Origin: Methanosarcina barkeri str. Wiesmoor
GTDB lineage: Archaea; Halobacteriota; Methanosarcinia; Methanosarcinales; Methanosarcinaceae
Length of the DNA: 64,000 nt
Assembly: GCF_000969985.1 (NCBI RefSeq)
Contig: NZ_CP009526.1
Coordinates: forward strand, 806,001 to 870,000
Direction of reading: 5' to 3'
Part shown: positions 1-64,000 of the stretch, piece after piece
How the letters are laid out: each line of letters begins with the position of its first letter
How positions within the stretch are numbered: position 1 is the first letter of the stretch
Program-made: the position numbers and the translations under genes
The notes under the pieces: generated by a model
What the model was told of the DNA's origin: nothing
The model's database searches: none
Seen by the model: the letters and a program-made list of their open reading frames with translations, nothing else

Positions 1-223
1 TTATCTTTGAATACTCCTTGTTTATCTGCACCTGCTTCCCAAGCTTACATGCATATCGGAAACTAATAGTTGTATAAAGCAGAAAATAAAATTGAATACT
101 AATATGTGAAGATTCAGAAAAATTTCAACTGACTATGGGTATCATCCAAAGTCAAATAACTTATTTTGAGTAAGTTGAATAGTTTTTAAAAAAGTTAATT
201 TAAGGGATAGTTTACTCCAATTA

Positions 224-703
224 TTATACGCTTCTACTCTCAGTTATAGCCTCTTTTGCGTGGCTTATATTGCTCTCCTTATATGACATCTCGTCAAAAT
301 CTCCGCGCAAAGCTTTAAGTGCATATTTTTCCAGATCTATTTCCTGTCTAGTACGGAAGCCAAATCTCCTTAGTATAGATACAGGAGGGCACCAGCCCTG
401 CACAGCATACTGGAGCAGACAGGTTGAAGCTATTGTGGGCAAAATAAGCCATATTTTGCTTCTTTTTAAGCCAAGTATTATTCCAATTAAAGAAACAGTA
501 GATGCGCGAATTTCAATAATACGTCCTATATCCCACTCTTTGTCAAGCTCTTCAATCCTTTTGCCTATTTCATAGTCGGTCTTGCTTGCATAAAACCTGA
601 CCATTGCAGCTATCTCTGTGTCTATTGCCTGATTAATCTCAGGAGGTGTATTAGCCCGTACCCTATCTCCTCTTATGAGTTCACTATAATTGCTCACTTC
701 CAT
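224..703 (-). CDS. DUF2892/YgaP-like membrane protein
   Basis: A 159-residue protein of unknown function. The middle has two short hydrophobic stretches (SLIGIILGL and IWLILPTIASTCLLQYAVQGW) followed by CPPVSILRRFGFRT. This is the layout of the YgaP-like transmembrane domain (DUF2892), in which a WCPP motif precedes a basic loop. The acidic N-terminal third is predicted helical. An in-frame ATG lies upstream at 724, but the ATG at 703 is preferred because GAGGGGG sits six bases before it. The gene stands alone, with no convincing operon partner. The family call rests on motif recognition only. Confidence 0.75.
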   Translation of the reverse strand: MEVSNYSELIRGDRVRANTPPEINQAIDTEIAAMVRFYASKTDYEIGKRIEELDKEWDIGRIIEIRASTVSLIGIILGLKRSKIWLILPTIASTCLLQYAVQGWCPPVSILRRFGFRTRQEIDLEKYALKALRGDFDEMSYKESNISHAKEAITESRSV

Positions 704-956
704 AAAATTCCCCCTCTTAATCATCCTTTCTCAATGTGTAATCAGACCGGAATTGCCTTTTACTAAAAGAGGGTAGGGGTACACGAATATAAAGTTAATC
801 AGAATAACTTAGTTTCAGGACTTGGTTATTAAACGAAAAAGAAGTGAACACACTTTTTCCATATTTTTGTTTGTTTTCTGAGATATTACGAGGAAAAAAT
901 AGATTTTTACATATTAAGAATGGATTCCTTTTGGGAATCCTCACTTATCTCCTGTT

Positions 957-1826
957 TCATACCTCGATTAGTCCATTGGGGTAATAAATTACCTCTGCTC
1001 CTTTAAAGTATATGCCTCCAGGATGTCTGTATCCATTTGACCCGCTCCAGTCAAAATTCAGCCAGTACTGAAGTTTCTCATCTTTAAGTTCTCTGCCTGA
1101 GTACCAGATATTTTCAGCATAGTAATATCTGCTCTGTACATACCTGAGAATTTCAGATGCAGTTTCCTTGCTATCTCCTATGTAAAGTTCAGGATAGGCA
1201 TGTCCGTAGCTCTCGTTTGTTACAGTAACGACTCTTGTATTGAACCCCATATTTTTTAAAAGGGCAGACATGACTATGGAATAGTCGTCACAGTCCCCCT
1301 TATAACCTTCATTTATAGTCTGAGAGGCATCGAAGAAAAACTCGCCGTTTTTTTCATAACGATACTCCCAATGCTTGTTCACATAATCAAAAACATCACA
1401 GGCGTCCTTAATATTGTATCCTGAGGTTTTTCCAGTTATATTGAAAACTTCGGATGTGATTTTCTCATTTTCTGACCCAATACCTCTCTGAAAATTAATG
1501 GACAATAGCCTGTATTCCCTGGGATAGACGACGTTTGTTTTTTCTTCATGATAAGTCGGAACTTCTGGTATCTCAGGAGAAGTTGAATCATCCAGGTATA
1601 CGGAGCTCTCATTCTTTTCTGTCTTATTTTGGTCTCCCAGTCCTGTCTCATCAGACAAAGGGTTATCCGTCCTATTGGGTGTTAAATTCTGTAAATCCTT
1701 TGCCAGATCTTCAGAGTTCAGACCTGAAACAGGAATATTATCGGCGGCGGTAGGATATATACATCCGGAAGCAAATGCAAAAATAAGAAGGAGACTTAAT
1801 AATTTAAAAAAATTCGTCCTGATCAC
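957..1826 (-). CDS. transglutaminase-like lipoprotein
   Basis: A secreted, lipid-anchored protein of about 289 residues. The N-terminus (FFKLLSLLLIFAFASGC) is a signal peptide ending in a lipobox-like cysteine. A low-complexity Asn/Asp/Glu-rich linker follows, then a transglutaminase-like papain fold: a KGDCDDYSIVMSALLKNMG segment with the catalytic Cys, and a GHAYPEL segment with the His. The longest reading frame starts at 1922. GTG at 1826 is chosen because AGGAAG lies eight bases upstream and it places the signal peptide at the very N-terminus. Probable role is as an extracellular peptidase or cross-linker; the substrate is unknown. Confidence 0.8.
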   Translation of the reverse strand: MIRTNFFKLLSLLLIFAFASGCIYPTAADNIPVSGLNSEDLAKDLQNLTPNRTDNPLSDETGLGDQNKTEKNESSVYLDDSTSPEIPEVPTYHEEKTNVVYPREYRLLSINFQRGIGSENEKITSEVFNITGKTSGYNIKDACDVFDYVNKHWEYRYEKNGEFFFDASQTINEGYKGDCDDYSIVMSALLKNMGFNTRVVTVTNESYGHAYPELYIGDSKETASEILRYVQSRYYYAENIWYSGRELKDEKLQYWLNFDWSGSNGYRHPGGIYFKGAEVIYYPNGLIEV

Positions 1827-2120
1827 TTTGTCGACTTCCTGGATCAATATAATTGAAATTAAATGCAGTGCAAAGAAGGTATTAAATTTATATATTGCAG
1901 ATTTGTAGCTATAAACCTGCAATGTATAAATTTGTAAGCTATTTAACTTTTAGAAAAAGCTTTGAAGTATAAACTTCTAAGCCATAATTTGTAACAATGG
2001 CTTATAAGCCTGAACTTATAAGCTTGAACTGATAAGCTACAAACTTTCTAAATTTAAACTGTTTAAGACTATGGCATAATGACTGAGAGCAAGTACTTCT
2101 AAAGCGAGAACTGAAAAAGT

Positions 2121-2261
2121 TTAGCCTTCCCTTTTCCTTTTCAAAAATATCCCGCATTTACAGTAGTCCAATCCTTCACAGTATTTGCCTCCTTTCTGGA
2201 AATGTGGACATGAATCACGGTATTTGCATTTAGTGTTTATTATAAGGGATAGTATATTCAT
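2121..2261 (-). CDS. 46-residue cysteine-rich small protein
   Basis: A small ORF (MNILSLIINTKCKYRD...) with cysteines arranged as CKYRDSC, then KYC, then DYCKC. A lysine/arginine tail (LKRKREG) ends the protein. The five Cys and one His could bind a metal. The start ATG has GGGAAGGTG upstream, a good archaeal SD. It lies directly downstream of the chaB tail repeats on the same strand. I do not recognise a family. Confidence 0.6.
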   Translation of the reverse strand: MNILSLIINTKCKYRDSCPHFQKGGKYCEGLDYCKCGIFLKRKREG

Positions 2262-2266
2262 TTTTA

Positions 2267-2606
2267 CACCTTCCCACCTATAATAAATACTCCATCCAAA
2301 TATTTAAAATGTAATGTCTATTGTTTCTTCTCTTTTAGTATCTCCCCGTCGTTCGGAAGGTTCTTTATACTCTTCCTTGCACCTTCCCATCTATAATAAA
2401 TACTCCATCCAAATATTTAAAATGTAATGTCTATTGTTTCTTCTCTTTTAGTATCTCCCCGTCGTTCGGAAGGTTCTTTATACTCTTCCTTGCACCTTCC
2501 CATCTATAATAAATACTCCATCCAAATATTTAAAATGTAATGTCTATTGTTTCTTCTCTTTTAGTATCTCCCCGTCGTTCGGAAGGTTCTTCATACTCTT
2601 CCCAGG
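2267..2606. repeat. 113-bp tandem repeat, three copies, from chaB 3' end
   Basis: Near-identical copies begin at 2267, 2380 and 2493. Each contains the last ~20 codons of chaB on the minus strand (EEPSERRGDTKREETIDITF and its stop) plus the 3' flank. Only the copy at 2493 is joined to the rest of the gene. The other two are orphan tails. Confidence 0.9.
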
Positions 2607-2700
2607 CGCTGTTGAAAGCTTCCCTGTAAATATCCTGTCCGCGCTCCTGCAGTTTTTCCCTAACCAGTGTCGGCAGTTCAGAGTTCGTTTTATACGGCAT
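2530..2700 (-). CDS. chaB: ChaB family protein
   Basis: A 56-residue protein starting MPYKTNSELPTLVREKL and containing GQDIYREAFNSAWEEY. This is the ChaB signature (two helices ending in an AFNxAW motif). ChaB was named as a cation-transport regulator in Escherichia coli; its biochemical function is unclear. Length fits the family (about 60-80 aa). The ATG follows GGGGAATAA, a usable SD. The 3' end of the gene is the source of the 113-bp tandem repeats immediately downstream. Confidence 0.85.
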   Translation of the reverse strand: MPYKTNSELPTLVREKLQERGQDIYREAFNSAWEEYEEPSERRGDTKREETIDITF

Positions 2701-2915
2701 TTATTCCCCTTTAAATATGGAGATTATTTTAAAAGGACTGTGTATAAAACCTGGCTAAATCATTATGCTCTTCCTGAGACACGTGTCAACAAGGTTTTCA
2801 GGTATATTTTAACGATTGAATATTTCACTTGTCTCTCACTTATCTCTCACTCAAAACAGCTTAGATACGGGGGTACGAAAAACTAGACTATGTGTAAAAG
2901 ATGTCTCATACAATT
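2701..2915. other. upstream region of chaB, no gene seen
   Basis: AT-rich sequence with a probable chaB promoter. I see no ORF with coding character. Confidence 0.5.
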
Positions 2916-2917
2916 AA

Positions 2918-3135
2918 ATTAAACTAAACTAAATTAAACTAAATTAACCTAAATTAACCTAAATTAACCTAAATTAACCTAAATTAACCTAAATTAACCT
3001 AAATTAAACTATATTAAATTAAATTATATTAAATTAAATTATATTAAATTAAACTAAATTAAATTACATTAAATTAAATCAAATTATATTAAATTAATCT
3101 GGATAAAATAAAATAAAATAAAATAAAATAAAAAT
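2918..3135. repeat. telomere-like decamer tandem array
   Basis: Variants of a ten-base unit AAATTAAACT/AAATTAACCT repeat for about 190 bp. The phase then changes to a pentamer AAAAT run. No reading frame of interest crosses it. Slippage origin is likely. Confidence 0.9.
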
Positions 3136-3288
3136 AATATAATTTGATATAAATATTATACTATTTTATTTTTCCGATACTACTACAGGTTTAATAGAAA
3201 TGCAATGAAAATAACACATTTTCTTTAGATTGTGTTTTGACCGAACACAAATTGTCTATTTTTACTGGTTTTTACCTGTGAGTTCATG

Positions 3289-3549
3289 CTAGCATATGGC
3301 CACTGAAGGCTTTTTAATGCTGTTATTCTCTCTGGTATTCCCGGAAGTGGTCTCGGTTATTCTGAAATACGGTAATCCTTTGATGGCCAGATGGGCCATA
3401 GCGTCTTCAATATCCAGAGCAGGTTCCTTAATTTTTTCCGGGCTTGCTATGGCGTTGAGCAGCTCTGCAAGGGCAGGACTGTTCGAATTCCACGTGCCAT
3501 CGCTCCGGGTTTCGGCTTTAAAAATTTGCCATTCGATTTTAACTGACAT
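3289..3549 (-). CDS. hypothetical protein, 86 aa
   Basis: A protein of unknown function beginning MSVKIEWQIFKAETRSDGTW. The body is helical (PALAELLNAIA, ALDIEDAMAHLAIKG) and the tail polar. No family is recognised. An upstream ATG at 3594 is in frame, but GGGGGA lies five bases before ATG 3549, so the shorter form is chosen. Codon use looks like that of neighbouring real genes. Confidence 0.65.
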   Translation of the reverse strand: MSVKIEWQIFKAETRSDGTWNSNSPALAELLNAIASPEKIKEPALDIEDAMAHLAIKGLPYFRITETTSGNTRENNSIKKPSVAIC

Positions 3550-3766
3550 AGTGCTCCCCCTATCAAATGTGTATTGTCCATTTGGACTTCGCACTTAAAA
3601 AAACAAAAGCTATTAATTATCAAATTTAATTATTTTTATAAGCTTTTGCCTAGAATGTTATATTACTCTTATATTGACCTTCTATATATAGCTCGACTTT
3701 CTAACTAAAAATCTAAACTTTTGAGACTGAAACGATAGACGGAAAACGGTTTACATGTTCAAAAAC
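3550..3766. other. intergenic, nothing recognised
   Basis: Promoter region of the preceding gene and AT-rich spacer. No ORF, RNA or repeat seen. Confidence 0.4.
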
Positions 3767-4008
3767 TTACAACTTTGCAGATTCGAGACCTGGGTTTAGC
3801 GGGTTAAGTTGTTCAGCGTCAGCTTTTGCCCAGGCACCATTTTTCACTGCTACAAGCTTCTTCAAAAAAGGCTTGACCGAAAAACGTCAACTATGCCAAA
3901 GCGAAGGCCTTATAGTATCGAGTAAAAGCCTCTTGCTGTCGATCCCACGCGATTGTCGAGAAAGACTGCGTGGCAATGTACAAGTACCTCGCCTTTTCCC
4001 AATCTAAT
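3767..4008 (-). pseudogene. possible gene remnant
   Basis: Minus-strand frames here have coding character but no start. One segment reads LDWEKARYLYIATQSF..IAWDRQQEAFTRYYKAF and ends in a stop. The following segment reads KNGAWAKADAEQLNPLN and ends with a stop at 3767. The GC content is higher than that of the flanks. I cannot name the parent family. Confidence 0.3.
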
Positions 4009-4072
4009 AGTAGAGTTTTCCATCTAGAATTTTCCATCTCACTTCATGGGACCGGATATGAACTGAATTCTT

Positions 4073-6334
4073 TTAAGCCAAAACTGCTGATTTATCTGAG
4101 TTTAGTTTGACCTCTTTTCCTCTGAGTCTTGCATATATTTTGCGGGCGTGCTTTTTAACCAGATAATTAAAGCTTTCTTTTGAGATCGGTTTTGATTTCT
4201 TGACTACCACTATAGGTTTCTTAGAATGCTTGGCAATCCTCTGCGATAGAGTCCCAAGTAAAGAAATCTTAAATCTTTCACTTGAGTCGCCAATGATTGT
4301 CAGGTCATTGTTGTTTGAAGCCTCCAGTAGAGCATCTTCTATGGAATATTTCTCCAGTACTCTAAAACTAACAGGTATGGAACTTATTTTTTTAACGAGG
4401 CTTTCAAGTTCATCAGTAATTTTCTGCCTGTTTTCCTGGGCTTCATCAGGGCTAATGATACTGATAATTTCTATTCCAGCGCCTGTGTTTACAGCCAGTT
4501 TTTCTGCGAGAGAGAGACCGTAGATCGAGTTTTCTTTACCATTATACCCTACAAGGATTTTGTTAATGCTGTCAGGCAGATGTCCCTTTAATAACGCGAT
4601 TGGACTTTTTGAGGACAGGAGAACCTGGTTTGTAACACCATGTGAATACTCGAATCTCTTTGGCTCGTGCCATCCCATAATAATCATATCTGCATGCTCA
4701 ATTTCAGCCTGCTCCAGAATTGAGTTTGATATGTTGTGGTCAAAGGCAGCAATATATTCTCTTTTATGCCCGAGAATTGCAGGATAATTCTCGAATTCTT
4801 CTTTGAAACGGCAGTCCATTTCTATCTTTTTCTCATGATAGGCTTCTTGAGCTAACTTTAAGTTTGTTTGATCCGGAACCTCGATAACGTGGAGGCAAAT
4901 TATCTCGCTCCCCATAAAATCTGCCAGTTTCAAAAGGTCACGCTCATGTTTCTGGTTGGAGATCGGAACAAGAACTTTAACCAGGGGAACAGGTTCTATT
5001 TCCTTTTTTTCAACAGTATTCTCCAGCAAGTCGAATAAGTTATATTCTGGGACGGCTTTGCCCCTTCCGTAGAATGAGTACCAGCCAATTCCAGCAAAAA
5101 TCATCATTATGGTGAAAAGAAGAGGTAGCCCACCAAGCAGGGGAAGCAGTACTATGCTCCCAACGATCCCGAAGATTTGTGTATAGGGGAAAAACGGGTC
5201 GCGAAAAGTGGGTTCATATCCTGGCAGGTTTCTTTTTCTGAGGATTATCACTGCCATATTTAGTAGGATAAATATCAAAATATTAAAAGCTCCACCCAGT
5301 CTTGCAAGCTCCTCTATGTCAAACAGGAATAAAAGCAAGACCATAACTATTCCTGTTACAAGTATAGCGTTATGAGGAGTTTCAAATTTTTGATGGATAA
5401 GGACAAACCATTCCGGCATAAGTGCATCCCTGCTCATGGCAAAAGGAAATCTGGAAGATGATAATATAGCGCCGTTGGCTGTGGAAAGGGTAGCAAGCAG
5501 CGCACTCAGGGATATTGCTATTCTTCCGGATTCTCCTGCCAGTAGACCTGCAATATCGGCCAGGGGAGTAATTGATTTTCCGGTTACTTGAGGATCAGAG
5601 AACCCTACAACTACTGCCATTGTGCTAACGTAAAATAAGGTTACTACAACGGCTGATGCGATAAACGCCAGGGGCAGGGTTTTTGATGGATTTTTTACTT
5701 CCTCGGACACTGCGGCAGCTTCTGCAAGCCCAAGATAGGATATAAAAATAACTCCTGCTGTCGTGATTATCGATGTACCCCCGTAAGATGTAGCAGGTGA
5801 AAGGTTAGCCGGATTAACCATAAAAGATACTCGGGCTATGAAGAGAGCCAGGATTACCAGCAAAAAGATCACAATAAAGTTCTGCAGTGAACCGCTGCTT
5901 TTTGCCCCACGATAGTTAATCACTAACAGGATCACGCCGGTTGCAGCTGCTACGAAATATAGGGGCAGGGGATAGAAGATCTGAGCGTATTCTGCAAGAC
6001 CGATGAGTGCAAATGTGCCCTTGAAAATTAAGGCCAGCCAGGAGCCAAGGCCGATTATTGCACCAAGTGCAGCTCCCATCGTCCTGCTGATATAGTAATA
6101 GCTGCCTCCTGCCAGGGGCATGCCGGTTGCCAGCTCTGACATGCTGATGGCTGTGGCTATTGAAATAAGCCCACCAAGCAGAAAAGAGATTATTGCTCCA
6201 GAACCCGCATCTGCTAAAGCAATTCCCGGAAGAACGAATATCCCAGCTCCAATCATAGTGCCGGTGCCGATTGCAAAAGTTGAGAAAAAGCCAAGGCTAC
6301 ATCCCAACCTTTCAGTCGTTTCAACTGATGCCAT
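4073..6334 (-). CDS. APC permease fused to two UspA domains
   Basis: A 753-residue polytopic transporter of the amino acid/polyamine/organocation family. Residues about 10-430 hold some twelve membrane helices, including the APC signature GTGTMIGAGIFVLPG in the first helix and a PLAGGSYYYISRTMG loop. Residues about 455-595 and 598-715 are two universal-stress-protein domains: VKVLVPISNQK and KILVGYNGKENS open the two folds, MIIMGWHEP lies late in the first, and SQRIAKHSKKPIVVVKK closes the second. The UspA pair probably senses nucleotide or energy state at the cytoplasmic face. Substrate cannot be read from sequence. The ATG follows CGGAG. It is monocistronic. Confidence 0.9.
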   Translation of the reverse strand: MASVETTERLGCSLGFFSTFAIGTGTMIGAGIFVLPGIALADAGSGAIISFLLGGLISIATAISMSELATGMPLAGGSYYYISRTMGAALGAIIGLGSWLALIFKGTFALIGLAEYAQIFYPLPLYFVAAATGVILLVINYRGAKSSGSLQNFIVIFLLVILALFIARVSFMVNPANLSPATSYGGTSIITTAGVIFISYLGLAEAAAVSEEVKNPSKTLPLAFIASAVVVTLFYVSTMAVVVGFSDPQVTGKSITPLADIAGLLAGESGRIAISLSALLATLSTANGAILSSSRFPFAMSRDALMPEWFVLIHQKFETPHNAILVTGIVMVLLLFLFDIEELARLGGAFNILIFILLNMAVIILRKRNLPGYEPTFRDPFFPYTQIFGIVGSIVLLPLLGGLPLLFTIMMIFAGIGWYSFYGRGKAVPEYNLFDLLENTVEKKEIEPVPLVKVLVPISNQKHERDLLKLADFMGSEIICLHVIEVPDQTNLKLAQEAYHEKKIEMDCRFKEEFENYPAILGHKREYIAAFDHNISNSILEQAEIEHADMIIMGWHEPKRFEYSHGVTNQVLLSSKSPIALLKGHLPDSINKILVGYNGKENSIYGLSLAEKLAVNTGAGIEIISIISPDEAQENRQKITDELESLVKKISSIPVSFRVLEKYSIEDALLEASNNNDLTIIGDSSERFKISLLGTLSQRIAKHSKKPIVVVKKSKPISKESFNYLVKKHARKIYARLRGKEVKLNSDKSAVLA

Positions 6335-7136
6335 TTTTTTTTCTCCGTCTGTTACAGGGCTTTCAAACCGGTAAATCCGTCTTTATTTAAATCTTCAGAT
6401 CACTTTTACTTTGACAATACTGAACGTAAATTTCACTATTATACGTCCAGGCAAGCAACAGGGTTTTTCAATTCCTGTTGAACTGGATCTGCCTTTTGAA
6501 TGAAATAGCTTCGAAACAAGTGTTTTGAAACAAGTGTTTTTCTTCTGCAGTACGGTTTCAATGTCTTTTTAGTTGAACGGCTTCAATGTCTTTTTATTTA
6601 AGCTTCCTTTTTAATTATTTAAAAAATAATGCAGCTCGCTCTTGATTAAGGCATTTCAATTCATATTTTAGTGAATTTTGTTTTCGAATAGTACATATAT
6701 CTATCCGTCGAGTGGTATATTTCTTAGCCTGCAATTCTCATTTGCTAAAAGTGATAAAAGGAATAAGGAAATTTGAAACAGTATAGGAGAATATGAAAAG
6801 TAATAGAAAATTGTCTCAGTTTCTATTCAGAGAGTTCTATCTGTGAATATATTAACAAGATTTTTTATTAACAAGACTTTTTATTAACAAGATTTTTAAG
6901 TTGCATTAACCGCAGGCAGAGAAACGGATAATGACAGTTTGTACATTATCAGAGGTAAGTATGATAAAGTGAATATATAAAAAGTGAAAACGTATTGATT
7001 TATACATAACATTGATCTATATCTAGCATTGATTTACACGTAGCATTGACTTGCATATAGCGTCGATTTATACATACCATCTGCATACGCAATATCATTT
7101 AGTTAAGGGTTAACACATCGTTATTGGGCGGATATA
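6335..7136. repeat. intergenic region with short tandem repeats
   Basis: No gene seen in 800 bp. Around 6856-6898 a 14-15-base unit (TTATTAACAAGAC/TTT) repeats about three times. At 6990-7080 a roughly 20-base unit (ATTGATTTATACATAGC with variants) repeats about five times, just upstream of the small ORF at 7137. Confidence 0.6.
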
Positions 7137-7310
7137 ATGCAAAGTAATGATCTTATTAAAGAGCAGATACTACAGTTAAAAATTGAAATCGCGCAATTAG
7201 AAGCCGAAGTTAATAAACTACAGATTTCGATAAATGAAAAAAAATACGCTTTGAATAGGTTATCTGAACTATTAGAGATACGAGGAGTAACCTTAAACGA
7301 CAATAAATAA
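7137..7310 (+). CDS. 57-residue coiled-coil protein
   Basis: A short ORF (MQSNDLIKEQILQLKIEIAQ...) with leucine/isoleucine heptads through most of its length (LQLKIEIAQLEAEVNKLQI, then YALNRLSELLEI). This predicts one long coiled coil. GGGCGG lies a few bases before the ATG, a weak SD. The opposite strand also has an open frame, but it is Ser/Cys-rich and looks like a shadow. Function unknown. Confidence 0.5.
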   Translation: MQSNDLIKEQILQLKIEIAQLEAEVNKLQISINEKKYALNRLSELLEIRGVTLNDNK

Positions 7311-7920
7311 ATATATTAAAATTGTTTATTGTCAAAAATAGGATTCTTATGTTTTAACCCGATTTATATATAATATTTTAAAAGTTCTACAGATCTAAAG
7401 TTCTGCAGATAGTTTCTGGATTTTTCAAATTCTTCATTTATTCTGCACAAGCGGCTTTTGGTCTAAAGCGGTTTTTCGATGACAATCGTGCTAGAAGGAG
7501 GTCTAATTTGTCCTTTAAGCTCTTTATCTTTTCATCCTGATCTTCAACCAGTATATATGAAAGTCAAGCATTAGATCCGCATGTAAACAGAGAAAGGTTT
7601 AGAGACGAATGGCTTGAATAAAAAATGAGTGAATAGGATTCAAAAAGAGCAACAGACGACGGAAATAAATCCTTAACCGATGACGAATAATATGCTTTTA
7701 TATGTGTACTTCTTTGGTTTTCTCTCACCAGATAATACCTACTGAGGTCATTTTAAAATCTCTATCCATAATTGAGTTCTATAATCTATTTTTTTCAGAT
7801 TAGGATTATCGGGGTTCAGGTAGTTCACTAACTCAAGCAATTAATCTAATTCCTCTAGTTATTAATCGAACTTCTCATAAATTTATCTGGTATACCGAGT
7901 TTTCTTAATTTCCTCTCTTA
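7311..7920. other. intergenic, nothing recognised
   Basis: AT-rich sequence with no convincing ORF, RNA or repeat. Confidence 0.4.
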
Positions 7921-7925
7921 CTACT

Positions 7926-8390
7926 CACTTTCCGCAGTAAATTTTTGTAAATTCATATTTTTACTGCTAGCGATTTTCAATCAAATGTAGATTTATTGGA
8001 CTTTTTTTCTTTCAATAACTCCTCAGGCATTTTATTGGCAAAATTGACAAGTTTTTTCAATGATTATAAGTACATTATTTTTGGCAAAATCGGGAAATTC
8101 TTTCAATGATTATGAGTACGATATTTTAGTTTTACTTTTTGCATTTATCCCACTTTCCGCAGTAAATTTTTGTAAATTCATATTTTTACTGCTATTGATT
8201 TTCAATCAAACATGGATTTATTGGACTTTTATGCAGTAGGTAAAAGCAACGATGTGGTGTATTTAGAGACCAAAAACGATATCATTCAATTTTTCACCAA
8301 ATACCATTAAAAATCCAAATTATTTACTCTGTTCCAAAAACGCTATCATGAAAAATATTGATTTTCAAAAAAATACTGCGGAATGTAGGT
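7926..8390. mobile_element. internally deleted insertion-sequence remnant
   Basis: Two direct copies of a left end lie at 7926-8011 and 8151-8232 (CACTTTCCGCAGTAAATTTT onward). The segment at about 8341-8390 is their inverted counterpart: read on the minus strand it gives ACATTCCGCAGTA followed by a T-rich stretch and ATAGCG. This gives terminal inverted repeats of about 50 bp around 240 bp. Inside, ATG at 8212 opens a 32-codon frame (MDLLDFYAVGKSNDVVYLE...) that ends abruptly. It is probably the start of a lost transposase. In the first copy the equivalent start is mutated. Confidence 0.6.
8035..8126. repeat. 46-bp direct duplication
   Basis: TTGGCAAAATTGACAAG and TTGGCAAAATCGGGAAA each begin a 46-bp unit ending GATTATRAGTACRWTATTT. 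On the minus strand both copies read SLKxxxxFA-like peptide, so this may be the tail of a lost gene. Confidence 0.6.
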
Positions 8391-8633
8391 TACTACAGGC
8401 CAGCCAGTATTTTAGTTTTAGTATATTTTGCTCGCGATTTGGCACGCCTGAGAAAATTAAATTAAATATTAAGAGGCTGAAAAGGCAGTATAAGTGAAGA
8501 AAATATCTAAAGTAATAAAAAACATAAAATGTAAAAAAGCAAAAAACAGCTGAAAGCAAAAAATAAAGAATTTAGGTTGATATATATTAAGTTTTTATTT
8601 TCCACTTGCTAATTTGCTCTTCACGCCATTTCT

Positions 8634-8894
8634 CTATTGCTTTCCAGATGGGCAGAGGATCAATGCCATGAACTTTGATATATTCATTCGCATGTACTCA
8701 TTCATATTTCCGTCTACGTAGCGTAATGTAGCCTGATCGGGCTGCAGCCTTGCTCCTGTAGGTATTGCTGCAGGGTTTATGCAAACTTCTGCACAGTAGC
8801 GCCATTCGTCCTCACCACCTGTTGGTTCTATCCTGAATGGCTTTCCGCAGTTCGGACAGACGCCAAACATTGTCTTGCCTTCTTTCTGGTTCAT
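8634..8894 (-). CDS. zinc-ribbon protein, C-terminus frameshifted
   Basis: The N-terminus (MFGVCPNCGKPFRIEP...WRYCAEVC) has two Cys pairs typical of a small zinc ribbon. The present frame stops at 8634 after about 86 codons. A better tail lies in another frame: NEYIKVHGIDPLPIWKAIEK and onward to a stop at 8587-8589. Removing 14 bases (GTACATGCGAATGA, a near-duplicate of the sequence beside it) would restore one 97-codon gene from 8894 to 8587. GGGGGG before the ATG supports the start. Function unknown. Confidence 0.65.
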   Translation of the reverse strand: MNQKEGKTMFGVCPNCGKPFRIEPTGGEDEWRYCAEVCINPAAIPTGARLQPDQATLRYVDGNMNEYMRMNISKFMALILCPSGKQ

Positions 8895-9392
8895 AATTCC
8901 CCCCTATGACTGAAAAAATTCCCATTAATCTAAATATTGCATAGAAATTTATATGTCCCATTTTATATATCCATTTTGTCTAGTTGTCAACATTTTCTAT
9001 TATTGTTTTTGCTCGTGAACTCTCATAATTATCTTTATATTTCTCCTGAATAATTTAAGTCTGAGGTGTGAAGTCCCCTTCCTCGACAGCTTCCGTTGAG
9101 AACCGGAAGTTGCAGGTGGGGGATGAAAGCCGTCAACTTCAAAGAATATTCTTTAACAAAAATTATTTATTTTTTTTAAACCCTATTACTCTCGGATGTT
9201 AAAAGCCTATACCGAATCTACCCCAACAAAGATCAGAAACGACTTATAAAAGTTCATTTTGGAGCTTGTAGATTTGTTTATAATTGGGCTTTAGAACAGA
9301 AAATAAAAACTTATGAACAATACAATAAATCCATCTCACGGTTTGACTTACAACGAATTTTAGTCCACGAAGTAAAACCTGCTAATGAATGG

Positions 9393-10307
9393 TTGAAAGA
9401 AGCTAATTCTCAAGCTTTGTTGGCATGCTTAGTAAATGTAAAATCCGCGTTTACCAGATTTTTCAGAGAAAAAACTGGATTTCCCAGATTCAAATCTAAG
9501 AAAAATTCTGTTCAATCATATCAAATGCCACAACATTATACCGTAAATTTTGAAAAGAGTCTTGTAAAACTTCCTAAGATTGGTGAAGTTAAAGCAATTC
9601 TTCACAGGCGGTTTGAAGGCACTCTGAAAACAGCAACCATATCAAAGACCTGCACTGGAAAATACTATATCAGTATTCTTGTTGAAGATGGAAAAGAACT
9701 TCCTGCAAAACAGGATTTTTCAGAATCTACTACAATAGGCATAGATGTAGGAATTAAGGATTTTGCAGTTCTTTCTACAGGTGAAAAGGTTGAAAACCCT
9801 AAATACTTGAAAAACTCTCTTAACCGGTTGAAAGTCCTGCAAAAAAGAGTAAGTAGAAAGGTTAAAGGTTCTAAAAATCGAGATAAAGCCAGACTGTTAC
9901 TTTCAAAACTCCACGAAAAAATTAGCAATCAGAGGAACGATTTCCAGCATAAACTCTCTTCTAAACTTATCAGCGAGAACCAAGCTATTGCGTTGGAAAC
10001 TCTGAATGTAAAAAGTATGCAGAAAAATCATTGTTTAGCTCAGTCTATAAGTGATTCTGCATGGAGTAGCTTTGTTATAAAATTAGAATACAAAGCAGAA
10101 TGGTTAGGGAAAACTATCCTGAGAATTGGACAGTTTGAACCCTCATCTAAACTTTGTAGTGTTTGCGGATATTATAATTTAGATTTGACATTAAAAGATA
10201 GAGAATGGGAATGTCCTGATTGTAATACAAAACATGATAGGGACATTAATGCTGCAATCAATATCAAAAAATTCTCACTTCAAGATCAAAATTTTATAGT
10301 TATTTGA
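9393..10307 (+). CDS. tnpB: TnpB RNA-guided nuclease (5' frameshifted)
   Basis: TnpB is the IS605 nuclease related to Cas12. The RuvC-like active site is complete: the first Asp in TIGIDVGIKDFAV, the Glu in AIALETLNVKSM and the last Asp in HDRDINAAINI. A four-Cys ribbon (CSVCGYYN...CPDC) lies between the last two. The open frame uses TTG 9393, but coding sequence in the same frame runs upstream to about 9201 (SLYRIYPNKDQKRLIKVHFG). ATG 9196 reads MLK and would join that frame if the AAAA run at 9201 had one more A. The protein has therefore probably lost its N-terminal wedge domain by a one-base deletion. Confidence 0.85.
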   Translation: MKEANSQALLACLVNVKSAFTRFFREKTGFPRFKSKKNSVQSYQMPQHYTVNFEKSLVKLPKIGEVKAILHRRFEGTLKTATISKTCTGKYYISILVEDGKELPAKQDFSESTTIGIDVGIKDFAVLSTGEKVENPKYLKNSLNRLKVLQKRVSRKVKGSKNRDKARLLLSKLHEKISNQRNDFQHKLSSKLISENQAIALETLNVKSMQKNHCLAQSISDSAWSSFVIKLEYKAEWLGKTILRIGQFEPSSKLCSVCGYYNLDLTLKDREWECPDCNTKHDRDINAAINIKKFSLQDQNFIVI

Positions 10308-10427
10308 CACCTACGGAACGCGGGGAAGGGCTTGGGGACTTGTTCTCAAAAGAGAAAGGAATGAACCAGGAAACTTCTCCCTCGAAACGGAGCCGAAAGG
10401 CGAAGAATTCAGGGAGAGGTAGTTCAC
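10290..10427 (+). ncRNA. candidate TnpB omega-RNA at element right end
   Basis: In IS605-type elements the guide RNA is encoded by the 3' end of tnpB and the right end. Here the segment from the tnpB stop to GGTAGTTCAC is GC-rich against an AT-rich background. It can form several stems, including CTCCCT (10377-10382) with AGGGAG (10411-10416). Position and structure are the only evidence. Confidence 0.5.
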
Positions 10428-11559
10428 GTCTCTATTTTTATAGGCATTCCTTGCGAATAGAAATTTCAGCTATCTAATTCTCTGAATAATGTAGCAAATT
10501 CTGATCGAACATAGAGATCTGAAAATGCAGAGAACGCAGAGTGTGTAAAAAAATTAAAAATATATACATACTAAAGAAAATGGAAAACTTAAAGCTGGAT
10601 AAAACCAACTATACAAAATTGAAAACTGTGTTTATTTCTCCCTTTATGCTTTATTATACTTTATTATACTTTATCATACTTTATTAGTTTCATAAATTTG
10701 CTAATTTTATTGTAATTCGAGTATTTCCAAGCAAAAAGCTTACAGCTGAAGAACAAAGTTGCTACACAGATAGACATAAACAACAATGCACATACTGAGG
10801 TTTGTATTTCGATTGGTGACGTCTTAGTTGCTCCTTTTTGTCTTCATATAATATTAAAAACGATTATTTTACATCCTTTTTAACATTTTCGGTACGTTTC
10901 TATTTTTAAGAGTTTCAAATCTGAGGGTTTGCCAAAATCAGTGAAAATGCTTTAAAACTATATTAAATGCCTATAATTCCCCTTTTAGCTACAAAATCAC
11001 ATTTAATGCCTTTTAAATCTCACCGTTTAATCTGGCTGAATACAAAATTCACTGATAAAACTTAAATCATATTATATATAGTTGGAATATTTATACTTTA
11101 TATGTTGGATAATTTATATTTTATATGACTTTTCACGTAAACTGTATGTAAATAGCAATAATGTATTGAATATTAAAATCGGGTTTTTTCCTTCATATTC
11201 TAATAATAGTCTTTTTAAAGGGCAAAAATGATCTAAAATTGCATTAAATTTATTTCAAATTTTTTTAAACAAATTTTTTTGCAAAACAGGCAGTTTTATC
11301 CAATGCCAGCAGGGTAGTTCCAAAAAAATTGTTTTAGTTCCTATCAAGCTGGTTCTTGCTCTCGAATATTCTCATTTTCCGGGTTATTTTTTATCTCTGG
11401 CAGGGTTGCAGTTTCTGCAGGTAATCATCTGATAAAGAATATTTCAATTTCGACTTTTTCCTCTTCTGTTAGCGGGCTCTGATGGGTGTAATACCTTCCT
11501 ATCTACAGTAAACCGCCGTTCTGGTTAATCGGGCGCGGTTCAAAGCTTCCTTATACCTT
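10428..11559. other. long intergenic region, no gene
   Basis: More than 1.1 kb of AT-rich sequence. A TTTATTATAC-type short repeat lies near 10647-10685 and TATATT/TTATAT-rich stretches near 11070-11130. No ORF with coding character was found. Confidence 0.5.
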
Positions 11560-11646
11560 CTACTCGAGTTCCTTCCTAAATTTAGTTCCTTTTCTTAGTA
11601 TGGACTGTTTGTCTTCTTCAATTATTGAGTTATCTTTGGTCAGCAT
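11560..11646 (-). CDS. possible 28-residue ORF or truncated gene
   Basis: ATG 11646 follows GGGAAGGTGATAAC, a strong SD. It opens MLTKDNSIIEEDKQSILRKG and stops at TAG 11560. Another frame just downstream reads YKEALNRARL, somewhat like ChaB's IYREAFNSAW. The ORF may be the head of a decayed small protein. Confidence 0.3.
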   Translation of the reverse strand: MLTKDNSIIEEDKQSILRKGTKFRKELE

Positions 11647-11784
11647 GTTATCACCTTCCCTGTTTCCTGCGGTTTTTCGTTTATCAATACTCTGCTTTTA
11701 TTATGTTTTTGATAGGAGAAGCAGTGTTTAAATTAAAAAGCCAGTACTAGTACATTGATTCCAAAATATGTCCAAAGTGAATTT

Positions 11785-11872
11785 TTGAAAGCCACTGAAA
11801 GCACGGAAGACACGGAAATAAGTAGTAAAGGTGTGTTTCTTCCGTGCTTTCCGTGTTTTCCGTGGTGTAATA
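11785..11872. repeat. CACGGAA-type inverted repeat cluster
   Basis: GCACGGAAGACACGGAAA lies upstream of TTCCGTGCTTTCCGTGTTTT, so tandem CACGGAA units face each other across about 30 bp. Similar short motifs occur dispersed in other prokaryotic genomes. The open frames crossing it look spurious. Confidence 0.6.
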
Positions 11873-12027
11873 TCCAGACCGAATCACTCCGCGGCCAACT
11901 GCGTTTTCCGTGTTGCAGAATTCCATATAACTTTAAAATAATATTTGCGTAATAGGCTGGAATTATTTTCTTATTATGCATGTATTTGAAAATCGATGCA
12001 CTGGTTTTAAAAATCCGAGTTTTTAAG

Positions 12028-12205
12028 TTCAATTATAAAATAGAAGTTTTAAGCTCAGTAAATAAGGAATCGAAATTTTAAGCTCAATAAAAAATAAAGG
12101 TTTAGAGCTCAATAATAACGAAATAGAGGTTTAGAGCTCAATAATAACAAAATAGAGGTTTAGAGCTCAATAATAACAAAATAGAGGTTTTAAATCCAAT
12201 AAAAT
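12028..12205. repeat. 28-29-bp tandem repeat
   Basis: Units of the form AAATAGAGGTTTAGAGCTCA + ATAATAAC repeat five to six times with decay at both ends. Non-coding. Confidence 0.85.
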
Positions 12206-12271
12206 AAAAATATAACTTTTAATTCCCTCAAAGATATAGAGCTCCTAAACTTAATTAAAGTCATGAGGCTT

Positions 12272-12628
12272 TTATGTGTTTTCCATGGGGAATGAATCGG
12301 TTATAAATTCTTTAAATATTTTTTTAGATTTTTCAAATCCGGTATACACTCCATCCAGGCGCTGCTCTGAGAAATTCGGCTTTTTTGACAGGGTGATACC
12401 GTCTAAGAGCTGGTTAAAGTTATTCTCCAGGCCTTTTATCTTTTCAGCTGGACCTTCATCCAATTCGGAAAGAGAGAGTTTTTCCAGATTATCCTCGAAA
12501 GTGTATTTGGCTATATCCAGACCTTTATTTACTCCTTCTTTAAAGTCTGAATAAGCCTGATGGTCTTTATTCTTTTCAATACAGGCATTAAATTTCCTGA
12601 TGAGATCCTTCATATTTTGAGTATCCAA
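12272..12628 (-). CDS. hypothetical helical protein, 118 aa
   Basis: A predicted all-helical soluble protein (KDLIRKFNACIEKNK, KYTFEDNLEKLSLSELD, GFEKSKKIFKEFITDSF). I recognise no family. A GTG at 12637 opens the frame, but it lies inside the SD. AGGAAGTGA matches the archaeal consensus and is five bases before TTG 12628, so TTG is the likelier start. It is monocistronic. Confidence 0.55.
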   Translation of the reverse strand: MDTQNMKDLIRKFNACIEKNKDHQAYSDFKEGVNKGLDIAKYTFEDNLEKLSLSELDEGPAEKIKGLENNFNQLLDGITLSKKPNFSEQRLDGVYTGFEKSKKIFKEFITDSFPMENT

Positions 12629-12933
12629 AATTCTCACTTCCTTTTTTTAAGTGATTTTGATTTGTGAAATCTTTTTCAGATTGCAGATACAAGAGTTTCA
12701 AATTTGTAGATACATTAAACAATGAGTTTAAACTATGATTTATGGATATTAGTTGTTATAAAATAATTAAATAAAGAGCTTTTCACACTTTGAATGATTA
12801 AAATGTTGTAATATTAATATTACTTTTATTATATAAAAATAGTATTTACAAGTATATTAATCTTTTGAGGTAAAATAAGAGACTGTTATATTTTCATATC
12901 TGACTAAAAATGGGAAATATTTTTCTCGAGCTT
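12629..12933. other. intergenic, nothing recognised
   Basis: AT-rich promoter-side region of the gene at 12272. No feature seen. Confidence 0.4.
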
Positions 12934-13185
12934 TTAGAAAGTCCTTCCATTATTCGCATAAATTTCAAGCATCAGAAACCTGTTTGCAACAAATCCAAAT
13001 CCGTAAATATAGTTTTTAGAGAGCTCCACAAAATTAATTGTAAGATACTCAAAAGAAAGCATTCCACATAGGGAAAATACTATTAATGCGGTTCTTGCTT
13101 GAGACTGAGTTTTAAATTTTAACTCGAACGCCTGATCGTGATCTATCGTACCTTTTTTAATAGTGTCATTTGTCTTCTTGGTACA
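12934..13185 (-). pseudogene. start-less coding remnant
   Basis: An 84-codon open frame has clear coding character (DHDQAFELKFKTQSQAR, ALIVFSLCGMLSFEYL, YIYGFGFVANRFLMLEIYA). The upstream limit is a stop codon and there is no plausible start before an internal ATG. The N-terminus appears lost. No family is recognised. Confidence 0.35.
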
Positions 13186-13389
13186 CTAACAAAAGGAAAT
13201 GTACTTTTATTAAATTCCCGAAGCTAATTATTTTTTCAATAATCGTTTTTAGAAACTTTATTCAGGAACATAAATAAGTAACTCAGGTTAAAGTTATGCA
13301 ATTAATATTTTCAATCCCTCTCAAGGTATATATTTGGCAATTATTGCTCTCAAATACTCTTATATACAACTAACCATAAATGAAAATAT

Positions 13390-13788
13390 ATGAAAGGATT
13401 TTCTATAAATATCGAAGAAGCCACTCTGGAAAATGGCAATTTCCGCAAGGTACTCTATACCTCAAAACATAGCCAGCTGGTACTTATGAGCCTCAAACCC
13501 GGGGAAGAAATCGGGATGGAAGTGCATGAGGAAAACGACCAGTTTTTCCGTTTTGAGCAGGGGAAGGGGAAGTGCATAATTGACGGTAACGAATACGAAC
13601 TTAGTGACGGTGTTGCAGTGGTTGTACCGGCCGGCGCGCAGCATAATGTCATCAACACCTCGGAAACGGAGGAGCTGAAACTCTATACAATCTATTCACC
13701 GGCGCACCACAAGGATGGAATCGTGCGTGCGACAAAAGAAGAAGCTGAAGCCAATGAAGCGGAATTCGATGGAGTGACTACGGAATAA
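13390..13788 (+). CDS. cupin domain protein
   Basis: A 132-residue single-domain cupin. The first motif (GEEIGMEVHEENDQFFRFEQGKG) supplies a His and a Glu, and the second (PAGAQHNVINTSE) supplies the last His of the metal site. Related small cupins include mannose-6-phosphate isomerase-like proteins, often annotated as oxidoreductase or sugar-binding. The substrate here is unknown. No strong SD is visible before the ATG, and TATATA-rich sequence at about -25 suggests a leaderless transcript. The tail is Glu/Ala-rich. Confidence 0.85.
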   Translation: MKGFSINIEEATLENGNFRKVLYTSKHSQLVLMSLKPGEEIGMEVHEENDQFFRFEQGKGKCIIDGNEYELSDGVAVVVPAGAQHNVINTSETEELKLYTIYSPAHHKDGIVRATKEEAEANEAEFDGVTTE

Positions 13789-13925
13789 CAGTTTATTCCT
13801 GCAGTGACTATTGAAAATATGAACTAAAATACTTTGTTTTTTATAAAAATTGTATTTTTTCTCTTTTTTGTTTTTCTCTTTTTTGTAATTGTAGTCTGCT
13901 TTGCCCTTTTTTAGTGGACATTGCT

Positions 13926-14214
13926 CTTGAACCTACTTTCGGCAGGTCGACATTAGGAATTTGAATAATTATCATGATGCCATTTTTGAACATTCACTTA
14001 CTTTATGTGAGGTTTAAAGCTGGTTAACATGTGGCTCAACTCCAACGACACATATAAACACTTAATCATTTTCAATTAAAGTTTAGTATGAGAGATTATG
14101 TTTGAATCATATGTAAACCTAATAACTACACACAATTAGGGTGCATAATTTCAAAATCGTTATCATTAATGATTATAGAAAATGAAATGTCAATCTACCG
14201 AAAGTCGGCTCGAG
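13926..14214. mobile_element. MITE-like element with 29-bp inverted repeats
   Basis: The 29 bases at 13926-13954 (core ACTTTCGG, GACATT) match the reverse complement of 14186-14214 at 22 of 29 positions. They enclose about 230 bp of AT-rich sequence with no ORF. The element lies between the cupin and the 3' end of the nitroreductase. No target-site duplication is obvious. Confidence 0.55.
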
Positions 14215-14237
14215 CATTACCTGTTAACGGGCGATAT

Positions 14238-15194
14238 TCAGATTATAACCTCGGACACAGGTCTTCTCAGGGATCTGGGAAGAGACTCTGCATATCCCAG
14301 ACGTAGTAAAAGCTGGGGGTGCATGTTGCCTGTGGACAATAGCTTTTGTAACTTTTTTTTGAGTTCCGGCACTTCGCACGGCTGATTGATGTGGGCGTTT
14401 TTGATACCAAGAGCTGTGGCACATAATGCCAACCTTTCAAAACTTCGCCCTGTATTGATCCAGGAGTTTATATCATCGTTTTCCGACAGTAAGACCATCA
14501 ACACAGACGAGCTTCTGATGTGTTTTTCATCCTTTTTCGATTGGCCCTTAGAATTCAAAAAGAATTTCATGAATAGTTTCCCTATGAAGCGAGGCGATGA
14601 CGGATTTCCCATGGCCTTTGAGCTAAGGCCATCACGATATCGGTTTGCTTCGGCCTCGTTGAATCTTATCCATGAAATCAGTTCCTGCATAAAATCCCGG
14701 TCATTCATCTGTATGCTGTTGCCTTCCTTAACAAGCCCTATTATCCCTTCTATTTTTTCCGGTTCAGTCACAAAAAGCACAGACACTCCCTGCTCTAATG
14801 GCAGTGATGCAAGCCTTTCCATATCAGCTCCAGGAATAGGTCTTCCATCATATTGTCTTCGAGTACTCTGCTTTATAGGGATAACATTGAAAAGCCAGTC
14901 ATTATTGGCTTTACCGTCTGCAAGCTCTAGATTTACAGAAATAGCCCCGTCCTCAAAAGAGTATCCCACCAGTGCTCTGTACCCTTCATGCTCGGCAGCT
15001 ATTACCAGATTCTCCAGTGCACATCCGAGGCTTATATATAGCTCCCTTTCCAGGGGGTCAACAACCGGGAGTCTCCTTGAGATATCTGGATAAATAAAAA
15101 CTGCATTCTCTTTTATCTTGAACTTCCAGGGCTGTGTATTGTGCCCCGAAGGAGCCATTACTGCGTGATGTAGAAGTTCTGTCATATCTGGCAT
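14238..15194 (-). CDS. Acg-type nitroreductase family protein
   Basis: A 318-residue FMN-binding nitroreductase-fold protein. The N-terminal motif HHAVMAPSGHNTQPWKF is the classic phosphate/FMN-binding element, and a C-terminal INQPCEVPELKKKLQKLL...PQLLLRLGYA segment closes the fold. Length and spacing match the Acg (Rv2032-like) group rather than short nitroreductases. The long frame begins at 15374 with a spurious hydrophobic extension. ATG 15194 is chosen because AGGTGAG lies a few bases before it. Substrate unknown. Confidence 0.8.
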   Translation of the reverse strand: MPDMTELLHHAVMAPSGHNTQPWKFKIKENAVFIYPDISRRLPVVDPLERELYISLGCALENLVIAAEHEGYRALVGYSFEDGAISVNLELADGKANNDWLFNVIPIKQSTRRQYDGRPIPGADMERLASLPLEQGVSVLFVTEPEKIEGIIGLVKEGNSIQMNDRDFMQELISWIRFNEAEANRYRDGLSSKAMGNPSSPRFIGKLFMKFFLNSKGQSKKDEKHIRSSSVLMVLLSENDDINSWINTGRSFERLALCATALGIKNAHINQPCEVPELKKKLQKLLSTGNMHPQLLLRLGYAESLPRSLRRPVSEVII

Positions 15195-15249
15195 CGGCTC
15201 ACCTGCAATGGTGTATAAGATGTTTATAAAGAGGGTTTTAACTATTTTT

Positions 15250-15345
15250 ACATTTCTTCCAGCAATAATGAAAAGGGAAAGATAAATGGAAAAGATAAAT
15301 GGAAAAAATAAACGGAAAAGATAAACGGAAAAGGAACGGGAAAGA
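15250..15345. repeat. GGAAAAGATAAA short tandem repeat
   Basis: A 12-14-base unit (GGAAAAGATAAACG and variants) repeats about five times upstream of the nitroreductase. A second set of ~15-base units (ATCCRCYGGGYAAA-like) lies at 15437-15495. Confidence 0.7.
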
Positions 15346-15565
15346 GAAATGCATAATCCAAGTATATATCTCAATATTTACGAGTTTGGCCTGTTATTAC
15401 CTTAAGAGCAAGACTTGGTGGATGAAACCACCAGATACCGAATCCGCCGGGCAAGATCCACTGGGTAAAATCCGCTGGACAGAATCCACGAGTTGTGGGC
15501 GAATTCTCGTACTTGTTCGGTGTACGCAGTGTTGAGAAGCTTGGAATCAAACTGCCACAATACTT

Positions 15566-16417
15566 TCACGTGACTATTCGAATGAATATGAAAATTAAGA
15601 ATGCCACCAATCCAGTCAGGTATATCCAGCGAATGTAAATTCGTCGATTTACTGTTCTTGAGTCTAACAATTTACCTGTTGAGTACAGAATAACCAGGTC
15701 CATCAGTAAAATAGGAAACAGATAAATCCGTTCTAACCAGCCCAACAAAAACGGCATGATACTTGCAGCAACTACCAGTAAGAAAGCTGCTCCGCTGATT
15801 TTCAATGCTTTTTCGCGACCAATTACCAGGGCCAGGGAACGTGACCCTGCCTGCCTATCACCTTCAATATCCATAGCGTCTGCCGCAATCTCTTCTCCTA
15901 AATCTACAAGCATTACTATAACCGCAAAAAACCAGACTATTATTTCAAATGGTTTGTTTACTGCTATACCACCAAAAATAAAAGTCATTCCAACCGAAAA
16001 GCTGACCATTAGATTTCCAATAAGACCAGCCTTTTTGAACCGCCAGTTGTAAAGCAAACCAACTGCCCAGACCAGAATAACTACTAATAAAGCCTCTAAA
16101 CTAATCAGGTAACTTGTGATAAGTCCAAGTATTGCCACAACAATGGAGAGTAAAACGACTTCTCGCTCAGTAACAAGGCCTGCTGGGAGTGGTCTTTCGG
16201 GTGCATTTATTCTGTCAATTTCGAGATCAAAATAGTCGTTAAGAATGAGAGACGTAGCCGAAATAAAAAAAATGCTTAGAAACCCCAATACAATTTCAGT
16301 TGTGGTAGGAAGTGTACCTAATGCCAGTAACTCTCCCAGTATCACGCATACTCCTGCAGTAAATGGCAGTTCAAAACGGAATAAGCGGAACAGCCCTAGA
16401 ATTTTCGGCCTAAGCAT
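15566..16417 (-). CDS. UbiA-family prenyltransferase
   Basis: A membrane-bound prenyltransferase of 283 residues. The first Asp-rich motif is NDYFDLEIDRINAPERPLP near residue 60, and the second is DLGEEIAADAMDIEGDR. Both bind Mg-diphosphate. About eight helices surround them. Archaeal relatives include digeranylgeranylglyceryl phosphate synthase, which adds the second lipid chain, but Methanosarcina genomes have several UbiA paralogues and the substrate is not decided here. ATG 16417 is preferred over 16489 because the fold begins there. No SD is visible, so it is probably leaderless. Confidence 0.85.
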   Translation of the reverse strand: MLRPKILGLFRLFRFELPFTAGVCVILGELLALGTLPTTTEIVLGFLSIFFISATSLILNDYFDLEIDRINAPERPLPAGLVTEREVVLLSIVVAILGLITSYLISLEALLVVILVWAVGLLYNWRFKKAGLIGNLMVSFSVGMTFIFGGIAVNKPFEIIVWFFAVIVMLVDLGEEIAADAMDIEGDRQAGSRSLALVIGREKALKISGAAFLLVVAASIMPFLLGWLERIYLFPILLMDLVILYSTGKLLDSRTVNRRIYIRWIYLTGLVAFLIFIFIRIVT

Positions 16418-16641
16418 AAAGGTATTATAAGTAATGGAATATTTTAATATTTTTGAGTGAATTTTTAATTTTTTTGTTAATAAGTACAAGATTATGTGAA
16501 GGCATTAGGAAAAAGGCTATCTTGATCTCGAAACTCAAAAAATCAAAAAAGTTTTAATAATTAGGTGTTAAAGAATATGGGCCTTCTAATTATACGCTCT
16601 ATTCATCTGTATGCTCTATCCATCCGGGGCACTATAAAGCG

Positions 16642-17277
16642 TTAGCTACTTTTTTCTCCTATACAGCACATCCAGTTTTTATTTTCTACTATATGTGTTT
16701 GTATATTTACGTATCCGGCCCTTTTTAATAGTTCCTCCAGTTCTTGCGGTGTATGTAGTTTAAGATTACCAGCTTTTACATACGGGTCATTTCTATCCTT
16801 AAAGCTCTGACTGGCATACATTTCGTTAAGTATCATAATTCTGCCGGAAGGTTTTAAAACCCTTTTAATTTCAGAAACGTTTTCAAGGAGGTTAGGCCAG
16901 AAATAAACAGTTTCAACTGCCAGTGCCAAATCAAATTTATTGTCCTCAAACGGAATTTTTTCTACACTTGCGTGATGTATCTCAACTTTACCGCTGTCTA
17001 TTAATTCTTTGTTAAATTCGATAGACCAGTTTACACAGTCATTAGAATAATCAATTCCAAACACTTTTCCTTCAGGTGCAAGTAAGGCCAACCTGTTTAC
17101 TGTTCTACCCCCGCCGCACCCAATATCTAAAATTACACTATCCTGCTTAATGTCTATTTTTCCCAAGCCCCAGCTTGTCAGCTCATAATGGCTGATATTC
17201 ATTTCGTCTGCAACTAGTTTACCTACCTCTCCGGAAGGTTTTCTGCATTGATTCAGCTTTCTAGAAAGTTCGCTCAT
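16642..17277 (-). CDS. class I SAM-dependent methyltransferase
   Basis: A 211-residue methyltransferase. Motif I is VILDIGCGGGRTVNRLA, motif II ends at FGIDYS, and motif IV is FDLALAVETVYFWPNL. The C-terminus (TPQELEELLKRAGY) is usual for the UbiE/Methyltransf_11 group. It is soluble and cytoplasmic. The acceptor substrate is not evident. The gene borders the 37-nt CRISPR relic but is transcribed away from it. The start has only a weak SD (GGAGTTAGTT). Confidence 0.85.
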   Translation of the reverse strand: MSELSRKLNQCRKPSGEVGKLVADEMNISHYELTSWGLGKIDIKQDSVILDIGCGGGRTVNRLALLAPEGKVFGIDYSNDCVNWSIEFNKELIDSGKVEIHHASVEKIPFEDNKFDLALAVETVYFWPNLLENVSEIKRVLKPSGRIMILNEMYASQSFKDRNDPYVKAGNLKLHTPQELEELLKRAGYVNIQTHIVENKNWMCCIGEKSS

Positions 17278-17348
17278 AACTAACTCCTTATAATTCCTAC
17301 TAGATAAATTTTATATTAATTCGTTTTCATTAAAAAAATCGGTGTATT

Positions 17349-17459
17349 GTTTCAATTTTTGATTTAGTGGATCTTGCTCGAAAATCAATAAGAATAGACG
17401 GCTTTCCCGGATACTGCCCAGTGTTTCAATCCTTGTTTTAGTGGATCTTGCTCACGAAT
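17349..17459 (-). CRISPR. CRISPR relic 1: two 37-nt repeats, one spacer
   Basis: Repeats at 17349-17385 (decayed) and 17423-17459 (GTTTCAATCCTTGTTTTAGT, then GGATCTTGCTCACGAAT) flank one 37-nt spacer. Read on the minus strand the repeat ends ATTGAAAC, the crRNA handle of archaeal systems. Confidence 0.8.
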
Positions 17460-17548
17460 ATTATCTTCAGGCATGAAAAGATACTGGTCAATAAAATAGG
17501 TAATCTTTTGTGTTATTTTTGATAGCCCATATGTTAATAAAATAATTT

Positions 17549-17935
17549 TTATTGTTTGATGGTATGATTAATAATCCATTCTTCAATTTCAGCCGGCTTC
17601 ATCTCATTTTCAGTCGCTGCAATCTTGACTATAAATTCTATCGTTTCTTGTGGAGTAGATGTAAGTGTATACCCACTATCCTCAAGAACAAAATTCATTG
17701 CTTCGTATCCTGTTCTTTTATTTCCGTTAAAAAACGGATGTCTTGAGACAATGGTATAAACTACAATTGCAGCATTTTGAAAAACGGTATTAGATTCCTT
17801 TATCATATATTCAAACAGTAACTCTAATGTAGCAAGAGATCTAATTGCAGGTGTATAATCGGCAGGATTCTCTTCTTTGTCATAGTCAATTACTCGTTGA
17901 TGAATTTTTAAGACGTCAATTAAGCTAATCAACAT
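17549..17935 (-). CDS. Doc/Fic family toxin
   Basis: A 128-residue death-on-curing type Fic protein. The active-site motif is HPFFNGNKRTG (His66), matching HxFx(D/N)GNKRxx. Doc toxins phosphorylate elongation factor Tu, while Fic relatives AMPylate. The compact length fits Doc. The gene starts one base after the stop of the upstream ORF, which has the size and position of its antitoxin. The pair lies between CRISPR repeat relics. Confidence 0.85.
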   Translation of the reverse strand: MLISLIDVLKIHQRVIDYDKEENPADYTPAIRSLATLELLFEYMIKESNTVFQNAAIVVYTIVSRHPFFNGNKRTGYEAMNFVLEDSGYTLTSTPQETIEFIVKIAATENEMKPAEIEEWIINHTIKQ

Positions 17936-17936
17936 A

Positions 17937-18188
17937 TCACTTTCTTCCGAGTGCGTCTAAGATCTCTTTGTCTTCTATGAGTTTCCTATCCAACCATGCA
18001 TCGAAATCTTTGACATGTGATTCTCTTCGTTCAGTGTTCTCTTCTTTTGGGAACATTGGTTTATACTCTGCAGTTTCTTTAACTTTAACAATGAGCCGTT
18101 TGATAATGGAATTATAAGACTCGTTTTCTGTGATCTTAAATTCTTTAAGTGATTTCTTTACATCTGGATCAATGGCTATAGTAGACAT
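17937..18188 (-). CDS. putative antitoxin of the Doc pair
   Basis: An 83-residue protein. The N-terminus (MSTIAIDPDVKKSLKEFKITENESYNSIIKRLI) resembles ribbon-helix-helix DNA-binding antitoxins. The tail (SHVKDFDAWLDRKLIEDKEI) is acidic and helical and probably binds the toxin. The stop lies one base before the toxin ATG, so the two are co-translated. RHH antitoxins usually repress their own operon; a TATA-like TATTATAATATG lies just upstream. Confidence 0.7.
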   Translation of the reverse strand: MSTIAIDPDVKKSLKEFKITENESYNSIIKRLIVKVKETAEYKPMFPKEENTERRESHVKDFDAWLDRKLIEDKEILDALGRK

Positions 18189-18265
18189 ATATTATAATAT
18201 GTTATAACAGAATATCAACATATGTATCATTTTTCCAGACACCCCACAAAACTCAAAACATCCCT

Positions 18266-18518
18266 GTTTCAATCCTTTTTTTAGTGGATCTTGCTCGCGA
18301 ATCTCTCAATTTTCATCTGTCTCAACCCTATCGAGTTTCAATCCTTATTTTAGTGGATCTTGCTCGCGAATGGTTATTAGGAGGAAGAAATGAACAGATA
18401 TTATCTTGATTTCAATCCTTATTTTAGTGGAAGCTACCTCTCGACTCAGGAAAAATTTCTTCGAAAAGGAGGAAATGCAAAGTTTCAATCCTTATTTTAG
18501 TGGAAGCTACCTCTCGAC
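18266..18518 (-). CRISPR. CRISPR relic 2: four repeats of two types
   Basis: Repeats occupy 18266-18302, 18335-18371, 18409-18445 and 18482-18518, with spacers of 32, 37 and 36 nt. All share the first 22 bases (GTTTCAATCCTTATTTTAGTGG-type, one G-to-A change). The first two then read ATCTTGCTCGCGAAT, and the last two AAGCTACCTCTCGAC. The second half has been exchanged or diverged as a block. Confidence 0.85.
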
Positions 18519-18626
18519 AGTCTACAGGGTCGTTTTCCCTTATTTACAGCAAATCCTCAGGTAACTTCAACTCTGAAAAACAGTATTAAGCGACTACATT
18601 AAGCGGCCATATTAAGCGGCTATTTT

Positions 18627-18758
18627 TTACTTGAGCGATATAATTTTAAAAAACCTGCTAAAATTTTCAGGACCATGTCCGTATAGCTTTATTTCATCCA
18701 CCCATGCATCTATTTTTGTTTCGTTGCTTCCGGGATAAGTCATTGTATTACGAATCAT
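18627..18758 (-). pseudogene. C-terminal gene fragment downstream of GNAT
   Basis: This frame reads as a real protein end: ETKHETFGRFHMIRN, TYPGSNETKIDAWVDEIK, YGHGPENFSRFFKI, then stop. It overlaps the end of the acetyltransferase gene in another frame without its own clear start (ATG 18758 is possible). It is probably a truncated cargo gene that came with the GNAT/DUF1330 pair. Confidence 0.4.
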
Positions 18759-18790
18759 GTGAAAACGGCCGAAGGTTTCATGTTTTGTTT

Positions 18791-19357
18791 CTAATGACCG
18801 GCGGAGAGAAATTCGTTTTTCAGCAGGCTATACACCTCAATATCGGTGAAACGGTCCCCGGTTAGCAGTTCTCCATCCCGTTCAATACCTTCAAAATGGA
18901 ATCCGAGGCGTTGAGGTATGCCTTTGCTGGGGAAGTTCCCCACCGCACATCTAATTTGAACCCGGTTGATATTCATTTCTTCAAAGGCAAAATGCATCAC
19001 GGCCGTAACCGAACTGGTGATGATACCTTTTTTTTGACACGGTTCCGAAAGCCAGTACCCGATTTCCGCTTTACGGTTCAGTTTGTCGGTATTCTTGAAG
19101 CCGATCAACCCGGCAAAATCACCCTTATACCGGATTACAAATACAAAATCCCCTTTTTCGGCAGGGACAGCAAGTACCGAACGGATATACTTCTCCGAGT
19201 CCGACACATCTCTGGTAAACGCAACAAACGGCAGCCATTTACCCAGGTAATCCCGCTGCCTGTCGATGGTAGTGAACATATCGATGGCATCCGAAAGTTC
19301 CAGTTGTTTAAGTTGGATATCTTCCGTTACGATGATGGTTTTTACAAGTTCTTTCAT
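18791..19357 (-). CDS. GNAT N-acetyltransferase (RimJ/RimL type)
   Basis: A 188-residue acetyltransferase. Features are LKQLELSDAIDMF at the N-terminus, FAGLIGFKNTDKLNRKAEIGYWL (strand 4) and a QKKGIITSSVTAVMHFAF acetyl-CoA loop region, then NINRVQIRC...NFPSKGIPQRLGF. The family acetylates N-terminal amines of ribosomal proteins or small molecules; the substrate is unknown. Base composition is visibly richer in G+C than flanking genes. The gene sits between two CRISPR repeat relics with the DUF1330 gene, which suggests horizontal transfer. Confidence 0.85.
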   Translation of the reverse strand: MKELVKTIIVTEDIQLKQLELSDAIDMFTTIDRQRDYLGKWLPFVAFTRDVSDSEKYIRSVLAVPAEKGDFVFVIRYKGDFAGLIGFKNTDKLNRKAEIGYWLSEPCQKKGIITSSVTAVMHFAFEEMNINRVQIRCAVGNFPSKGIPQRLGFHFEGIERDGELLTGDRFTDIEVYSLLKNEFLSAGH

Positions 19358-19406
19358 GATTCTTTTTTAGTATGTTGATCCGTAAGAAAAATATTTTCCT
19401 GACAGG

Positions 19407-19700
19407 TTAATCGTTGTCTATAAAAAAGGCACTGGATACCGTGCTGTCTTCTCGCAGGTGCTTGACAGCCCTGTATTCGGGAGAATTAAAACAACTTTCA
19501 GCCTGTGCAAGGGAGTCAAAGCCGATGACGATAGAACGTTCCGGCTTAATGGTGCCGCAAAAGGCGGTGATTTTGTTACTGCGTGCGAGATATTCGCCTC
19601 CGTGCTGCTCCACAATGGCCTTAACCGCTGCAATATATTCGGCATAGCGGATAGGGTCGTGCACCGATTCGATCAGAATAACCATTACTGTTTTTTTCAT
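19407..19700 (-). CDS. DUF1330 family protein
   Basis: A 97-residue ferredoxin-like alpha/beta-barrel protein. It begins KTVMVILIESVHDPIRYAEY and contains HGGEYLARSN and ERSIVIGFDSLAQAESCFNSPEY, the DUF1330 pattern. Function is uncharacterised; the fold resembles small monooxygenases. AGGAGG lies five bases before the ATG. GC-rich like the adjacent acetyltransferase and probably co-acquired with it. Confidence 0.85.
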   Translation of the reverse strand: MKKTVMVILIESVHDPIRYAEYIAAVKAIVEQHGGEYLARSNKITAFCGTIKPERSIVIGFDSLAQAESCFNSPEYRAVKHLREDSTVSSAFFIDND

Positions 19701-19750
19701 CGTTTCCTCCTTTTGTTAAAGCAGAAAAATTATACCATCTTCTTTTGGCG

Positions 19751-19787
19751 GTTTCAATCCTTGTTTTAGTGGATCTTGCTCACGAAT
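19751..19787 (-). CRISPR. CRISPR relic 3: solitary 37-nt repeat
   Basis: This single repeat is identical over 37 bases, and in the next base, to the one at 17423-17459. It has no neighbour repeat. It lies 57 bp from the cas3 stop. Confidence 0.8.
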
Positions 19788-19844
19788 AAAGAAGGGTTCT
19801 TTATTAAAGACCTGTTAATCAGGTTTTAATCCTGATTTGTGATT

Positions 19845-22070
19845 TTAAAAATCTTTGTTAAAAACTCCCATTATTGTGTCTTCTGAGTCCAACAATAGAC
19901 CCAGTTCAGAATTGTAGTCAACACTTGCAAATATCATATTAGAGTCAATCTGGATCTGGTTATTAGTTTTTAGTTTATTGTATTGGCCAAGATTTATCGA
20001 GACAACGTATTTCATAGCTTCAAAATATTTTTTATTTTCAATTTCCTCAAGATATTCAAGTTTAAACTGATCAGGAACAACTTCAACTGATTGATAAAGG
20101 TTATAAAATTCGTCCTGATTTTCTTTTTCATTTATGAAAGGAACAATTTGACTATAGAACTTAGAAAAGGTCTTTTTCACCATTTCAAAGGATTCCAGAT
20201 CCGAACCCTGATATCCACTAGAATAAACTTCGTCCACAAGTTCTTGAATTCTGCTTTCTCCTAAAACACTCTCTTTACTTAACAGCTCTAGACTTTTAGA
20301 GACTAATTCCTGATTTTTGTAAACATATTTGTCTTTTTCAGATCCTTCTTCAAAAACATACACTGGCTTGATTATTTTCTCTTCCCATCCTTTTCGATTA
20401 ATCCTTCCAAACCTCTGAATAAGTGCATCGAGGGGAGCCGGTTCAGAAAATAGTACATCATAATCAATATCAAGGGAAACCTCTATTGCCTGTGTACCGA
20501 CTAAAAGGTTTAGGTTCTTCAATTTTGATTCAATTTTTTCCCTGTCTCGTAGAATAAATCTTCCATGGATTAAGCCTGAATTTTCTATTCCTTGAGAGAG
20601 CAGTTTGTATATTTTTTGGGCTTGAGCGACGGTATTACAAACAACAAGTACCTTTTTCTTATGATTGAGTTCTTTTCTGATCAGATCCAAATTATCTAAA
20701 ATGCCTCCTTTAAGAACAGAAACTCTATGCCTTGTAAACTCATCCAGTTCAAGTTCTGTAAAAGAGATCTCCGTTTCGATTTCCAGATCCTGCTTAAACA
20801 TTTCTTTAAGAAAAGAAGGAAGAGTGGCAGACATGATTAAGAAATTTGCTTGATAACCTTTTAGGATCTTGAGTGTCTCAAGGATCAGAGCAGTCATATG
20901 AGCATCATATGCGTGAATTTCATCCATTATGAACAGAGCACTGGACATTTCTGCAAGATTCTGCTCGAAGCCTCGAATTCCAAACATGGGTTTAAGAACC
21001 TGATGTGGAGTCGCTATTTTATATGGTCTGTATATCTTATTGGTAAGGCTTTTTACTTGCTTTGCTTTTTTAGTTGCGGTCAAGTAATCTTCATTCTCAA
21101 AGCTTTGATATAAATAGTACATGGCTTTTCCATGCTGGATACCAATCAATTCAGGATCTTTAAAATCCTTTTGAAGTCGTTTATACATTGCATTGATACT
21201 CGCAGTATAAGGAAGCAAGTAAAAGACCCTTTTAGATCTGCCAGGATTCTGGTTTGCATAACTCCAGAACAATGCAGCTTCTGTTTTCCCAGTTCCAGTA
21301 GGTGCAATTAGAAAGGCATCACCTTTTGTTTCTAATGATTGACTCTGAGTTTTTCTCAGCTCGGAGAAATTATATACAGCTCTTATGTCTTCAATTCCGG
21401 ATAATAAGCTGTACTTTCCCCCAGATGCCAGATGATCACAGGCGGTTAAAAATCCCTTGAGGAATATCCCGTACTTTCCGTGTAAAACTGTTAACTCATC
21501 ATTATCAAGCTGTTTTTTGTAAGGTTTTATTGAATTTTTGTAAGGATCAACCATTTCCTCAATTGATTTTATTTCTTTAAATTTATTTAGCTCAAAACCC
21601 AGATACTTCTTACTAATTTCTGGAATTTTCCTCTGAATCTCTCTTAATTCTTCAAAGTTAGGAGTTAATTCCTGTAGCTTCTCAATATATCTTTTTTTAG
21701 CAAGAGGATTTGAGTCTATCCGATATTTTTCCCGCAAATAAGACACATCTTTATGATGCGTGATTATTGCTAAAGCTATAGCTTCTCTTGATTCATTTTC
21801 GTATTCAAGCCCAGAAGTGAAGCCAGCAGAGAGAACTTCATGCCTGTATTTCCACTTCTCTTCTTCGCAGAGAGATTTTTGGAATCCTGATGCAGCTTTC
21901 CCAAAATCATGAAAAAAAATAGAGTAGAAGAGATGCTCCCAGAAATCCGGGACTCCACAGATTTGAGGAGTTTCAGGATATGCATCTTTTATGCTTTTAA
22001 AGACCTTAAGGGCGTTTTCTGTATGTTCCAGTAAAGTCTCATCCGGGTCCTTTTTTGCAAGTATGACCAT
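19845..22070 (-). CDS. cas3: Cas3 nuclease-helicase (type I-B)
   Basis: A 741-residue HD-nuclease/helicase fusion that degrades Cascade-bound DNA. HD residues are His54-Asp55 (FFHDFGKA), His105-His106 (ITHHKD) and Asp212-His213. The helicase has Walker A APTGTGKT (residues 256-263), DEIH (383-386), the motif III-like SATLP and QRFGRINRKG (motif VI). GGGAGGAAAT before the ATG is a good SD. It is the last gene of the interference operon cas8b-cas7-cas5-cas3, 22 bp after cas5. All catalytic motifs look intact. Confidence 0.95.
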   Translation of the reverse strand: MVILAKKDPDETLLEHTENALKVFKSIKDAYPETPQICGVPDFWEHLFYSIFFHDFGKAASGFQKSLCEEEKWKYRHEVLSAGFTSGLEYENESREAIALAIITHHKDVSYLREKYRIDSNPLAKKRYIEKLQELTPNFEELREIQRKIPEISKKYLGFELNKFKEIKSIEEMVDPYKNSIKPYKKQLDNDELTVLHGKYGIFLKGFLTACDHLASGGKYSLLSGIEDIRAVYNFSELRKTQSQSLETKGDAFLIAPTGTGKTEAALFWSYANQNPGRSKRVFYLLPYTASINAMYKRLQKDFKDPELIGIQHGKAMYYLYQSFENEDYLTATKKAKQVKSLTNKIYRPYKIATPHQVLKPMFGIRGFEQNLAEMSSALFIMDEIHAYDAHMTALILETLKILKGYQANFLIMSATLPSFLKEMFKQDLEIETEISFTELELDEFTRHRVSVLKGGILDNLDLIRKELNHKKKVLVVCNTVAQAQKIYKLLSQGIENSGLIHGRFILRDREKIESKLKNLNLLVGTQAIEVSLDIDYDVLFSEPAPLDALIQRFGRINRKGWEEKIIKPVYVFEEGSEKDKYVYKNQELVSKSLELLSKESVLGESRIQELVDEVYSSGYQGSDLESFEMVKKTFSKFYSQIVPFINEKENQDEFYNLYQSVEVVPDQFKLEYLEEIENKKYFEAMKYVVSINLGQYNKLKTNNQIQIDSNMIFASVDYNSELGLLLDSEDTIMGVFNKDF

Positions 22071-22092
22071 ATTTCCTCCCTGTGTCTACCAA

Positions 22093-22716
22093 TCAATTCT
22101 TATGAAGCCAGATTGCCCAATCCATTTCAGGATCGAATAAACACTTTTCTGGATAGACGAAAAACTCATCCATCAAAAGATATGGTTTCACACCTACAGC
22201 TTTTCTGGGAATTGCATCAGTAAAGTGAGTTGGAAGAGCCTGTACAAGTCCATATGCACCTTTAATTCCAAAAGGAAGGATTGTTTTTCCCAATCTCTTT
22301 CCAGCTTCTTCTGCAAGCTCTAATTCCTTTATTTCGGAGACTTTCGCCAAATCTCCAGATCTACCAAAGAGAAGAGGGTGTTGAGGCTTACGGAAATATT
22401 TCTCAAAATCGGGCCTGTCAAGATAAAGATATAGTTCTGGGTTGTACAAGAACTCTCTTTTTACTACATTTGATTTTGCAGAAAGTCCCGGACTTAACTC
22501 GTAGATTGTTTCAAGGTCTACTGCTTTACTCTCAAAGTCAAATACATAACCAATATTTACATCTTCAGGAACAGTTAACTCTCCTTTTGCTGCTGAAATC
22601 AATCCATAAATGGTACTTAGGGGAGGGGCTGGAAGAGTAGGCTGAAATCCGCTTATAAAACCCGGATATCTAAAAGATGCAGTCCAGCCCTCAATTTTGA
22701 TCCTTAAGACTTTCAT
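22093..22716 (-). CDS. cas5: Cas5 (type I-B)
   Basis: A 207-residue Cascade subunit that caps the 5' handle of the crRNA. The N-terminal RRM strand and loop (VLRIKIEGWTASFRYPGFISG...QPTLPAPPLSTIYGLISAAK) is diagnostic for Cas5. The gene overlaps the cas7 end in the sense that GAGGTAAG serves both as cas7 stop region and cas5 SD. Length is typical of the Tneap (Cas5t) group. Confidence 0.92.
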   Translation of the reverse strand: MKVLRIKIEGWTASFRYPGFISGFQPTLPAPPLSTIYGLISAAKGELTVPEDVNIGYVFDFESKAVDLETIYELSPGLSAKSNVVKREFLYNPELYLYLDRPDFEKYFRKPQHPLLFGRSGDLAKVSEIKELELAEEAGKRLGKTILPFGIKGAYGLVQALPTHFTDAIPRKAVGVKPYLLMDEFFVYPEKCLFDPEMDWAIWLHKN

Positions 22717-22717
22717 C

Positions 22718-23719
22718 TTACCTCATCAGCCCGGGAATCGTTTGAACGAAGGAATCAACCATTTCGTTTATAGAGCCGTAAATTACTTTTCGATTATTTC
22801 CTGCATATTTTTTAGTTAGATCTTTAAAAACAGGGTCAAGATCTTCCATGAAACCTTTACGTCTTCCAATATAAATATCAGTTAACAGGATATCTGAATA
22901 ATCGGAAATCACTTCTTCCAGAGCTGCCACGTCTACAAGAGCTTCTCCCTTTTCTTCTCTGACAAGATTCATAAACAGGTGATTTCCTCCGTCTATCCCT
23001 GCGAGTATGAGAAGTTTTGGGGAGACATCAGTGAGATGGGAAGTTTGCTTTGCACCACCTGCAAGGTATGGAAGAGCTTTCAGTACATCTTTTGCTCTCT
23101 TTTCTCTGACTTCAGTAGACATTACCCATTTATCTTCGATTTTCTCTGCCCCATTCTTTTCTGCAATTGTTTCCAGTTCTGGATACATGTTTCTGTATCC
23201 CGTTTTCTCACTCTTGTAAAACACGCCGACATTGTCAAGATCAAGCGAAAAGATTCCCTTCAAAACCGTAGAGTAGAATTCGTGTTCATAAGGAACGGGA
23301 TCTCCTTCATGGCGAGCCATCACTCCAAAATCGTCTGTAGGAACCTGACCAACGATTGAAACAAGAGGCGAATTCTTCAAGACAGAAAGTCTTGTAACAG
23401 TACCACCGTCTGCCTTTTTGAGAGCTCTCATGTATCCGAATACATCATCATCATCGTATTCGACAGGATTGGCACTTGTAAACGCTATTTTCTTTTCTCG
23501 TTCTATAGGAGAAATGTTCCAATTGAATTTTTCTTCAAGAGTAGTCCGCCACCAGTACCTGAGAGCCTGCCCTGAAACATAGGGATATACTTTCTTCCCT
23601 TTTCTGATTGCTTTTACTCTGACAATATTTTCGGTCCTTTCACTGCTGTCATTTCCTGCGTTATTGAGTGCTGAATGGGGAGCATCGATAAGCATGAAAC
23701 CATTTACTGTGTGTGTCAT
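22718..23719 (-). CDS. cas7: Cas7 (Cst2/DevR family)
   Basis: A 333-residue backbone subunit of Cascade that coats the crRNA spacer. Features are VNGFMLIDAPHSALNNAGND, then VRVKAIRKGKKVYPYVSGQALRYWWR, a signature of Cst2/DevR Cas7. Two in-frame ATGs exist at 23725 and 23719. GGAGG seven bases before 23719 supports the shorter form. The start lies against the cas8b stop, so the two genes are translationally coupled. Confidence 0.92.
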   Translation of the reverse strand: MTHTVNGFMLIDAPHSALNNAGNDSSERTENIVRVKAIRKGKKVYPYVSGQALRYWWRTTLEEKFNWNISPIEREKKIAFTSANPVEYDDDDVFGYMRALKKADGGTVTRLSVLKNSPLVSIVGQVPTDDFGVMARHEGDPVPYEHEFYSTVLKGIFSLDLDNVGVFYKSEKTGYRNMYPELETIAEKNGAEKIEDKWVMSTEVREKRAKDVLKALPYLAGGAKQTSHLTDVSPKLLILAGIDGGNHLFMNLVREEKGEALVDVAALEEVISDYSDILLTDIYIGRRKGFMEDLDPVFKDLTKKYAGNNRKVIYGSINEMVDSFVQTIPGLMR

Positions 23720-23721
23720 AA

Positions 23722-25092
23722 TCATTCCTCCTCAAGTAATCCCATTTCTTCTTCGTCGCTAGAAATAAGTTTAGACTTCAAGGTATCATGTTCAACCAAC
23801 CAGTTGTGTAGATTTTCATAAATTCTGAAGAGCAAAAGATCCTGAGTCTCTCTCCAACCCAGATTCCCTTCAGGAAAGAGATCGTCCATAAACTCTTCAA
23901 GAGTAAAAAGCGGGTCTTGAACACTTCGATTTATTCGGTCTTTTTCGATAATCCTCAATTGATTCCTGAATGATGCAAAATTTCTTGCCATTTCAAGCTG
24001 ATTTAATCTTTTTATGTTTTGAGTATCTTTTATGTACTCTGAGATGCTGTCCCCAACTCTTTTGAGTGTATCCAATCTCTTACTACCCATGTTTCTTACC
24101 TCCTTTAAGTAAAATTCCAATAGTTCCCAATCTCCGTATACCTGCCGGTTTTTGTTATCAATAAAATATTTCACAATGGAGCGGCCTTTTAATAGATTTA
24201 TATAAACAGAGTTCCCTCTGTTCTTGTAGTCGTCTCCTTCCTTAATTTTATTCCAATTAAAATAGCCCCTTCTGACAATTTTTTTCCATTCTGTAAACCA
24301 TTCAGGGTCTTTAACACAAGCCAAAAATCTGAACACAGGGGTTGGAACTCTATATATATCAAGATCAGGTCCCTGATTAAAATTTGTAAAATGATACATG
24401 TTTATAGAGGGATTTTCCTCAACCCAGTCTTCGTCGTACTGGATAATAATATCCTCAATTATATGAAAAAGAGCATTAACAGGATTTTTGTAACCTTCAT
24501 CAAAACAACCACTATAGCTATTTGCCAAAATCTGCCTTCGAATGTCCTTTACTGCCTTTTCTACCCAGTAATGCATGACCTTATTAGAATTGGAGTGGAT
24601 TAGCAAAAGTTTTCCACAGGCGTAAAAAACAAGAGGAGAAAATTGAACTGCAAGCGTACAGGCCGGACAGTAGTCAGCCCCTTTCTGACCATACGGAAAA
24701 AAGTTAATTAGTGTACCTGAACCTATTAAAGGAATTTCTGTTTTCGTCCTGGTTTGCTCTACATTATATTTTCCACAAGAGATACAGTTCCCCGATTTCT
24801 CTGATTTCTCCAGGGACTCAACCTGACCGATTAACTTCTCTAAAGACTCAAGCAGCTTTTTATCTTTATTTTTCACAGAAGGATTGGTAACCGCATTATT
24901 CGGAAAAACCGAATAAAGACTCTTTGACCATTTCAGACTCAAATATATAGGGATTACATCATGTGCTATCTTCTTTACATCTTCAATTTTTATATCTTCA
25001 GGCTTTTTTCTGCCTGACCACTCGCATATAGCCCAGATCCCAGAGTCTACAAAAGGATTTCCAGTAAATGTATAAAGAAAGCTTTGACTCAT
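23722..25092 (-). CDS. cas8b: Cas8b1/Cst1 large subunit
   Basis: A 456-residue large Cascade subunit, expected to recognise the PAM. A four-Cys zinc finger (CISC at 103-106, CPAC at 142-145) separated by a GSGTLINFFPYG motif is characteristic of Cst1/Cas8b1 of the Tneap subtype. The N-terminus (SFLYTFTGNPFVDSGIWAI) also fits. It is the first gene of the interference operon, beginning 137 bp past the leader-distal array end. SD is TTGGAAGT. The C-terminal tail is acidic. Confidence 0.9.
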   Translation of the reverse strand: MSQSFLYTFTGNPFVDSGIWAICEWSGRKKPEDIKIEDVKKIAHDVIPIYLSLKWSKSLYSVFPNNAVTNPSVKNKDKKLLESLEKLIGQVESLEKSEKSGNCISCGKYNVEQTRTKTEIPLIGSGTLINFFPYGQKGADYCPACTLAVQFSPLVFYACGKLLLIHSNSNKVMHYWVEKAVKDIRRQILANSYSGCFDEGYKNPVNALFHIIEDIIIQYDEDWVEENPSINMYHFTNFNQGPDLDIYRVPTPVFRFLACVKDPEWFTEWKKIVRRGYFNWNKIKEGDDYKNRGNSVYINLLKGRSIVKYFIDNKNRQVYGDWELLEFYLKEVRNMGSKRLDTLKRVGDSISEYIKDTQNIKRLNQLEMARNFASFRNQLRIIEKDRINRSVQDPLFTLEEFMDDLFPEGNLGWRETQDLLLFRIYENLHNWLVEHDTLKSKLISSDEEEMGLLEEE

Positions 25093-25229
25093 TATTTTAC
25101 TTCCAATTCTAGAAAAATCAACTTTAATTACAAAAGGAAAAATCTTATAAAAATATAGAAAGTCTTTAATAAGTAACTTCCCTTTTTCATCAAATAGAAA
25201 GAGTTAAATATTTCTTAAAAAGAGTCGTT

Positions 25230-28200
25230 GTTTCAATCCCTATAAGACCTGATTTTAACGCTTCATTATCCAGCCGCCGTATTCCTAAAATTTCTCTTGT
25301 TTCAATCCCTCTAAGGCCTGATTTTAACCGGAAACTTGTTTTAATCAGAAATGGGATGGTGAACATGTTTCAATCCCTCTAAGGCCTGATTTTAACCAGT
25401 TTTAAATGCCCCGCCTTTTGGTTTTCATAGTTTTTGTTTCAATCCCTCTAAGGCCTGATTTTAACGCAAGGATATATGACGAAAATTTGTAGAGATTATA
25501 TGTTTCAATCCCTCTAAGGCCTGATTTTAACTGTGAGGATATCATGCCAGCAGCGCCATTTGAAGATTGTTTCAATCCCTCTAAGGCCTGATTTTAACAC
25601 TAAGAAAATGAAAGAGATTTTCTTTGGTGAAACGTTTCAGTCCCTCTAAGGCCTGATTTTAACGAAAAAATGAATATCCCTTCTGGATCAAACAGAGAAG
25701 CGTTTCAATCCCTCTAAGGCCTGATTTTAACTTAAGCAGGTTGCCCCATACCCTACAGACTGAGATTGTTTCAATCCCTCTAAGGCCTGATTTTAACGTC
25801 TTCTTCGATTATCCATGGACTTAATCTTACCCGTTTCAATCCCTCTAAGGCCTGATTTTAACGCTAAAAAGCGGAAACATGATAATGATGCTCATAAGTT
25901 TCAATCCCTCTAAGGCCTGATTTTAACTTTTTTGCATTTCCAAATGGAAACCTTGGAAATTGCGTTTCAATCCCTCTAAGGCCTGATTTTAACATTTCCA
26001 TACAGATTTTCTGAATACCGCCATTTGATGTTTCAATCCCTCTAAGGCCTGATTTTAACCCCAACTGCTGAAGCAAATACTTTAGCCGTAGTCGTGTTTC
26101 AATCCCTCTAAGGCCTGATTTTAACGTTTCTACAAGATATCATGTCCTTGAAAGTTACGTGGTTTCAATCCCTCTAAGGCCTGATTTTAACCAGAGCGGA
26201 ATGAGTAACAGTACTTTGTATTATGCGTTTCAATCCCTCTAAGGCCTGATTTTAACTTGATATCTATTCGTTGAAGCGATGGAGAACTTGAGGGTTTCAA
26301 TCCCTCTAAGGCCTGATTTTAACTGTTTCACACCAAGGGAGTGTTTTCCATCCGAATATGTTTCAATCCCTCTAAGGCCTGATTTTAACTGCAATTTCCG
26401 TAAAAGATATTCTCGATATTGCAATGTTTCAATCCCTCTAAGGCCTGATTTTAACAGTGCTGCTACTGTGTCTATAAATGGTTTATAACTAAGTTTCAAT
26501 CCCTCTAAGGCCTGATTTTAACAACTTATAGATTTTAAAGGGCTTCAAAAAGAATATCTGTTTCAATCCCTCTAAGGCCTGATTTTAACTATCTAACTAT
26601 TATTGAGCTGTCAGAAACATACACGTTTCAATCCCTCTAAGGCCTGATTTTAACGTATAGCTTAGACAGACAATCGTTTTTGTTTTTATGTTTCAATCCC
26701 TCTAAGGCCTGATTTTAACTATATAAAATTTCAAGTTGGGGTTAAAGAAGAGCACGTTTCAATCCCTCTAAGGCCTGATTTTAACCATATTTGACATTTT
26801 AGATATTAAATTCACAGATTCGTTTCAATCCCTCTAAGGCCTGATTTTAACAACACAGGAACCAGTAGAACAGGATCACCTAAATTGTTTCAATCCCTCT
26901 AAGGCCTGATTTTAACTTATAATTCATGAGTTTCTTATTTACTTTCTTTATATGGTTTCAATCCCTCTAAGGCCTGATTTTAACCTGCATTGCTCGTCCC
27001 TCCGATATCCCATGAATCAAGTTTCAATCCCTCTAAGGCCTGATTTTAACCGACTTAAGACCAAACACTCCACTAAAATCATCATTGTTTCAATCCCTCT
27101 AAGGCCTGATTTTAACAAAGTTTAGTTTTATTGCCAATCATCCTAATCCTCGTTTCAATCCCTCTAAGGCCTGATTTTAACACTGCTATGGGTGTGACTG
27201 CTGGGAGCCAATTAAACGTTTCAATCCCTCTAAGGCCTGATTTTAACATCCTAATCCTCCAGCATTCCTTGAATACTTAGTTAGGTTTCAATCCCTCTAA
27301 GGCCTGATTTTAACTCGTAAAAGATGCTTATATAAAAAGTGGATTTGATGTTTCAATCCCTCTAAGGCCTGATTTTAACAGAGTAAAAACCCCTTGAAAT
27401 CCTTCGGTAGCTGAGTTTCAATCCCTCTAAGGCCTGATTTTAACCAATTTTTTAAATCCGTACAATTGTTAGAATTATAGTTTCAATCCCTCTAAGGCCT
27501 GATTTTAACATTTTTCAATTGCTCCGCCGGTCACCGGTTGAACTCGTTTCAATCCCTCTAAGGCCTGATTTTAACACGTGTTGTACTCGGGAACTAAGAA
27601 GATTATTCCTAAAGTTTCAATCCCTCTAAGGCCTGATTTTAACTTTCCCACCCGTATTGTTTCACATCCGTCACATTCGTTTCAATCCCTCTAAGGCCTG
27701 ATTTTAACATTTATACTTATAATTCTAGGAATTATTATATATTGATGTTTCAATCCCTCTAAGGCCTGATTTTAACCTCTTATCCATACTGCTTCGTGTC
27801 TATGTCCAGGATAGTTTCAATCCCTCTAAGGCCTGATTTTAACATATTTTTAAGGTTCATATGTGTTGCTCCAAAAAAGGTTTCAATCCCTCTAAGGCCT
27901 GATTTTAACGATACTAACAGGTGTCTGTGCATCGAGTTTTGACAGGTTTCAATCCCTCTAAGGCCTGATTTTAACCAGACCCGCAGGCAACCCCGACTAG
28001 CTGCTTCCAATGTTTCAATCCCTCTAAGGCCTGATTTTAACAAGGGGCTTCTTGATGAAAGATTAAGACTCCTAGATTGTTTCAATCCCTCTAAGGCCTG
28101 ATTTTAACAGTATTTTGGGAGTTCGGGATATCCAGACTCAGAATAGTTTCAATCCCTCTAAGGCCTGATTTTAACTATCGTTTGCATTAAGAATATCAGT

Positions 28201-28572
28201 TATAGACACAGTTTCAATCCCTCTAAGGCCTGATTTTAACCTTTTGCGTGGATTCCGTCTGTTTCTCTCCATGCGGGTTTCAATCCCTCTAAGGCCTGAT
28301 TTTAACACTAAATCAGGTCCGCCTGTATGATCATATCTTGCATTGTTTCAATCCCTCTAAGGCCTGATTTTAACGTTCGAGATCAAATGATAGATTATAT
28401 TTTACTATTACGTTTCAATCCCTCTAAGGCCTGATTTTAACAAGGACAATACTTGCTGGATATATTTTTGATTCAACGTTTCAATCCCTCTAAGGCCTGA
28501 TTTTAACTTTCTTTTGCTAGCCAGTCCTGAATTTCAAGTTCAGTTTCAATCCCTCTAAGGCCTGATTTTAAC
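25230..28572 (-). CRISPR. type I-B CRISPR array, 51 repeats and 50 spacers
   Basis: A 30-nt repeat runs from GTTTCAATCCCT to CTGATTTTAAC on the + strand. Spacers are 35-39 nt. On the minus strand repeats end ATTGAAAC, the usual archaeal crRNA 5' handle, so the array is transcribed right to left like the cas genes. The leader lies between the array and cas2. The leader-distal repeat at 25230 is degenerate (CCCTATAAGACC for CCCTCTAAGGCC), as expected for the oldest end. One internal repeat near 25634 has TTTCAGTCCC. All others read identical by eye. Frames crossing the array are artefacts. Confidence 0.98.
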
Positions 28573-28881
28573 CAAGGAAATTTTCCCCGAATTTCAGATA
28601 AATTGGATGCTAAATCCTATCTCTAAAAAGAGTAAAATTCGGGCTTATATTGCTGTTTTTATGTGAGAATAGTTACATACGGTAAGATATAAAAGTATCT
28701 GTTTTTTAGGACAGATTCAACATGGGAATTCGGGGATTGTTCTTCTGGGAAAGTGTATATAAAGATCCCCGAAAGAAAATACAATTAATAATCAGCAGAG
28801 CGAATATCAAAAAGAAATATATAAAATAAGTTTTTGATTTAGCGTGTAGTCTCAATATAGGAGATTTGCAAGTATCAAGGC
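28573..28881 (-). promoter_or_regulatory. CRISPR leader and array promoter
   Basis: This is 309 bp of AT-rich sequence between cas2 and the first repeat. On the minus strand two TATA-like boxes occur: TTTATATAC (about 28755-28763) and TTTTATATC (28686-28694). The nearer would start transcription some 90 bp before the first repeat. Leader position is deduced from repeat orientation, the degenerate far end and cas2 adjacency. Confidence 0.75.
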
Positions 28882-29145
28882 CTAAATAATGTTGCTGATA
28901 TCCGCTTTTGGAGTTCCAAGGTTTTCAATCCCAAGGTACTTTTTATCTCTTGAGCTGTAGAATATAATGTGGTCCGAAGTCTCGTTAATTAGCTCCTTAA
29001 GCGTAGACTTAACTTTAAGGAGTTCGGCTTTTGTAAGTTCGCCTTCAAATACACTGTTCTGGACCCAATTCATATATTGTCTTAGAAAAGTTCTGACTTT
29101 GTTTACTCTGTCAACTCCCACATCATATACTATTACTACATACAT
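28882..29145 (-). CDS. cas2: Cas2 endoribonuclease-like adaptation protein
   Basis: An 87-residue ferredoxin-fold protein (MYVVIVYDVGVDRVNKVRTF) that dimerises between two Cas1 dimers during spacer integration. The conserved Asp is in VYDVG at residue 8, and NWVQNSVFEGELTKAEL follows. A GTG at 29154 is in frame, but GGTGGT lies just before ATG 29145, the family's usual start. The gene lies 36 bp after cas1 and next to the leader. Confidence 0.95.
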   Translation of the reverse strand: MYVVIVYDVGVDRVNKVRTFLRQYMNWVQNSVFEGELTKAELLKVKSTLKELINETSDHIIFYSSRDKKYLGIENLGTPKADISNII

Positions 29146-29181
29146 GTTTACCACCTTAACTTAGCAACTTTCACTAACAGA

Positions 29182-30183
29182 TTACCACCACATAACCAGA
29201 GGCTTATATTCCTCTGCTCCCAAAACATGCTTTGAAAGCTTATATAGCTCAAGCCGTATAAGCCGTTTGTAAGAGACACTCTGGTTCAGACCTTTGTGTT
29301 TGATAGTGGTCTTAAGTTTTTCATCGTATTCTTTAAGGAAGATTTTCTTCCCTTTTTCGCTAAGCAGCATATTCCCTATCTCTCCCCGGAAGCAGTTGCC
29401 GCCAAGCATGTTTTTGTTGACCAGTTTGAAAATGATCCTGTCTACCAGAATAGGCTTGAAAATCTCACTAACGTCAAGAGAAAGAGAAAATCTTCGCTCA
29501 AAAGGCTCATGCAGGTATGAAATTGTAGGATTAAGTTGAGTATTATAAATCTCGGAGAGAGTAGTGGAATAGACTAATGAATTTCCGAAACTTATGAGTG
29601 TATTCATTTTGTTTTCTGGTGGTCTTCGGGTGCGTTTTATTATTCTGTATTCCTCTGGGAAAATCTCATCAAGTGCGTTATAATAAAGCTCTCGGATTTT
29701 CCCTTCAGTTCTCATCATCGAAGGGACTGCTTTTGCACCCTCAAGGCAGGAAAGTTCTGACTCTATAGAAGTTGCATAACTTTCGATTGCTTCCTGAATA
29801 TCCTCTCTATTCCTTGCATAGTACCTGAGATTCCTCAGGATATTCCCACAGGCACCCTCAATAAATTTTCCAGCCAGATAGAGTCGTCTTTCAGGGTTAA
29901 GGTAATGTTCTGCCTGTTGAATGACCAGATCTCCGCTGATAAGAGTTTCCCGTGGATACATTGAGCCCTCATAGAAACCGTAATAATTGAAAAAATGAAT
30001 TGGAATACCCTCTTTAGAAAGGTAAGAAACGACCCCTGATGAAAAAGAAAGGTTTCCATAAGCAAAGATCGAACTGATTTTATTTATAGGAAGGATCTTC
30101 CTTCCCTCTTTATTCTCAAAATAAACCGTATTTTCTTTTCTCTTTAAAATTCCGTCCTGTAGAATATAAAAATCTTCTCTTAT
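29182..30183 (-). CDS. cas1: Cas1 integrase with apparent ATA start
   Basis: A 333-residue spacer integrase. Active-site regions are intact: Glu in [13 protein letters not shown] and His in [19 protein letters not shown] with the following acidic residues. An internal ATG (29961) begins only at MYPRETL, but the frame continues upstream through [18 protein letters not shown] and [16 protein letters not shown], the normal Cas1 N-terminal beta domain. The only codon at the right place is ATA (30181-30183), seven bases after GGAGG. No ATG, GTG or TTG lies between it and the in-frame upstream stop. A G-to-A change of the start codon, or real AUA initiation, is implied. Confidence 0.9.
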
Positions 30184-30224
30184 TTTTTTACCTCCTCTAG
30201 CATTTCATTAATTTTTTTGCTTTT

Positions 30225-30824
30225 TTATACTCTATCTCTATCCCCGCAAAAGCAGAACTCCTTGTAGGCGCATTTTGAACAGATTCTCTTGCGCTCTGGT
30301 GGAGGCATGGAGCCAAGAACTATATTTTTGATGTTTTTGATATCTTTTTCAGTGATGGCTTCATCCTCCGGGGTTAACTCTATTTTTTCAGTTTTATTCA
30401 AAAGAGGGTAATTTAAGACTCCCACAGCATCGATGCCTTTTTTCTTGAGAAAGTAAAGATAAAACAAAAGCTGAGCCCGATCGGCAACATCGATTTTTTT
30501 GCTTTTCTTTACTTCATGAATCTCAAGTTTCTTTCCGGTTTTAACAAAATCAATACTTATACCGTCAATAGTAATATTTTTTGAATTTTTCTTGTAGCGA
30601 TCTTCATGTAGCATTTTTCCTATGGCGACATTATCGCTTTCTTTCTCAAGGCTGATATTATGAGAAAAAAGCCAGAGCTTTGTCTCACATACATGATAGT
30701 AATTGACTTTAACTCCGGTAATTCGAACTGATCCCAGGAAAACTTCTGCATGAATGCTTCTCTCGGGTTCAGATAGAGACCCATCGAAAGATTTCTCTTT
30801 CTCCTTAGTAGTCTCATCACTCAA
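30225..30824 (-). CDS. cas4: Cas4 exonuclease
   Basis: A 199-residue RecB-like 5'-3' exonuclease that trims prespacers and helps select the PAM. The iron-sulfur cysteines are Cys46 (YYHVCETKLW) and Cys182, Cys185, Cys191 (ICSKCAYKEFC). The nuclease motif is ISIDFV ... LEIHEVKKSKK (Asp, Glu, Lys). The SD is AAGGA before ATG. It lies 13 bp after cas6 and 41 bp before cas1, so it is part of the adaptation operon. Confidence 0.93.
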   Translation of the reverse strand: MSDETTKEKEKSFDGSLSEPERSIHAEVFLGSVRITGVKVNYYHVCETKLWLFSHNISLEKESDNVAIGKMLHEDRYKKNSKNITIDGISIDFVKTGKKLEIHEVKKSKKIDVADRAQLLFYLYFLKKKGIDAVGVLNYPLLNKTEKIELTPEDEAITEKDIKNIKNIVLGSMPPPERKRICSKCAYKEFCFCGDRDRV

Positions 30825-30837
30825 TCCTTCGACCTCC

Positions 30838-31578
30838 TTACTTTTGTTTCACTTCCAGAACATTGACACATCCGAACCCCATAGCATTTTTCTCACCCAA
30901 CCCCGCATCATACGCAAACTGTAATAGTTCTGGATTTGCGGACAGGTACAGATTCATCAAACTGCAACGCCTGTAATTGTTTTCTATTTTTACTCTTTTG
31001 GGTTTGAAGCTTGGGATCTTAATAACTTCAAAAAAGTCCTTATCGATTTTTGATCCATAGAATTCTTCGTACCTGGCAACCAGATTTTTATGCAGGTTTT
31101 CATGGAACTTTGAGTCTTTTGGATACAGGTCAAACTCTACCAGCCTGTCATCCTGTTTTCTCTGGGTTTTTAAATAGATCGGAGAAAGAGTCCTGAAGGT
31201 ACATGTATCCGAAAAATGTATTAAAGGAAGAACTTCAATTCTTTCAATTACGAAATTGGACTTATTTCCATTATTTCCAAGGAAAAATTCTGGTTCAATC
31301 AAAAGCCCTTCTGCAAAACTCCTTATGAACTCAGGATCGGGAGATGACAGGAAAAAATGAGCTTTCTTGAAATTTAATCCATTTTTTTCGGGAATTTTGT
31401 CTTCAAGAATAAGATTGGAAAACGTGTAGAATTTGAAGCCTTTTTTACTGTGAATCTTATTTGCAAGCTCTATATTAGAAGTAGCTAACTTCGAATATAA
31501 CATTGAGGCAAGACCATACTGATAATCGTAATGGAGTGGCTCGGGAGATATTTTTCTGACACTTACCCTGCATCTCAT
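30838..31578 (-). CDS. cas6: Cas6 crRNA endonuclease
   Basis: A 246-residue RAMP endonuclease that cuts the repeat to leave the eight-base 5' handle. The C-terminal glycine-rich loop GLGEKNAMGFGCVNV near residue 225 is diagnostic. The N-terminal ferredoxin fold starts MRCRVSVRKISPEPLHYDYQ, with possible catalytic His in this region. First gene of cas6-cas4-cas1-cas2. A TATA box 23-30 bp before the ATG and the lack of an SD suggest a leaderless message. Confidence 0.92.
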   Translation of the reverse strand: MRCRVSVRKISPEPLHYDYQYGLASMLYSKLATSNIELANKIHSKKGFKFYTFSNLILEDKIPEKNGLNFKKAHFFLSSPDPEFIRSFAEGLLIEPEFFLGNNGNKSNFVIERIEVLPLIHFSDTCTFRTLSPIYLKTQRKQDDRLVEFDLYPKDSKFHENLHKNLVARYEEFYGSKIDKDFFEVIKIPSFKPKRVKIENNYRRCSLMNLYLSANPELLQFAYDAGLGEKNAMGFGCVNVLEVKQK

Positions 31579-31600
31579 AGATAACTATTGGAATGTTTCG

Positions 31601-31608
31601 TATTTATA
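31601..31608 (-). promoter_or_regulatory. TATA box of the cas6-cas4-cas1-cas2 operon
   Basis: On the minus strand TATAAATA is centred about 26 bp before the cas6 ATG. That spacing places the transcript start at or next to the start codon. Confidence 0.55.
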
Positions 31609-32199
31609 GTTAAATGAAAATAATAAAAACAGTAAGTTTGAAGTGATTTTCTCGGAAAAGATTTAATGTTCAAAAAGATTTTATTTTTTCATCAGATTTC
31701 TCTAATCATTCACATTTTTTCTCAAAAAATGAAACTGAAAGCCCTTAAAAACTTTAAATAGTTATGTAAATTTTTAAAAAAATCAAGCTGGGGAGAACGT
31801 TATTATTAAAATGATTCAAAGTGTTAAATTCGTACCATGTCTGGATAAATAGAACAAAATACTTGTGAAGAGATCCTTTTAACTGTAACGTAGACCAAAA
31901 TTGTGTGAATGAGCTCCTGCAGAATTGAGTTGCAGGCTAAGATACAGGAATAGAGGGGAACACCTGGGGAGTAAGGAACCAGGATACAATATGGGGGTAT
32001 TGTATCGGGAAATAACCTTACTCCCTTCTACCTTTCACTTTTCGTCTATAATTTCTAATATTCTCTCATTTTTTGGGTTACTATAAAATTTTTCGGTTTC
32101 TGTAAAATTTCTCGGACTTTTACCTTCTTTTTTCTTATTCTTCCTTTATTCTTCCTTTATTCTTCCTTTATTCTTTCCTGATTTTTCTTGGACTTAGCT
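31609..32199. other. intergenic region between cas6 and alkD
   Basis: No ORF is seen in 590 bp. The only notable content is the nested hairpin at 31967-32025 and a TTCTTCCTTTA tandem repeat near 32140-32175. Confidence 0.6.
31967..32025. ncRNA. nested perfect hairpin, candidate structured RNA
   Basis: GGGAGTAAGG (31967-31976) pairs perfectly with CCTTACTCCC (32016-32025). Inside, GATACAATA (31983-31991) pairs perfectly with TATTGTATC (31998-32006) around a G-rich loop. This gives 19 perfect base pairs in 59 bases. It lies in a gene-free region; the strand is undetermined. Confidence 0.5.
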
Positions 32200-32922
32200 T
32201 TATTTTTTCCAGTTTTTTTCCATAGCTCTGGCTCTCAAATCCGGTGGCATTTTCTCGATTGCATATCTGAGAGCGGTTCTGGGCATCTCTTTTTTGTTAT
32301 TCATCACGTATTCGAAGACTTCCTGCCTGTGGGATTTGCTGGCTTCTTTAAGCATCCAGCCGTAGCCTTTCTGGACCAGGTCATCTCTGTCTTTAAGCAG
32401 GAGATCGGAGATTTCAAAAACCTCGTTAAGAAAATTGCCTTTTCGGGCAGGCAGGATCAGGGTTACTGCAGCCGCTCGTCTTACCCACCGGTTGTCAGAC
32501 AGGGCCCAGAGCTTGAGTTTTTCCACATATTCAGGAAATTTCTCTATAAAAGAGCCAACTGCATGGTTGCAGAGGGTGTCACACTTCGCCCAGTTGTTGA
32601 CATAGTTTTCAACCCAGCGCTCAAAGGTAAAGAAATCATCCTCAGAGTAATCCTTTCTGACCAGGTAGGCCCAATTGGCTGCAATAAAGGCTTCCTCGCA
32701 GTAATCGGATCGAAAGAGTTCCTCACACAGGTCAAAGATTTCTTTTTTGTCTTCGGACTTTATTTGGTTAAAATAATTTTTCGCAATTCTTCCCACGAGC
32801 GCAGACTTTACTCCGTAGCAGTGGACTTCTTCTTTAAAAAAGCGAGACGAGCTGGCTTTTGTTTTCTCATCCACGTTAAGGGTTAGCTCCTCTCTGATCC
32901 TGGGTATAATATTGGGTTCCAC
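32200..32922 (-). CDS. AlkD-like DNA alkylation repair protein
   Basis: A 240-residue all-helical HEAT-like protein of the DNA alkylation repair (AlkD) family. These glycosylases excise N3- and N7-alkylpurines. Features are CEELFRSDYCEEAFIAANWA, CDTLCNHAVGSFI and DNRWVRRAAAVTLILPARKG (the RRxxAV patch typical of AlkD repeats), then RDDLVQKGYGWMLKEA. Length matches. It is monocistronic with a short leader. Confidence 0.85.
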   Translation of the reverse strand: MEPNIIPRIREELTLNVDEKTKASSSRFFKEEVHCYGVKSALVGRIAKNYFNQIKSEDKKEIFDLCEELFRSDYCEEAFIAANWAYLVRKDYSEDDFFTFERWVENYVNNWAKCDTLCNHAVGSFIEKFPEYVEKLKLWALSDNRWVRRAAAVTLILPARKGNFLNEVFEISDLLLKDRDDLVQKGYGWMLKEASKSHRQEVFEYVMNNKKEMPRTALRYAIEKMPPDLRARAMEKNWKK

Positions 32923-33099
32923 AGTTCTCTATTTAATTGGAGGTGTACTTATATTTTATTTATATATTACCTTTTATTCGTATTAATTTACATTCTACTT
33001 CGATTACACTTTCAAAAATTCTCAGAATACTTTAAAAAGTGGTAATAAATAAAAACAGAGTCTGAAAACATTTTTCATAAAGAAATTCAATTCCTATTT

Positions 33100-33594
33100 A
33101 TGCCCAGAGTAAAAATTCGCCCTCAAGAACTCTTTGATGCCAAATGTTTCTTTGATATAATTACACGTACAAATCTCGAGTTCATTGAGTTTCCTATAAA
33201 AACGCTTGAAGAAGAAAAGTATTTTCTGGGGCTAAATGAAACTAAAAGAAAGGCTAACTTTGAGTATAATTTCTCCATTCTTTATTATGGAAGACTTGTA
33301 GGAGCTTGCGGAATCAAGATCGACCAGCACAGGCCCTGGATAGGAGAAATCGGTTACTTCATTGACAGAGACTACCAGGGAATGGGGATTGCAACCGAAG
33401 CTGTAAGACAGCTTGAAAATATCGGGTTTGAGCAACTGGATTTACAGAGAATTGTCATCCTTATGGATATCAGGAACCTTGCAAGCGAGCGCGTGGCCCA
33501 GAAATGCGGGTACCAAAAAGAAGGCACAATGAAAAAAGTTCATCGCATAGGAGAAGATTATTACGATTGCTTCCTTTATGCGAAAACCAGGTAA
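33100..33594 (+). CDS. GNAT N-acetyltransferase
   Basis: A 164-residue RimJ/RimL-like acetyltransferase. Strand 4 is LVGACGIKIDQHRPWIGEIGYFI and the acetyl-CoA loop is DYQGMGIATEAVRQL. The C-terminus VRI-like block reads LQRIVILMDIRNLASERVAQKCGY. Base composition is similar to core genes, unlike the GNAT at 18791. Substrate unknown. Monocistronic. Confidence 0.85.
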   Translation: MPRVKIRPQELFDAKCFFDIITRTNLEFIEFPIKTLEEEKYFLGLNETKRKANFEYNFSILYYGRLVGACGIKIDQHRPWIGEIGYFIDRDYQGMGIATEAVRQLENIGFEQLDLQRIVILMDIRNLASERVAQKCGYQKEGTMKKVHRIGEDYYDCFLYAKTR

Positions 33595-33769
33595 TGGATA
33601 AAGCACGCAGGGTGAAGGAAAATAAATCAGAAACGTCCGGACGGATGCCCGGTAGGAAAAATCAAGCAGTCTGGAATCTGCTGGAATCTGCTGGAATAAA
33701 AATTCAGTTCAGTCTGTAAACCTGTAATAAGGGACGGAAATACAGGTAGGTGGCGTAAGTCTGACTAAA

Positions 33770-34129
33770 TCAGACAAGCCCTATGGCCTGTATAAGGCTG
33801 TTTCCATACCAGACAACCATAAGATTATTTGCGGTTACAAAGATCCCCACGGATTCTATAATATGTTTTGTGAGAGTCCACTTTCCCCTCGATGCTTTTA
33901 TCAAAGGGGCTGCATAAAAAAGCAGGAGAATAAAACCTACTTTTACAAGTAAAAGATGATATATCCCGTAATTTTCCAGAATCATTGCAGGAACCGGATT
34001 ATATTCCATACCCCGAGGTAAGGCACAAACAGTGGAGACCCAATCTCCGATTACATAGAAAAGAATAATAAAACGTATCTCGTAGAGATAGGAACTGAAC
34101 GAACCTCGAGTATTGCAAACTTCCAACAA
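33770..34129 (-). CDS. small membrane protein (DUF5658-like)
   Basis: A 119-residue protein with three to four membrane helices (FIILFYVIGDWVSTVCAL, YHLLLVKVGFILLLFYAAPLI, SVGIFVTANNLMVVWYG). An acidic D in the first helix and EYNPVPAMILENYG between helices resemble the DUF5658 group, common in Methanosarcina. GGGGGG precedes a TTG start. Function unknown. The DUF63 protein at 43932 shows the same DxxST/YxG idea in its last helices. Confidence 0.65.
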   Translation of the reverse strand: MLEVCNTRGSFSSYLYEIRFIILFYVIGDWVSTVCALPRGMEYNPVPAMILENYGIYHLLLVKVGFILLLFYAAPLIKASRGKWTLTKHIIESVGIFVTANNLMVVWYGNSLIQAIGLV

Positions 34130-34529
34130 AGAACCCCCCAGAACTCTTCATTTTCCGGTAGAGGAAAACTATATTATAAGATTATATATACGTAAGAAAC
34201 AAAAACAAGAAACTAAAATAGAGCTTGATAATTTTTAGAAAAAGCCTGCCAAAAATCTTTAGACAATTCAGGGCACGAAAACACATTAAATGGATGTAAG
34301 TATATCAGTGAACTTGTTACAGTTAGATGGTTGTACTCATAGATTTATTCAGGTTTATTATTTCCAATTACTATATTTTGAAAAAGTTAATTGTAAACTG
34401 TAAACAATTATATCTCAAAGTATATGTTAGTCTGTTCATCGGTAAAAATTAAAAAATTGAGTGAAATCTTAAATTCTCTGTATTCGTGTTCACGGGGTTC
34501 GTGAAACTTTTATCCAGATTTTCAGATAG
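34130..34529. other. intergenic, nothing recognised
   Basis: AT-rich spacer between divergent genes, presumably holding both promoters. Confidence 0.4.
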
Positions 34530-35357
34530 ATGGTAAAAATGACTCAAAACATGGACTTTCCAGGAAAGACTAATTTTCCTTTCCTGCTGGAACTAAAAAA
34601 TGTAACCGTTGTCAGGGGCGGGAGAAAAATCCTTGATTCAGTGTCCCTGTCAATTGAGCAGGGAGAACATGTTGCGATTATCGGGCCTAATGGTTCCGGG
34701 AAATCCTCTCTGATCAAGACATTTACAAAGGAATATCACCCTCTTGCAGCAGCCGATGGGCTTGTTCTGAATATTATGGGCAAAGGGACCTGGAATGTCT
34801 TTGAGCTAAGAAAACTGCTCGGGATAGTCTCAGGAGACCTTCAGCAGACCTACTTCCGTCAGGTTAGTGTGCTGGATGTCGTACTCTCAGGGTTTTTCAG
34901 CAGCATAGGAATTTACTACAACCATGAAGTTACTCCTGAAATGGAAACCAGAGCAAGGGAAGTTCTTGAGTTTCTTGAAATTTCCCACCTTGAAGACAGG
35001 CTGATGTCCGAACTTTCCTCAGGAGAAGCCAGGAGGGTACTCATAGGGAGAGCTCTTGTACATGACCCTGAAGCCCTTATTTTAGATGAGCCTGCAAACA
35101 GCCTTGACCTAAAAGCCCTTCACAGCTTCCGCGAAATTGTCAGGAAAATTGCCAGCTCGGGAAAGAGTATCATTCTCGTTACTCACGCCCTTGAAGATAT
35201 CATTCCCGAAATTAACCGTGTAATCCTCATAAGAAACGGAAAAATCTTCATGGACGGAAAAAAGCAGGAAATCTTGACCAACGCAAACCTCTCAGAATTG
35301 TTTTCCCTCCCGGTTGAAGTCGTGAGGAAGAACGGTTACTATCAGGCCCTGATCTGA
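34530..35357 (+). CDS. ABC transporter ATP-binding protein (ModF/YlmA-like)
   Basis: A 275-residue ATPase. Walker A is GPNGSGKSS, the Q-loop lies in SGDLQQTYFRQ, the signature is LSSGEARRVL, Walker B is ALILDEP and the switch His is in VTHALED. The sequence after the signature and the lack of a permease nearby resemble the soluble ModF/YlmA-type ATPases. No transported substrate can be assigned. Monocistronic. Confidence 0.85.
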   Translation: MVKMTQNMDFPGKTNFPFLLELKNVTVVRGGRKILDSVSLSIEQGEHVAIIGPNGSGKSSLIKTFTKEYHPLAAADGLVLNIMGKGTWNVFELRKLLGIVSGDLQQTYFRQVSVLDVVLSGFFSSIGIYYNHEVTPEMETRAREVLEFLEISHLEDRLMSELSSGEARRVLIGRALVHDPEALILDEPANSLDLKALHSFREIVRKIASSGKSIILVTHALEDIIPEINRVILIRNGKIFMDGKKQEILTNANLSELFSLPVEVVRKNGYYQALI

Positions 35358-35770
35358 GGAACCAGGCATGGATTAAAACAAAAAAGCTGACAAAATGAAA
35401 ATATTAATGCAAACGTATTAAAAATCCAGGCTTGTCAGCAGTTCTCATTAGCAGTTAAAGCTTATCAACAACTCTGTAGTATCAGAACAAACTGATACTG
35501 CGTTCTGCTTCTTATCAATGTCCTTAACAGATCTCGCCTTTTTTATGTTTTTTATGTTTTTTCTTTTTTCTTTTTTCTTTTTAACCTTTATCTATTTTCA
35601 GTTATTCTAACAGTCTCGATTCCTAAACTTCAATATTTCCTTCACACACCCTACATTCTTTAAAAGTTTATCTTCCGATTGATACACTTTAATACTTATA
35701 CGTGAATTTAAACATAAGCTATAACCGAATGGCTATAACTGAATGGCAAAAGGTCCTGGGGGATTAAAAT
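35358..35770. other. intergenic, nothing recognised
   Basis: AT- and T-rich spacer (TTTTTCTTTTTTC runs near 35555). Probably terminator T-tract for the ABC ATPase and promoter of the next gene. Confidence 0.4.
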
Positions 35771-37582
35771 TTGGAAAAGCATTTTGTCATAATTGCCGGA
35801 GAAGAAGCAGGCCCTAAGTCAAATAAAATGGGCGGGATCTGGAATGTGATTCATGAAGAAGCACAAACCCTTGCTGCTCTTTTCGATTCAGGGCAATTGG
35901 ATACAAAAGAAGATAAAGAAATACTTGTTGTGGGTCCTTATTATGCGCACAGGGGCGCGGACTGGAATCGGGGGTTAAACCGAATTACGGAGATGGAGGA
36001 ATTTGACTCCCTCAACCCTGGCGAAGAACTCCGCAAAAGTCTTGAGTCCCTTGAAAACTTAGGTATCAAGGTGTTTACAGGATGTAAGTTCGTAGGGAGA
36101 ATGAAAATAGGCTATTTGCAGTTTCAAACCTCTGATTTTGGAAAAATACTTTCCATGTATCAGGGAAAGGAGATGAACCTTGAAAGCAGGATCAAAGCTG
36201 AAGCCTACGAGCACTTTGGTCTTGATTCCCTGAGATATGAAAATATGTCAAATGGGCTTGAGTATACCCATTACCTATGCCTATCCTATGCGATTTCCGA
36301 GCTTGTCAGGCTCCTTATCAACACAGCTTCGGAAAGTTCCGAAACCTTTGGTGCAGCTTCAACTCATGGTCCTATTCACTGTCCAAGGGTCTCTCTGCAC
36401 TGCCACGAATTTGGGGTATTTTATGCGCCAGCCAGGCTTAAGAAACTTGGGATTCCAGTAAATACTGTTGCAACTCTGCACGCGACTCTGCCTGGAAGGA
36501 CTGCAGGATACAATACTATCCAGAAAAGAAGGAATAATGACAGCACATGGCCTTCAGGCGTGCCTGAAAACCTGGCTGCCCTTGAAGCGCTGGCTGCATA
36601 TGCTGATACGGTTACTGCAGTAGGAGAATCGACCCGACAGGAAGCAAGGCTCTTTTACGGGATTAATGGAATTGTGATCCGAAACGGAATTACTATAGAA
36701 TCCGACAAGATAAACTGGGACCTGAAAGAAAGCTCCCTTAGACGAATCCAAAAATTCCTTTCCGAAAACCTGTATAAGTACCACGGAGGGGAAAGGATCG
36801 AACCCGAAAAGATAATCCCAATTTTCACAATCTCTCGTCTGGAGGTGGAAAATAAAGGATATCCGGATCTTCTCGATTCCCTTGTTGCGCTTGAGCACAT
36901 AATAAAAAATAACATTCTCGAAGGGCATATGCAGGAGGAAATCAGGGTAATCTGTTTCCTTGTTACGGCTGAAGGGTCCAAAACAAATCTGCCGTCAGGA
37001 TTTCCTGTAAACCTGCCAAAAGAAGTGCTTGTAGGAAACGAACTGAGAATCCAGCAGATGATTGAGGATAGGGGGCTGGATTTTTCGAAAATGGTAAGGG
37101 GAAAACGCTCGGTTGCAGCACTTTTATACCCCCAGATTCTTTCAAGCTCGGATGGAGGGTTGGGTATGGAAGTTGAGGAATTTATGGCAGGCTGCTGTGC
37201 AGGTATTTTTCCCTCGCGTTATGATCCCTTCCTGCTCACAGGGCTTGAAGCCGGAAAAGAAGGAACTCCAAGTGTGGTCAGTCGGGTATGCGGCTTCAGT
37301 GATGCCATAAAGACAATTGAGTCCCTTAAAGAAGCGCTTGGAGGAGTGATAGTAGTAGACAATATAGGTCTTTCTTATTACGAAACAGTCCTTGACTACG
37401 CCCTGGCAGTCAGTTATTTTACACGGAATTTCATAGAAGATAGGGTGAAGTATAAACTCCTCTGCAGGGAAGCTTTCCTCCTTGCAAAAGATATGGACTG
37501 GAAAGCTCCTACTGAACAGTACTATGAACTGATAAGTGGGGCTCGGTTCTGTAAAAAAGAAAATGCTGCTGGCAGTAAATAA
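35771..37582 (+). CDS. GT3-like glycogen synthase
   Basis: A 603-residue glycosyltransferase resembling the eukaryotic-type glycogen synthase (GT3). The N-terminal donor loop reads NKMGGIWNVIHEEAQT, then LVVGPYYAH, SLHCHEFGVF, LHATLPGRTAGYN and VTAVGESTRQEA. The C-terminal GT-B domain has LYPQILSSSDGGLGM and EEFMAGCCAGIFPSRYDPF with LTGLEAGKEGTPSV. It probably adds glucose units to an alpha-glucan from a nucleotide sugar. TTG start with GGGGGATT upstream. It is followed within 56 bp by galT, so the two form an operon. Confidence 0.85.
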   Translation: MEKHFVIIAGEEAGPKSNKMGGIWNVIHEEAQTLAALFDSGQLDTKEDKEILVVGPYYAHRGADWNRGLNRITEMEEFDSLNPGEELRKSLESLENLGIKVFTGCKFVGRMKIGYLQFQTSDFGKILSMYQGKEMNLESRIKAEAYEHFGLDSLRYENMSNGLEYTHYLCLSYAISELVRLLINTASESSETFGAASTHGPIHCPRVSLHCHEFGVFYAPARLKKLGIPVNTVATLHATLPGRTAGYNTIQKRRNNDSTWPSGVPENLAALEALAAYADTVTAVGESTRQEARLFYGINGIVIRNGITIESDKINWDLKESSLRRIQKFLSENLYKYHGGERIEPEKIIPIFTISRLEVENKGYPDLLDSLVALEHIIKNNILEGHMQEEIRVICFLVTAEGSKTNLPSGFPVNLPKEVLVGNELRIQQMIEDRGLDFSKMVRGKRSVAALLYPQILSSSDGGLGMEVEEFMAGCCAGIFPSRYDPFLLTGLEAGKEGTPSVVSRVCGFSDAIKTIESLKEALGGVIVVDNIGLSYYETVLDYALAVSYFTRNFIEDRVKYKLLCREAFLLAKDMDWKAPTEQYYELISGARFCKKENAAGSK

Positions 37583-37637
37583 AAAAAGTTAAAATATCAG
37601 GAAAAAAACGAAAAAAGTATAATGAGGTTTTCCTGAA

Positions 37638-38642
37638 ATGTCAGAAATCAGAAAGCATTACTTTCTTTCCGAGTACTGTATAATTGCCGAAGAAAGAGCT
37701 AAAAGGCCTTCGGATTTTGCAGTCGCAGACGAAGGCAGCGGGAAACACAGCTCTAAAAACTGCTTTTTCTGTGGAGGAGCCGAGGAAAATACTCCTCTTG
37801 CCACTGCTGTTTATAAAAAGGGGAAAATCTATTCCGATACCCCTGAAAAAAGAGTACGTAACTGGGATTTCCGCTGCTTTCCGAACCTTTATCCTGCTCT
37901 TTCACCTGTGCCTGACTCCCCAGGCCAGAAGGAAAAAGGGCTGCAAGCTGAACCCGGGTATGGTTTTCACGAAGTTATCGTAGAGACACCTTTGCATGGG
38001 AGAAGGCTTGAAGATTTTTCTAATTCTGAAATTTCAGCACTCATGCAGGTCTATAGAGACCGTACATGCAGTTATGCAACCCGTGAAAATATACGCTACG
38101 TTTCCCTGTTTAAAAATTCCGGGGAAAAAGCAGGGGCTTCGATTAATCACTCTCACAGCCAGCTTCTTGCCCTGCCTTTTTGTCCTTCTCCTCTGTCAAG
38201 GGAATTAAAGGTTATCAGGAATATCGAGGAATGCCCTTACTGTGCCATTTATGACCTGGAAAAGGCTTCTCCACGTTTAATATCTAAAAACAGCGAATGG
38301 ATAGCCTTTACTCCTTATTCCTCAATGGGACCATTTGAAGTGTGGTTCCTCCCCCAAAAGCATGTCAGTTTTCTTGGTGATTGTAGTGACAAACTTCTTT
38401 TTGCTCTGGGGGATATTCTGAAAGCCATTCTCAAAAGTTATGGACGAATTCTTGGAAATCCACCCTTTAATTATATGTTTTACCAGCTTTCCGAATCTCC
38501 TGAATATCACCTGAACCTTCGTTTGCTCCCCAGGATTTCTATTCATGCGGGTTTTGAACTCGGTACAGGAACTTATATTAATACGGTTCCTCCGGAAAGA
38601 GCAGCCTCTTATTTGAAGGAAGGCCTTACGCATGGAGAATGA
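37638..38642 (+). CDS. galT: galactose-1-phosphate uridylyltransferase-like protein
   Basis: A 334-residue HIT-superfamily nucleotidyltransferase. CFFCGG near residue 42 and CPYC later are the zinc ligands. The catalytic loop reads INHSHSQLLALP, with HSHSQ instead of the classic HPHPQ, so the nucleophilic His is retained. VWFLPQKHVSF is the second HIT-like region. It exchanges UMP or AMP between sugar phosphates and nucleotide sugars; its place after glycogen synthase suggests supply of the glucosyl donor. Confidence 0.85.
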   Translation: MSEIRKHYFLSEYCIIAEERAKRPSDFAVADEGSGKHSSKNCFFCGGAEENTPLATAVYKKGKIYSDTPEKRVRNWDFRCFPNLYPALSPVPDSPGQKEKGLQAEPGYGFHEVIVETPLHGRRLEDFSNSEISALMQVYRDRTCSYATRENIRYVSLFKNSGEKAGASINHSHSQLLALPFCPSPLSRELKVIRNIEECPYCAIYDLEKASPRLISKNSEWIAFTPYSSMGPFEVWFLPQKHVSFLGDCSDKLLFALGDILKAILKSYGRILGNPPFNYMFYQLSESPEYHLNLRLLPRISIHAGFELGTGTYINTVPPERAASYLKEGLTHGE

Positions 38643-39118
38643 GGCTTGTAAAACAAACTGGGAAAGACGAGCGAAGTGAACTATTTTAATTTCTAATTTA
38701 AGTTATGGCAATAATTTACAGATATGTTTATCTACCATTAAAAAGGAATAAAGTTAGTAAAGTATAAAACCAGATTCTTAATGCAAAAATTATTTTTATG
38801 TCACGTAAATCAAAGTCATACTCCTTTTGTTTTATACTACTAGTTGAAGGCTTAAGGGGTATAGAATTGTAGAAAGATTCTGGTGAACTGGATTCAGTAA
38901 AGTTGAGATTATTATAACTGAATTAAATACACTTTTAATAAAACGGATTAATATACTAAATTAAATATCTGTTATTAATATAAATTATTAATATAACAAG
39001 CTAGTAATATGACTGAAGTCAGCAAACTAAATAATGTAATTCTTTTAAAGGCAAGGGGGAGCCTGCATTCTTCTTTACTCCTTAACTCCCATTTTGATAA
39101 TAAGGGATAAGTGAGCTT
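38643..39118. other. intergenic, nothing recognised
   Basis: AT-rich (ATTAATATA repeats at 38960-39000). GGGATAAG before the next ATG is a modest SD. Confidence 0.4.
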
Positions 39119-40306
39119 ATGAAAAAGATTCGAATAGGAATGTTTACCTGGGAAAGTCTGTATTCGATACGTGTAGGAGGTATTTCACCCCATGTATCCG
39201 AGCTCTCTGAGGCTCTTGCGACAGAGGGACATGATGTTCACCTTTTTACACGAGACCATGAAAATAAAGATGAGATAATAAATGGGGTTTATTATCACAA
39301 AATTGCCTGTGATCAAAGCGGGGGAATCGTTGAGCAGATGAACCATATGTGTGATGATATGTACTGCCGATTCCTCGAGGTGAGAGAAAATGTAGGAGAG
39401 TTTGACATCCTGCATGGGCACGACTGGCACCCTGTAAATGTGCTTTGCAGGATAAAAGCCCAGTTTGGACTGCCCTTTGTGCTGACCTTCCACAGTACAG
39501 AATGGGGACGTAATGGAAATCATCATGGAGACTGGTGGGAGGCAAAGGAAATCTCACATAGGGAGTGGCTCGGAGGCTATGAATCTTCGGAGATTATCAT
39601 AACCTCGACCATATTGAAGGAAGAAATCAAGCAAATTTACAAAATCCCTGACTACAAGCTCTGGAAAATCCCTAACGGCATAAACGTGGGAAAAATAAAT
39701 AGACAGATCGATCCCGGGAATGTGAAAAAACACTATGGTATCCATCCATGTCTTCCAGTGGTGCTTTTCACGGGAAGGATGTCTTATCAGAAAGGGCCTG
39801 ACCTGCTGGTGGAAGCTGCTGCTAAAGTCCTGAAGAAGAGGAATGCTCAGTTTGTGCTTATAGGCGAGGGGGAAATGCGTTCTCATTGTGAATATCAGGC
39901 TCATAGGCTTGGGATTGGAAATTCCTGTAATTTCCTCGGGTATGCTCCGGATAATACTTTGATAGACTGGTTCAATGCCTGTGACCTCGTATGTGTGCCA
40001 AGCCGGAACGAGCCCTTTGGAATTGTAGTGCTTGAAGCCTGGGATGCAAAAAAGCCTGTAGTTGCAAGTGATGCAGTTGCCCTTGTAGATAATTTCAGGA
40101 CAGGCGTCGTTGCACATAAAGAACCCTCTTCGATCGCCTGGGGCCTTAATTACGTCCTTGAAGGTCTTGGCCGCAACCGAATGGGAGAGAAAGGTTACGA
40201 TCTTCTTAAAAAGCGGTATAACTGGAAAACCATAGCTGAAAAAACTCTTGAAGCCTACAAAAAAGTAATCGAAAAACATGAGACTGCGGCAGGAAAAGTC
40301 AGCTGA
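39119..40306 (+). CDS. GT4 glycosyltransferase (glycogen-synthase-like)
   Basis: A 395-residue GT-B glycosyltransferase. The N-terminus has VGGISPHVSELSEALA (donor-site glycines), GHDWHPVNVLC and LTFHSTEWGR. The C-terminal domain has LFTGRMSYQKGPDLLVEA, FLGYAPDNTLIDWFNACDL and VPSRNEPFGIVVLEAWDAKKPVVA, the EX7E retaining motif. Members of this GT4 subgroup act as maltodextrin/glycogen synthases. With the GT3-like enzyme and GalT it makes a likely glycogen cluster. Confidence 0.85.
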   Translation: MKKIRIGMFTWESLYSIRVGGISPHVSELSEALATEGHDVHLFTRDHENKDEIINGVYYHKIACDQSGGIVEQMNHMCDDMYCRFLEVRENVGEFDILHGHDWHPVNVLCRIKAQFGLPFVLTFHSTEWGRNGNHHGDWWEAKEISHREWLGGYESSEIIITSTILKEEIKQIYKIPDYKLWKIPNGINVGKINRQIDPGNVKKHYGIHPCLPVVLFTGRMSYQKGPDLLVEAAAKVLKKRNAQFVLIGEGEMRSHCEYQAHRLGIGNSCNFLGYAPDNTLIDWFNACDLVCVPSRNEPFGIVVLEAWDAKKPVVASDAVALVDNFRTGVVAHKEPSSIAWGLNYVLEGLGRNRMGEKGYDLLKKRYNWKTIAEKTLEAYKKVIEKHETAAGKVS

Positions 40307-40453
40307 AGTTCAGGAATTTGAGACGGAAGTGCCCTTAAATTTTAATTTTTAACCATTTTTACTTCTTTTATTTCAAGGTTTACTTCTTATAAATATTTAA
40401 AGGACTTCCGCATTCCTAAAAACTGGAAACGGAATCCTTTTTTATAGGATAGT

Positions 40454-41089
40454 TTAGACGATATCCTCGTCATCCTCTTCATCAAATTCCTTATAGTTGT
40501 CGCTCCCTACCATTGCAGCCGAGATGGAATCAATTCCGTCAAGCCATTCTGCGACAATGCCGTAGGGAAGATCTGCCATAACCTCTTCAGGCAAGCTATT
40601 TCCTTTCAGCACGAGCGCACCGCATTGTGCAGTATAGTCAAGAGCAAGCTCAAGGTTGTCAGAGGATTCTGCCTCAATGGCTAATTTTACAAGCTCTGCA
40701 ATATCGTTTCCTTCGTCGTAGTCGCTCATAACATAGCACTCGAAGGCGATAAGAGCCCCCATAAGAGAGGTCTGGACAGAGTCGATCATAAGGTTGATAT
40801 CTTCAGAAATTGGCTCGACCTCGGAAAGTACAATGTCCCGGATCTCGGCCAGGATCTCCAGAGACTTTTCTCTGGAGAGCATACCTTTATCAAAGCGTGC
40901 AACCACTTTCAGGCAGGCCAGAATCACATCATCAACCATATTTACGAATATTGCACTTTCCTTTCCAGCTTCTTCTTCCGACTCCTTTATCTGGAAACCG
41001 CTCTCTCTTGCCCGTCCGAGCCAGTTTTCCCAGCGCTTTTGGGTATAAAATTCATAGGGGGGGACCTGGTTCATTTCTTGTTCAGGCAC
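40454..41089 (-). CDS. DUF2150 family protein
   Basis: A 211-residue archaeal protein of unknown function. The start (PPYEFYTQKRWENWLGR...SGFQIKE) and the helical middle (NMVDDVILACLKVVARFDKGMLSREKSLEILAEI) fit the methanogen DUF2150 family. The C-terminal tail is almost wholly acidic (EFDEEDDEDIV). No membrane or catalytic motifs are visible. Tandem orientation with the UPF0179 gene, about 75 bp apart. Confidence 0.85.
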   Translation of the reverse strand: MPEQEMNQVPPYEFYTQKRWENWLGRARESGFQIKESEEEAGKESAIFVNMVDDVILACLKVVARFDKGMLSREKSLEILAEIRDIVLSEVEPISEDINLMIDSVQTSLMGALIAFECYVMSDYDEGNDIAELVKLAIEAESSDNLELALDYTAQCGALVLKGNSLPEEVMADLPYGIVAEWLDGIDSISAAMVGSDNYKEFDEEDDEDIV

Positions 41090-41163
41090 TTATAACACCG
41101 CTTCTTACCTTTTTTATTTATTGATAATCGATCTTACTATTACTAAAATGTGTTTGTTTACAT

Positions 41164-41613
41164 TCACCAGGACAATTTCACTTTTTTCAGGGAATAGTTT
41201 GCTTCGCACTTGGAATCAAGGTTTTCGAGAACTTCTACAATTTTGCATTTATCGCCTCTTGAGAGTCCCTCAGGGTGGCAGATCTCATAAATCTCACATT
41301 CTCTCTTACCACATTTTGGAGGCTCATACATGATCTTTGCCCCGTCGACTGCTTTTCTTGACTCCAATGTGGTCAGGATAGGTGCCTTGCTTACATCTAC
41401 GGCAACCACGCCGCTATCATGCAGGAAACATTCGTGGATGTCTTTATTCCTGATTCTTTCGACTCTGTACCTGCGTCCGGGTTCAAGGTTAAGACAGGTA
41501 TTTTTTAGCCGGCATTTCTTACATTCGGGCATCTCACCTTTAAATATGAATTCCAGTCCTTCTCTTGCAAGTCGTGATCCGATAAGTGTTATTTTGGTAT
41601 CGCTTTCTGTCAT
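41164..41613 (-). CDS. UPF0179 family protein
   Basis: A 149-residue archaeal conserved protein. Cysteines form two clusters, CKKCRLKNTCLNL and CGKRECEIYEICHPEG, so it may bind iron-sulfur or zinc. The start TKITLIGSRLAREGLEFIF is the family signature. Function unknown. Adjacent to DUF2150, which is upstream-to-downstream in the order UPF0179 then DUF2150. Confidence 0.88.
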   Translation of the reverse strand: MTESDTKITLIGSRLAREGLEFIFKGEMPECKKCRLKNTCLNLEPGRRYRVERIRNKDIHECFLHDSGVVAVDVSKAPILTTLESRKAVDGAKIMYEPPKCGKRECEIYEICHPEGLSRGDKCKIVEVLENLDSKCEANYSLKKVKLSW

Positions 41614-41724
41614 AATAATTCTTCCTTTTAATTGTTTTTGGGCCTGTGCCCCGTTATCGGGGTCACCTTAAGCTTATTCCGAGATAATTTGAAGTTCAAT
41701 ATCGGGTTTGATTTAAGATAATTC

Positions 41725-41900
41725 TTTAATGGGAATTAAGTAATTCTTTAATGGGAATTAAGTAATTCTTTAATGAAGTTAAGTGATTACTTGATTGGAA
41801 AGTTAAGTGATTACTTGATTGGAAAGTTAAGTGATTACTTGATTGGAAAGTTAAGTGATTACTTGATTGGAAGTTAAGTGGTTGTCTACTAGACATTAAA
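41725..41900. repeat. 23-24-bp tandem repeat
   Basis: Units TTAAGTGATTACTTGATTGG + AAAG repeat at least five times, with shorter related units (AATTCTTTAATGGGAATTAAGT-type) to the left. The ORF across it is a repeat artefact. Confidence 0.88.
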
Positions 41901-42047
41901 TGGTTGCCTGATTGGAGATTACTTGACTTCATATTTGGGTTCTTTTTAACCGGATATATGATGTTAGATTTCTGAGTTGGATCATGCCTTAAACTCCAAT
42001 ATCTTGAGGAGGCATCCATTCTTGGTAGCCTGAATATGAATGACTTT

Positions 42048-43118
42048 TCAATTTATGACTTTTGTGATTCTTGCAACTTTCTCAGCAGCAGAAGGATTAA
42101 GGCCGCTCCCAAGAATTGTATAACGTTCAGGGCGAATGCTGTGTGCATGTAACAGGGCTTCAATTATATACCTATCTTCTATACCCAGTTCTTCGGCAGT
42201 TACAGGAGCCCCTATCTTTTTTAAGGCTTCCCTGATTTCTTGCCAGTTTCCCCCGTGGAGGTACATCATCATAATCGTCCCTACTCCACATTGTTCTCCG
42301 TGAAGTGCGGGTTTTGGAGCTATCTTATCAAGGGCATGGCTGAACATATGTTCCGAGCCTGAAGCAGGTCTTGAAGAACCTGCGATACTCATCGCAACCC
42401 CGTTCGATACAAGAGCCTTTACCACAAGCCTTGCCGAGGTCTCGTGCTCGGGTTTAATCGAATCCGCACATTCAATAATAACTCGGGCAGCCATACGGGA
42501 AAGGGCTGCAGCATATGCCCCAAAATATTCATTCCTGAGTCTGCTTGCAAGTTCCCAGTCAAGCACTGCCGTATAATTGGAAATTATATCTCCACAGCCA
42601 GCCGCAAGAAAGCGGAAAGGGGCTGCTGAAATAATCTCCGTATCTGCGATAACGGCAATAGGAGCCTGGGCCTGTGCAGACGTACTTCTCCCATTATCTA
42701 CAATTGAGGCACGGGAAGATGCAATGCCATCGTGGGAAGCCGCAGTCGGCACGCTAATAAAAGGAAGTTCAAGTCGGGTCGAAGCAAGTTTTGCAAGGTC
42801 AATAGACCTGCCGCTTCCAACCCCTATGAGAAAATTAGTCTCGACTTCAAGGGCCTTTTCCATAACCTTTTCAACCTCTTCCTTAGTAGCTTTGCACGTC
42901 AGAACCATTTCTGCACTACAACCTGCACTCTCAAGGAGGTTACTGACTCTCTTTCCTGCAATATTATTTGTAGTACTTCCGGTTACGATCAGCGCATTTC
43001 CTTTCATTTTCAGGTCCCTGCAGACATCTCCAATTTCCTCAAGCACGCCATGCCCAACAAGAACATCTCTGGGAAGCTGCATCCATTTTGCGCTGTTTTT
43101 GTTAATGGTCAATTTCAT
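42048..43118 (-). CDS. egsA: NAD(P)-dependent glycerol-1-phosphate dehydrogenase
   Basis: A 356-residue enzyme making sn-glycerol-1-phosphate from dihydroxyacetone phosphate, the first step fixing archaeal lipid stereochemistry. Features are [29 protein letters not shown] (NAD-binding), [16 protein letters not shown], and the metal ligands in [11 protein letters not shown] (Asp) and [11 protein letters not shown] with [10 protein letters not shown] (His residues). Length is typical. Monocistronic; the region downstream is the tandem repeat. Confidence 0.95.
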
Positions 43119-43315
43119 ACCTGCATCAGTATTCGATTACGATAGATTGTAAATTGGCTCTTATAAACCCGAATATACGTACGAAGTCATGAGTTTAGAT
43201 TATCAGCAGACTGCGGCATATCAGGTATATTCAATACGTTAACTCATTAACTTAATTCCTTATAATTCTAGTCTGGAATATGTCTCAAGTCAGAGATCTT
43301 GTTAATATTTTAAAA
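43119..43315. other. egsA upstream region
   Basis: No gene. Probable egsA promoter. Confidence 0.4.
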
Positions 43316-43535
43316 TGTTTTCAGGTTTAATATATTGTTTTAAGTGTTTTTCATATTTAATATATTGTTTTAAGTGTCTTTCAGGTTTTATATATTGTTT
43401 TAAGTGTTTTCCATGTTTAATATATTGTTTTAAGTGTTTTCCATATTTAATATATTGTTTCACATGTTTCTCAGGTTTAATATATTGTTTCACATGTTTC
43501 TCAGGTTTAATATACTGTTTCAAGTATTTTTTTGA
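43316..43535. repeat. 30-bp tandem repeat, about seven copies
   Basis: A 30-base unit containing TTTAATATATTGTTTTAAGT recurs about seven times with small changes. Because 30 is a multiple of three, both strands appear open with repeated peptides (KQYIKPEKH or SGLIYCFKC). This is not evidence for a gene. Confidence 0.88.
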
Positions 43536-43931
43536 TCTAAAATCTTATTCCGAGCTCTTATTTCAAGTGTATTTAAGGTATGAGATCTCAAAACTCATAA
43601 TTTATAATTCTTTACTCAGAACTTATTTAAGACTATTTCCATGTTTATATTAGAATAATCTTTATGTTTACATCATTATAAATTCTCTATTCTTACCGCT
43701 ATATATGTATGACAATTATGCCAGGATATTACACATAATTATAAAAATACCGTAATACATTAAAGCTTATATAATATTGCTAACGCTTATTGGGTGGGAC
43801 CCTTTGGAAAGAAATATCTTACATTAGAACGAAGATCGTGCACCGGAGAAGAATAATACCCTCTTGACTAAGAAAGTAAGTTCGGCGTATACATTGTAAT
43901 TATTGATTGTATTAGGATATTGCCATTTTGA
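43536..43931. other. intergenic, nothing recognised
   Basis: AT-rich, with a more mixed-composition stretch at 43790-43880 that has no open frame. A small RNA there cannot be excluded. Confidence 0.3.
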
Positions 43932-44801
43932 ATGAGTGATAAGATGAGTTTTTCAATAGATAATATCTCACAGTTTATTAATACCTATTATCTTGACCCC
44001 ATAAGAGGTGATGAAGGGTATAATACTGTAAATACCGTTACCTGGGCAATAATATTGGGTATTTGTATATTTGGGGTTTTCAGGCTGCTCGAAAAGCTTG
44101 AGGTAAAAATAACTCCTCGATTTATTGCGTCTGTCCTGCCTTTCGTACTTGCAGGGTCTTCTCTGCGTGTAATTGAAGATTCTCCTGCAGGTATCTTCCA
44201 CCCACCATTTAGCTATCTTCTCATAACCCCCAATATTTACTTCATGGTTTTTGCGATAACCGTAGGTTGTCTCTGGATTTCAATCCGGATGCAGAAAGCA
44301 GGGCTTGTAAAGGATTTTCATCTCACCTTTGCAGGCTTCGGACTCGCATTGTTTTTCATAAATCTTGCTGTCCTCCTCCATTTCGATACTATAGTATACC
44401 CTTACGTTCCCGTATTCGTAATCGTGGCAGGAATCGGTCTAACCTTTATCTTTTATCTTATTGCCCGTCATTTCAAGTCCTCAATATTCACCAATCCACT
44501 GAACCTTTCTATCCTGATGGCTCACTTGATGGATGCTTCTTCAACATACATAGGAATAGATCATCTTGGATACTTTGAAAAGCATGTAGTGCCCACTTAT
44601 CTTATTAACTTGACTGGCACCGCATTGGTTATGTATCCATTAAAGCTTATTATCTTCGTAGGGGTTCTTTATGTGCTTGACACTCAGTTTGAGGATGACG
44701 AGCGTTCCTTGAACTTGAAAGTACTAATAAAAATGGTCATTTTGATCCTTGGGCTTTCTCCTGCAACTCGGAACACGATCCGGATGATGATGGGAATTTG
44801 A
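43932..44801 (+). CDS. DUF63 family membrane protein
   Basis: A 289-residue protein with about eight membrane helices. FINTYYLDPIRGDEGYNTVNTVTWA and LPFVLAGSSLRVIEDSPAGIFHPPF are DUF63 landmarks of archaeal integral membrane proteins. The later helices contain LMDASSTYIGIDHLG, related to the small DUF5658 proteins. Function unknown. It lies 78 bp before the SpoIIM-like gene on the same strand, so co-transcription is possible. Confidence 0.85.
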   Translation: MSDKMSFSIDNISQFINTYYLDPIRGDEGYNTVNTVTWAIILGICIFGVFRLLEKLEVKITPRFIASVLPFVLAGSSLRVIEDSPAGIFHPPFSYLLITPNIYFMVFAITVGCLWISIRMQKAGLVKDFHLTFAGFGLALFFINLAVLLHFDTIVYPYVPVFVIVAGIGLTFIFYLIARHFKSSIFTNPLNLSILMAHLMDASSTYIGIDHLGYFEKHVVPTYLINLTGTALVMYPLKLIIFVGVLYVLDTQFEDDERSLNLKVLIKMVILILGLSPATRNTIRMMMGI

Positions 44802-44879
44802 GACAAAAAGATATTTGGCAGGCGTCATATTTATTTGGAACAGGATTTAATAAGCTGAGAATTACTGGTGGGGATAGGT

Positions 44880-45620
44880 ATGGAAAGAGATGATGATTAT
44901 AATCCAGATGAGATAAAAGAAGGTGTACAGGCTGCAGGAACTCCTGAAGGGGAGATGGAAAACAGGGAATATGCTGCAGAAGAGAAAGAGTTCTTTCCCG
45001 GAAGCAGCACGTCGGAAACATGGCACGATAGCGGAAAAGACCCAAAAAAAGGGTTTAAATATCTGCAATTTATCTGGCCCTATGCACTTCTTATGGCCTT
45101 TATATTTTTTGTATTTTTAGTTGTAGGCTATTATTCGGCTGCAAGTTTCCCTTATATGGCTGAGACTCTCAGAGAAAGCTTTAGCTCCCGTTTTTCATCA
45201 ATCATGACAATGATCCCTCTTTTCATAATGTTTGCAATTTTTCTTAATAATGCCTTTTTAAGCCTGCTTTTTCTAGTACTCGGGCTGGCTCTGGGAATTC
45301 TTCCATTACTTTTTATCGCCTTTAATGGATATGTTGTGGGAGTTGTTGTTTATCTTATAGCTCAGGAAAGAGGAATGCTTTTTATTTTGCTTGGTCTTCT
45401 TCCCCACGGGATACTGGAATTGCCTATGGTTTTCCTTTCTGCAGGCATAGGTCTTCGGCTCGGATACCAGGTATTTTCTGCCCTTATAGGGAGACCCACC
45501 AATATAAAAAGAGAATTCAAAGAGGGACTTACGTTTTATTTCCACTGGATCTTGCCTCTTCTTCTGGTTGCAGCCATAATTGAGACTTTTATTACGCCTA
45601 TTATCCTTAATTCGATTTAA
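44880..45620 (+). CDS. stage II sporulation protein M-like membrane protein
   Basis: A 246-residue protein. A polar, acidic N-terminal 60 residues precede four to five membrane helices (WPYALLMAFIFFVFLVVGYYSA, ILPLLFIAFNGYVVGVVVYLIA, LLPHGILELPMVFLSAGIGLRLGY). The LPHGILELP motif is the SpoIIM/DUF95 hallmark. Archaeal members have no sporulation role; function unknown. ATG 44880 is preferred to GTG 44868 since GGTGGGGA lies before it. Confidence 0.85.
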   Translation: MERDDDYNPDEIKEGVQAAGTPEGEMENREYAAEEKEFFPGSSTSETWHDSGKDPKKGFKYLQFIWPYALLMAFIFFVFLVVGYYSAASFPYMAETLRESFSSRFSSIMTMIPLFIMFAIFLNNAFLSLLFLVLGLALGILPLLFIAFNGYVVGVVVYLIAQERGMLFILLGLLPHGILELPMVFLSAGIGLRLGYQVFSALIGRPTNIKREFKEGLTFYFHWILPLLLVAAIIETFITPIILNSI

Positions 45621-45621
45621 G

Positions 45622-45775
45622 AAAGTGTCAAAAACTATGGAAACTCAGAGCCCGGAAAAACGGGAAAGTATCAAAAACTGAAGGAAACTCAGAACTGAAA
45701 CCAACGGGAACGTGTCAAAAATAGAGGAAGCTCAGAATCTGAAAATCAACGGGAAAGGTTCAGATATCTGTTCTG
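45622..45775. repeat. approximately 50-bp tandem repeat
   Basis: A unit of the form GTGTCAAAAACT...GGAAACTCAGA...CGGGAAA repeats three times with decay just after the SpoIIM-like gene. The rest of the gap to 46041 holds nothing recognised. Confidence 0.65.
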
Positions 45776-46041
45776 GCCTAACTTTTTCTGGCTTTAGAGC
45801 TTTCTTGCTTTCTTTCATTATATAAATGATTACTTATATTAGAAAGGGATTTTATAGGTAAAAGCCATTAATGGGGAAAACCTCTCAGGATTTTTACTTT
45901 ACAATACCTGGTATATAGTCGTGAGACCTGCATTTCGAGGGATCTCCATCGAGTAGTAGGTTTCAAAATCATACCTATTAAAGTCATACCTCTTATCATT
46001 TCATTGAAAGTAATTATTTCCAAAGCCAAGGAACATTAAAT

Positions 46042-47205
46042 ATGATTGACAGGAACGAAATTAAGGAAATCGTTGAAGGCTACTACACCCACGCTGATAA
46101 GATAAAAGTCGGAACTATAGGCTCTCACTCAGGTCTCGATATCTGTGACGGGGCAGTTGAAGAGGAATTCAGGACTCTCGCTGTATGCCAGGCTGGCAGG
46201 GAAAAAACATACAGTGAATACTTTAGGGCTCAGAGAGACCTTTCTGGAAAAGTAAAGAGAGGGATTGTTGACGAGGCCATTGTTTTCAAAAAGTACAACG
46301 AAATTCTCCTGCCTGAAAACCAGCAGAAACTGGTTGATGAAAATGTGCTTTTTGTTCCGAACCGATCCTTTACTTCCTACTGCAGTATAGATGAGATCGA
46401 AGAGAACTTCAGAGTGCCTCTTGTGGGAAGCAGGAACCTTCTCCGGAGCGAGGAACGTAGCGAGCAACAGAGCTATTACTGGATTCTGGAAAAAGCAGGA
46501 CTTCCTTTTCCGGAAAAAATCGAGTCTCCAAAAGATATCAATGAGCTTGTAATGGTCAAGCTCCCGCATGCAGTAAAAAAACTCGAACGGGGATTTTTTA
46601 CCGCTTCAAGTTACAGAGAATATACGGAGAAATCCGAGGCTCTAATTAAGCAGGGAGTTATCACACGTGAGGCCCTTGAGAATGCAAGGATAGAGCGCTA
46701 TATCATAGGTCCTGTATTCAACTTTGATATGTTTTATTCCCCAATCGAGCCGAAAATGAGCAAACTGGAACTTCTTGGGATTGACTGGCGCTTTGAGACC
46801 AGCCTTGATGGACATGTAAGGCTTCCTGCTCCGCAGCAAATGTCCCTGGCCGAAAGCCAGCTAACTCCCGAATACACGGTATGCGGGCACAATTCTGCAA
46901 CTCTGCGCGAGTCCCTTCTTGAAAAAGTGTTCAAAATGGGTGAAAAATATGTAGAAGCTACCCAGGAATATTATGCTCCGGGAATTATAGGACCTTTCTG
47001 CCTGCAGACCTGCGTTGATAAGGATCTTAACTTCTACATTTATGATGTGGCCCCAAGAGTAGGCGGCGGTACCAATGTTCATATGTCAGTAGGTCATTCT
47101 TACGGCAACTCGCTCTGGAGAAGACCAATGAGTACAGGAAGAAGACTGGCCTTTGAGATCAAGCGCGCCCTCGAACTGGAGAAGCTTGACGCTATCGTCA
47201 CATAA
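46042..47205 (+). CDS. purP: PurP-like formate-dependent AICAR ligase family
   Basis: A 387-residue ATP-grasp protein. KVGTIGSHSGLDICDGA at the N-terminus, LPHAVKKLERGFFTASS, and the terminal YDVAPRVGGGTNVHMSVGHSYGN match archaeal PurP. PurP forms FAICAR from AICAR, formate and ATP in purine synthesis. Methanogens often carry two PurP paralogues of which one may act elsewhere; this copy is slightly longer than the standard ~360, so the exact substrate is not certain. Monocistronic. Confidence 0.8.
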   Translation: MIDRNEIKEIVEGYYTHADKIKVGTIGSHSGLDICDGAVEEEFRTLAVCQAGREKTYSEYFRAQRDLSGKVKRGIVDEAIVFKKYNEILLPENQQKLVDENVLFVPNRSFTSYCSIDEIEENFRVPLVGSRNLLRSEERSEQQSYYWILEKAGLPFPEKIESPKDINELVMVKLPHAVKKLERGFFTASSYREYTEKSEALIKQGVITREALENARIERYIIGPVFNFDMFYSPIEPKMSKLELLGIDWRFETSLDGHVRLPAPQQMSLAESQLTPEYTVCGHNSATLRESLLEKVFKMGEKYVEATQEYYAPGIIGPFCLQTCVDKDLNFYIYDVAPRVGGGTNVHMSVGHSYGNSLWRRPMSTGRRLAFEIKRALELEKLDAIVT

Positions 47206-47553
47206 ATTTATTAAGGCTTTCCGGCATTAGTAGATATTAACTATGCAGGATACCGTAAACTTTAAATGTATCACCTGAATCTGCAAGCTTTAAATCGTGA
47301 TACGAAAACATACTAATAGAATTTACCCAGAATCCCAATTCAGGAAATCCAGACTAAGAACTGGGCCGGGGAATATTTCCGTTCCCCTAAACCGCTTTAA
47401 TTCATAATTGCATTTTAAATTACAGACCAGATGAGTTAAGGGTTGGAATCTGCGGACCTACTGAATAAATAATTTCAAATTTTATGGTTCAGGTTTAGAA
47501 TGATAGACCTGCCTTATATCGGATCACTTTACTTTACTGGAGGAAATTACAAC
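47206..47553. other. intergenic with short hairpin upstream of aIF2-gamma
   Basis: No gene. GGGGAA (47368-47373) and TTCCCC (47382-47387) form a six-pair hairpin in the leader region. It could be a terminator-like element of purP or regulatory for the translation cluster. Confidence 0.35.
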
Positions 47554-48780
47554 TTGAGTCAGCCTTGTGTTAATATCGGCATGGTAGGACATGTCGACCA
47601 TGGAAAAACCACACTTGTTAAAGCTTTATCAAGCGTTTGGACAGATACACATAGTGAGGAAGTAAAAAGAGGGATTTCTATCAGATTGGGGTATGCAGAC
47701 TCCCTATTCATGAAATGTCCCAAATGCCCTTCTCCCCAATGTTACACTGTAGAGAAGACCTGCCCTAACTGTGGAGAAAAGACTGAAGAACACAGGATGG
47801 TGTCCTTTGTGGATGCTCCTGGACACGAAACCCTGATGGCTACTATGCTATCAGGTGCTGCTATTATGGATGGGGCAGTACTGGTAATTGCAGCAAACGA
47901 AGACTGCCCGCAGCCTCAGACAAAAGAACACCTTATGGCACTGGATATTATAGGGATTAAGAATATTGTTATAGTGCAAAATAAGATTGACCTTGTATCC
48001 AAAGAACGCCTTCTCGAGAACTATCGCCAGATAAAGGAATTTGTTAAAGGCACGGTCGCAGAGAATGCACCTATAATCCCGATCTCGGCTCAGCAGAACA
48101 TTAATATCGATGTCCTTATCGATACTCTGGAAACTGTGATCCCTACTCCTGTCCACAAAGTAGACAAGCCTGCCAGCATGTTGATTGCCCGTTCTTTTGA
48201 TATTAACAGGCCAGGGGCTTCAATTGCGGAAATGCGTGGAGGAGTTATCGGCGGAACTCTGACCGAAGGAGTCCTTCATCCCGGAGACGAGCTGGAAATA
48301 AGGCCAGGAATTAAGGTTACAACCGAAGGCGTTACAAGATGGGTTCCGATTAGGACAACGGTTTCGTCTATCTTTGCAGGTGAGACAAAGGTAGAAGAAG
48401 CAACTCCCGGAGGCCTTTTAGCTGTTGGAACTTATCTTGACCCTACCCTGACAAAAGGTGACTCTTTAACAGGACAGATTGCAGGCGTACCTGGTACACT
48501 TCCTGAGACCAGACATCAGTTCGTCATGGAATTACATCTGCTCGAGAGGGTAGTGGGAGTTACAAGAGAAGAAAAAATCAATGAAATCAAAACCAGCGAA
48601 CCTCTTATGCTCAATATAGGAACTGCAACCACAGTTGGAGTGGTTACAAGTGCCAGGAAAAATGAAGCACAGGTGGCCCTTAAACGCCCAATTAGCGCAG
48701 CCATCGGGTCAAGGGTTGCTATCAGCAGGAGAATCGACTCTCGCTGGCGGCTTATTGGAGTAGGGGTAATTAAGAGTTGA
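47554..48780 (+). CDS. eif2g: translation initiation factor aIF2 subunit gamma
   Basis: A 408-residue GTPase that carries initiator Met-tRNA. G1 is [10 protein letters not shown]3 DAPGHE and G4 NKID. Between switch regions is a zinc knuckle (CPKC...CPNCG). The frame opens at ATG 47500, but the extra 18 residues are not conserved, and GGAGG lies ten bases before TTG 47554, which gives the usual N-terminus [13 protein letters not shown]. Head of a long conserved operon. Confidence 0.93.
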
Positions 48781-49145
48781 GAGTTATAATTGATACTAAT
48801 GGGTTCATGATCCCGGTCCAGTTCGGAGTGGATATTTTCGAAGAACTGAAAAGGCTGGGATTTGACGAATTTTTTGTGCCTGAGGCTGTAGTATTCGAGA
48901 TAGAAAAACTCATAAAGCGGGAAAGAGGTTCGGACAGAACAGCTGCAAAGGTTGCCAGGTCCATGATGGACAGATGCGAGCGTATAACTCCTGCTTCAGG
49001 CCCTGCAGATGATGTAATTCTCAGGCTGGCAACGGAAATGGAAGCAGCTGTTCTGACAAATGATATCGGGTTAAAGCGCAGGCTTGCCGAAAAAGGAATT
49101 CAGACCATATCCCTGAGACAGAAAAATAAACTGGACTTTGTCTGA
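48777..49145 (+). CDS. PIN domain protein (Fcf1/Utp24-like)
   Basis: A 122-residue PIN-fold nuclease. Acidic residues appear in [18 protein letters not shown] (Glu) and [12 protein letters not shown] (Asp), the expected metal-binding set. This archaeal group resembles eukaryotic Fcf1, which processes rRNA, rather than a VapC toxin, and it sits beside aIF2-gamma without an antitoxin. TTG start overlaps the aIF2-gamma TGA by three bases. Confidence 0.88.
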
Positions 49146-49201
49146 ACCATGTTATTTTACCGGGCAGCATTAAATTGATTGTTTTTACGGGTGATTAGCA
49201 G

Positions 49202-49786
49202 ATGTATAAAATGATGAAGCTCGTTGATACGGTCCGTATCCCTCCTACCCTTTTAGGGGAAGAGGTAACACAAACTGTTAAAAACGCGTTAAGAGAAAAA
49301 CTCGAGGGCCAGGTTGACAAAAAACTTGGGTCCCTTGTCGCGATTTGCAAGATAGTCGAGATAGGGGAGGGTCATATCCTTGTAGGAGATGGAGCAGTAT
49401 ATTACGATGTTACATTCGAAGCAATAATGTTCGTGCCTGAGTTACAGGAGATTATTGAGGGTGAAGTTGTTGAAACCGTTGGTTTCGGAGTTTTCGTAGG
49501 GATGGGACCAATGGATGGCTTGCTTCACGTCAGCCAGATTACGGATGATTTTATTTCATACGACGCCAAGAATGCAAGGCTTGTAACAAAGAACGGAGGC
49601 AAATCCATTGCTGAAGGTGACCATGTAAGGGCCAGGGTTGTCGCTGTAAGTATTAACGAGAGGGAGCCTAAAGAAAGTAAAATCGGCCTTACTATGCGCC
49701 AGACTGCTCTTGGAAAGCTACAATGGCTCGAAGAAGCTCGTAAAAAGAAACAGTCTCATGAGGCTGTTCCTGAAGGAGCTGCCTGA
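49202..49786 (+). CDS. rpo7: DNA-directed RNA polymerase subunit Rpo7 (E')
   Basis: A 194-residue stalk subunit with an N-terminal RNP-like domain (YKMMKLVDTVRIPPTLLG) and a C-terminal S1/OB domain (GEVVETVGFGVFVGMGPMDGLLHVSQI). With Rpo4 it guides RNA out and assists open complex formation. Rpo4 itself is not in this window. ATG with a weak GATTAGC leader. Followed by spt4 17 bp later. Confidence 0.95.
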   Translation: MYKMMKLVDTVRIPPTLLGEEVTQTVKNALREKLEGQVDKKLGSLVAICKIVEIGEGHILVGDGAVYYDVTFEAIMFVPELQEIIEGEVVETVGFGVFVGMGPMDGLLHVSQITDDFISYDAKNARLVTKNGGKSIAEGDHVRARVVAVSINEREPKESKIGLTMRQTALGKLQWLEEARKKKQSHEAVPEGAA

Positions 49787-49803
49787 AAAGGAAGAGGATT
49801 TGT

Positions 49804-49989
49804 ATGGCAGAAAAAGTATGTCGACATTGCATGAGAGTCCTGGAAGGACAAAACTGCCCAATCTGTGGGACTTCGGACCTTGCAGAGGAATGGAGTGGGC
49901 TTGTAATTATCCTGGACCCTGAACGCTCAGAAATAGCAAAAAAGCTTGGGGTTGACATTCCGGATAAATTTGCTTTGAAGGTGCGCTGA
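49804..49989 (+). CDS. spt4: transcription elongation factor Spt4 (RpoE'')
   Basis: A 61-residue zinc protein. CRHC and CPIC form the four-Cys zinc site, and EEWSGLVIILDPERSEIAKKLG is the Spt4 core that binds Spt5. It increases processivity of archaeal RNA polymerase. GAAGAGGA before the ATG is an SD. It sits in the conserved rpo7-spt4-DPCK-S24e order. Confidence 0.95.
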   Translation: MAEKVCRHCMRVLEGQNCPICGTSDLAEEWSGLVIILDPERSEIAKKLGVDIPDKFALKVR

Positions 49990-49990
49990 T

Positions 49991-50578
49991 TTGAGTGTTC
50001 ATATTGAGCTTCCAAGAGAGCTTCGTCCACTGATGAAGAAGCCCCTGGGTACACTTTACAGGGGCAAGGGCAGGGATACTATAGAGAAGTTTGCAGGGGA
50101 GCTTGGAAGCCCCACAAAACTTATATCCGTAGGGGATGTTACTACCTTCCACCTGCTTGAGGTCGGGATTATTCCGGATATTTGTATTGTGGACAACCGT
50201 ACCAAAAGAAAGCCGGTTTCCAGTGATGTCTCAGCCCGGAATATGGACAAGGTTTATAGTGAAGTATCTGTGGACAACCCTGCAGGAATTATTACCGATG
50301 AGTTAATTAAAACCCTTTGTGAGGCGTTTGCTTCCGAGAAGCCTATCAGGATCTTTGTAAGGGGAGAAGAGGATCTGGCAACCCTTCCTGTAATCCTTCT
50401 GGCTCCTCTGGATGCTGTAGTCCTGTACGGACAGCCCGATGAGGGTGTGGTCTTTGTGAAGGTCACTGAGGAGAAAAAAGGGGAGATAAGAACTCTCTTT
50501 GAGAAACTCATCAGCAAAAATCAGAATTACGAATTGGATAAGCTACGGAGAATTTTAGATGGACATAAGAATTCTTAA
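49991..50578 (+). CDS. GTP-dependent dephospho-CoA kinase (DUF359)
   Basis: A 195-residue enzyme that phosphorylates dephospho-CoA with GTP, the archaeal last step of coenzyme A synthesis. TTG start, one base past the spt4 stop. Motifs include [24 protein letters not shown] and [11 protein letters not shown], then [27 protein letters not shown], characteristic of DUF359. The 3' end overlaps rps24e by 20 bp. Confidence 0.92.
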
Positions 50579-50864
50579 AGACAAGAATAATGCACTTTTA
50601 AATCGAAGGGAACTGGATTTCATTGTGAAATATGAAGGTTCGACTCCTTCCAGAAATGACGTCAGGAATAAACTCGCTGCAATGCTGAACGCCCCTCTTG
50701 AACTGGTGGTAGTCCAGAGACTCAAAACCGAATACGGAATGCAGGAAGGCAAGGGCTATGCCAAAATCTATGAAAATGCCGACCGTATGAAGGACGTAGA
50801 ACTGGAATACGTCCTGAAGAGAAACGTTGCCCCGGGAATGGAAACTGAGGGAGAAGAGGCTTAA
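50559..50864 (+). CDS. rps24e: 30S ribosomal protein S24e
   Basis: A 101-residue ribosomal protein ([56 protein letters not shown]). Standard length. Its start lies inside the DPCK gene, so translation is coupled. Part of the S24e-S27ae pair. Confidence 0.96.
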
Positions 50865-50879
50865 GCGAGGTGTATACAT

Positions 50880-51029
50880 ATGGCAGTAAAAGATTACTAT
50901 AAAGTCCAGGGTGACTCCGTAACCAGAATCAAACAGTTCTGTCCCAGATGTGGACCAGGTACATTCCTCGCTGATCACAAGAACCGCCTAACTTGCGGAA
51001 AATGTGGTTATACCGAGTTTAAGAAGTAA
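50880..51029 (+). CDS. rps27ae: 30S ribosomal protein S27ae
   Basis: A 49-residue zinc-ribbon ribosomal protein. It reads [14 protein letters not shown], then [23 protein letters not shown] with the four Cys. AGCGAGGTG sits about eight bases before ATG. It ends in TEFKK. Lies 15 bp after rps24e. In many archaea kae1 comes next; here a TPR gene intervenes. Confidence 0.95.
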
Positions 51030-51068
51030 TCTACTTCATAAATTGATCTGACTCTTTTTCAATCCAAG

Positions 51069-51095
51069 CCGCAGGAAATTGCCTGCGGTTCTTTT
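51069..51095 (+). terminator. hairpin and T-tract after rps27ae
   Basis: CCGCAGG pairs with CCTGCGG at 51070-51088, followed by TTCTTTT. This resembles an intrinsic terminator; archaea rely mostly on the T-rich part. Confidence 0.6.
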
Positions 51096-51097
51096 CA

Positions 51098-51167
51098 CTT
51101 CCGAGTTCCGTCACCCGAGTCCCGTCTCGGGAGGACGGTGCCCTTTTCGCTTACTTCGTTCGCTCAA
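51098..51167. repeat. left inverted repeat flanking the TPR gene
   Basis: A 70-bp segment whose reverse complement matches 54674-54742 with roughly six differences. It carries the palindromic core CCCGTCTCGGGAGGACGG and a TTCGCTTACTTCGTTCGCTC block. Confidence 0.85.
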
Positions 51168-51406
51168 AAGGGCTGAATTATAATGAAGATATTTAGCTGA
51201 GCCAAGAGGGCTAATTTTTTTGCATTGAATATCTTTTTATTATAAACTATCCAGGCTTAACGGTCCGGTCTTGAGTTTAAAGGAGCCGGCGAATTCTTGG
51301 AAACTAAATCAGTAACTATCTTCTGCGCCCGTATTTATAATAGGCATCGTATATAATTACATGAATTTTAAATTAGCTAAATTTTACTCAAAGATTCCGA
51401 GGGCTT
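51168..51406. other. leader of the TPR gene
   Basis: AT-rich, with no gene. It probably holds the TPR gene promoter. Confidence 0.4.
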
Positions 51407-54400
51407 ATGAATTCTCTTTATGCCAGAGCCTGGTACAGTAAAGCTCTTGCTTTTTTGAACTTGAAAAACCAGATAGGTGCAGAGAAAAATTTTGAGAAGG
51501 CGCTTGAGGCTTTTGATGCCGTACTTGCGGTCAATCCTGAGGATAGCGTCGCCTGGCAGTACAGGGGAAATATACTTCGCTATCTGGACCGTCCGGAAGA
51601 AGCCTTGCAGGCTTTTGAAAAGGCACTTGATCTTGATCCTGACAATATTCCTGCACGATACCTCAAAGGGCTTACCTTCGGATACCTTAACCTGACAGAG
51701 CAGGCTCTTGAGGCTTTTAATGGCGTGCTTGGGAGAGATGAAAAGCACATCGGTGCTCTGTATTATAGCGGGCTTGCTTTAAAACAGCTCACACGAGACG
51801 AAGAAGCCCTTGAGGCTTTCACCAGAGCAGCTGAGTTTAATCCCGAAAACTCGAAGGCCTGGTACTATAGAGGGGTAATTCTATCCGCATTTGGGAGAAA
51901 TGAAGAAGCTCTCGAGGCTTATGGAAAAACCCTGAAGCTAGAACCTTTGCATTCAGGGGCATGGGAAGGTGAGGCAAAAGCATACCTTGCTTTGAGCAGA
52001 AGGAGAGAAGCTTTGAGAACCTGTGCAAAAGCTCTGGAACTCGAACCCGCGTCTGCTGCGGCCTGGGAAACTCAGGGTAGAATTCTCAAAGGCATGGGAA
52101 AGAAAGAGGAAGCACTTTCAGCTTTCGAAAAAAGCCTTATCCTTGAGCCAGGAAACACAACAAACAGGCTAGAAAGGGGCAGGCTTCTAGGACAGCTTGG
52201 TAGGCCCCTGGAAGCTCTTGACTCGTTTGAAAGTGTACTTGAACTGGACAACTCTATTATAGAAGCAAAAGTCGGCAAAGGAAAAGCCTTGCTGGTGCTT
52301 GGAAGATACCAGGAATCTCTTGATGCTTTCAGGAAAGTTCTTGAGCCTGAGCCTTTAAGTTCAGAGGGATGGAAAGGAATAGGCAACTGCTTTCTAGCTA
52401 TGCGGAGGCCTCATGAAGCTTTGCAGGCTTATGAAAAGGCCCTCTCCTCCGGAACTGAAAATTGCGGCATTTTGAGTGGTCTTGGAGAAGTATATTATAC
52501 GCTTGGTGATTATTCAAAAGCTCTTGAAAGCTTCGAAGAGGCTCTCAGGCTTGATTCCGAAAATCTTTTTGCGTGGAATGGAAGGGGAAATGCATTCTAT
52601 AAGCTTGGGAGATACGGTGAAGCTCTTGAGGCCTATGAGACTCTTCTCGAACTTGATTATGAAAGTCTGCCTGCACGATATAATCGAGGTGTCACTTTTT
52701 CCCAACTCAAACATCAGGACACAGACTTTGAGGAAGTTCTTGGAAATCGGCTCCAGACAGCTTTTATAAAATATCTGGAATTGTCTGGAAGGCTTCCTGA
52801 AGGAGAAATTGGGGGTGAGAGCTGGAAGTACCGGGGTTTTGCTTTTGCCGAGTTGGGAGATTATAGTGAAGCTCTTAAAGCCTTTGAAAATGCCACAATA
52901 AATGGATCTGAAAGCTCTTTTCCCAGGGTTTGCAAAGGAATCACTCTTCTCTGCCTTAAAAATTATGAAAAAGCTCTGGAAACGTTTGAAGATGCCGAAA
53001 AGGATCTTTGTGCAGCCGTAGAATCGGAGAAAGTCATCAAAAGTGGGAAGTACAAAGAACCTGGGAGTTTAATACCTGATGAACTAAATTTCATACTGGA
53101 GATTCTTTTGAATGCTAAAGGGCTTACTCTGGATGCCCTTAGCAGGTATCAGGAGGCTTTAACAGCTTTTGAGGGTGCCAGGAAACTTTCTGATGCTGAG
53201 AATATTGCATGTTCTGGAAAAGGCCTGGTTTTTGCGCACTGTGGAGAGTGGGGAAAAGCTCTGAAAGCATTTGATAGAATTCTTACCCACGATCCTAAAA
53301 ATACCCAGGCTTCAGTCATGAAAGCTTTTGCCCTCATAAGGTTGCAGGAGTTTGATAAAGCTATTTCAGTCCTCGAGGAACTGACAACTGACGAGATTAA
53401 CTCAGATTTGCCTTCGTGCCTGCTGGGCTTTGCCTGTTTCAGGCTGGAAGATTTCGAAAGAGCACTCAAGGCATACAGGAAAGCAATCGATATAAATCCA
53501 AAAAATTCTCACGCAAGAAATGGGCTCTCAGAGCTTTACTTCAGGCTTGGGGACAGCAGGGGTGCATTAAAAGAACTTGAAGCTTCGATTGCAGAAGCCC
53601 CAGAGAATTCATTCTCAAGAAACCTGAAAGGTCGGGTAGAACTTGAAGAGCAGGCATGTGAGGAAGCACTTGAGTCTTTCAGGCGAGCTCTTGCCCTGGA
53701 TTCGGAAGACCAGAGACTGCTGCTCTGGGATGTGTACGCAAGGTATATGTATGCAGAGGCCTCTTTTGAGGAAAATAGCGCACGTTTCAGGCATATGCTC
53801 CTTGCAGCTGCAGGAAAACTTGAAAAAGCAGCCATCTGGCAAAGGTCCGAAGATAATGAACTGAAAGCTTACGCCCTTTATTTTCTGGGGCTTTTTTACT
53901 GTCGAGCGCATTACTTCCGAAAAGCCGCCGATAGGCTTAACGAATGCCTGAGCTTGGATCCTCCAGCCGAAGTAAAAAAGCCTGCAGACTTGCTCCTTAT
54001 AAATCTTCGTACAGGCCCTCTGAAACCTACCTGGTGGAAATGGTGGCTTGATGCAAAAACAAACCACCTGCTTAAAAAGCTTAGTTTCTGGTTAATTTTC
54101 CTTATTATATTCGGTCTTCTGCTGTCCCATCCGGCAGCGTTATCCCTTCCAATTATCTCCTGGCCTGCGGTTTATATAAATCACCTTTTTTCTCTCACAG
54201 GGAATATTTCATGGCCGGTTTACGGTAGAGAATACATGGTCTTTATCCTGTTTTTAGTTTTCATCCTGCTCCTGCCCGGTTTCAGGCAAGGCAGACCAAG
54301 TGAAGAAGAACTTGAACCTCTTACACCTCCATACCCTGATCTCGATATTCCTGAATCCATAATTGAGGAGTTTGGTGAAAAGCTCAAAAAAAGCCTGTTC

Positions 54401-54448
54401 TCTCCTGAACCTATGGAAGAAAGCGTGAGTAAACTCGGAGATTTTTGA
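51407..54448 (+). CDS. large TPR-repeat membrane protein
   Basis: A 1013-residue protein made of some twenty tetratricopeptide repeats (each near ALEAFDAVLAVNPEDSVAWQ, ALQAFEKALDLDPDNIPARY, ALESFEEALRLDSENLFAWN). Two membrane helices follow near residues 893-912 and 943-961, then an acidic cytoplasmic tail. There is no signal peptide, so the TPR arm is cytosolic and membrane-tethered, a scaffold for protein assembly. It sits between rps27ae and kae1, which are neighbours in many archaea, and is bounded by inverted repeats. Internal repeats may expand and contract by recombination. Confidence 0.85.
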   Translation: MNSLYARAWYSKALAFLNLKNQIGAEKNFEKALEAFDAVLAVNPEDSVAWQYRGNILRYLDRPEEALQAFEKALDLDPDNIPARYLKGLTFGYLNLTEQALEAFNGVLGRDEKHIGALYYSGLALKQLTRDEEALEAFTRAAEFNPENSKAWYYRGVILSAFGRNEEALEAYGKTLKLEPLHSGAWEGEAKAYLALSRRREALRTCAKALELEPASAAAWETQGRILKGMGKKEEALSAFEKSLILEPGNTTNRLERGRLLGQLGRPLEALDSFESVLELDNSIIEAKVGKGKALLVLGRYQESLDAFRKVLEPEPLSSEGWKGIGNCFLAMRRPHEALQAYEKALSSGTENCGILSGLGEVYYTLGDYSKALESFEEALRLDSENLFAWNGRGNAFYKLGRYGEALEAYETLLELDYESLPARYNRGVTFSQLKHQDTDFEEVLGNRLQTAFIKYLELSGRLPEGEIGGESWKYRGFAFAELGDYSEALKAFENATINGSESSFPRVCKGITLLCLKNYEKALETFEDAEKDLCAAVESEKVIKSGKYKEPGSLIPDELNFILEILLNAKGLTLDALSRYQEALTAFEGARKLSDAENIACSGKGLVFAHCGEWGKALKAFDRILTHDPKNTQASVMKAFALIRLQEFDKAISVLEELTTDEINSDLPSCLLGFACFRLEDFERALKAYRKAIDINPKNSHARNGLSELYFRLGDSRGALKELEASIAEAPENSFSRNLKGRVELEEQACEEALESFRRALALDSEDQRLLLWDVYARYMYAEASFEENSARFRHMLLAAAGKLEKAAIWQRSEDNELKAYALYFLGLFYCRAHYFRKAADRLNECLSLDPPAEVKKPADLLLINLRTGPLKPTWWKWWLDAKTNHLLKKLSFWLIFLIIFGLLLSHPAALSLPIISWPAVYINHLFSLTGNISWPVYGREYMVFILFLVFILLLPGFRQGRPSEEELEPLTPPYPDLDIPESIIEEFGEKLKKSLFSPEPMEESVSKLGDF

Positions 54449-54818
54449 AGCGAGATTTTTGAAGCTCTGGAAAAAAGTAAAAGTCCGCTTGAGCGAGCGA
54501 AATGAAATCTATGAATTCTATAAATTAGCCCTCTTGAGCGAAGCGAAAAGGGCTTCGTAATGTTGCGATTACATCGCAACTCCCAGAAACTCTACGATTT
54601 TCTGTGATCCTGAAGCGAAACTCGGGTGACGGAACTCGTGCAGCTAAACTTCTGTGTTCATAAATTAATCCGCTTGAGCGAACGAAGTGAGCGAAACGGC
54701 CCCGTCCTCCCGAGACGGAACTCGGGTGACGGTACTCGGAAGATGCAAACGTATATAAGTTCTCTCCTGTATTATCGAAGGCAGTGACAGCAAAAAGGAC
54801 TGGAAGGAGACCGTAAGC
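54449..54818. other. kae1 upstream region with complex repeats
   Basis: Contains the right inverted repeat (54674-54742) and partial copies of its modules: CTTGAGCGAGCGAAATG (54489), CTTGAGCGAAGCGAAAAGGG (54533) and ACTCGGGTGACGGAACTCG (54619). No gene. The kae1 SD AAGGAG lies near its end. Confidence 0.7.
54674..54742. repeat. right inverted repeat flanking the TPR gene
   Basis: Reverse-complement partner of 51098-51167, with GTCCTCCCGAGACGG and CTCGGGTGACGG cores. Confidence 0.85.
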
Positions 54819-56456
54819 TTGAAAAACACGTTCATCCTTGGAATCGAGGGCACTGCCTGGAACCTGAGTGCCGCAATCGTGACCGAAACCGAGATTATTG
54901 CCGAGGTCACAGAGACCTACAAACCCACGGCCGGTGGGATTCACCCCAGGGAAGCAGCCCAGCATCATGCAAAGTACGCAGCCAGCGTTATAAAAAGGCT
55001 TCTTGCAGAGGCAAAAGAGAAGGGAGTCAAGCCTTCAGATATTGACGGGATAGCTTTTTCCCAGGGACCTGGGCTTGGGCCGTGCCTGAGGACGGTTGCA
55101 ACGGCAGCCAGAATGCTTTCCATATCCCTTGGCATTCCACTTATAGGTGTCAACCACTGCATTGCTCATATTGAGATTGGGATCTGGAGAACTCCTGCAA
55201 TGGACCCTGTCGTTCTTTACGTAAGTGGGGCCAATTCTCAGGTTATTTCCTATATGGGAGGGCGGTATAGAGTCTTTGGGGAAACCCTGGATATAGGGCT
55301 TGGAAATGCCCTTGATAAATTTGCGCGAGGGGCTAACCTACCGCATCCCGGAGGGCCAAAGATTGAGGCATACGCAAAAAACGCAACGAAATATATCCAT
55401 CTTCCTTATGTGATAAAAGGCATGGACCTTTCCTTTTCCGGACTTTCCACGGCAGCCAGTGAAGCCTTGAAAAAAGCTCCTCTTGAAGATGTCTGCTATT
55501 CTTACCAGGAAACAGCTTTTGCAATGGTTGTTGAGGTTGCAGAGCGAGCACTTGCTCACACCGGAAAAAAAGAAGTCTTGCTGGCAGGAGGAGTTGGGGC
55601 GAACACAAGGCTCCGGGAAATGTTAAATGATATGTGCGAGGCCAGAGGCGCGAAGTTCTATGTGCCCGAAAAACGCTTTATGGGAGATAACGGGACAATG
55701 ATCGCATATACTGGGCTTCTAATGTATAAGTCCGGAAACACTCTTTCCCTTGAAGATTCTCGCGTAAATCCCAGTTACCGGACTGATGATGTGAAAGTGA
55801 CCTGGATCCAGGAAGAAAAGATGAAAAGAGTTCCTGAAATTTCCCCCGGAACTTCCCTCAAGCTTGGGGAACTGCTGGACAATGGAGCCGAGGCTATTGT
55901 TTACCTGGAAGAAGGGCCTGAAGGGAAGAAAATACTTGTTAAGGAAAGAGTCCCGAAGGCTTACAGGTATAAAGAGATTGATGAGAGGATCAGGACTGAA
56001 AGAAACCGGACAGAAGCCCGCTTGATGTCTGAATCTCGACGCCATGGGGTTTCTACGCCGATTATCTATGATGTGGAAGATTTCAAGCTTAAGATGCAGT
56101 ATATTGATGGTGTCCCCATAAAATACCTGGTTACTCCTGAGCTTTCAGAAAAAGTAGGAGAACTTGTAGGAAAACTACACAGTGCGGGTATAGTACATGG
56201 GGACCTTACGACCTCAAATATCCTGCTTGCAGGCGAGAGACTTTATCTCCTTGACTTCGGGCTTGCTTATTACGACAAAGGACTTGAGGCCAGAGGGGTA
56301 GACGTCCATGTACTTTTCCAGACTTTTGAGAGTACCCACCGCAATCATGAGGCCCTTATCGAAGCTTTCAAAAAAGGGTACCGGAGAACTTTTATAGATT
56401 CAGAGGATGTACTCACGCGTGTTGAAGAGATAAAAAAGAGGGCTCGTTATGCATAA
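54819..56456 (+). CDS. kae1: Kae1-Bud32 fusion (tRNA t6A synthase and kinase)
   Basis: A 545-residue fusion of KEOPS subunits that make N6-threonylcarbamoyladenosine at tRNA position 37. The Kae1 part (about 1-325) has GIEGTAWNLSAAIV, GGIHPREAAQHHA with the metal His pair, and GGVGANTRLREM. The Bud32 part (about 330-545) has VHGDLTTSNILL and LLDFGLAYYDK kinase motifs. TTG start with AAGGAG upstream. The 3' end overlaps the next gene by eight bases. Confidence 0.95.
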   Translation: MKNTFILGIEGTAWNLSAAIVTETEIIAEVTETYKPTAGGIHPREAAQHHAKYAASVIKRLLAEAKEKGVKPSDIDGIAFSQGPGLGPCLRTVATAARMLSISLGIPLIGVNHCIAHIEIGIWRTPAMDPVVLYVSGANSQVISYMGGRYRVFGETLDIGLGNALDKFARGANLPHPGGPKIEAYAKNATKYIHLPYVIKGMDLSFSGLSTAASEALKKAPLEDVCYSYQETAFAMVVEVAERALAHTGKKEVLLAGGVGANTRLREMLNDMCEARGAKFYVPEKRFMGDNGTMIAYTGLLMYKSGNTLSLEDSRVNPSYRTDDVKVTWIQEEKMKRVPEISPGTSLKLGELLDNGAEAIVYLEEGPEGKKILVKERVPKAYRYKEIDERIRTERNRTEARLMSESRRHGVSTPIIYDVEDFKLKMQYIDGVPIKYLVTPELSEKVGELVGKLHSAGIVHGDLTTSNILLAGERLYLLDFGLAYYDKGLEARGVDVHVLFQTFESTHRNHEALIEAFKKGYRRTFIDSEDVLTRVEEIKKRARYA

Positions 56457-57012
56457 AGTCGTGTTTGTTACAGGAAATAAAGGCAAATTTGCCGAGGTAA
56501 GGGACATCCTCAAGACTTTTGAACTTGAAGTAGTTCAGGACAAAAACGGCTACCCTGAACTTCAGGAGGACGACCTTGAGCCCATTGCGGCCTATGGGGC
56601 ACAGTATGTTGCAAACAAAATGAACATGCCTGTAATGGTAGATGATTCCGGGATTTTCATAAAAGTCTTAAACGGCTTTCCAGGCCCATATTCTCGTTTT
56701 GTAGAGGATAGGCTCGGAAATCCGAAAGTGCTTAAGCTCATGGAAGGGGAAACTGACAGGACAGCGTATTTTAAGACCGTTATCGGATACTGTGAGCCTG
56801 GAAAAGAACCTCTGGTTTTCCCAGGTGTAGTTGAAGGGGAAATCGCGTATGAAGAGAGGGGTACAGGCGGTTTTGGGTACGACCCTATTTTTGAGTACCA
56901 GGGCATAACCTTCGGGGAACTCGGAGATGTTGAGAAAAATAAAGTTTCCCACCGACGCAGGGCCATTGACAGTTTTCTAGAATGGTATAAGGGTAAACTT
57001 GAAAAAACCTGA
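56449..57012 (+). CDS. rdgB: XTP/dITP pyrophosphatase (HAM1/RdgB)
   Basis: A 187-residue house-cleaning nucleotidase that hydrolyses XTP and dITP. Motifs are VFVTGNKGKFAEVRDIL, VMVDDSGIFIKVLNGFPGPYS and GFGYDPIF, then VSHRRRAI. Standard length. Overlaps kae1-bud32 by eight bases and is therefore co-translated. Confidence 0.93.
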   Translation: MHKVVFVTGNKGKFAEVRDILKTFELEVVQDKNGYPELQEDDLEPIAAYGAQYVANKMNMPVMVDDSGIFIKVLNGFPGPYSRFVEDRLGNPKVLKLMEGETDRTAYFKTVIGYCEPGKEPLVFPGVVEGEIAYEERGTGGFGYDPIFEYQGITFGELGDVEKNKVSHRRRAIDSFLEWYKGKLEKT

Positions 57013-57180
57013 CAGTAAGATTTGACAGTAAGACCTGGCAAAACTTAACAGCAAGAATTAGTAAACTGCAACCACAGAAAATCCGACTTTAAAGATCTGA
57101 CAGTAAGGTTTGACAGCAAGTCTACATTAAGATTTGACAGCAAGTCTACAGTAAAAATTAATAAACTGCAAATGCAGAAA
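57013..57180. repeat. degenerate TTTGACAGCAAG-type repeats
   Basis: Short units (TTTGACAGCAAGTCTACA, GACAGTAAG, AATTAATAAACTGCAA) recur several times. Non-coding. Confidence 0.65.
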
Positions 57181-57204
57181 AATTGACTGGAATGGATTGT
57201 TTAT

Positions 57205-57543
57205 ATGAAGAAGCGTAAAACCCCTGTGTCTTTAGCTCAGGGAATATAAGCGTCAACTTCTCCTCTATTCTTTTCAGTATTCTTTAACTTCATTATAGAC
57301 CATCGGATAATTTAATATTAGATTCAGGTATATGAAAACCAGGCAACTTTTTTCCAAGTGTCTACATAAGGCTCATTAGGCCGTAGAAAAACCTTCGACT
57401 CTAGCTTGTAACTACGTAAAGCCGAAACGAGAGAAAGAGCGAGACTCGGTACGGATGGTTCAGCCGGAATCAAAGCCTTTGGAGATGCCGATGGTCATTT
57501 ATGAATTCGGAAGCCGCTAAGTCTTTAGCTTAGTGACAGTTCA
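57205..57543 (+). mobile_element. tnpB-less IS605/IS1341-type relic
   Basis: The left end has a hairpin (CCCCTG 57221-57226 with CAGGG 57238-57242) followed by ATATAAGCGTCAAC, as in the left end at 9.1 kb. The right end has AAGCCGCTAAGTCTTTAGC and TTAGTGACAGTTCA, the usual form of these elements' right hairpin and AGTTCA end. Between is GC-richer sequence like an omega-RNA (CCGAAACGAGAGAAAGAGCG...) and no tnpB. About 340 bp. Confidence 0.65.
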
Positions 57544-57572
57544 GATTAATCCTTCCCTTTTCCCACGCTGAC

Positions 57573-58022
57573 TCATTCTTTCAGTTTATCTTTAAGTAGG
57601 CTAAGAGCTACACTGAGCTGGTTTAGACCCAGTTTCAGGGCAATAGTTATAATCCTATTGTTCGAAATATTGCTAAACTCTCTTTTGATTGCAAATAAAT
57701 CCATAATGCACTGCTGATCCAAAACGAGTGGCCCATCAAGCAGGTCTTTTGAGGTCGAATTCGGCTTTTGACCTTTGAACTCAACTTTCCTTTGCCCTAT
57801 ATTTATTCCACTATCCGATTTTGCAGTTCTTCCTGCGGCCTCAGGCCGTTCTGTCTTTTCTCCATAGAGGCATTCCATTTGCTGGAGACAGTGAGTCAGG
57901 CAAACACTCCTTATAAACTCTTCAACTTCCATACCACTGATGCCTGCATATTTCTTTATTTCAGCAAGCTGCTCTTCCGTAAAAGGTATACAGAGCAGAT
58001 TTTCGTTGCATTCTTCTTCTAT
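57573..58022 (-). CDS. hypothetical protein with apparent ATA start
   Basis: A 149-residue protein of unknown function. The first ATG is at 57932, but coding-like sequence continues upstream: NLLCIPFTEEQLAEIKKYAG joins ISGMEVEEFIRSV without a break, giving a plausible helix-turn element. The frame is open back to a TGA and contains no ATG, GTG or TTG there. ATA at 58020-58022 lies seven bases after GGAGG, as in cas1. The C-terminal half (VLDQQCIMDLFAIKREF, ALKLGLNQLSVALSLLKDKLKE) is helical. Not in an operon. Confidence 0.65.
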   Translation of the reverse strand: MEEECNENLLCIPFTEEQLAEIKKYAGISGMEVEEFIRSVCLTHCLQQMECLYGEKTERPEAAGRTAKSDSGINIGQRKVEFKGQKPNSTSKDLLDGPLVLDQQCIMDLFAIKREFSNISNNRIITIALKLGLNQLSVALSLLKDKLKE

Positions 58023-58171
58023 CCCAAATCCTCCATGTATTTTTCATTGTCTCTTGATCTTCTGTATTTAATTCTTTGGTGATTTATTCCTTTCTTCTTT
58101 GTTGTTTATGTTTTAATCTATTCTTTATCCTTCAAGTTTTCCTTTTATTTTGTTATTCTCAAAGTTGTCTT

Positions 58172-58228
58172 TAATCAAAAAGAATGTTAATCAAAAAGAA
58201 TGTTAATCAAAAAGAATGTTAATCAAAA
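58172..58228. repeat. 16-18-bp tandem repeat
   Basis: AATCAAAAAGAATGTT repeats four times upstream of the pilin-like gene. Confidence 0.85.
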
Positions 58229-58297
58229 TTTGTCCATTGTCAAACTGATCTATTAACCAATGAGATCTGTTAATTCCTAGGCAAATTTTTTTATTAT

Positions 58298-58918
58298 GTG
58301 CGACATGTTACCTCTTGTATGAGAAATCTTGCTTCCGATACCACTGCTGCAGATACGATTCCTCTAAAACTCGTTGTGTATCTAGGTCTGCTTGCAGTTG
58401 TTCTAATTTTGGCGGTTCAGGCCTGGCATACCGTGAGTCCTGTTCTGGAAGAGGCGCAGATTAAATCTCAGGTTGAAGACGCTTCTCTGTCTATCCATTC
58501 AATTCAGGAAGGATATGCCAGAGATTCTGCTGAGAGTCACAGTCCTGAAGGGATAATGTGTACCCTCAAGTTTTCCTTTCCTGCTTCAGTCAGGTATATT
58601 AGCTTTGGAGTGGATCCTGATCCCGAATGTAATGGGCAACTGCACGATTCAGAATGGGTTCTTGAAAACAACACTATTATCTACCAATATAAAAACGGAG
58701 TTAAAAAGAGATTATTTCTTGAAGGAAAGCCGGTACACTTTATAAAAGGCGAGCAGGATTCTGAAGGAATATGGATGCCTTCAGGGAGCCAGGAAAATTC
58801 TCTGACGCCTTTATCTCTTGAAAAAACGGGAGTTGTAATTGAGTACCCGGTTTCAGGAGAATTTGTGTTGGAGCTAGTCATGCAGAACGGGATAAGGTAT
58901 TCCATGTCTCATTTTTGA
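58298..58918 (+). CDS. pilin-like secreted protein
   Basis: A 206-residue protein with one N-terminal hydrophobic helix (LKLVVYLGLLAVVLILAVQAW) preceded by a short polar leader, the layout of archaeal type IV pilin-like proteins. The rest is extracellular, with a predicted beta-rich body (TLKFSFPASVRYISFGVDP, VVIEYPVSGEFVLELVMQNG). GTG 58298 opens the frame, and ATG 58319 is an alternative; neither has a good SD. Function unknown. Confidence 0.6.
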   Translation: MRHVTSCMRNLASDTTAADTIPLKLVVYLGLLAVVLILAVQAWHTVSPVLEEAQIKSQVEDASLSIHSIQEGYARDSAESHSPEGIMCTLKFSFPASVRYISFGVDPDPECNGQLHDSEWVLENNTIIYQYKNGVKKRLFLEGKPVHFIKGEQDSEGIWMPSGSQENSLTPLSLEKTGVVIEYPVSGEFVLELVMQNGIRYSMSHF

Positions 58919-58975
58919 AGGAGACCAGAGAGTTCAGAAACAAAAGATCAAAAATAGGAAATTCAGAAACAAAAG

Positions 58976-59100
58976 ATCAAGGTTAAGATATCAAGATTAA
59001 GATGCCAAGGTTAAGATGTCAAGATTAAGATGTCAAGATTAAGATATCAAGATTAAGATATCAAGATTAAGATATCAAGATTAAGATATCAAGATTAAGT
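58976..59100. repeat. 14-bp tandem repeat GATATCAAGATTAA
   Basis: About nine copies, the first few with changes. It runs into the 3' end of the cyclase gene, whose TAA stop is inside the repeat. Confidence 0.9.
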
Positions 59101-59811
59101 AACTAACAAGGTTCTTGCAGGTGCGCCGTCGCAACCTTCAATTTTGAGGGGCAGGCAGATGAAGAAATAGGTCCCGGCTTCTATAGAGCTGAGTTCAAGG
59201 CATTCTACTATGTTAACATTACCTGAAAGAAGGATGTGATGCGCAGGTAGAGTTTCGGAATAAAAATTATCCACCGAAAAACTATCAATCCCGATCGTCT
59301 TGAAGCCGTTTTCTAAAATCCAGGCTGCTCCGCTTTCGTCAAGGTATGCAGAGCCAAATTTTTCCTTCTCGAATTCCATGCTTTGAGGGTCTGACTCTTC
59401 GCCAGGGAAACTAACCTTACCTGCGTTTCCTTGTTTCCGGGAAAAAACTCCTGTCTTCAGAAGTAGGATCGGGATATTTTCAGGAGCTTCCATTTTCCGG
59501 AAGGCTGTTTCAAGAATGCCAGCAGTCAGTTCCCCTGATAGTGATGAAAAGTCGAGAATAAGGGCTGTACCCATGAGGTTTTTGAGTTCCAGTTTGTCAA
59601 TAGTCAGTCCATTTTTCAGGATATGAGAAGGAGCATCAACATGGGTGCCGGTATGACTTCCAAAACTTAACTTTGAGACAGCACAGCCTTTTTCTTCAAG
59701 AGTGCAGACCTTTTCTATTTCAGGTATTGGGTCTCCAGGAAAAATCTGCGTAAAAGGGGAAATCGGAGTTGTAATATCTATAATTTTTCCATAAATTGAA
59801 ATCTTATTCAC
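59095..59811 (-). CDS. cyclase family protein (kynurenine formamidase-like)
   Basis: A 238-residue metal-dependent hydrolase of the Cyclase family. The signature HTGTHVDAPSH gives the metal His and Asp residues, and ITTPISPFTQIFPGDP is the N-terminal motif. Family members include kynurenine formamidase and polyketide cyclases; the substrate in this archaeon is unknown. The start has no strong SD. The final codon TAA overlaps the first repeat unit downstream. Confidence 0.88.
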   Translation of the reverse strand: MNKISIYGKIIDITTPISPFTQIFPGDPIPEIEKVCTLEEKGCAVSKLSFGSHTGTHVDAPSHILKNGLTIDKLELKNLMGTALILDFSSLSGELTAGILETAFRKMEAPENIPILLLKTGVFSRKQGNAGKVSFPGEESDPQSMEFEKEKFGSAYLDESGAAWILENGFKTIGIDSFSVDNFYSETLPAHHILLSGNVNIVECLELSSIEAGTYFFICLPLKIEGCDGAPARTLLVT

Positions 59812-59881
59812 CTCAACTGGAATCCCTTCACTCTAATAGAAATTCCTCTGCATCAATAGTAATTTTTCCTATGTTAACACT

Positions 59882-60067
59882 TTATTCCATATAGATGATG
59901 GCCTTGTTCGTACATACGTCTATGCATTTCATACAACGGGTGCACTTATCTTGATCTATTTTTGAAAGCTCGTTTTCCTCATAAATTGCGTCCACAGGGC
60001 AGACATCTTTGCATTTCCCGCACCTTTTGCAGCCGAAAACCACGACGTATCCATTTTGTTCTGACAT
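59882..60067 (-). CDS. 2[4Fe-4S] ferredoxin
   Basis: A 61-residue ferredoxin with two CxxCxxCxxxCP clusters: CKRCGKCKDVCP and CTRCMKCIDVC. Cytoplasmic electron carrier. Sits between the cyclase and the divergent radical SAM gene; partner unknown. Confidence 0.93.
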   Translation of the reverse strand: MSEQNGYVVVFGCKRCGKCKDVCPVDAIYEENELSKIDQDKCTRCMKCIDVCTNKAIIYME

Positions 60068-60200
60068 CAGTGTACCTTTAGCACCTTATGATTATATCAG
60101 TTTCTGAGAAAAGATCCTTCTTTATAAAGGTATCGCCATACATTCCATCTGGAGCCAAAAACAAGCCTTATATATAAAAAAAGAATATTCAAGTCCAGGT

Positions 60201-61262
60201 ATGGAAAAGTTCACTGAAGATGAAACCGGCTCTTTTTCTAGTTATCTCTCTGAAGGGTGCAGACTTTGCCAGAAGGGCGCCAAAATGGTCCTTTTCGTAA
60301 CCGGTCTTTGCTCCAAGAGCTGTTTTTACTGTCCGCTTTCTGATGAAAGGCGAGGAAAAGACCTTGTTTTTGCTAATGAGAGGCTTATAAACAGCGATGA
60401 AGATTTACTGAAAGAAGCTGAGCTTATGAATGCTCTTGGGACAGGAATTACAGGCGGAGAGCCCTTGCTGAAGCTTGAAAGAGTCCTGCATTACATCCGA
60501 ATGCTCAAAGCTTCTTTCGGAATAGAGCACCACATTCATCTCTATACTTCCCTGGCTCTTGGCAGGAAGATCCTTGAAAAGCTTGCAGATGCAGGACTTG
60601 ATGAAATCCGTTTTCATCCTCCTCATGAATGCTGGAATGATCTTAAAAATAGTCAATACGCAGATTCTCTGCAAAACGCAAAGGAGCTTGGAATCGAAGC
60701 CGGAATTGAGATTCCTGCCCTTGAAGATGCAGAAAAAGTTGCAGCTTTTGCGGAAGAAATGGGAGTTTTCCTTAACTTAAATGAACTGGAATTTTCTGAT
60801 AATAACTCCGAAGCCCTGCTGAAAAATGGCTTTTGCCTTGAATCTGACACGTCCAGTGCGGCTGCAGGTTCCTGTAGATTTGCCGGAATTGCCTTTGTAA
60901 ACTGTAAAAAAGCCCATTTTTGTTCCTCAATTTATAAGGATGCAGTCCAGCTCCGCAAAAGATTTCAGCGGATCGCAAAGAATACTGCAAGAGAGTTTGA
61001 CGAAATCACAGACGACGGCACTCTGGTGTATGGGGTAATTGAAGGGGGAGACCAGGAACTTGCAGAAAAAACTTTGCAGAACTTGGAAATCCCATCCGAA
61101 CTGTTTGAACTAAAAGACGGGAAAATCGAGATCGCCTGGTGGGTACTTGAAGAGTTAAAAGAAGACATTAAAGAAGAACTGGAACCTTCCGGGTCAAGGC
61201 TTACTATTATTGAAAGATACCCATTCGAAGATGGAATGCTTGTTGAACTAATTCCTCTTTAA
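60201..61262 (+). CDS. radical SAM protein (COG2108 type)
   Basis: A 353-residue radical SAM enzyme. The [4Fe-4S] motif is CSKSCFYC near residue 37, and the GITGGEPLL stretch binds SAM. The C-terminal part has extra cysteines (GSCRFAGIAFVNCKKAHFCSS) that may bind a second cluster. Such archaeal proteins are uncharacterised. The ferredoxin transcribed divergently may be its electron donor. TATATA at about 60170 fits its promoter. Confidence 0.88.
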   Translation: MEKFTEDETGSFSSYLSEGCRLCQKGAKMVLFVTGLCSKSCFYCPLSDERRGKDLVFANERLINSDEDLLKEAELMNALGTGITGGEPLLKLERVLHYIRMLKASFGIEHHIHLYTSLALGRKILEKLADAGLDEIRFHPPHECWNDLKNSQYADSLQNAKELGIEAGIEIPALEDAEKVAAFAEEMGVFLNLNELEFSDNNSEALLKNGFCLESDTSSAAAGSCRFAGIAFVNCKKAHFCSSIYKDAVQLRKRFQRIAKNTAREFDEITDDGTLVYGVIEGGDQELAEKTLQNLEIPSELFELKDGKIEIAWWVLEELKEDIKEELEPSGSRLTIIERYPFEDGMLVELIPL

Positions 61263-61483
61263 GCTAATTCCTCTTTAAGATAGTCTCCGGACAAATAAGC
61301 GGGCAAGGAAAAATTCTTTCCTGAATTCATGAGGCGTTTTTGAAGTTAATTAGCTCCTGTAAATATCTCTTTTATGGAGAAATATTTCTTGCACATTAAA
61401 TTTAAAAAATTTTAAATAGTTTAAAAATCAATTCTGTCTAAATCTAAAAATCATTACCTTTAGAAAATCCTAAGTGTTTTCTT

Positions 61484-62068
61484 ATGCCTTACCCGGTTGT
61501 ACATGTGCTATTCTTCGTATTCTGTATAAGTGCAGTAGCAGTCTTTGCTGCTACCAGATCATTTTTTCGAGGAGAACTCTCTCTTAAGGGTTCAACGCAT
61601 TTAATTTTTCTGCTGTTCATAGGCAGTATCTGTTCCTTATTCCCGGATATTGTGATCATTCACAGCCTGTTTGTAAGCGGTACTATGGAGCATTGCTGGG
61701 CCGGTCCCATTCCAACCCATTCACTTTTATTCAGTCTTCTCGCAGTCCTGTTCGGGATCGTTGCAGGATACGCTAAATACAGGGAGCCTGGCAGGGCAAT
61801 GTATCTTGGACTTTTTGCAGAGGCTGCATTTTCTTCACACCTGTTGCTCGATGACATTAGTGAAGGCGGGTGTGAGTACCTTTATCCATTATACGAGAAA
61901 AAGATCAGTGTATTTTCAATGATGGACATAGGTTTTCGGGGAACCGGAATTTTTGATTACTTGATGGCATCTTTTGTATCGGTCTTTTTTGTTTGGTCCA
62001 TAATAATGATGGCACTCTTTGCCCTGAGTAAGTACGGTTTTGAGCTAAACTACAAAGAAGAAAAATAA
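61484..62068 (+). CDS. DUF457 (YdjM-like) membrane metal-dependent hydrolase
   Basis: A 194-residue membrane protein with about five helices. Conserved His and Asp lie at membrane edges: SLFPDIVIIHS, GPIPTHSLLFSL and SSHLLLDDISEGG, the pattern of the YdjM/DUF457 family. Function is unknown. TATA-like sequences in the gap before it; no clear SD. Next gene is convergent. Confidence 0.85.
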   Translation: MPYPVVHVLFFVFCISAVAVFAATRSFFRGELSLKGSTHLIFLLFIGSICSLFPDIVIIHSLFVSGTMEHCWAGPIPTHSLLFSLLAVLFGIVAGYAKYREPGRAMYLGLFAEAAFSSHLLLDDISEGGCEYLYPLYEKKISVFSMMDIGFRGTGIFDYLMASFVSVFFVWSIIMMALFALSKYGFELNYKEEK

Positions 62069-62087
62069 AACAGTGAAGATATTAAAA

Positions 62088-62636
62088 TCAGGTTTTAAGT
62101 TCTCCTACATCTTCAAGTTTTTTGATAACCCTTGCAGGATAACCCAGGGCAAGACTATTTGGAGAGATATTACGGCTAACTACGGATCCAATACCTATTA
62201 TTGAGTTATCCCCGATTTCAACACCCTGCGTGATTATACATCCTGGATTTACAGAGACTCCACGTCCTATTTTTATGGGAGCCATAGTTCTCGGATATGC
62301 CTGTCTTGTAGTCAAACTTCCTCTCGTATGTGCAGATAATATGCATTTATCGCCAATTTCCGAGTAATCCCCTATCGTAATTAATTCAGGGTGTATCCTG
62401 TCAAAAACCACATCATAGCCGACATATACATTCTCCCCGATATTTACACCCCGCATTCTGTGCAATTTAGCTCTCCAGGAAGGAACTGGAGCGCTTGAAG
62501 CAAGCCGTTCTAGAATCCAATTTTTAAAATATTTAATGCCAAAAAGAAGTTTATTACTGTGATAATGGTCCGCAATTTCGCAAAAGGTTACCTGATCTCT
62601 ATTAGACACTACAGCAGTCGTACGAATACCCCCCAT
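62088..62636 (-). CDS. hexapeptide-repeat acyltransferase
   Basis: A 182-residue left-handed beta-helix acyltransferase. Repeats run GVNIGENVYVGYDVVFDRI, LITIGDYSEIGDKCILSAH, IKIGRGVSVNPGCIITQGV and IGDNSIIGIGSVVSRN, with the usual PARVIKKL end. Family members transfer acetyl groups to sugars or amino sugars. The first 25 residues after MGGIRTT are less typical, and an internal start is possible. Convergent with the DUF457 gene. Confidence 0.85.
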   Translation of the reverse strand: MGGIRTTAVVSNRDQVTFCEIADHYHSNKLLFGIKYFKNWILERLASSAPVPSWRAKLHRMRGVNIGENVYVGYDVVFDRIHPELITIGDYSEIGDKCILSAHTRGSLTTRQAYPRTMAPIKIGRGVSVNPGCIITQGVEIGDNSIIGIGSVVSRNISPNSLALGYPARVIKKLEDVGELKT

Positions 62637-62980
62637 TTCCCTATATATTTTTTATACTATTTTCTTGTCTATACTATTTCCTTATCAAATTATTTTATAT
62701 CGTTTCTCTCTCACATTGTTTGTAATGTTTTTATCAGATTTTTTATATTTATATTTTCATTGGCATTTTGATGGATGACTAAATTTCTATAGTCATATTT
62801 AATTAATTTTGACACTACTACTCTGCTGAATACTGGTGTCGAGTAAACCTCAAAATGTCGTATAGAATCGATTGCAATTATTCGGAATCATTGAATTCCT
62901 GATGATTGGCTCAACCTAGTTTCCGGGATACTTGATAAACAAATTTCCAGACGACTTTCTTGTTAACCGCAACTCTCTCT
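62637..62980. other. intergenic, nothing recognised
   Basis: AT-rich sequence with no feature. It should hold the promoter of the acyltransferase. Confidence 0.4.
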
Positions 62981-64000
62981 TTAACTTTTGCCTCTGCTTA
63001 CAAGCTTCATAAGCAGTGATTTTTTTAATTCTACCGCATCATTAGGGCAAAGTTCGCGGCAGCAATAACAGTGAATGCACTTTTCCTCGTTAATTTTGAG
63101 TGTTCGGTTTATTTCCTCTATGGCATGTGCCGAACAGTTCGAAACGCAGGCTTTACAAAGTGCACAGTTTGAAGTGTTAATAATTGGTCTTACAGCTAAC
63201 TGCTTTCTAAGGATTCTCATAAGGAAAGCTGGCATGTAAGCAGTTATTCCACCTTCAGGGCTTTTGAATCTGACCTTTATCTTTTCCAGAGGTACTCCTA
63301 TAATTTCGGGATGTTCGGTTCCGAAACCTCTTTCGAGTGCAGCTTTATTTGTAGGGACCTTTAAAGGATCGATTCCTATAAGCTCAGAGGCTACAATATC
63401 CAGGGCTACACAGTTATAACTTGCCATAATTACACCTGCAAGGACAGGTGTACCATTGGATGGGCCATTTCCTTCCATTCCGATTACCCCATCCATAACT
63501 GCAAGCTGGGGCTTGACAACAGAATATATATCCACAACCGCTTCCCCAAAACGGCGGCGGTCTTCCAGGAAATGAGCTTGTTTTCTGGTTTTCTGAGGTA
63601 TGGCGCCGAAGAAATTTTTGATTGCCCCCGTATACAATGTAAGTTCATGGGTCTTAAGCTTTGGAAGCGAGATTACTATATCTGCCTCAAGTACAGCTTT
63701 TGAGATGTACAGATGAGAAAACTGCCTTGCGCCCGGAACATCAACTTCAATAAAACCTGAGGTCTCAAAATTGATAAGTTCAACCCCATGATCGGAAGCA
63801 ACATCCTCAATGCCGGACGCTTTAAGCGCTTGCGAAGTTGTAGTAGTTCCGGGTTTTACAATGCCGGACCCATCTCCTATGACTGGAATGCCTCCAGCTT
63901 CCAAGACCAGTTCGCACATAGCGGACACTATCGCCGGATGGGTGGTGACGGCATCCTCTGGTGGTCGGATAGAAAGCACATTGGGTTTGAGGAGCACGCG
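62981..64000 (-). CDS. DUF362 iron-sulfur protein, partial
   Basis: At least 339 residues, entering from the right window edge; the true start is outside. The DUF362 part has LLKPNVLS, GDGSGIV, DIVISLPKLKTHELT, GAIKNFFGAIPQ and VMDGVIGMEGNGPSNG. Two [4Fe-4S] clusters end the protein (CALCKACVSNC, CIHCYCCRELC). Such proteins are common in methanogens and have no known activity. Confidence 0.9.
   Translation of the reverse strand, partial: RVLLKPNVLSIRPPEDAVTTHPAIVSAMCELVLEAGGIPVIGDGSGIVKPGTTTTSQALKASGIEDVASDHGVELINFETSGFIEVDVPGARQFSHLYISKAVLEADIVISLPKLKTHELTLYTGAIKNFFGAIPQKTRKQAHFLEDRRRFGEAVVDIYSVVKPQLAVMDGVIGMEGNGPSNGTPVLAGVIMASYNCVALDIVASELIGIDPLKVPTNKAALERGFGTEHPEIIGVPLEKIKVRFKSPEGGITAYMPAFLMRILRKQLAVRPIINTSNCALCKACVSNCSAHAIEEINRTLKINEEKCIHCYCCRELCPNDAVELKKSLLMKLVSRGKS

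Follow-up and report, generated by a model that had tools for sequence, protein, structure and literature searches.

Positions 17349-19787 of the window hold the decayed tail of a CRISPR array in which genes are bounded by repeats and were probably reshuffled at these repeats, an arrangement that is real and recurrent. The window is the whole stretch of DNA analyzed, 64,000 nucleotides in length (C2:806001-870000), and belongs to a Methanosarcina genome of 4.9 Mb in two contigs, which is G000 in the genome comparison. From sequence comparison we consider it likely that the tail belonged to an old type I-B array with genes between its repeats, that the units so bounded were reshuffled and duplicated at the repeats, and that the remainder of the locus was replaced by a module with a 30-nt repeat.

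CRISPR repeats in the window

The region had first been annotated with seven copies of one 37-nt repeat. All seven are present on the + strand, but those at 18409 and 18482 represent a second type. Four of the seven are near copies of the 37-nt type A repeat GTTTCAATCCTTGTTTTAGTGGATCTTGCTCACGAAT, one is degenerate, and the two type B repeats, which end in GTGGAAGCTACCTCTCGAC, agree with type A only in their first 23 nt. The repeats and the more distant relics are:

6465..6689, + strand, two strongly degenerate type A relics (6465 and 6653), 11 and 9 mismatches, chance expectation at most 0.02
11331..11367, + strand, strongly degenerate type A relic, 12 mismatches, chance expectation 0.05
17349..17385, + strand, degenerate type A repeat, terminal (trailer) copy beside a SAM-methyltransferase gene, 6 mismatches to the consensus
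17423..17459, + strand, type A repeat, same sequence as the second-array consensus of this genome
18266..18302, + strand, type A repeat variant, 2 mismatches to the consensus
18335..18371, + strand, type A repeat variant; homology to G029 starts here (BLAST start 18334) and the genomes diverge leftward
18409..18445, + strand, type B repeat, 3' half GGAAGCTACCTCTCGAC
18482..18518, + strand, type B repeat, start of the homology to G002
19751..19787, + strand, type A repeat, 57 bp ahead of the cas3 3' end of the type I-B module

Within the pieces the repeats are separated by spacers of 32-37 nt, so that near-identical direct repeats with uniform, unique spacers, as expected of CRISPR, were found. 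Using a limit of 3 mismatches, 4 copies were found in the real sequence and none in 100 shuffles. With up to 13 mismatches, 11 forward matches were obtained in the first 25.1 kb of the window against a chance expectation of 0.18 from 60.4 kb of shuffled sequence, while the same limit yielded no reverse-strand repeats in the first 25.1 kb and no repeats at all between 28.7 and 64 kb. A chance origin of the repeats is excluded. The degenerate copies at 6465, 6653 and 11331, together with a partial degenerate repeat at 13904, indicate that the relic reaches to the left of 17349-19787. An IS605-family OrfB/TnpB-like gene (window 9393-10307) was observed near these degenerate repeats. Elsewhere in the window, 49-nt inverted repeats with 92% complementarity lie about 3.5 kb apart (51098-54742), and three tandem copies of about 113 nt are followed by many repeats with a 10-nt period (2253-3177).

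The repeats at 17423 and 19751 are indeed identical, as had been noticed before. This needs no special event, since both equal the consensus of the array in the equivalent slot of G003 and of the second array of G000. A degenerate trailer copy like that at 17349 occurs at the equivalent position in G003 and G029 (L103 4765 and L100 4768). Type B repeats build arrays of their own in other Methanosarcina, and a search of the G000 genome within the mismatch limit used found the copies at 18409 and 18482 only. Usually, the end sequence of a repeat tells the direction in which its array is transcribed. As the repeats end in ATTGAAAC when read on the opposite strand, transcription would by this rule run leftward, with the leader side being the cas side.

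Probable replacement of the native cas genes

Between the repeat at 19751 and the right flank, the locus is occupied by another CRISPR system:

19845..31578, - strand, type I-B module (Cas8b1/Cst1 type) filling the slot: cas3, cas5, cas7, cas8b, 30-nt array, cas2, cas1, an unassigned ORF (30225-30824), cas6
25230..28580 (end approximate), + strand, array with 51 copies of the 30-nt repeat, part of the module

Comparing the flanks, the left side (window approximately 13-17.3 kb, cupin to SAM-methyltransferase) matched G003 and G029, and the right side (from 31.7 kb) matched G003, G029 and G004. The equivalent slot holds 121 type A repeats in G003, 65 in G029 and 99 in G004. Beside the slot array, cas7, cas5, cas3, cas6b, cas1, cas2 and cas4 were found in G004, and cas3, cas6b and cas1 in G029; these genes were named by resemblance, backed by cas6b and Cas3 matches, and for G003 the assignment consists of the cas6b and Cas3 matches. 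The Cas3 family native to the slot array of these relatives is absent from the G000 genome, and the cas genes adjoining the 37-nt repeats there are not matching ones; they belong to the 30-nt repeat. Both observations mark the region as the relic of a locus and not as a complete one. The repeats at 17349-19787 are thus predicted to have formed the tail of a type I-B array with the 37-nt repeat, at the end away from the leader. In six of the seven genomes having the 30-nt-repeat module (G000 and five others), a type A repeat lies 21-355 bp from the 3' end of its cas3. This is explained most simply if the module took the place of the old locus on its leader half, with the tail probably left behind.

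A second array with the same repeat

An intact array of 18 repeats with the identical repeat lies at C2:4403633-4404900, 3.58 Mb from the window feature, and in its vicinity are cas6b and a type III-C operon that includes Cas10c. The repeat type is therefore not dead in G000. It had been asked whether cas genes for the 37-nt repeat exist elsewhere in the genome, and cas6b and type III-C genes do lie beside this array; the concern that the genome might have no other array of this type is removed likewise. Likewise, M. mazei combines a type I-B with a type III-C system, and their leaders are similar (PMC7465815). The array is also neighbored by an oligopeptide ABC-transporter cluster and an IS transposase gene. 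One of its spacers, TTGATCTTTGTTTTCTCCTTTTACTCGTAATATC, is present twice (C2:4404244-4404277 and 4404608-4404641), a sign of duplication by recombination. Between cas6b and the array, a reverse-transcriptase-like fragment was observed (L029 13705-14232), with similar ones near arrays in G006, G009, G022 and G029.

Genes between the repeats

Two gene pairs had been reported to lie between the repeats, and both were confirmed, at 17549-18188 and 18791-19700:

17549..17935, - strand, Doc/Fic-family toxin of 128 aa (TIGR01550 DOC_P1, E=5e-36; PF02661), motif HPFFNGNKR
17937..18188, - strand, antitoxin of 83 aa, VapB-like (DUF7557; PF24434 above the cut-off, PF02697 just under)
18791..19357, - strand, GNAT acetyltransferase (PF13302, E=8e-24)
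19407..19700, - strand, DUF1330 protein (PF07045, E=3e-20)

The GC content of the GNAT/DUF1330 pair is 0.46-0.47 versus 0.39 for the window, and the GNAT DNA is 93-95% identical in G029 and G002. The toxin carries the Doc/Fic motif HxFxx(A/G)NKR. The partner protein had no match to a Phd-type antitoxin in the profile search and matched DUF7557/VapB-like models instead. The two genes are a predicted type II toxin-antitoxin (TA) pair of the death-on-curing family with a VapB-like antitoxin. Between close copies, dN/dS was 0.06-0.38 for the toxin and 0.03-0.17 for the antitoxin, so that both genes are under purifying selection where this is measurable. An AT-rich palindromic stretch upstream of the antitoxin start is common to the homologues, and the pair thus probably has its own promoter.

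Out of 11 copies of the TA unit, nine are bounded by repeats on both sides (G000, G004, two in G006, G008, G011:C114, G019, G027, G029). In G019 and G011, a strongly degenerate repeat (8 mismatches) forms one of the two boundaries. Strains with the same genes and no repeats had been named as evidence against the first-pass interpretation; two genomes have such a repeat-free copy (G011:C169, G024:C201), which means that the TA family can do without an array, while the nine other copies are repeat-bounded. In a tree of the TA sequences, in which most branches are weakly supported, repeat-bounded and free copies were incompletely separated.

Gene-sized segments bounded by repeats were not restricted to this pair. 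Allowing up to 8 mismatches per repeat, 67 of them were counted in the loci examined, with relic clusters mostly consisting of 1-2 repeats. Their contents include an RNB exonuclease (five loci), UbiA (four), an acyltransferase (three), a methyltransferase, a HicAB pair (G006) and genes of no named family; in G011 a DDE transposase gene lies between repeats. Regarding orientation relative to the pre-crRNA, 33 families were solely co-directional and 18 solely opposite; general gene co-orientation may contribute to these raw counts, and the co-directional bias is suggestive. Inserts of 179-581 bp were found inside the long arrays of G007 and G011, several with ORFs in pre-crRNA direction that start 20-83 nt past a repeat, and at least one has its own TATA-like stretch. 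These inserts may be early stages of gene entry. The G011 inserts had no match in phage records or in three viral-contig scans. A search of plasmid records gave no match. At L145 (G011:C91) 4528-8576, a long array contains five segments of 179-483 bp between good repeats, each with a small ORF in pre-crRNA direction; three of these are members of a single family (about 70 aa). At L141 (G007:C1:2977500-2997000) 6241-6793, near-perfect repeats enclose a segment of 553 bp that carries a small ORF and is flanked on the inside by two direct repeats, similar to each other and about 40 bp long.

Why a TA pair should reside at this place might be explained by addiction, with the pair anchoring the array tail because a deletion from repeat to repeat across it would kill the cell. 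We regard this as possible, though short of probable. The pair is intact in all nine repeat-bounded copies at the low dN/dS values given above (0.03-0.38), in G004, G029, G006 and G019 it adjoins long arrays at their trailer end, a HicAB pair likewise lies between repeats in G006, and a related role has been proposed for vapBC pairs in Sulfolobales (PMC4390879). However, the RNB exonuclease, UbiA and acyltransferase genes lie between repeats in the same manner, a TA pair at the trailer end would not block deletions within the array, and G000 lost the native cas genes yet kept the pair.

Probable recombination at the repeats

As judged from sequence comparison, recombination at repeats is well supported as the probable process. 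The first-pass annotation had offered it as one of two options, and this option gained support. The order of the units is permuted: methyltransferase-TA-GNAT in G000, methyltransferase-GNAT-TA-array in G029 and TA-methyltransferase in G027. Homology between genomes ends at repeat starts, namely at 17423 (G027), 17422 (G004), 18334 (G029) and 18481 (G002), and a duplication of the TA unit in G006, 99% identical, starts one base off a repeat start. The leader-side TA boundary is less exact, with homology to G027, G004 and G029 stopping near 18223, about 40 bp before the repeat at 18266. Repeat clusters collapsed precisely: where G029 has repeat-spacer-repeat-spacer-repeat, G002 has just one repeat between the same outer flanks, and G004 versus G027 is similar. 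A cassette with a gene of 182/186 aa (87.5% DNA identity) is bounded by repeats at the same ends in G011, where it lies in the slot beside UbiA, and in the G019:C26 array, which itself adjoins an oligopeptide ABC-transporter cluster resembling the one beside the second array of G000. A private variant is common to the two repeats that enclose the TA unit in G027 and G004, and repeats of types A and B adjoin each other in the window as well as in G029.

The other option was that a second CRISPR system had been broken up by insertions. The region is a remnant of a second locus, but the repeat type is still intact elsewhere in the genome, and random insertions are not the whole story, given the genes between repeats throughout the genus and the one cassette in two different arrays. 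Transposons or illegitimate insertions entering a non-functional array at random, with the repeats as passive bystanders, are an unlikely explanation overall. They would fit the DDE transposase gene in G011, the IS transposase gene close to the second G000 array, and a short inverted-end element inside a repeat of G001, which means that plain insertion also contributes. They do not fit collapse to exactly one repeat, the cassette shared by two arrays, permuted order and homology ending on repeat starts, nor the large segments between good repeats inside the long arrays of G007 and G011. Furthermore, no direct repeats around the TA unit are stronger than the CRISPR repeats themselves, and inverted repeats around the TA and GNAT units are short and imperfect in the four regions scanned, where old transposon ends could have decayed. 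The G001 element is located at L151 (G001:C1:2366000-2385500) 13087-13328, has the inverted ends GAGCCTATCCGAAAAGT, and is flanked by ACTAA on both sides.

For the shuffling of repeat-bounded units we propose the following course, based on the shared slot, the repeat-bounded units, their permuted order, homology ends on repeats, precise cluster collapse and the cassette in two arrays. Genes would have come to lie between repeats at the tail end, remote from the leader, of an old type I-B array with the 37-nt repeat. Recombination between direct repeats would then have deleted spacer blocks, leaving genes separated by 1-4 repeats, and would have moved and duplicated repeat-bounded units within and between arrays, presumably by homologous recombination as the enzymatic route. 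In the G000 lineage, the remaining array, the leader and the native cas genes have probably been replaced by the type I-B module with 30-nt repeats, leaving a tail with the Doc/VapB-like TA unit and the GNAT/DUF1330 unit. Selection, perhaps together with addiction for the TA pair, would keep the genes.

An extended reading holds that Methanosarcina arrays are gene-cassette platforms, with repeats as exchange sites, cassettes moving between arrays, and some G007/G011 units read from the pre-crRNA and trimmed by Cas6 at the repeats; this we regard as quite doubtful. In some of these inserts, an ORF in the sense of pre-crRNA transcription begins 20-45 nt behind the leader-side repeat. Control of the TA genes by guide RNAs from the small repeat-spacer-repeat pieces is highly improbable: degenerate 1-2-repeat units beside a toxin do resemble creA genes (PMC8501985, PMC9458426) and G000 has an intact cas6b with an identical repeat, but the pair already has a protein antitoxin, and spacer seed matches to the TA promoter region were no more frequent than in shuffled spacers (at least 8 nt, 5' end, guide sense; 0 of 207 spacers except two inside the promoter region itself; within 3.5 kb of the TA start, nine loci; the rest as in shuffles), so that CreTA/CrePA-type control was not supported by the seed matches.

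Comparison with known systems

The array tail has the appearance of a site at which genes are stored and shuffled. This would suggest a role of CRISPR arrays in holding and exchanging genes, in addition to spacers, in a genus with genetics available. It also offers natural examples of how an array collapses, cassettes are exchanged and a cas module is replaced, and a testable case for the idea that TA pairs stabilize CRISPR loci. In integrons, gene cassettes form units bounded by recombination sites within an array. The likeness is an array of genes bounded by such sites; unlike in integrons, the bounding element here is a CRISPR repeat, and the space within several units would suffice for a promoter of their own.

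Recombination between CRISPR repeats is known to rearrange arrays (reviewed in PMC8047081), with repeat-bounded deletions and duplications of spacer units and a conserved trailer end as here. In the present case, whole genes are units as well, and two different arrays have one cassette in common. In Sulfolobales, vapBC pairs are interspersed in cas gene cassettes, and a contribution to the maintenance of CRISPR-Cas systems was proposed for them (PMC4390879). Both cases have type II TA pairs within a CRISPR locus, with a proposed role in keeping it, but vapBC pairs lie among cas genes, whereas the Doc-type pair is placed between repeats of the trailer end and recurs within the genus. CreTA/CrePA (PMC8501985, PMC9458426, PMC12737573) resemble the locus in that a toxin lies next to degenerate ectopic repeats. 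The pair described here has a protein toxin as well as a protein antitoxin, and the seed test gave no guide match to the TA promoter. A limited literature search found no description of genes as repeat-bounded units in CRISPR arrays. Array recombination and TA pairs in CRISPR loci are already known, and repeat-bounded gene units are a variant of both.

Follow-up and report, generated by a model that had tools for sequence, protein, structure and literature searches.

The window, a stretch of 64,000 nucleotides from Methanosarcina barkeri str. Wiesmoor, contains a type I-B CRISPR-Cas locus in which the cas1 gene encodes a complete Cas1 protein with no ATG, GTG or TTG in front of it. This raises the question of where translation of the integrase begins, and whether a cell with such a gene still adds spacers to its array.

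The locus lies on the minus strand in the order cas6, cas4, cas1, cas2, array, cas8b1, cas7, cas5b and cas3. On one side of cas1 are cas6 (30838..31578, profile match) and cas4 (30225..30824), which starts with TTG in the window and with GTG or TTG in sister species. On the other side follow cas2 (28882..29145), with a 27-aa-independent start at ATG 29145 and its own GGTGGTAAAC upstream, a CRISPR array (25230..28572) of 51 repeats of 30 nt with 50 distinct spacers, and the interference genes cas8b1, cas7, cas5b and cas3 (19845..25092, profile match). The cas1 gene is adjoined by the genes of Cas8b1/Cst1, Cas7/Cst2, Cas5b, Cas3, Cas6, Cas4 and Cas2 and by the 51-repeat array, as expected for type I-B. 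Two imperfect repeats of the array are located at its low-coordinate end, far from cas2. The gap between cas1 and cas2 measures 36 nt in the window (29146-29181) and includes another GGTGGTAAAC-like start region; in three other genomes (G001, G009 and G010) the TAA of cas1 directly abuts the ATG of cas2 (TAAATG).

The start region of cas1

The cas1 frame (29182..30183, minus strand) encodes a type I-B Cas1b protein of 333 residues, as supported by profile matches and by dN/dS. It scores 474.3 bits with TIGR03641, against a cut-off of 304.1 and with residues 4-333 covered, and its alignment to Pfam Cas_Cas1 begins at profile position 2. The first codon of this full-length frame is ATA (30183-30181), followed by AGA GAA GAT TTT TAT ATT (REDFYI...). 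In minus-strand order it is preceded by the Shine-Dalgarno (SD) sequence GAGGAGGT (30197-30190) and a spacer, the ATA lying 7 nt after GAGGAGG. The frame is closed upstream by a TGA (30207-30205), and the codons between the two, AAT GCT AGA GGA GGT AAA AAA, include no ATG, GTG or TTG. The initial annotation had described an ATA start behind a strong SD, no canonical codon back to the in-frame stop and a Cas1 N-terminal domain encoded ahead of the first ATG, and all three observations are borne out.

The earliest ATG, GTG or TTG in the frame is the ATG at 29961-29959, codon 75. An internal start at this ATG, or at a TTG found at codon 13 of sister species, is the choice of gene callers restricted to the three canonical codons. 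Starting at 29961 would drop 74 N-terminal codons, and the resulting protein aligns to Pfam Cas_Cas1 only from position 74, with positions 2-73 lost, while the TTG at codon 13 is TTA in the window genome. The codons in question evolve as those of a conserved protein: across five species, codons 2-74 show a dN/dS of 0.00-0.04 at a synonymous divergence ranging from 0.17 for the closest pair to saturation, and they are conserved equally to or more than the remaining gene. As purifying selection on them is strong, codons 2-74 are, by their pattern of substitution, translated. The same values oppose the notion that orthologues begin at ATG 29961, which we reject as the start; an internal canonical start appears scarcely credible.

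A different route into the frame would be initiation at an out-of-frame upstream ATG (ATG CTA GAG GAG GTA AAA AAA TAA), followed by a -1 slip on a run of seven A. Both the mini-ORF and the A7 run are present in the window, but the run is not conserved, the sister species having TAAAAGAATC, nor is the ATG frame, and other upstream frames in the sister species stop earlier. This makes a frameshifted origin of Cas1 highly improbable.

Pairing of the SD with the anti-SD amounts to -11.5 kcal/mol for cas1 in the window, stronger than for 97.8% of 270 Methanosarcina genes whose starts are approximate. Across the five species with this cas1, the values lie between -10.5 and -11.5 kcal/mol, which ranks them in the 94th-98th percentile among the same 270 genes, and most ATG orthologues outside Methanosarcina have a weaker SD. 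No RNA structure exceeding that of shuffled sequences was found at the cas1 start, and an Rfam search of this region matched no element.

Conservation and origin of the start codon

A search across 31 Methanosarcina genomes recovered four close orthologues of the cas1 of the window genome (G000), 90-92% identical to it. All four carry ATC, not ATG, at the codon aligned with ATA, behind an SD conserved as AGGAGGT or GGGGGT and the spacer TAAAAGA (TAAAARA with the window); the noncoding stretch 5' of cas1 is divergent except for SD and spacer. Among the eight cas genes of the locus, cas1 is alone in starting with AUH throughout the five species; the other seven use ATG, GTG or TTG. The candidate start region of cas7 in G001 and G009 aligns as CTG ACT ATG.

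These orthologues bear on the suggestion of the initial annotation that an ATG was lost by one base, leaving acquisition nearly silent. A fresh start loss, or a sequencing error, requires a single transition from ATG to ATA, and would leave Cas1 barely made and the array frozen with interference intact. With ATC in 4/4 sister species, however, ATG is not the recent ancestral state, Cas1 is under strong purifying selection, and the arrays described below are without sign of freezing. We consider a fresh loss or a base-call error very unlikely.

In Methanolobus-like genomes, ANME-2 and Methanoperedens, cas1 has ATG or TTG at exactly the aligned codon, and in Methanohalophilus euhalobius it has ATT. 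Because the outgroup genes start at the same codon and the SD is exceptionally strong, the position of the ATA is not a matter of chance. The putative near-cognate AUH start is aligned with the AUG of homologues, has no canonical in-frame start upstream, is retained in related species and stands at proper spacing behind a strong SD. The tree unites the ATH genes of Methanosarcina in a single clade (100/100) and the TTG genes in a separate clade (97/99), and places the Methanohalophilus gene apart, next to ATG genes; some deep branches are weakly supported. This placement indicates that the non-AUG start is ancestral to the Methanosarcina I-B cas1 and has been kept to high or saturated synonymous divergence, and that the AUH start of Methanohalophilus probably arose independently.

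Of the 27 Ile codons compared in cas1, 10 are identical among the four ATC species. The retention of the start codon is no greater than for such ordinary Ile codons, so cas1 alone gives no proof of selection against AUG, and we do not claim it. A search of IMG/VR found no relative, and plasmid matches were distant (<60% identity). In the cas1 of Methanofastidiosum, GGGGGTGA stands directly 5' of ATA ATT, and a short way ahead of this SD lies an ATG in the same frame; the gene offers a possible, ambiguous further AUH start.

Spacer acquisition and Cas1 dosage

The long arrays beside the AUH-started cas1 genes comprise 51 (G000), 71 (G009), 31 (G001), 33 (G010) and 85 (G022) repeats, nearly all identical within each array, and pairwise comparison of the five species' arrays gives no common spacer. 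Apart from fragments, the AUH-started gene is the only full-length match of the Cas1 profile in G001 and G009. The spacers were most likely gained after the species split, with cas1 already AUH-started; array transfer or a lost second Cas1 is a less likely but conceivable alternative. As the arrays have no spacers in common, and a further full-length Cas1 is missing from G001 and G009, the AUH-started cas1 evidently supports acquisition. The expectation of a frozen array was thus not upheld, while the other option raised for this gene, that AUA is used, gains support in a broader form: AUH codons appear to be used, conserved and recurrent. Long-term acquisition is read from the sequences themselves, as are the start position, its conservation, the translation of the N-terminus and the SD strength.

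Quite probably, ribosomes enter the full-length type I-B Cas1 frame at a conserved near-cognate codon, AUA in the window and AUC in the four sister species, and the Cas1 dose is limited thereby. A 7-base-pair SD duplex would position the small subunit at the start, where the ordinary CAU initiator tRNA would pair with the first two bases of AUH, the third being mismatched, and Cas1 would begin with Met. Poor initiation at AUH would hold Cas1 far below what AUG would yield, and this low dose would restrain spacer acquisition, not abolish it. With a weak start codon offset by a very strong SD, Cas1 would probably be scarce rather than broken. The mispairing by the initiator tRNA and the low efficiency are what we infer, together with a selection for low dose, the latter because AUH recurs and reversion to AUG is absent.

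Inefficient initiation of Cas1 at AUH is likely by analogy. In S. aureus, expression from conserved AUA and AUU starts with an extended SD was about 10% of that from AUG, and one near-cognate-start gene reached up to 30% of AUG in rich medium (PMC13009471). The efficiency could also be very low, as aIF1 of Sulfolobus was reported to discriminate against non-canonical starts (PMC6237735). A pattern search of the genome for initiator-type anticodon stems returned three tandem CAU tRNA-Met copies, and no variant anticodon in initiator tRNA was seen among the candidates tested. The three tRNA-Met (CAT) genes, with initiator-type stems and 138 nt spacing, are located at C2:80691-80981 of G000; an elevated number of initiator genes could promote initiation at near-cognate codons.

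Possible near-cognate starts in other genes, and known systems

A second Cas1 lineage, 27-28% identical to the Cas1 of the window, is present in G006, G011 and G023. In 3/3 species its cas1 opens with ATT, preceded by GGAGGT or GGGGG, and in two of the three an in-frame TAA stands immediately before the ATT; in G011 there is no ATG, GTG or TTG within the first 60 codons. Every change in codons 2-21 falls on a third position, and the homologues have ATG (five) or TTG (one) at the start codon. As two distantly related cas1 lineages within Methanosarcina carry AUH, the change of the cas1 start is recurrent, and with Methanohalophilus as a further lineage cas1 gained a non-canonical start at least twice, probably three times.

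To place cas1 among other genes, 800 kb of G009 were compared with 1.2 Mb of G001, along with the cas regions, giving 297 non-overlapping orthologous pairs. Pairs were screened for coding-type conservation upstream of any ATG, GTG or TTG combined with a near-cognate start that both members plausibly share, and besides cas1 three of the 297 passed. A CDP-alcohol phosphatidyltransferase gene (C2:4209976-4210602 in G000) starts with ATA (14), ATC (12) or ATT (2) in 28/28 Methanosarcina genomes and never with ATG, and with ATG, ATT or ATA in other genera. A ferredoxin-domain gene (G009 C1:286197-287018, minus strand) apparently starts with ACG in the majority of Methanosarcina species; two have ATG at the aligned codon. 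For a small zinc-ribbon gene (G009 C1:416157-416342, plus strand; G000 C2:4213589-4213771, minus strand), 25 of the 29 Methanosarcina genomes have a CTG start preceded by GGAGG, three have ATG and one has TTG. Judged from these pairs, non-canonical starts in the family are rare but recurrent, and roughly 1% of Methanosarcina genes (3/297 pairs) may have a misannotated start. A methyltransferase gene interrupted by TAG, of the known pyrrolysine type, was recovered as an internal control. Most N-terminal extensions flagged by the screen were antisense shadows or conserved promoters.

This wider set bears on whether the AUH codon of cas1 serves any purpose. Behind a strong SD the codon might be near neutral, AUG having decayed once to AUH and wandering since between AUC and AUA. 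Such drift is in line with an ATC kept no better than ordinary Ile codons, with the small number of independent cas1 lineages and with the like behaviour of unrelated genes. It accords poorly with the acquisition of AUH by two distantly related cas1 lineages and Methanohalophilus, with reversion to AUG in 0/5 cas1 and 0/28 CDP-alcohol transferase genes, and with the failure to take up the commoner starts GTG and TTG; on balance drift seems rather unlikely. Going beyond a limited Cas1 dose, we tentatively consider that cas1 of the Methanosarcinaceae repeatedly swapped AUG for AUH with a strong SD as a selected throttle on adaptation, within a wider set of near-cognate genes (AUH, ACG, CUG) whose output would follow archaeal initiation stringency. 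We regard this as possible, though short of an even chance.

Most known examples of AUH starts come from a small number of bacterial genes. Bacterial infC starts with AUU, and IF3 regulates its own synthesis through initiation fidelity. It shares with cas1 an AUH start that would limit expression; its loop works via initiation fidelity, whereas Cas1 is a DNA integrase for which we claim no such loop. Three S. aureus genes, infC, ccpN and cvfC1, resemble cas1 in AUH starts kept among relatives and an unusually strong SD (PMC13009471). They are bacterial, were established by profiling and reporters and encode IF3, a repressor and a small protein, whereas the present case is archaeal, concerns a CRISPR integrase and was deduced from sequence alone. 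For archaea, a review lists just AUG, GUG and UUG as start codons (PMC7531240), and our literature search found no report of AUH starts in cas genes. Compared with type I-B Cas1b as defined by TIGR03641, the Cas1 of the window is full-length in an ordinary locus and differs only by its start codon. If the proposed dosage limit holds, a single codon would control the rate at which new CRISPR memory is written in archaea.

One of the genomes searched, G008, is presumably M. mazei, as its ATP synthase B, unlike that of G009, is identical to PDB 2c61, an M. mazei protein; its Cas1 is a different, I-D-like protein with the candidate start GTG. In M. mazei Go1, Cas1, Cas2 and Cas4 went undetected in proteomes though the interference genes were expressed, and no spacer acquisition was seen (PMC7465815). 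The AUH start of cas1 may bear on both observations, should MM_0559, the Cas1 of Go1, be an orthologue; the likeness lies in the undetected adaptation proteins. The genome of the window itself contains a second, distantly related Cas1 (C2:2016749-2017588) inside an open frame of 595 aa that may encode a Cas4-Cas1 fusion.

Follow-up and report, generated by a model that had tools for sequence, protein, structure and literature searches.

A rare AUA codon as the probable start of a ribbon-helix-helix gene conserved in Methanosarcina

Results

The window analyzed here is a stretch of 64,000 nucleotides from the genome of Methanosarcina barkeri str. Wiesmoor. Its minus strand carries a gene of 149 codons (57573-58022, stop included) for a ribbon-helix-helix (RHH)-type protein, delimited by its reading frame, its orthologues and the codon-position bias of its substitutions. 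At the 5' end of this gene lie a Shine-Dalgarno (SD) sequence GGAGG (58030-58034, minus strand), a seven-base spacer ATTTGGG (58023-58029, minus strand) and the codon ATA (58020-58022, minus strand), the inferred start codon. Reading in frame from the ATA, a conventional start codon is first reached at an internal ATG (57930-57932, minus strand), which encodes Met31. An in-frame stop codon, TGA, is located 5' of the ATA (58044-58046, minus strand), and the window sequence contains no ATG, GTG or TTG in frame between the two. A preliminary description of the window had reported that GGAGG, seven bases and ATA open the gene ending at 57573 in place of a normal start, and that cas1 has the same arrangement. 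Both observations were verified on the minus strand, the elements of cas1 being GGAGG at 30195-30191 and ATA at 30183-30181.

Where flanking sequence is available, the RHH gene usually lies tail-to-tail with the genes for Ham1 and a Kae1-Bud32 fusion (KEOPS) and head-to-head with a pilin-like gene; none of these three neighbors was found at four loci (L017, L020, L033 and L036). The Kae1-Bud32 fusion of the window (54819-56456, plus strand) starts with TTG and is another gene that retains a weak start. The pilin-like open reading frame (ORF; 58298-58918, plus strand) is called from a GTG at 58298. Of the 14 sequences examined, only that of the window itself has a conventional start codon at this place in the alignment, so translation probably begins at an in-frame Met farther downstream. 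A perfect 16-bp tandem repeat of 3.6 copies (58171-58228; unit TTAATCAAAAAGAATG) is located 5' of the RHH gene, and among 247 loci searched the exact unit occurs only in loci of this genome. The leader of the RHH gene contains a purine-rich block, AAAAGGAAAACTTGAAGGAT (58127-58146, minus strand), common to many orthologues at approximately 105-125 bases upstream of the start. The exact block occurs once in the genome, all other matches having two or three mismatches. It may lie near the transcription start and could be an operator or a leader element. RNA structure prediction gave a z-score of -0.06 for the leader and no consistent pairing at the start.

The RHH gene is present in a single copy. 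It was detected in 22 of the 39 genomes of a first search, all of the same genus as the window, and is present in 28 of 30 genomes of that genus, including all 23 of good quality. Across the class, 25 of 149 genomes carry it, and these belong to just 2 of 31 genera. Among named genome contigs, a scan located 17 loci, 16 of them titled Methanosarcina. Pooling of two ortholog searches yielded 39 genes, and collapsing the 12 with a duplicate coding sequence left 27 distinct orthologues. At the start site, 25 of these have ATA, one has ATT (L019/L035) and one has ATG (L030). GGAGG is present in all 27, and the spacer is seven bases long in 26 and eight in one (L037). Pattern searches for the start sites of three homologues from the second genus (G084, G131 and G138) returned none at the expected places among the matches listed. 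Since relatives across the genus have kept the rare start, it is probably a genuine signal, and a sequencing slip is unlikely.

Coding constraint begins 3' of the ATA and not 5' of GGAGG, as revealed by Fitch changes per site counted on a tree built from the 27 distinct orthologues. Codons 7-30 changed 31, 16 and 107 times at positions 1, 2 and 3, respectively, so that third positions account for 107 of the 154 changes. The pattern is like that of codons 31-50 (20, 13 and 62 changes), and codons 7-30 are therefore constrained protein-coding sequence. The 24 bases before GGAGG changed 3-11 times each without triplet periodicity (phase sums of 55, 52 and 49). GGAGG itself shows no substitution on the tree (26 members with the seven-base spacer), and the ATA changed 0, 0 and 2 times at its three positions. 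Codons 2-6 are variable among orthologues, and the other isoleucine columns are mixtures of ATA, ATT and ATC that vary more than the ATA site. A conserved ATA beside variable codons therefore resembles a start codon rather than an isoleucine codon. The earlier claim of coding-like sequence 5' of the first ATG is thus borne out by the constraint on codons 7-30, and the same constraint in the orthologues speaks against homologues that start at the internal ATG, the outcome that the preliminary description had named as fatal to its proposal.

Residues 5-56 (57855-58010, minus strand) are predicted to adopt the strand-helix-helix RHH fold of the Arc/MetJ/CopG type. Modelled with AF2, residues 1-56 gave a pLDDT of 85.8, and nearly all matches of this model in the PDB are RHH DNA-binding proteins. 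The named matches, TacA1, AtaR, KacTA, AmrZ, PutA, CopG and Arc, have VIA Z-scores of 5.7-7.2 and an rmsd of 1.3-3.2 over 43-52 residues; a Z below 8 may, by the caveat of the tool, reflect merely a common arrangement; here, the matches point to a single fold. The best Foldseek E-value was only 0.39, with a probability of up to 0.99. Sequence searches of the PDB gave no E-value below 0.39, and NCBIfam gave no match above its cut-off. The Pfam NikA-like family (PF21983), also an RHH family, matched with 23.3 bits, below its curated cut-off of 27, and it matched 10 of 18 members with an E-value of 0.1 or better. The strand is unassigned in the 56-residue monomer model and assigned to residues 9-12 in the full-length model. 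The latter is poor (mean pLDDT of 51), and a fold search with it was uninformative. Towards the C terminus it hints at another possible strand-helix-helix unit (residues 99-131; 57630-57728, minus strand), a low-confidence assignment from the secondary structure of this model. The protein resembles a DNA-binding regulator rather than an initiation factor.

The arrangement of GGAGG and ATA is uninformative by itself; what rises above chance is that orthologues of the RHH gene have kept it at the start site. GGAGG-N5-9-ATA occurs eight times in the window, compared to 8.7 expected from shuffles. The preliminary description had proposed a genome-wide scan, and an excess was not found: 588 matches compared to 607 for a reversed control pattern. 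Taken alone, this outcome counts against its proposal of AUA as a tolerated start. In 1.2 Mb of the genome, GGAGG-N6-8 is 1.61-fold represented before ATG and only 0.70-fold before ATA. The genome-wide motif count is, however, blind to a handful of real sites among approximately 590 chance ones.

A pairwise scan compared 1.2 Mb of this genome (G000) with 1.2 Mb of a second (G013), covering 501 ORF pairs. Upstream of the first conventional start conserved in a pair, the codon shared by both ORFs at the same distance from GGAGG was ATA in four cases, ATT in four and AAA in three, among others. By count no codon class stands out, and ATA with GGAGG is not enriched in these pairs. A relaxed scan of the same genomes, which accepted any SD of at least four bases and required at least eight codons upstream of the earliest conserved conventional start, found an identical ATA five times, three of them with more than 60% downstream identity. 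The three survivors were the window gene, an APH-family gene and an ORF overlapping an rRNA operon; the last has three near-identical copies in the genome and was dropped as an artefact. Start codons are identical in 174 of 181 G000-G013 pairs, and an exact GGAGG precedes 33 of the 181 conserved conventional starts. Its presence in both conserved ATA genes and in cas1 is only suggestive of an association, since two of the three ATA genes were found by searching for GGAGG.

Comparing species can reveal non-standard starts where motif counts are blank, and other candidates were noted in the same genomes. An ORF of G000 (C2, 878078-880306, plus strand; L084/L085) likely begins at CUG: in this genome and in G013 it has a conserved CTG with GGAGG at seven bases, and the sequence ahead of its earliest conserved conventional start looks coding. 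A minus-strand ORF of G013 (B5515) has an ACG with GGAGG at eight bases, its G000 orthologue has ATG with the same SD, and ACG is a possible start. In the G000-G013 scan, A5351 has an ATA six codons 5' of a conventional start.

The APH-family gene is located in G000 at C2:338618-339577 (minus strand; Pfam APH, 4.2e-11). In three genomes of three species an ATA follows GGAGG by six or seven bases, and the aligned codon in three other close orthologues with a readable start is ATG, TTG and TTG, a comparison that leaves out a broken seventh match (G012) and paralogues of approximately 50% identity, which have no start-like codon at the aligned place. In cas1 (coding sequence 29182-30183; GGAGG-N7-ATA at 30181-30195, minus strand), the frame read from the ATA matches Pfam Cas_Cas1 (6.2e-86) over residues 6-288. 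The sole close relative found (L162, G025; 77-78% identity) belongs to another family of the order, and its codon aligned with the ATA is TTG. The 13 other genomes of the genus that were searched gave distant matches only (21-29%) or no match. This distribution suggests that cas1 was acquired by horizontal transfer. Comparison thus points to an AUA start in at least three genes of this genome, and in one of the three this start is kept throughout the genus.

Discussion

The results presented here indicate that the AUA at 58022-58020 is very probably a genuine but rare start codon of the RHH gene. There is good support for the suggestion that this organism tolerates AUA as a start: ATA is kept in 25 of 27 orthologues across the genus, and in two further genes it aligns with an ATG or TTG at which relatives start. 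The favored reading, with a probability of roughly 0.85, is that the gene starts at AUA by means of a strong SD and the ordinary initiator Met-tRNA and that its product has an N-terminal RHH DNA-binding domain.

Translation could instead begin at Met31, with the conservation upstream of it due to something else. Met31 is invariant in 18 aligned proteins and in all 27 orthologues, and it is the first conventional start in frame. However, codons 7-30 evolve as coding sequence, and no SD is apparent ahead of Met31: GGAG, GAGG, AGGA and AGGT are absent, as checked by eye, from the 20 bases before its ATG. In addition, the RHH domain is predicted to have its strand and first helix within residues 1-30, and a start at Met31 would therefore remove half of the domain and break the fold. 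Such a start is very improbable. Scarcely more credible is a conventional start farther upstream, with the ATA as an internal isoleucine codon. In-frame ATG, TTG or CTG codons do occur upstream in 6 of the 27 orthologues, but the remaining 21, including that of the window, have no in-frame ATG, GTG, TTG or CTG there. GGAGG would also fall within the gene, the upstream frame lacks codon periodicity, and the additional spacer base in L037 breaks that frame.

Termination-reinitiation or frameshifting from a short overlapping upstream ORF is also improbable, if slightly less so. The ATA overlaps a stop codon (ATAG or ATAA) in 25 of 27 orthologues, and in 10 of 27 the ATG of a short ORF lies five codons before this stop, as in the window (ATG GAG GAT TTG GGA TAG). 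That ATG is missing in the other 17, however, and the overlapping stop is absent from L030 and L019, which have ATG and ATT, respectively, at the start site. Moreover, the TAA or TAG arises automatically from an ATA followed by a purine at +4.

Initiation at the AUA itself would proceed as follows. GGAGG would pair fully with the anti-SD sequence, setting the AUA at a spacing of seven bases, and this strong, exactly spaced SD would hold the small subunit at the codon. The rRNA region of the genome contains the anti-SD GGATCACCTCCT, in a stretch which we take to be the 3' end of 16S rRNA. The initiator Met-tRNA (anticodon CAU) would then start on AUA despite the mismatch at the third position, and the protein would be expected to begin with Met. 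All four CAT tRNAs in the 1.2 Mb sampled, a quarter of the genome, were called tRNA-Met by ARAGORN, which does not separate initiator from elongator tRNA-Met in these calls; this sample gave no hint of a special initiator tRNA. The position of the coding start, the genus-wide ATA at that site and its exchange with ATG, TTG and ATT at start sites are shown by comparison of genomes, and the ordinary initiator tRNA seems the likely agent of initiation.

The proposal that the AUA start is used for low expression is plausible: by analogy with bacteria, the third-position mismatch would lower initiation efficiency, and selection would keep the regulator scarce. AUA is thus possibly a deliberately weak start signal. 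A competing explanation of this regulatory part, and a tenable one though somewhat less likely than not to be right, accepts AUA as the start and attributes its retention to neutral drift. The change count at its third position is ordinary. The A at this position changed twice, and with invariant Lys, Glu and Gln columns of the same gene as a proxy for neutral A-to-G change, 4 of 10 such columns changed no more than twice; selection for weakness is therefore unproven, and retention of the A is not beyond the reach of drift. The APH-family gene also exchanges ATA, ATG and TTG among species, and cas1 has ATA where its relative has TTG. On the other hand, the better ATG is one transition away and occurs in only 1 of 27 orthologues, and an analysis of how start codons evolved in 36 prokaryote groups describes, in its available text, selection towards AUG (PMC5622118). 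The starts of the neighbors are ATG in 20 of 20 for Ham1, and TTG in 10 and GTG in 2 of 12, never ATG, for Kae1-Bud32. A selected weak start and tolerated drift are of similar weight on this evidence.

A far more speculative reading, which we consider improbable, is that the AUA start is a built-in gauge of start-codon stringency that feeds back through the RHH regulator on its targets. It is motivated by the neighboring KEOPS genes and by the restraint that t6A places on non-AUG initiation in yeast. KEOPS makes the t6A modification on ANN-reading tRNAs. In yeast, loss of t6A nearly doubled the number of non-AUG starts, according to the available part of that report (PMC4717488). If the gauge reading were true, a drop in stringency (low t6A or altered aIF1) would lead to more AUA initiation and more RHH regulator, an archaeal counterpart of infC-type start-codon control.

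To our knowledge, gene finders in archaea generally permit only ATG, GTG and TTG, and sometimes CTG, as starts. With ATA omitted, the RHH gene would therefore be annotated 30 residues short, without half of its DNA-binding domain, or missed. In its available text, a review of archaeal initiation gives AUG, GUG and UUG as starts, and neither AUA nor AUU appears there as a whole word (PMC7531240). Ribo-seq of M. mazei assigned ATG, TTG, GTG and 5% CTG to unannotated small ORFs, and the whole words ATA and AUA occur zero times in its main text (PMC11456600). These archaeal non-AUG starts share SD-led initiation with the window gene, but not AUA (PMC7531240, PMC11456600). An ATG-to-ATA mutation is mentioned for an engineered archaeal strain in the accessible portion of another article (PMC11834397). 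The literature searched yielded no earlier description of a natural archaeal gene that starts with AUA, a weak absence given that the subscription literature lies mostly outside the search. A conserved AUA start is known in bacteria, and the genus-wide archaeal case appears to be new within the literature searched.

With respect to fold, the window protein is like NikA-like and Arc/MetJ RHH proteins in its predicted N-terminal domain and its weak match to the Pfam NikA-like family, and unlike them in falling below the Pfam cut-off, in its long, matchless C-terminal half and in its restriction to two genera. With respect to initiation, the infC gene of Escherichia coli starts with AUU. It is a case of IF3 autoregulation, as summarized in a study of Staphylococcus aureus (PMC13009471, available text). 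Its likeness to the window gene lies in a conserved rare start codon, kept in infC for a regulatory reason and here possibly so; infC encodes a codon-discriminating factor, whereas the window protein looks like a DNA-binding regulator instead. The closest precedents, as far as the available text of the same study goes, are ccpN (AUA), cvfC1 (AUU) and infC (AUA) of S. aureus, which combine an AUA or AUU start with a strong, well-spaced SD, as seen here (PMC13009471). In reporters, AUA and AUU starts gave approximately 10% of the expression from AUG, and ccpN up to 30% in rich medium (PMC13009471). The rare starts of ccpN and cvfC1 are kept among related species, like that of the window gene, and at least one of the S. 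aureus genes, ccpN, encodes a transcriptional repressor (PMC13009471). In the window gene, likewise, AUA or AUU is kept among orthologues and a strong, well-spaced SD is conserved. The S. aureus cases differ in being bacterial, with IF3 and longer SD pairing, and their starts were measured by ribosome profiling and reporters, whereas the start described here is predicted from sequence comparison (PMC13009471). An AUA start kept throughout a genus offers, much as infC and ccpN do in bacteria, a natural test site for start-codon discrimination in archaea, including the contributions of aIF1, t6A and SD strength.
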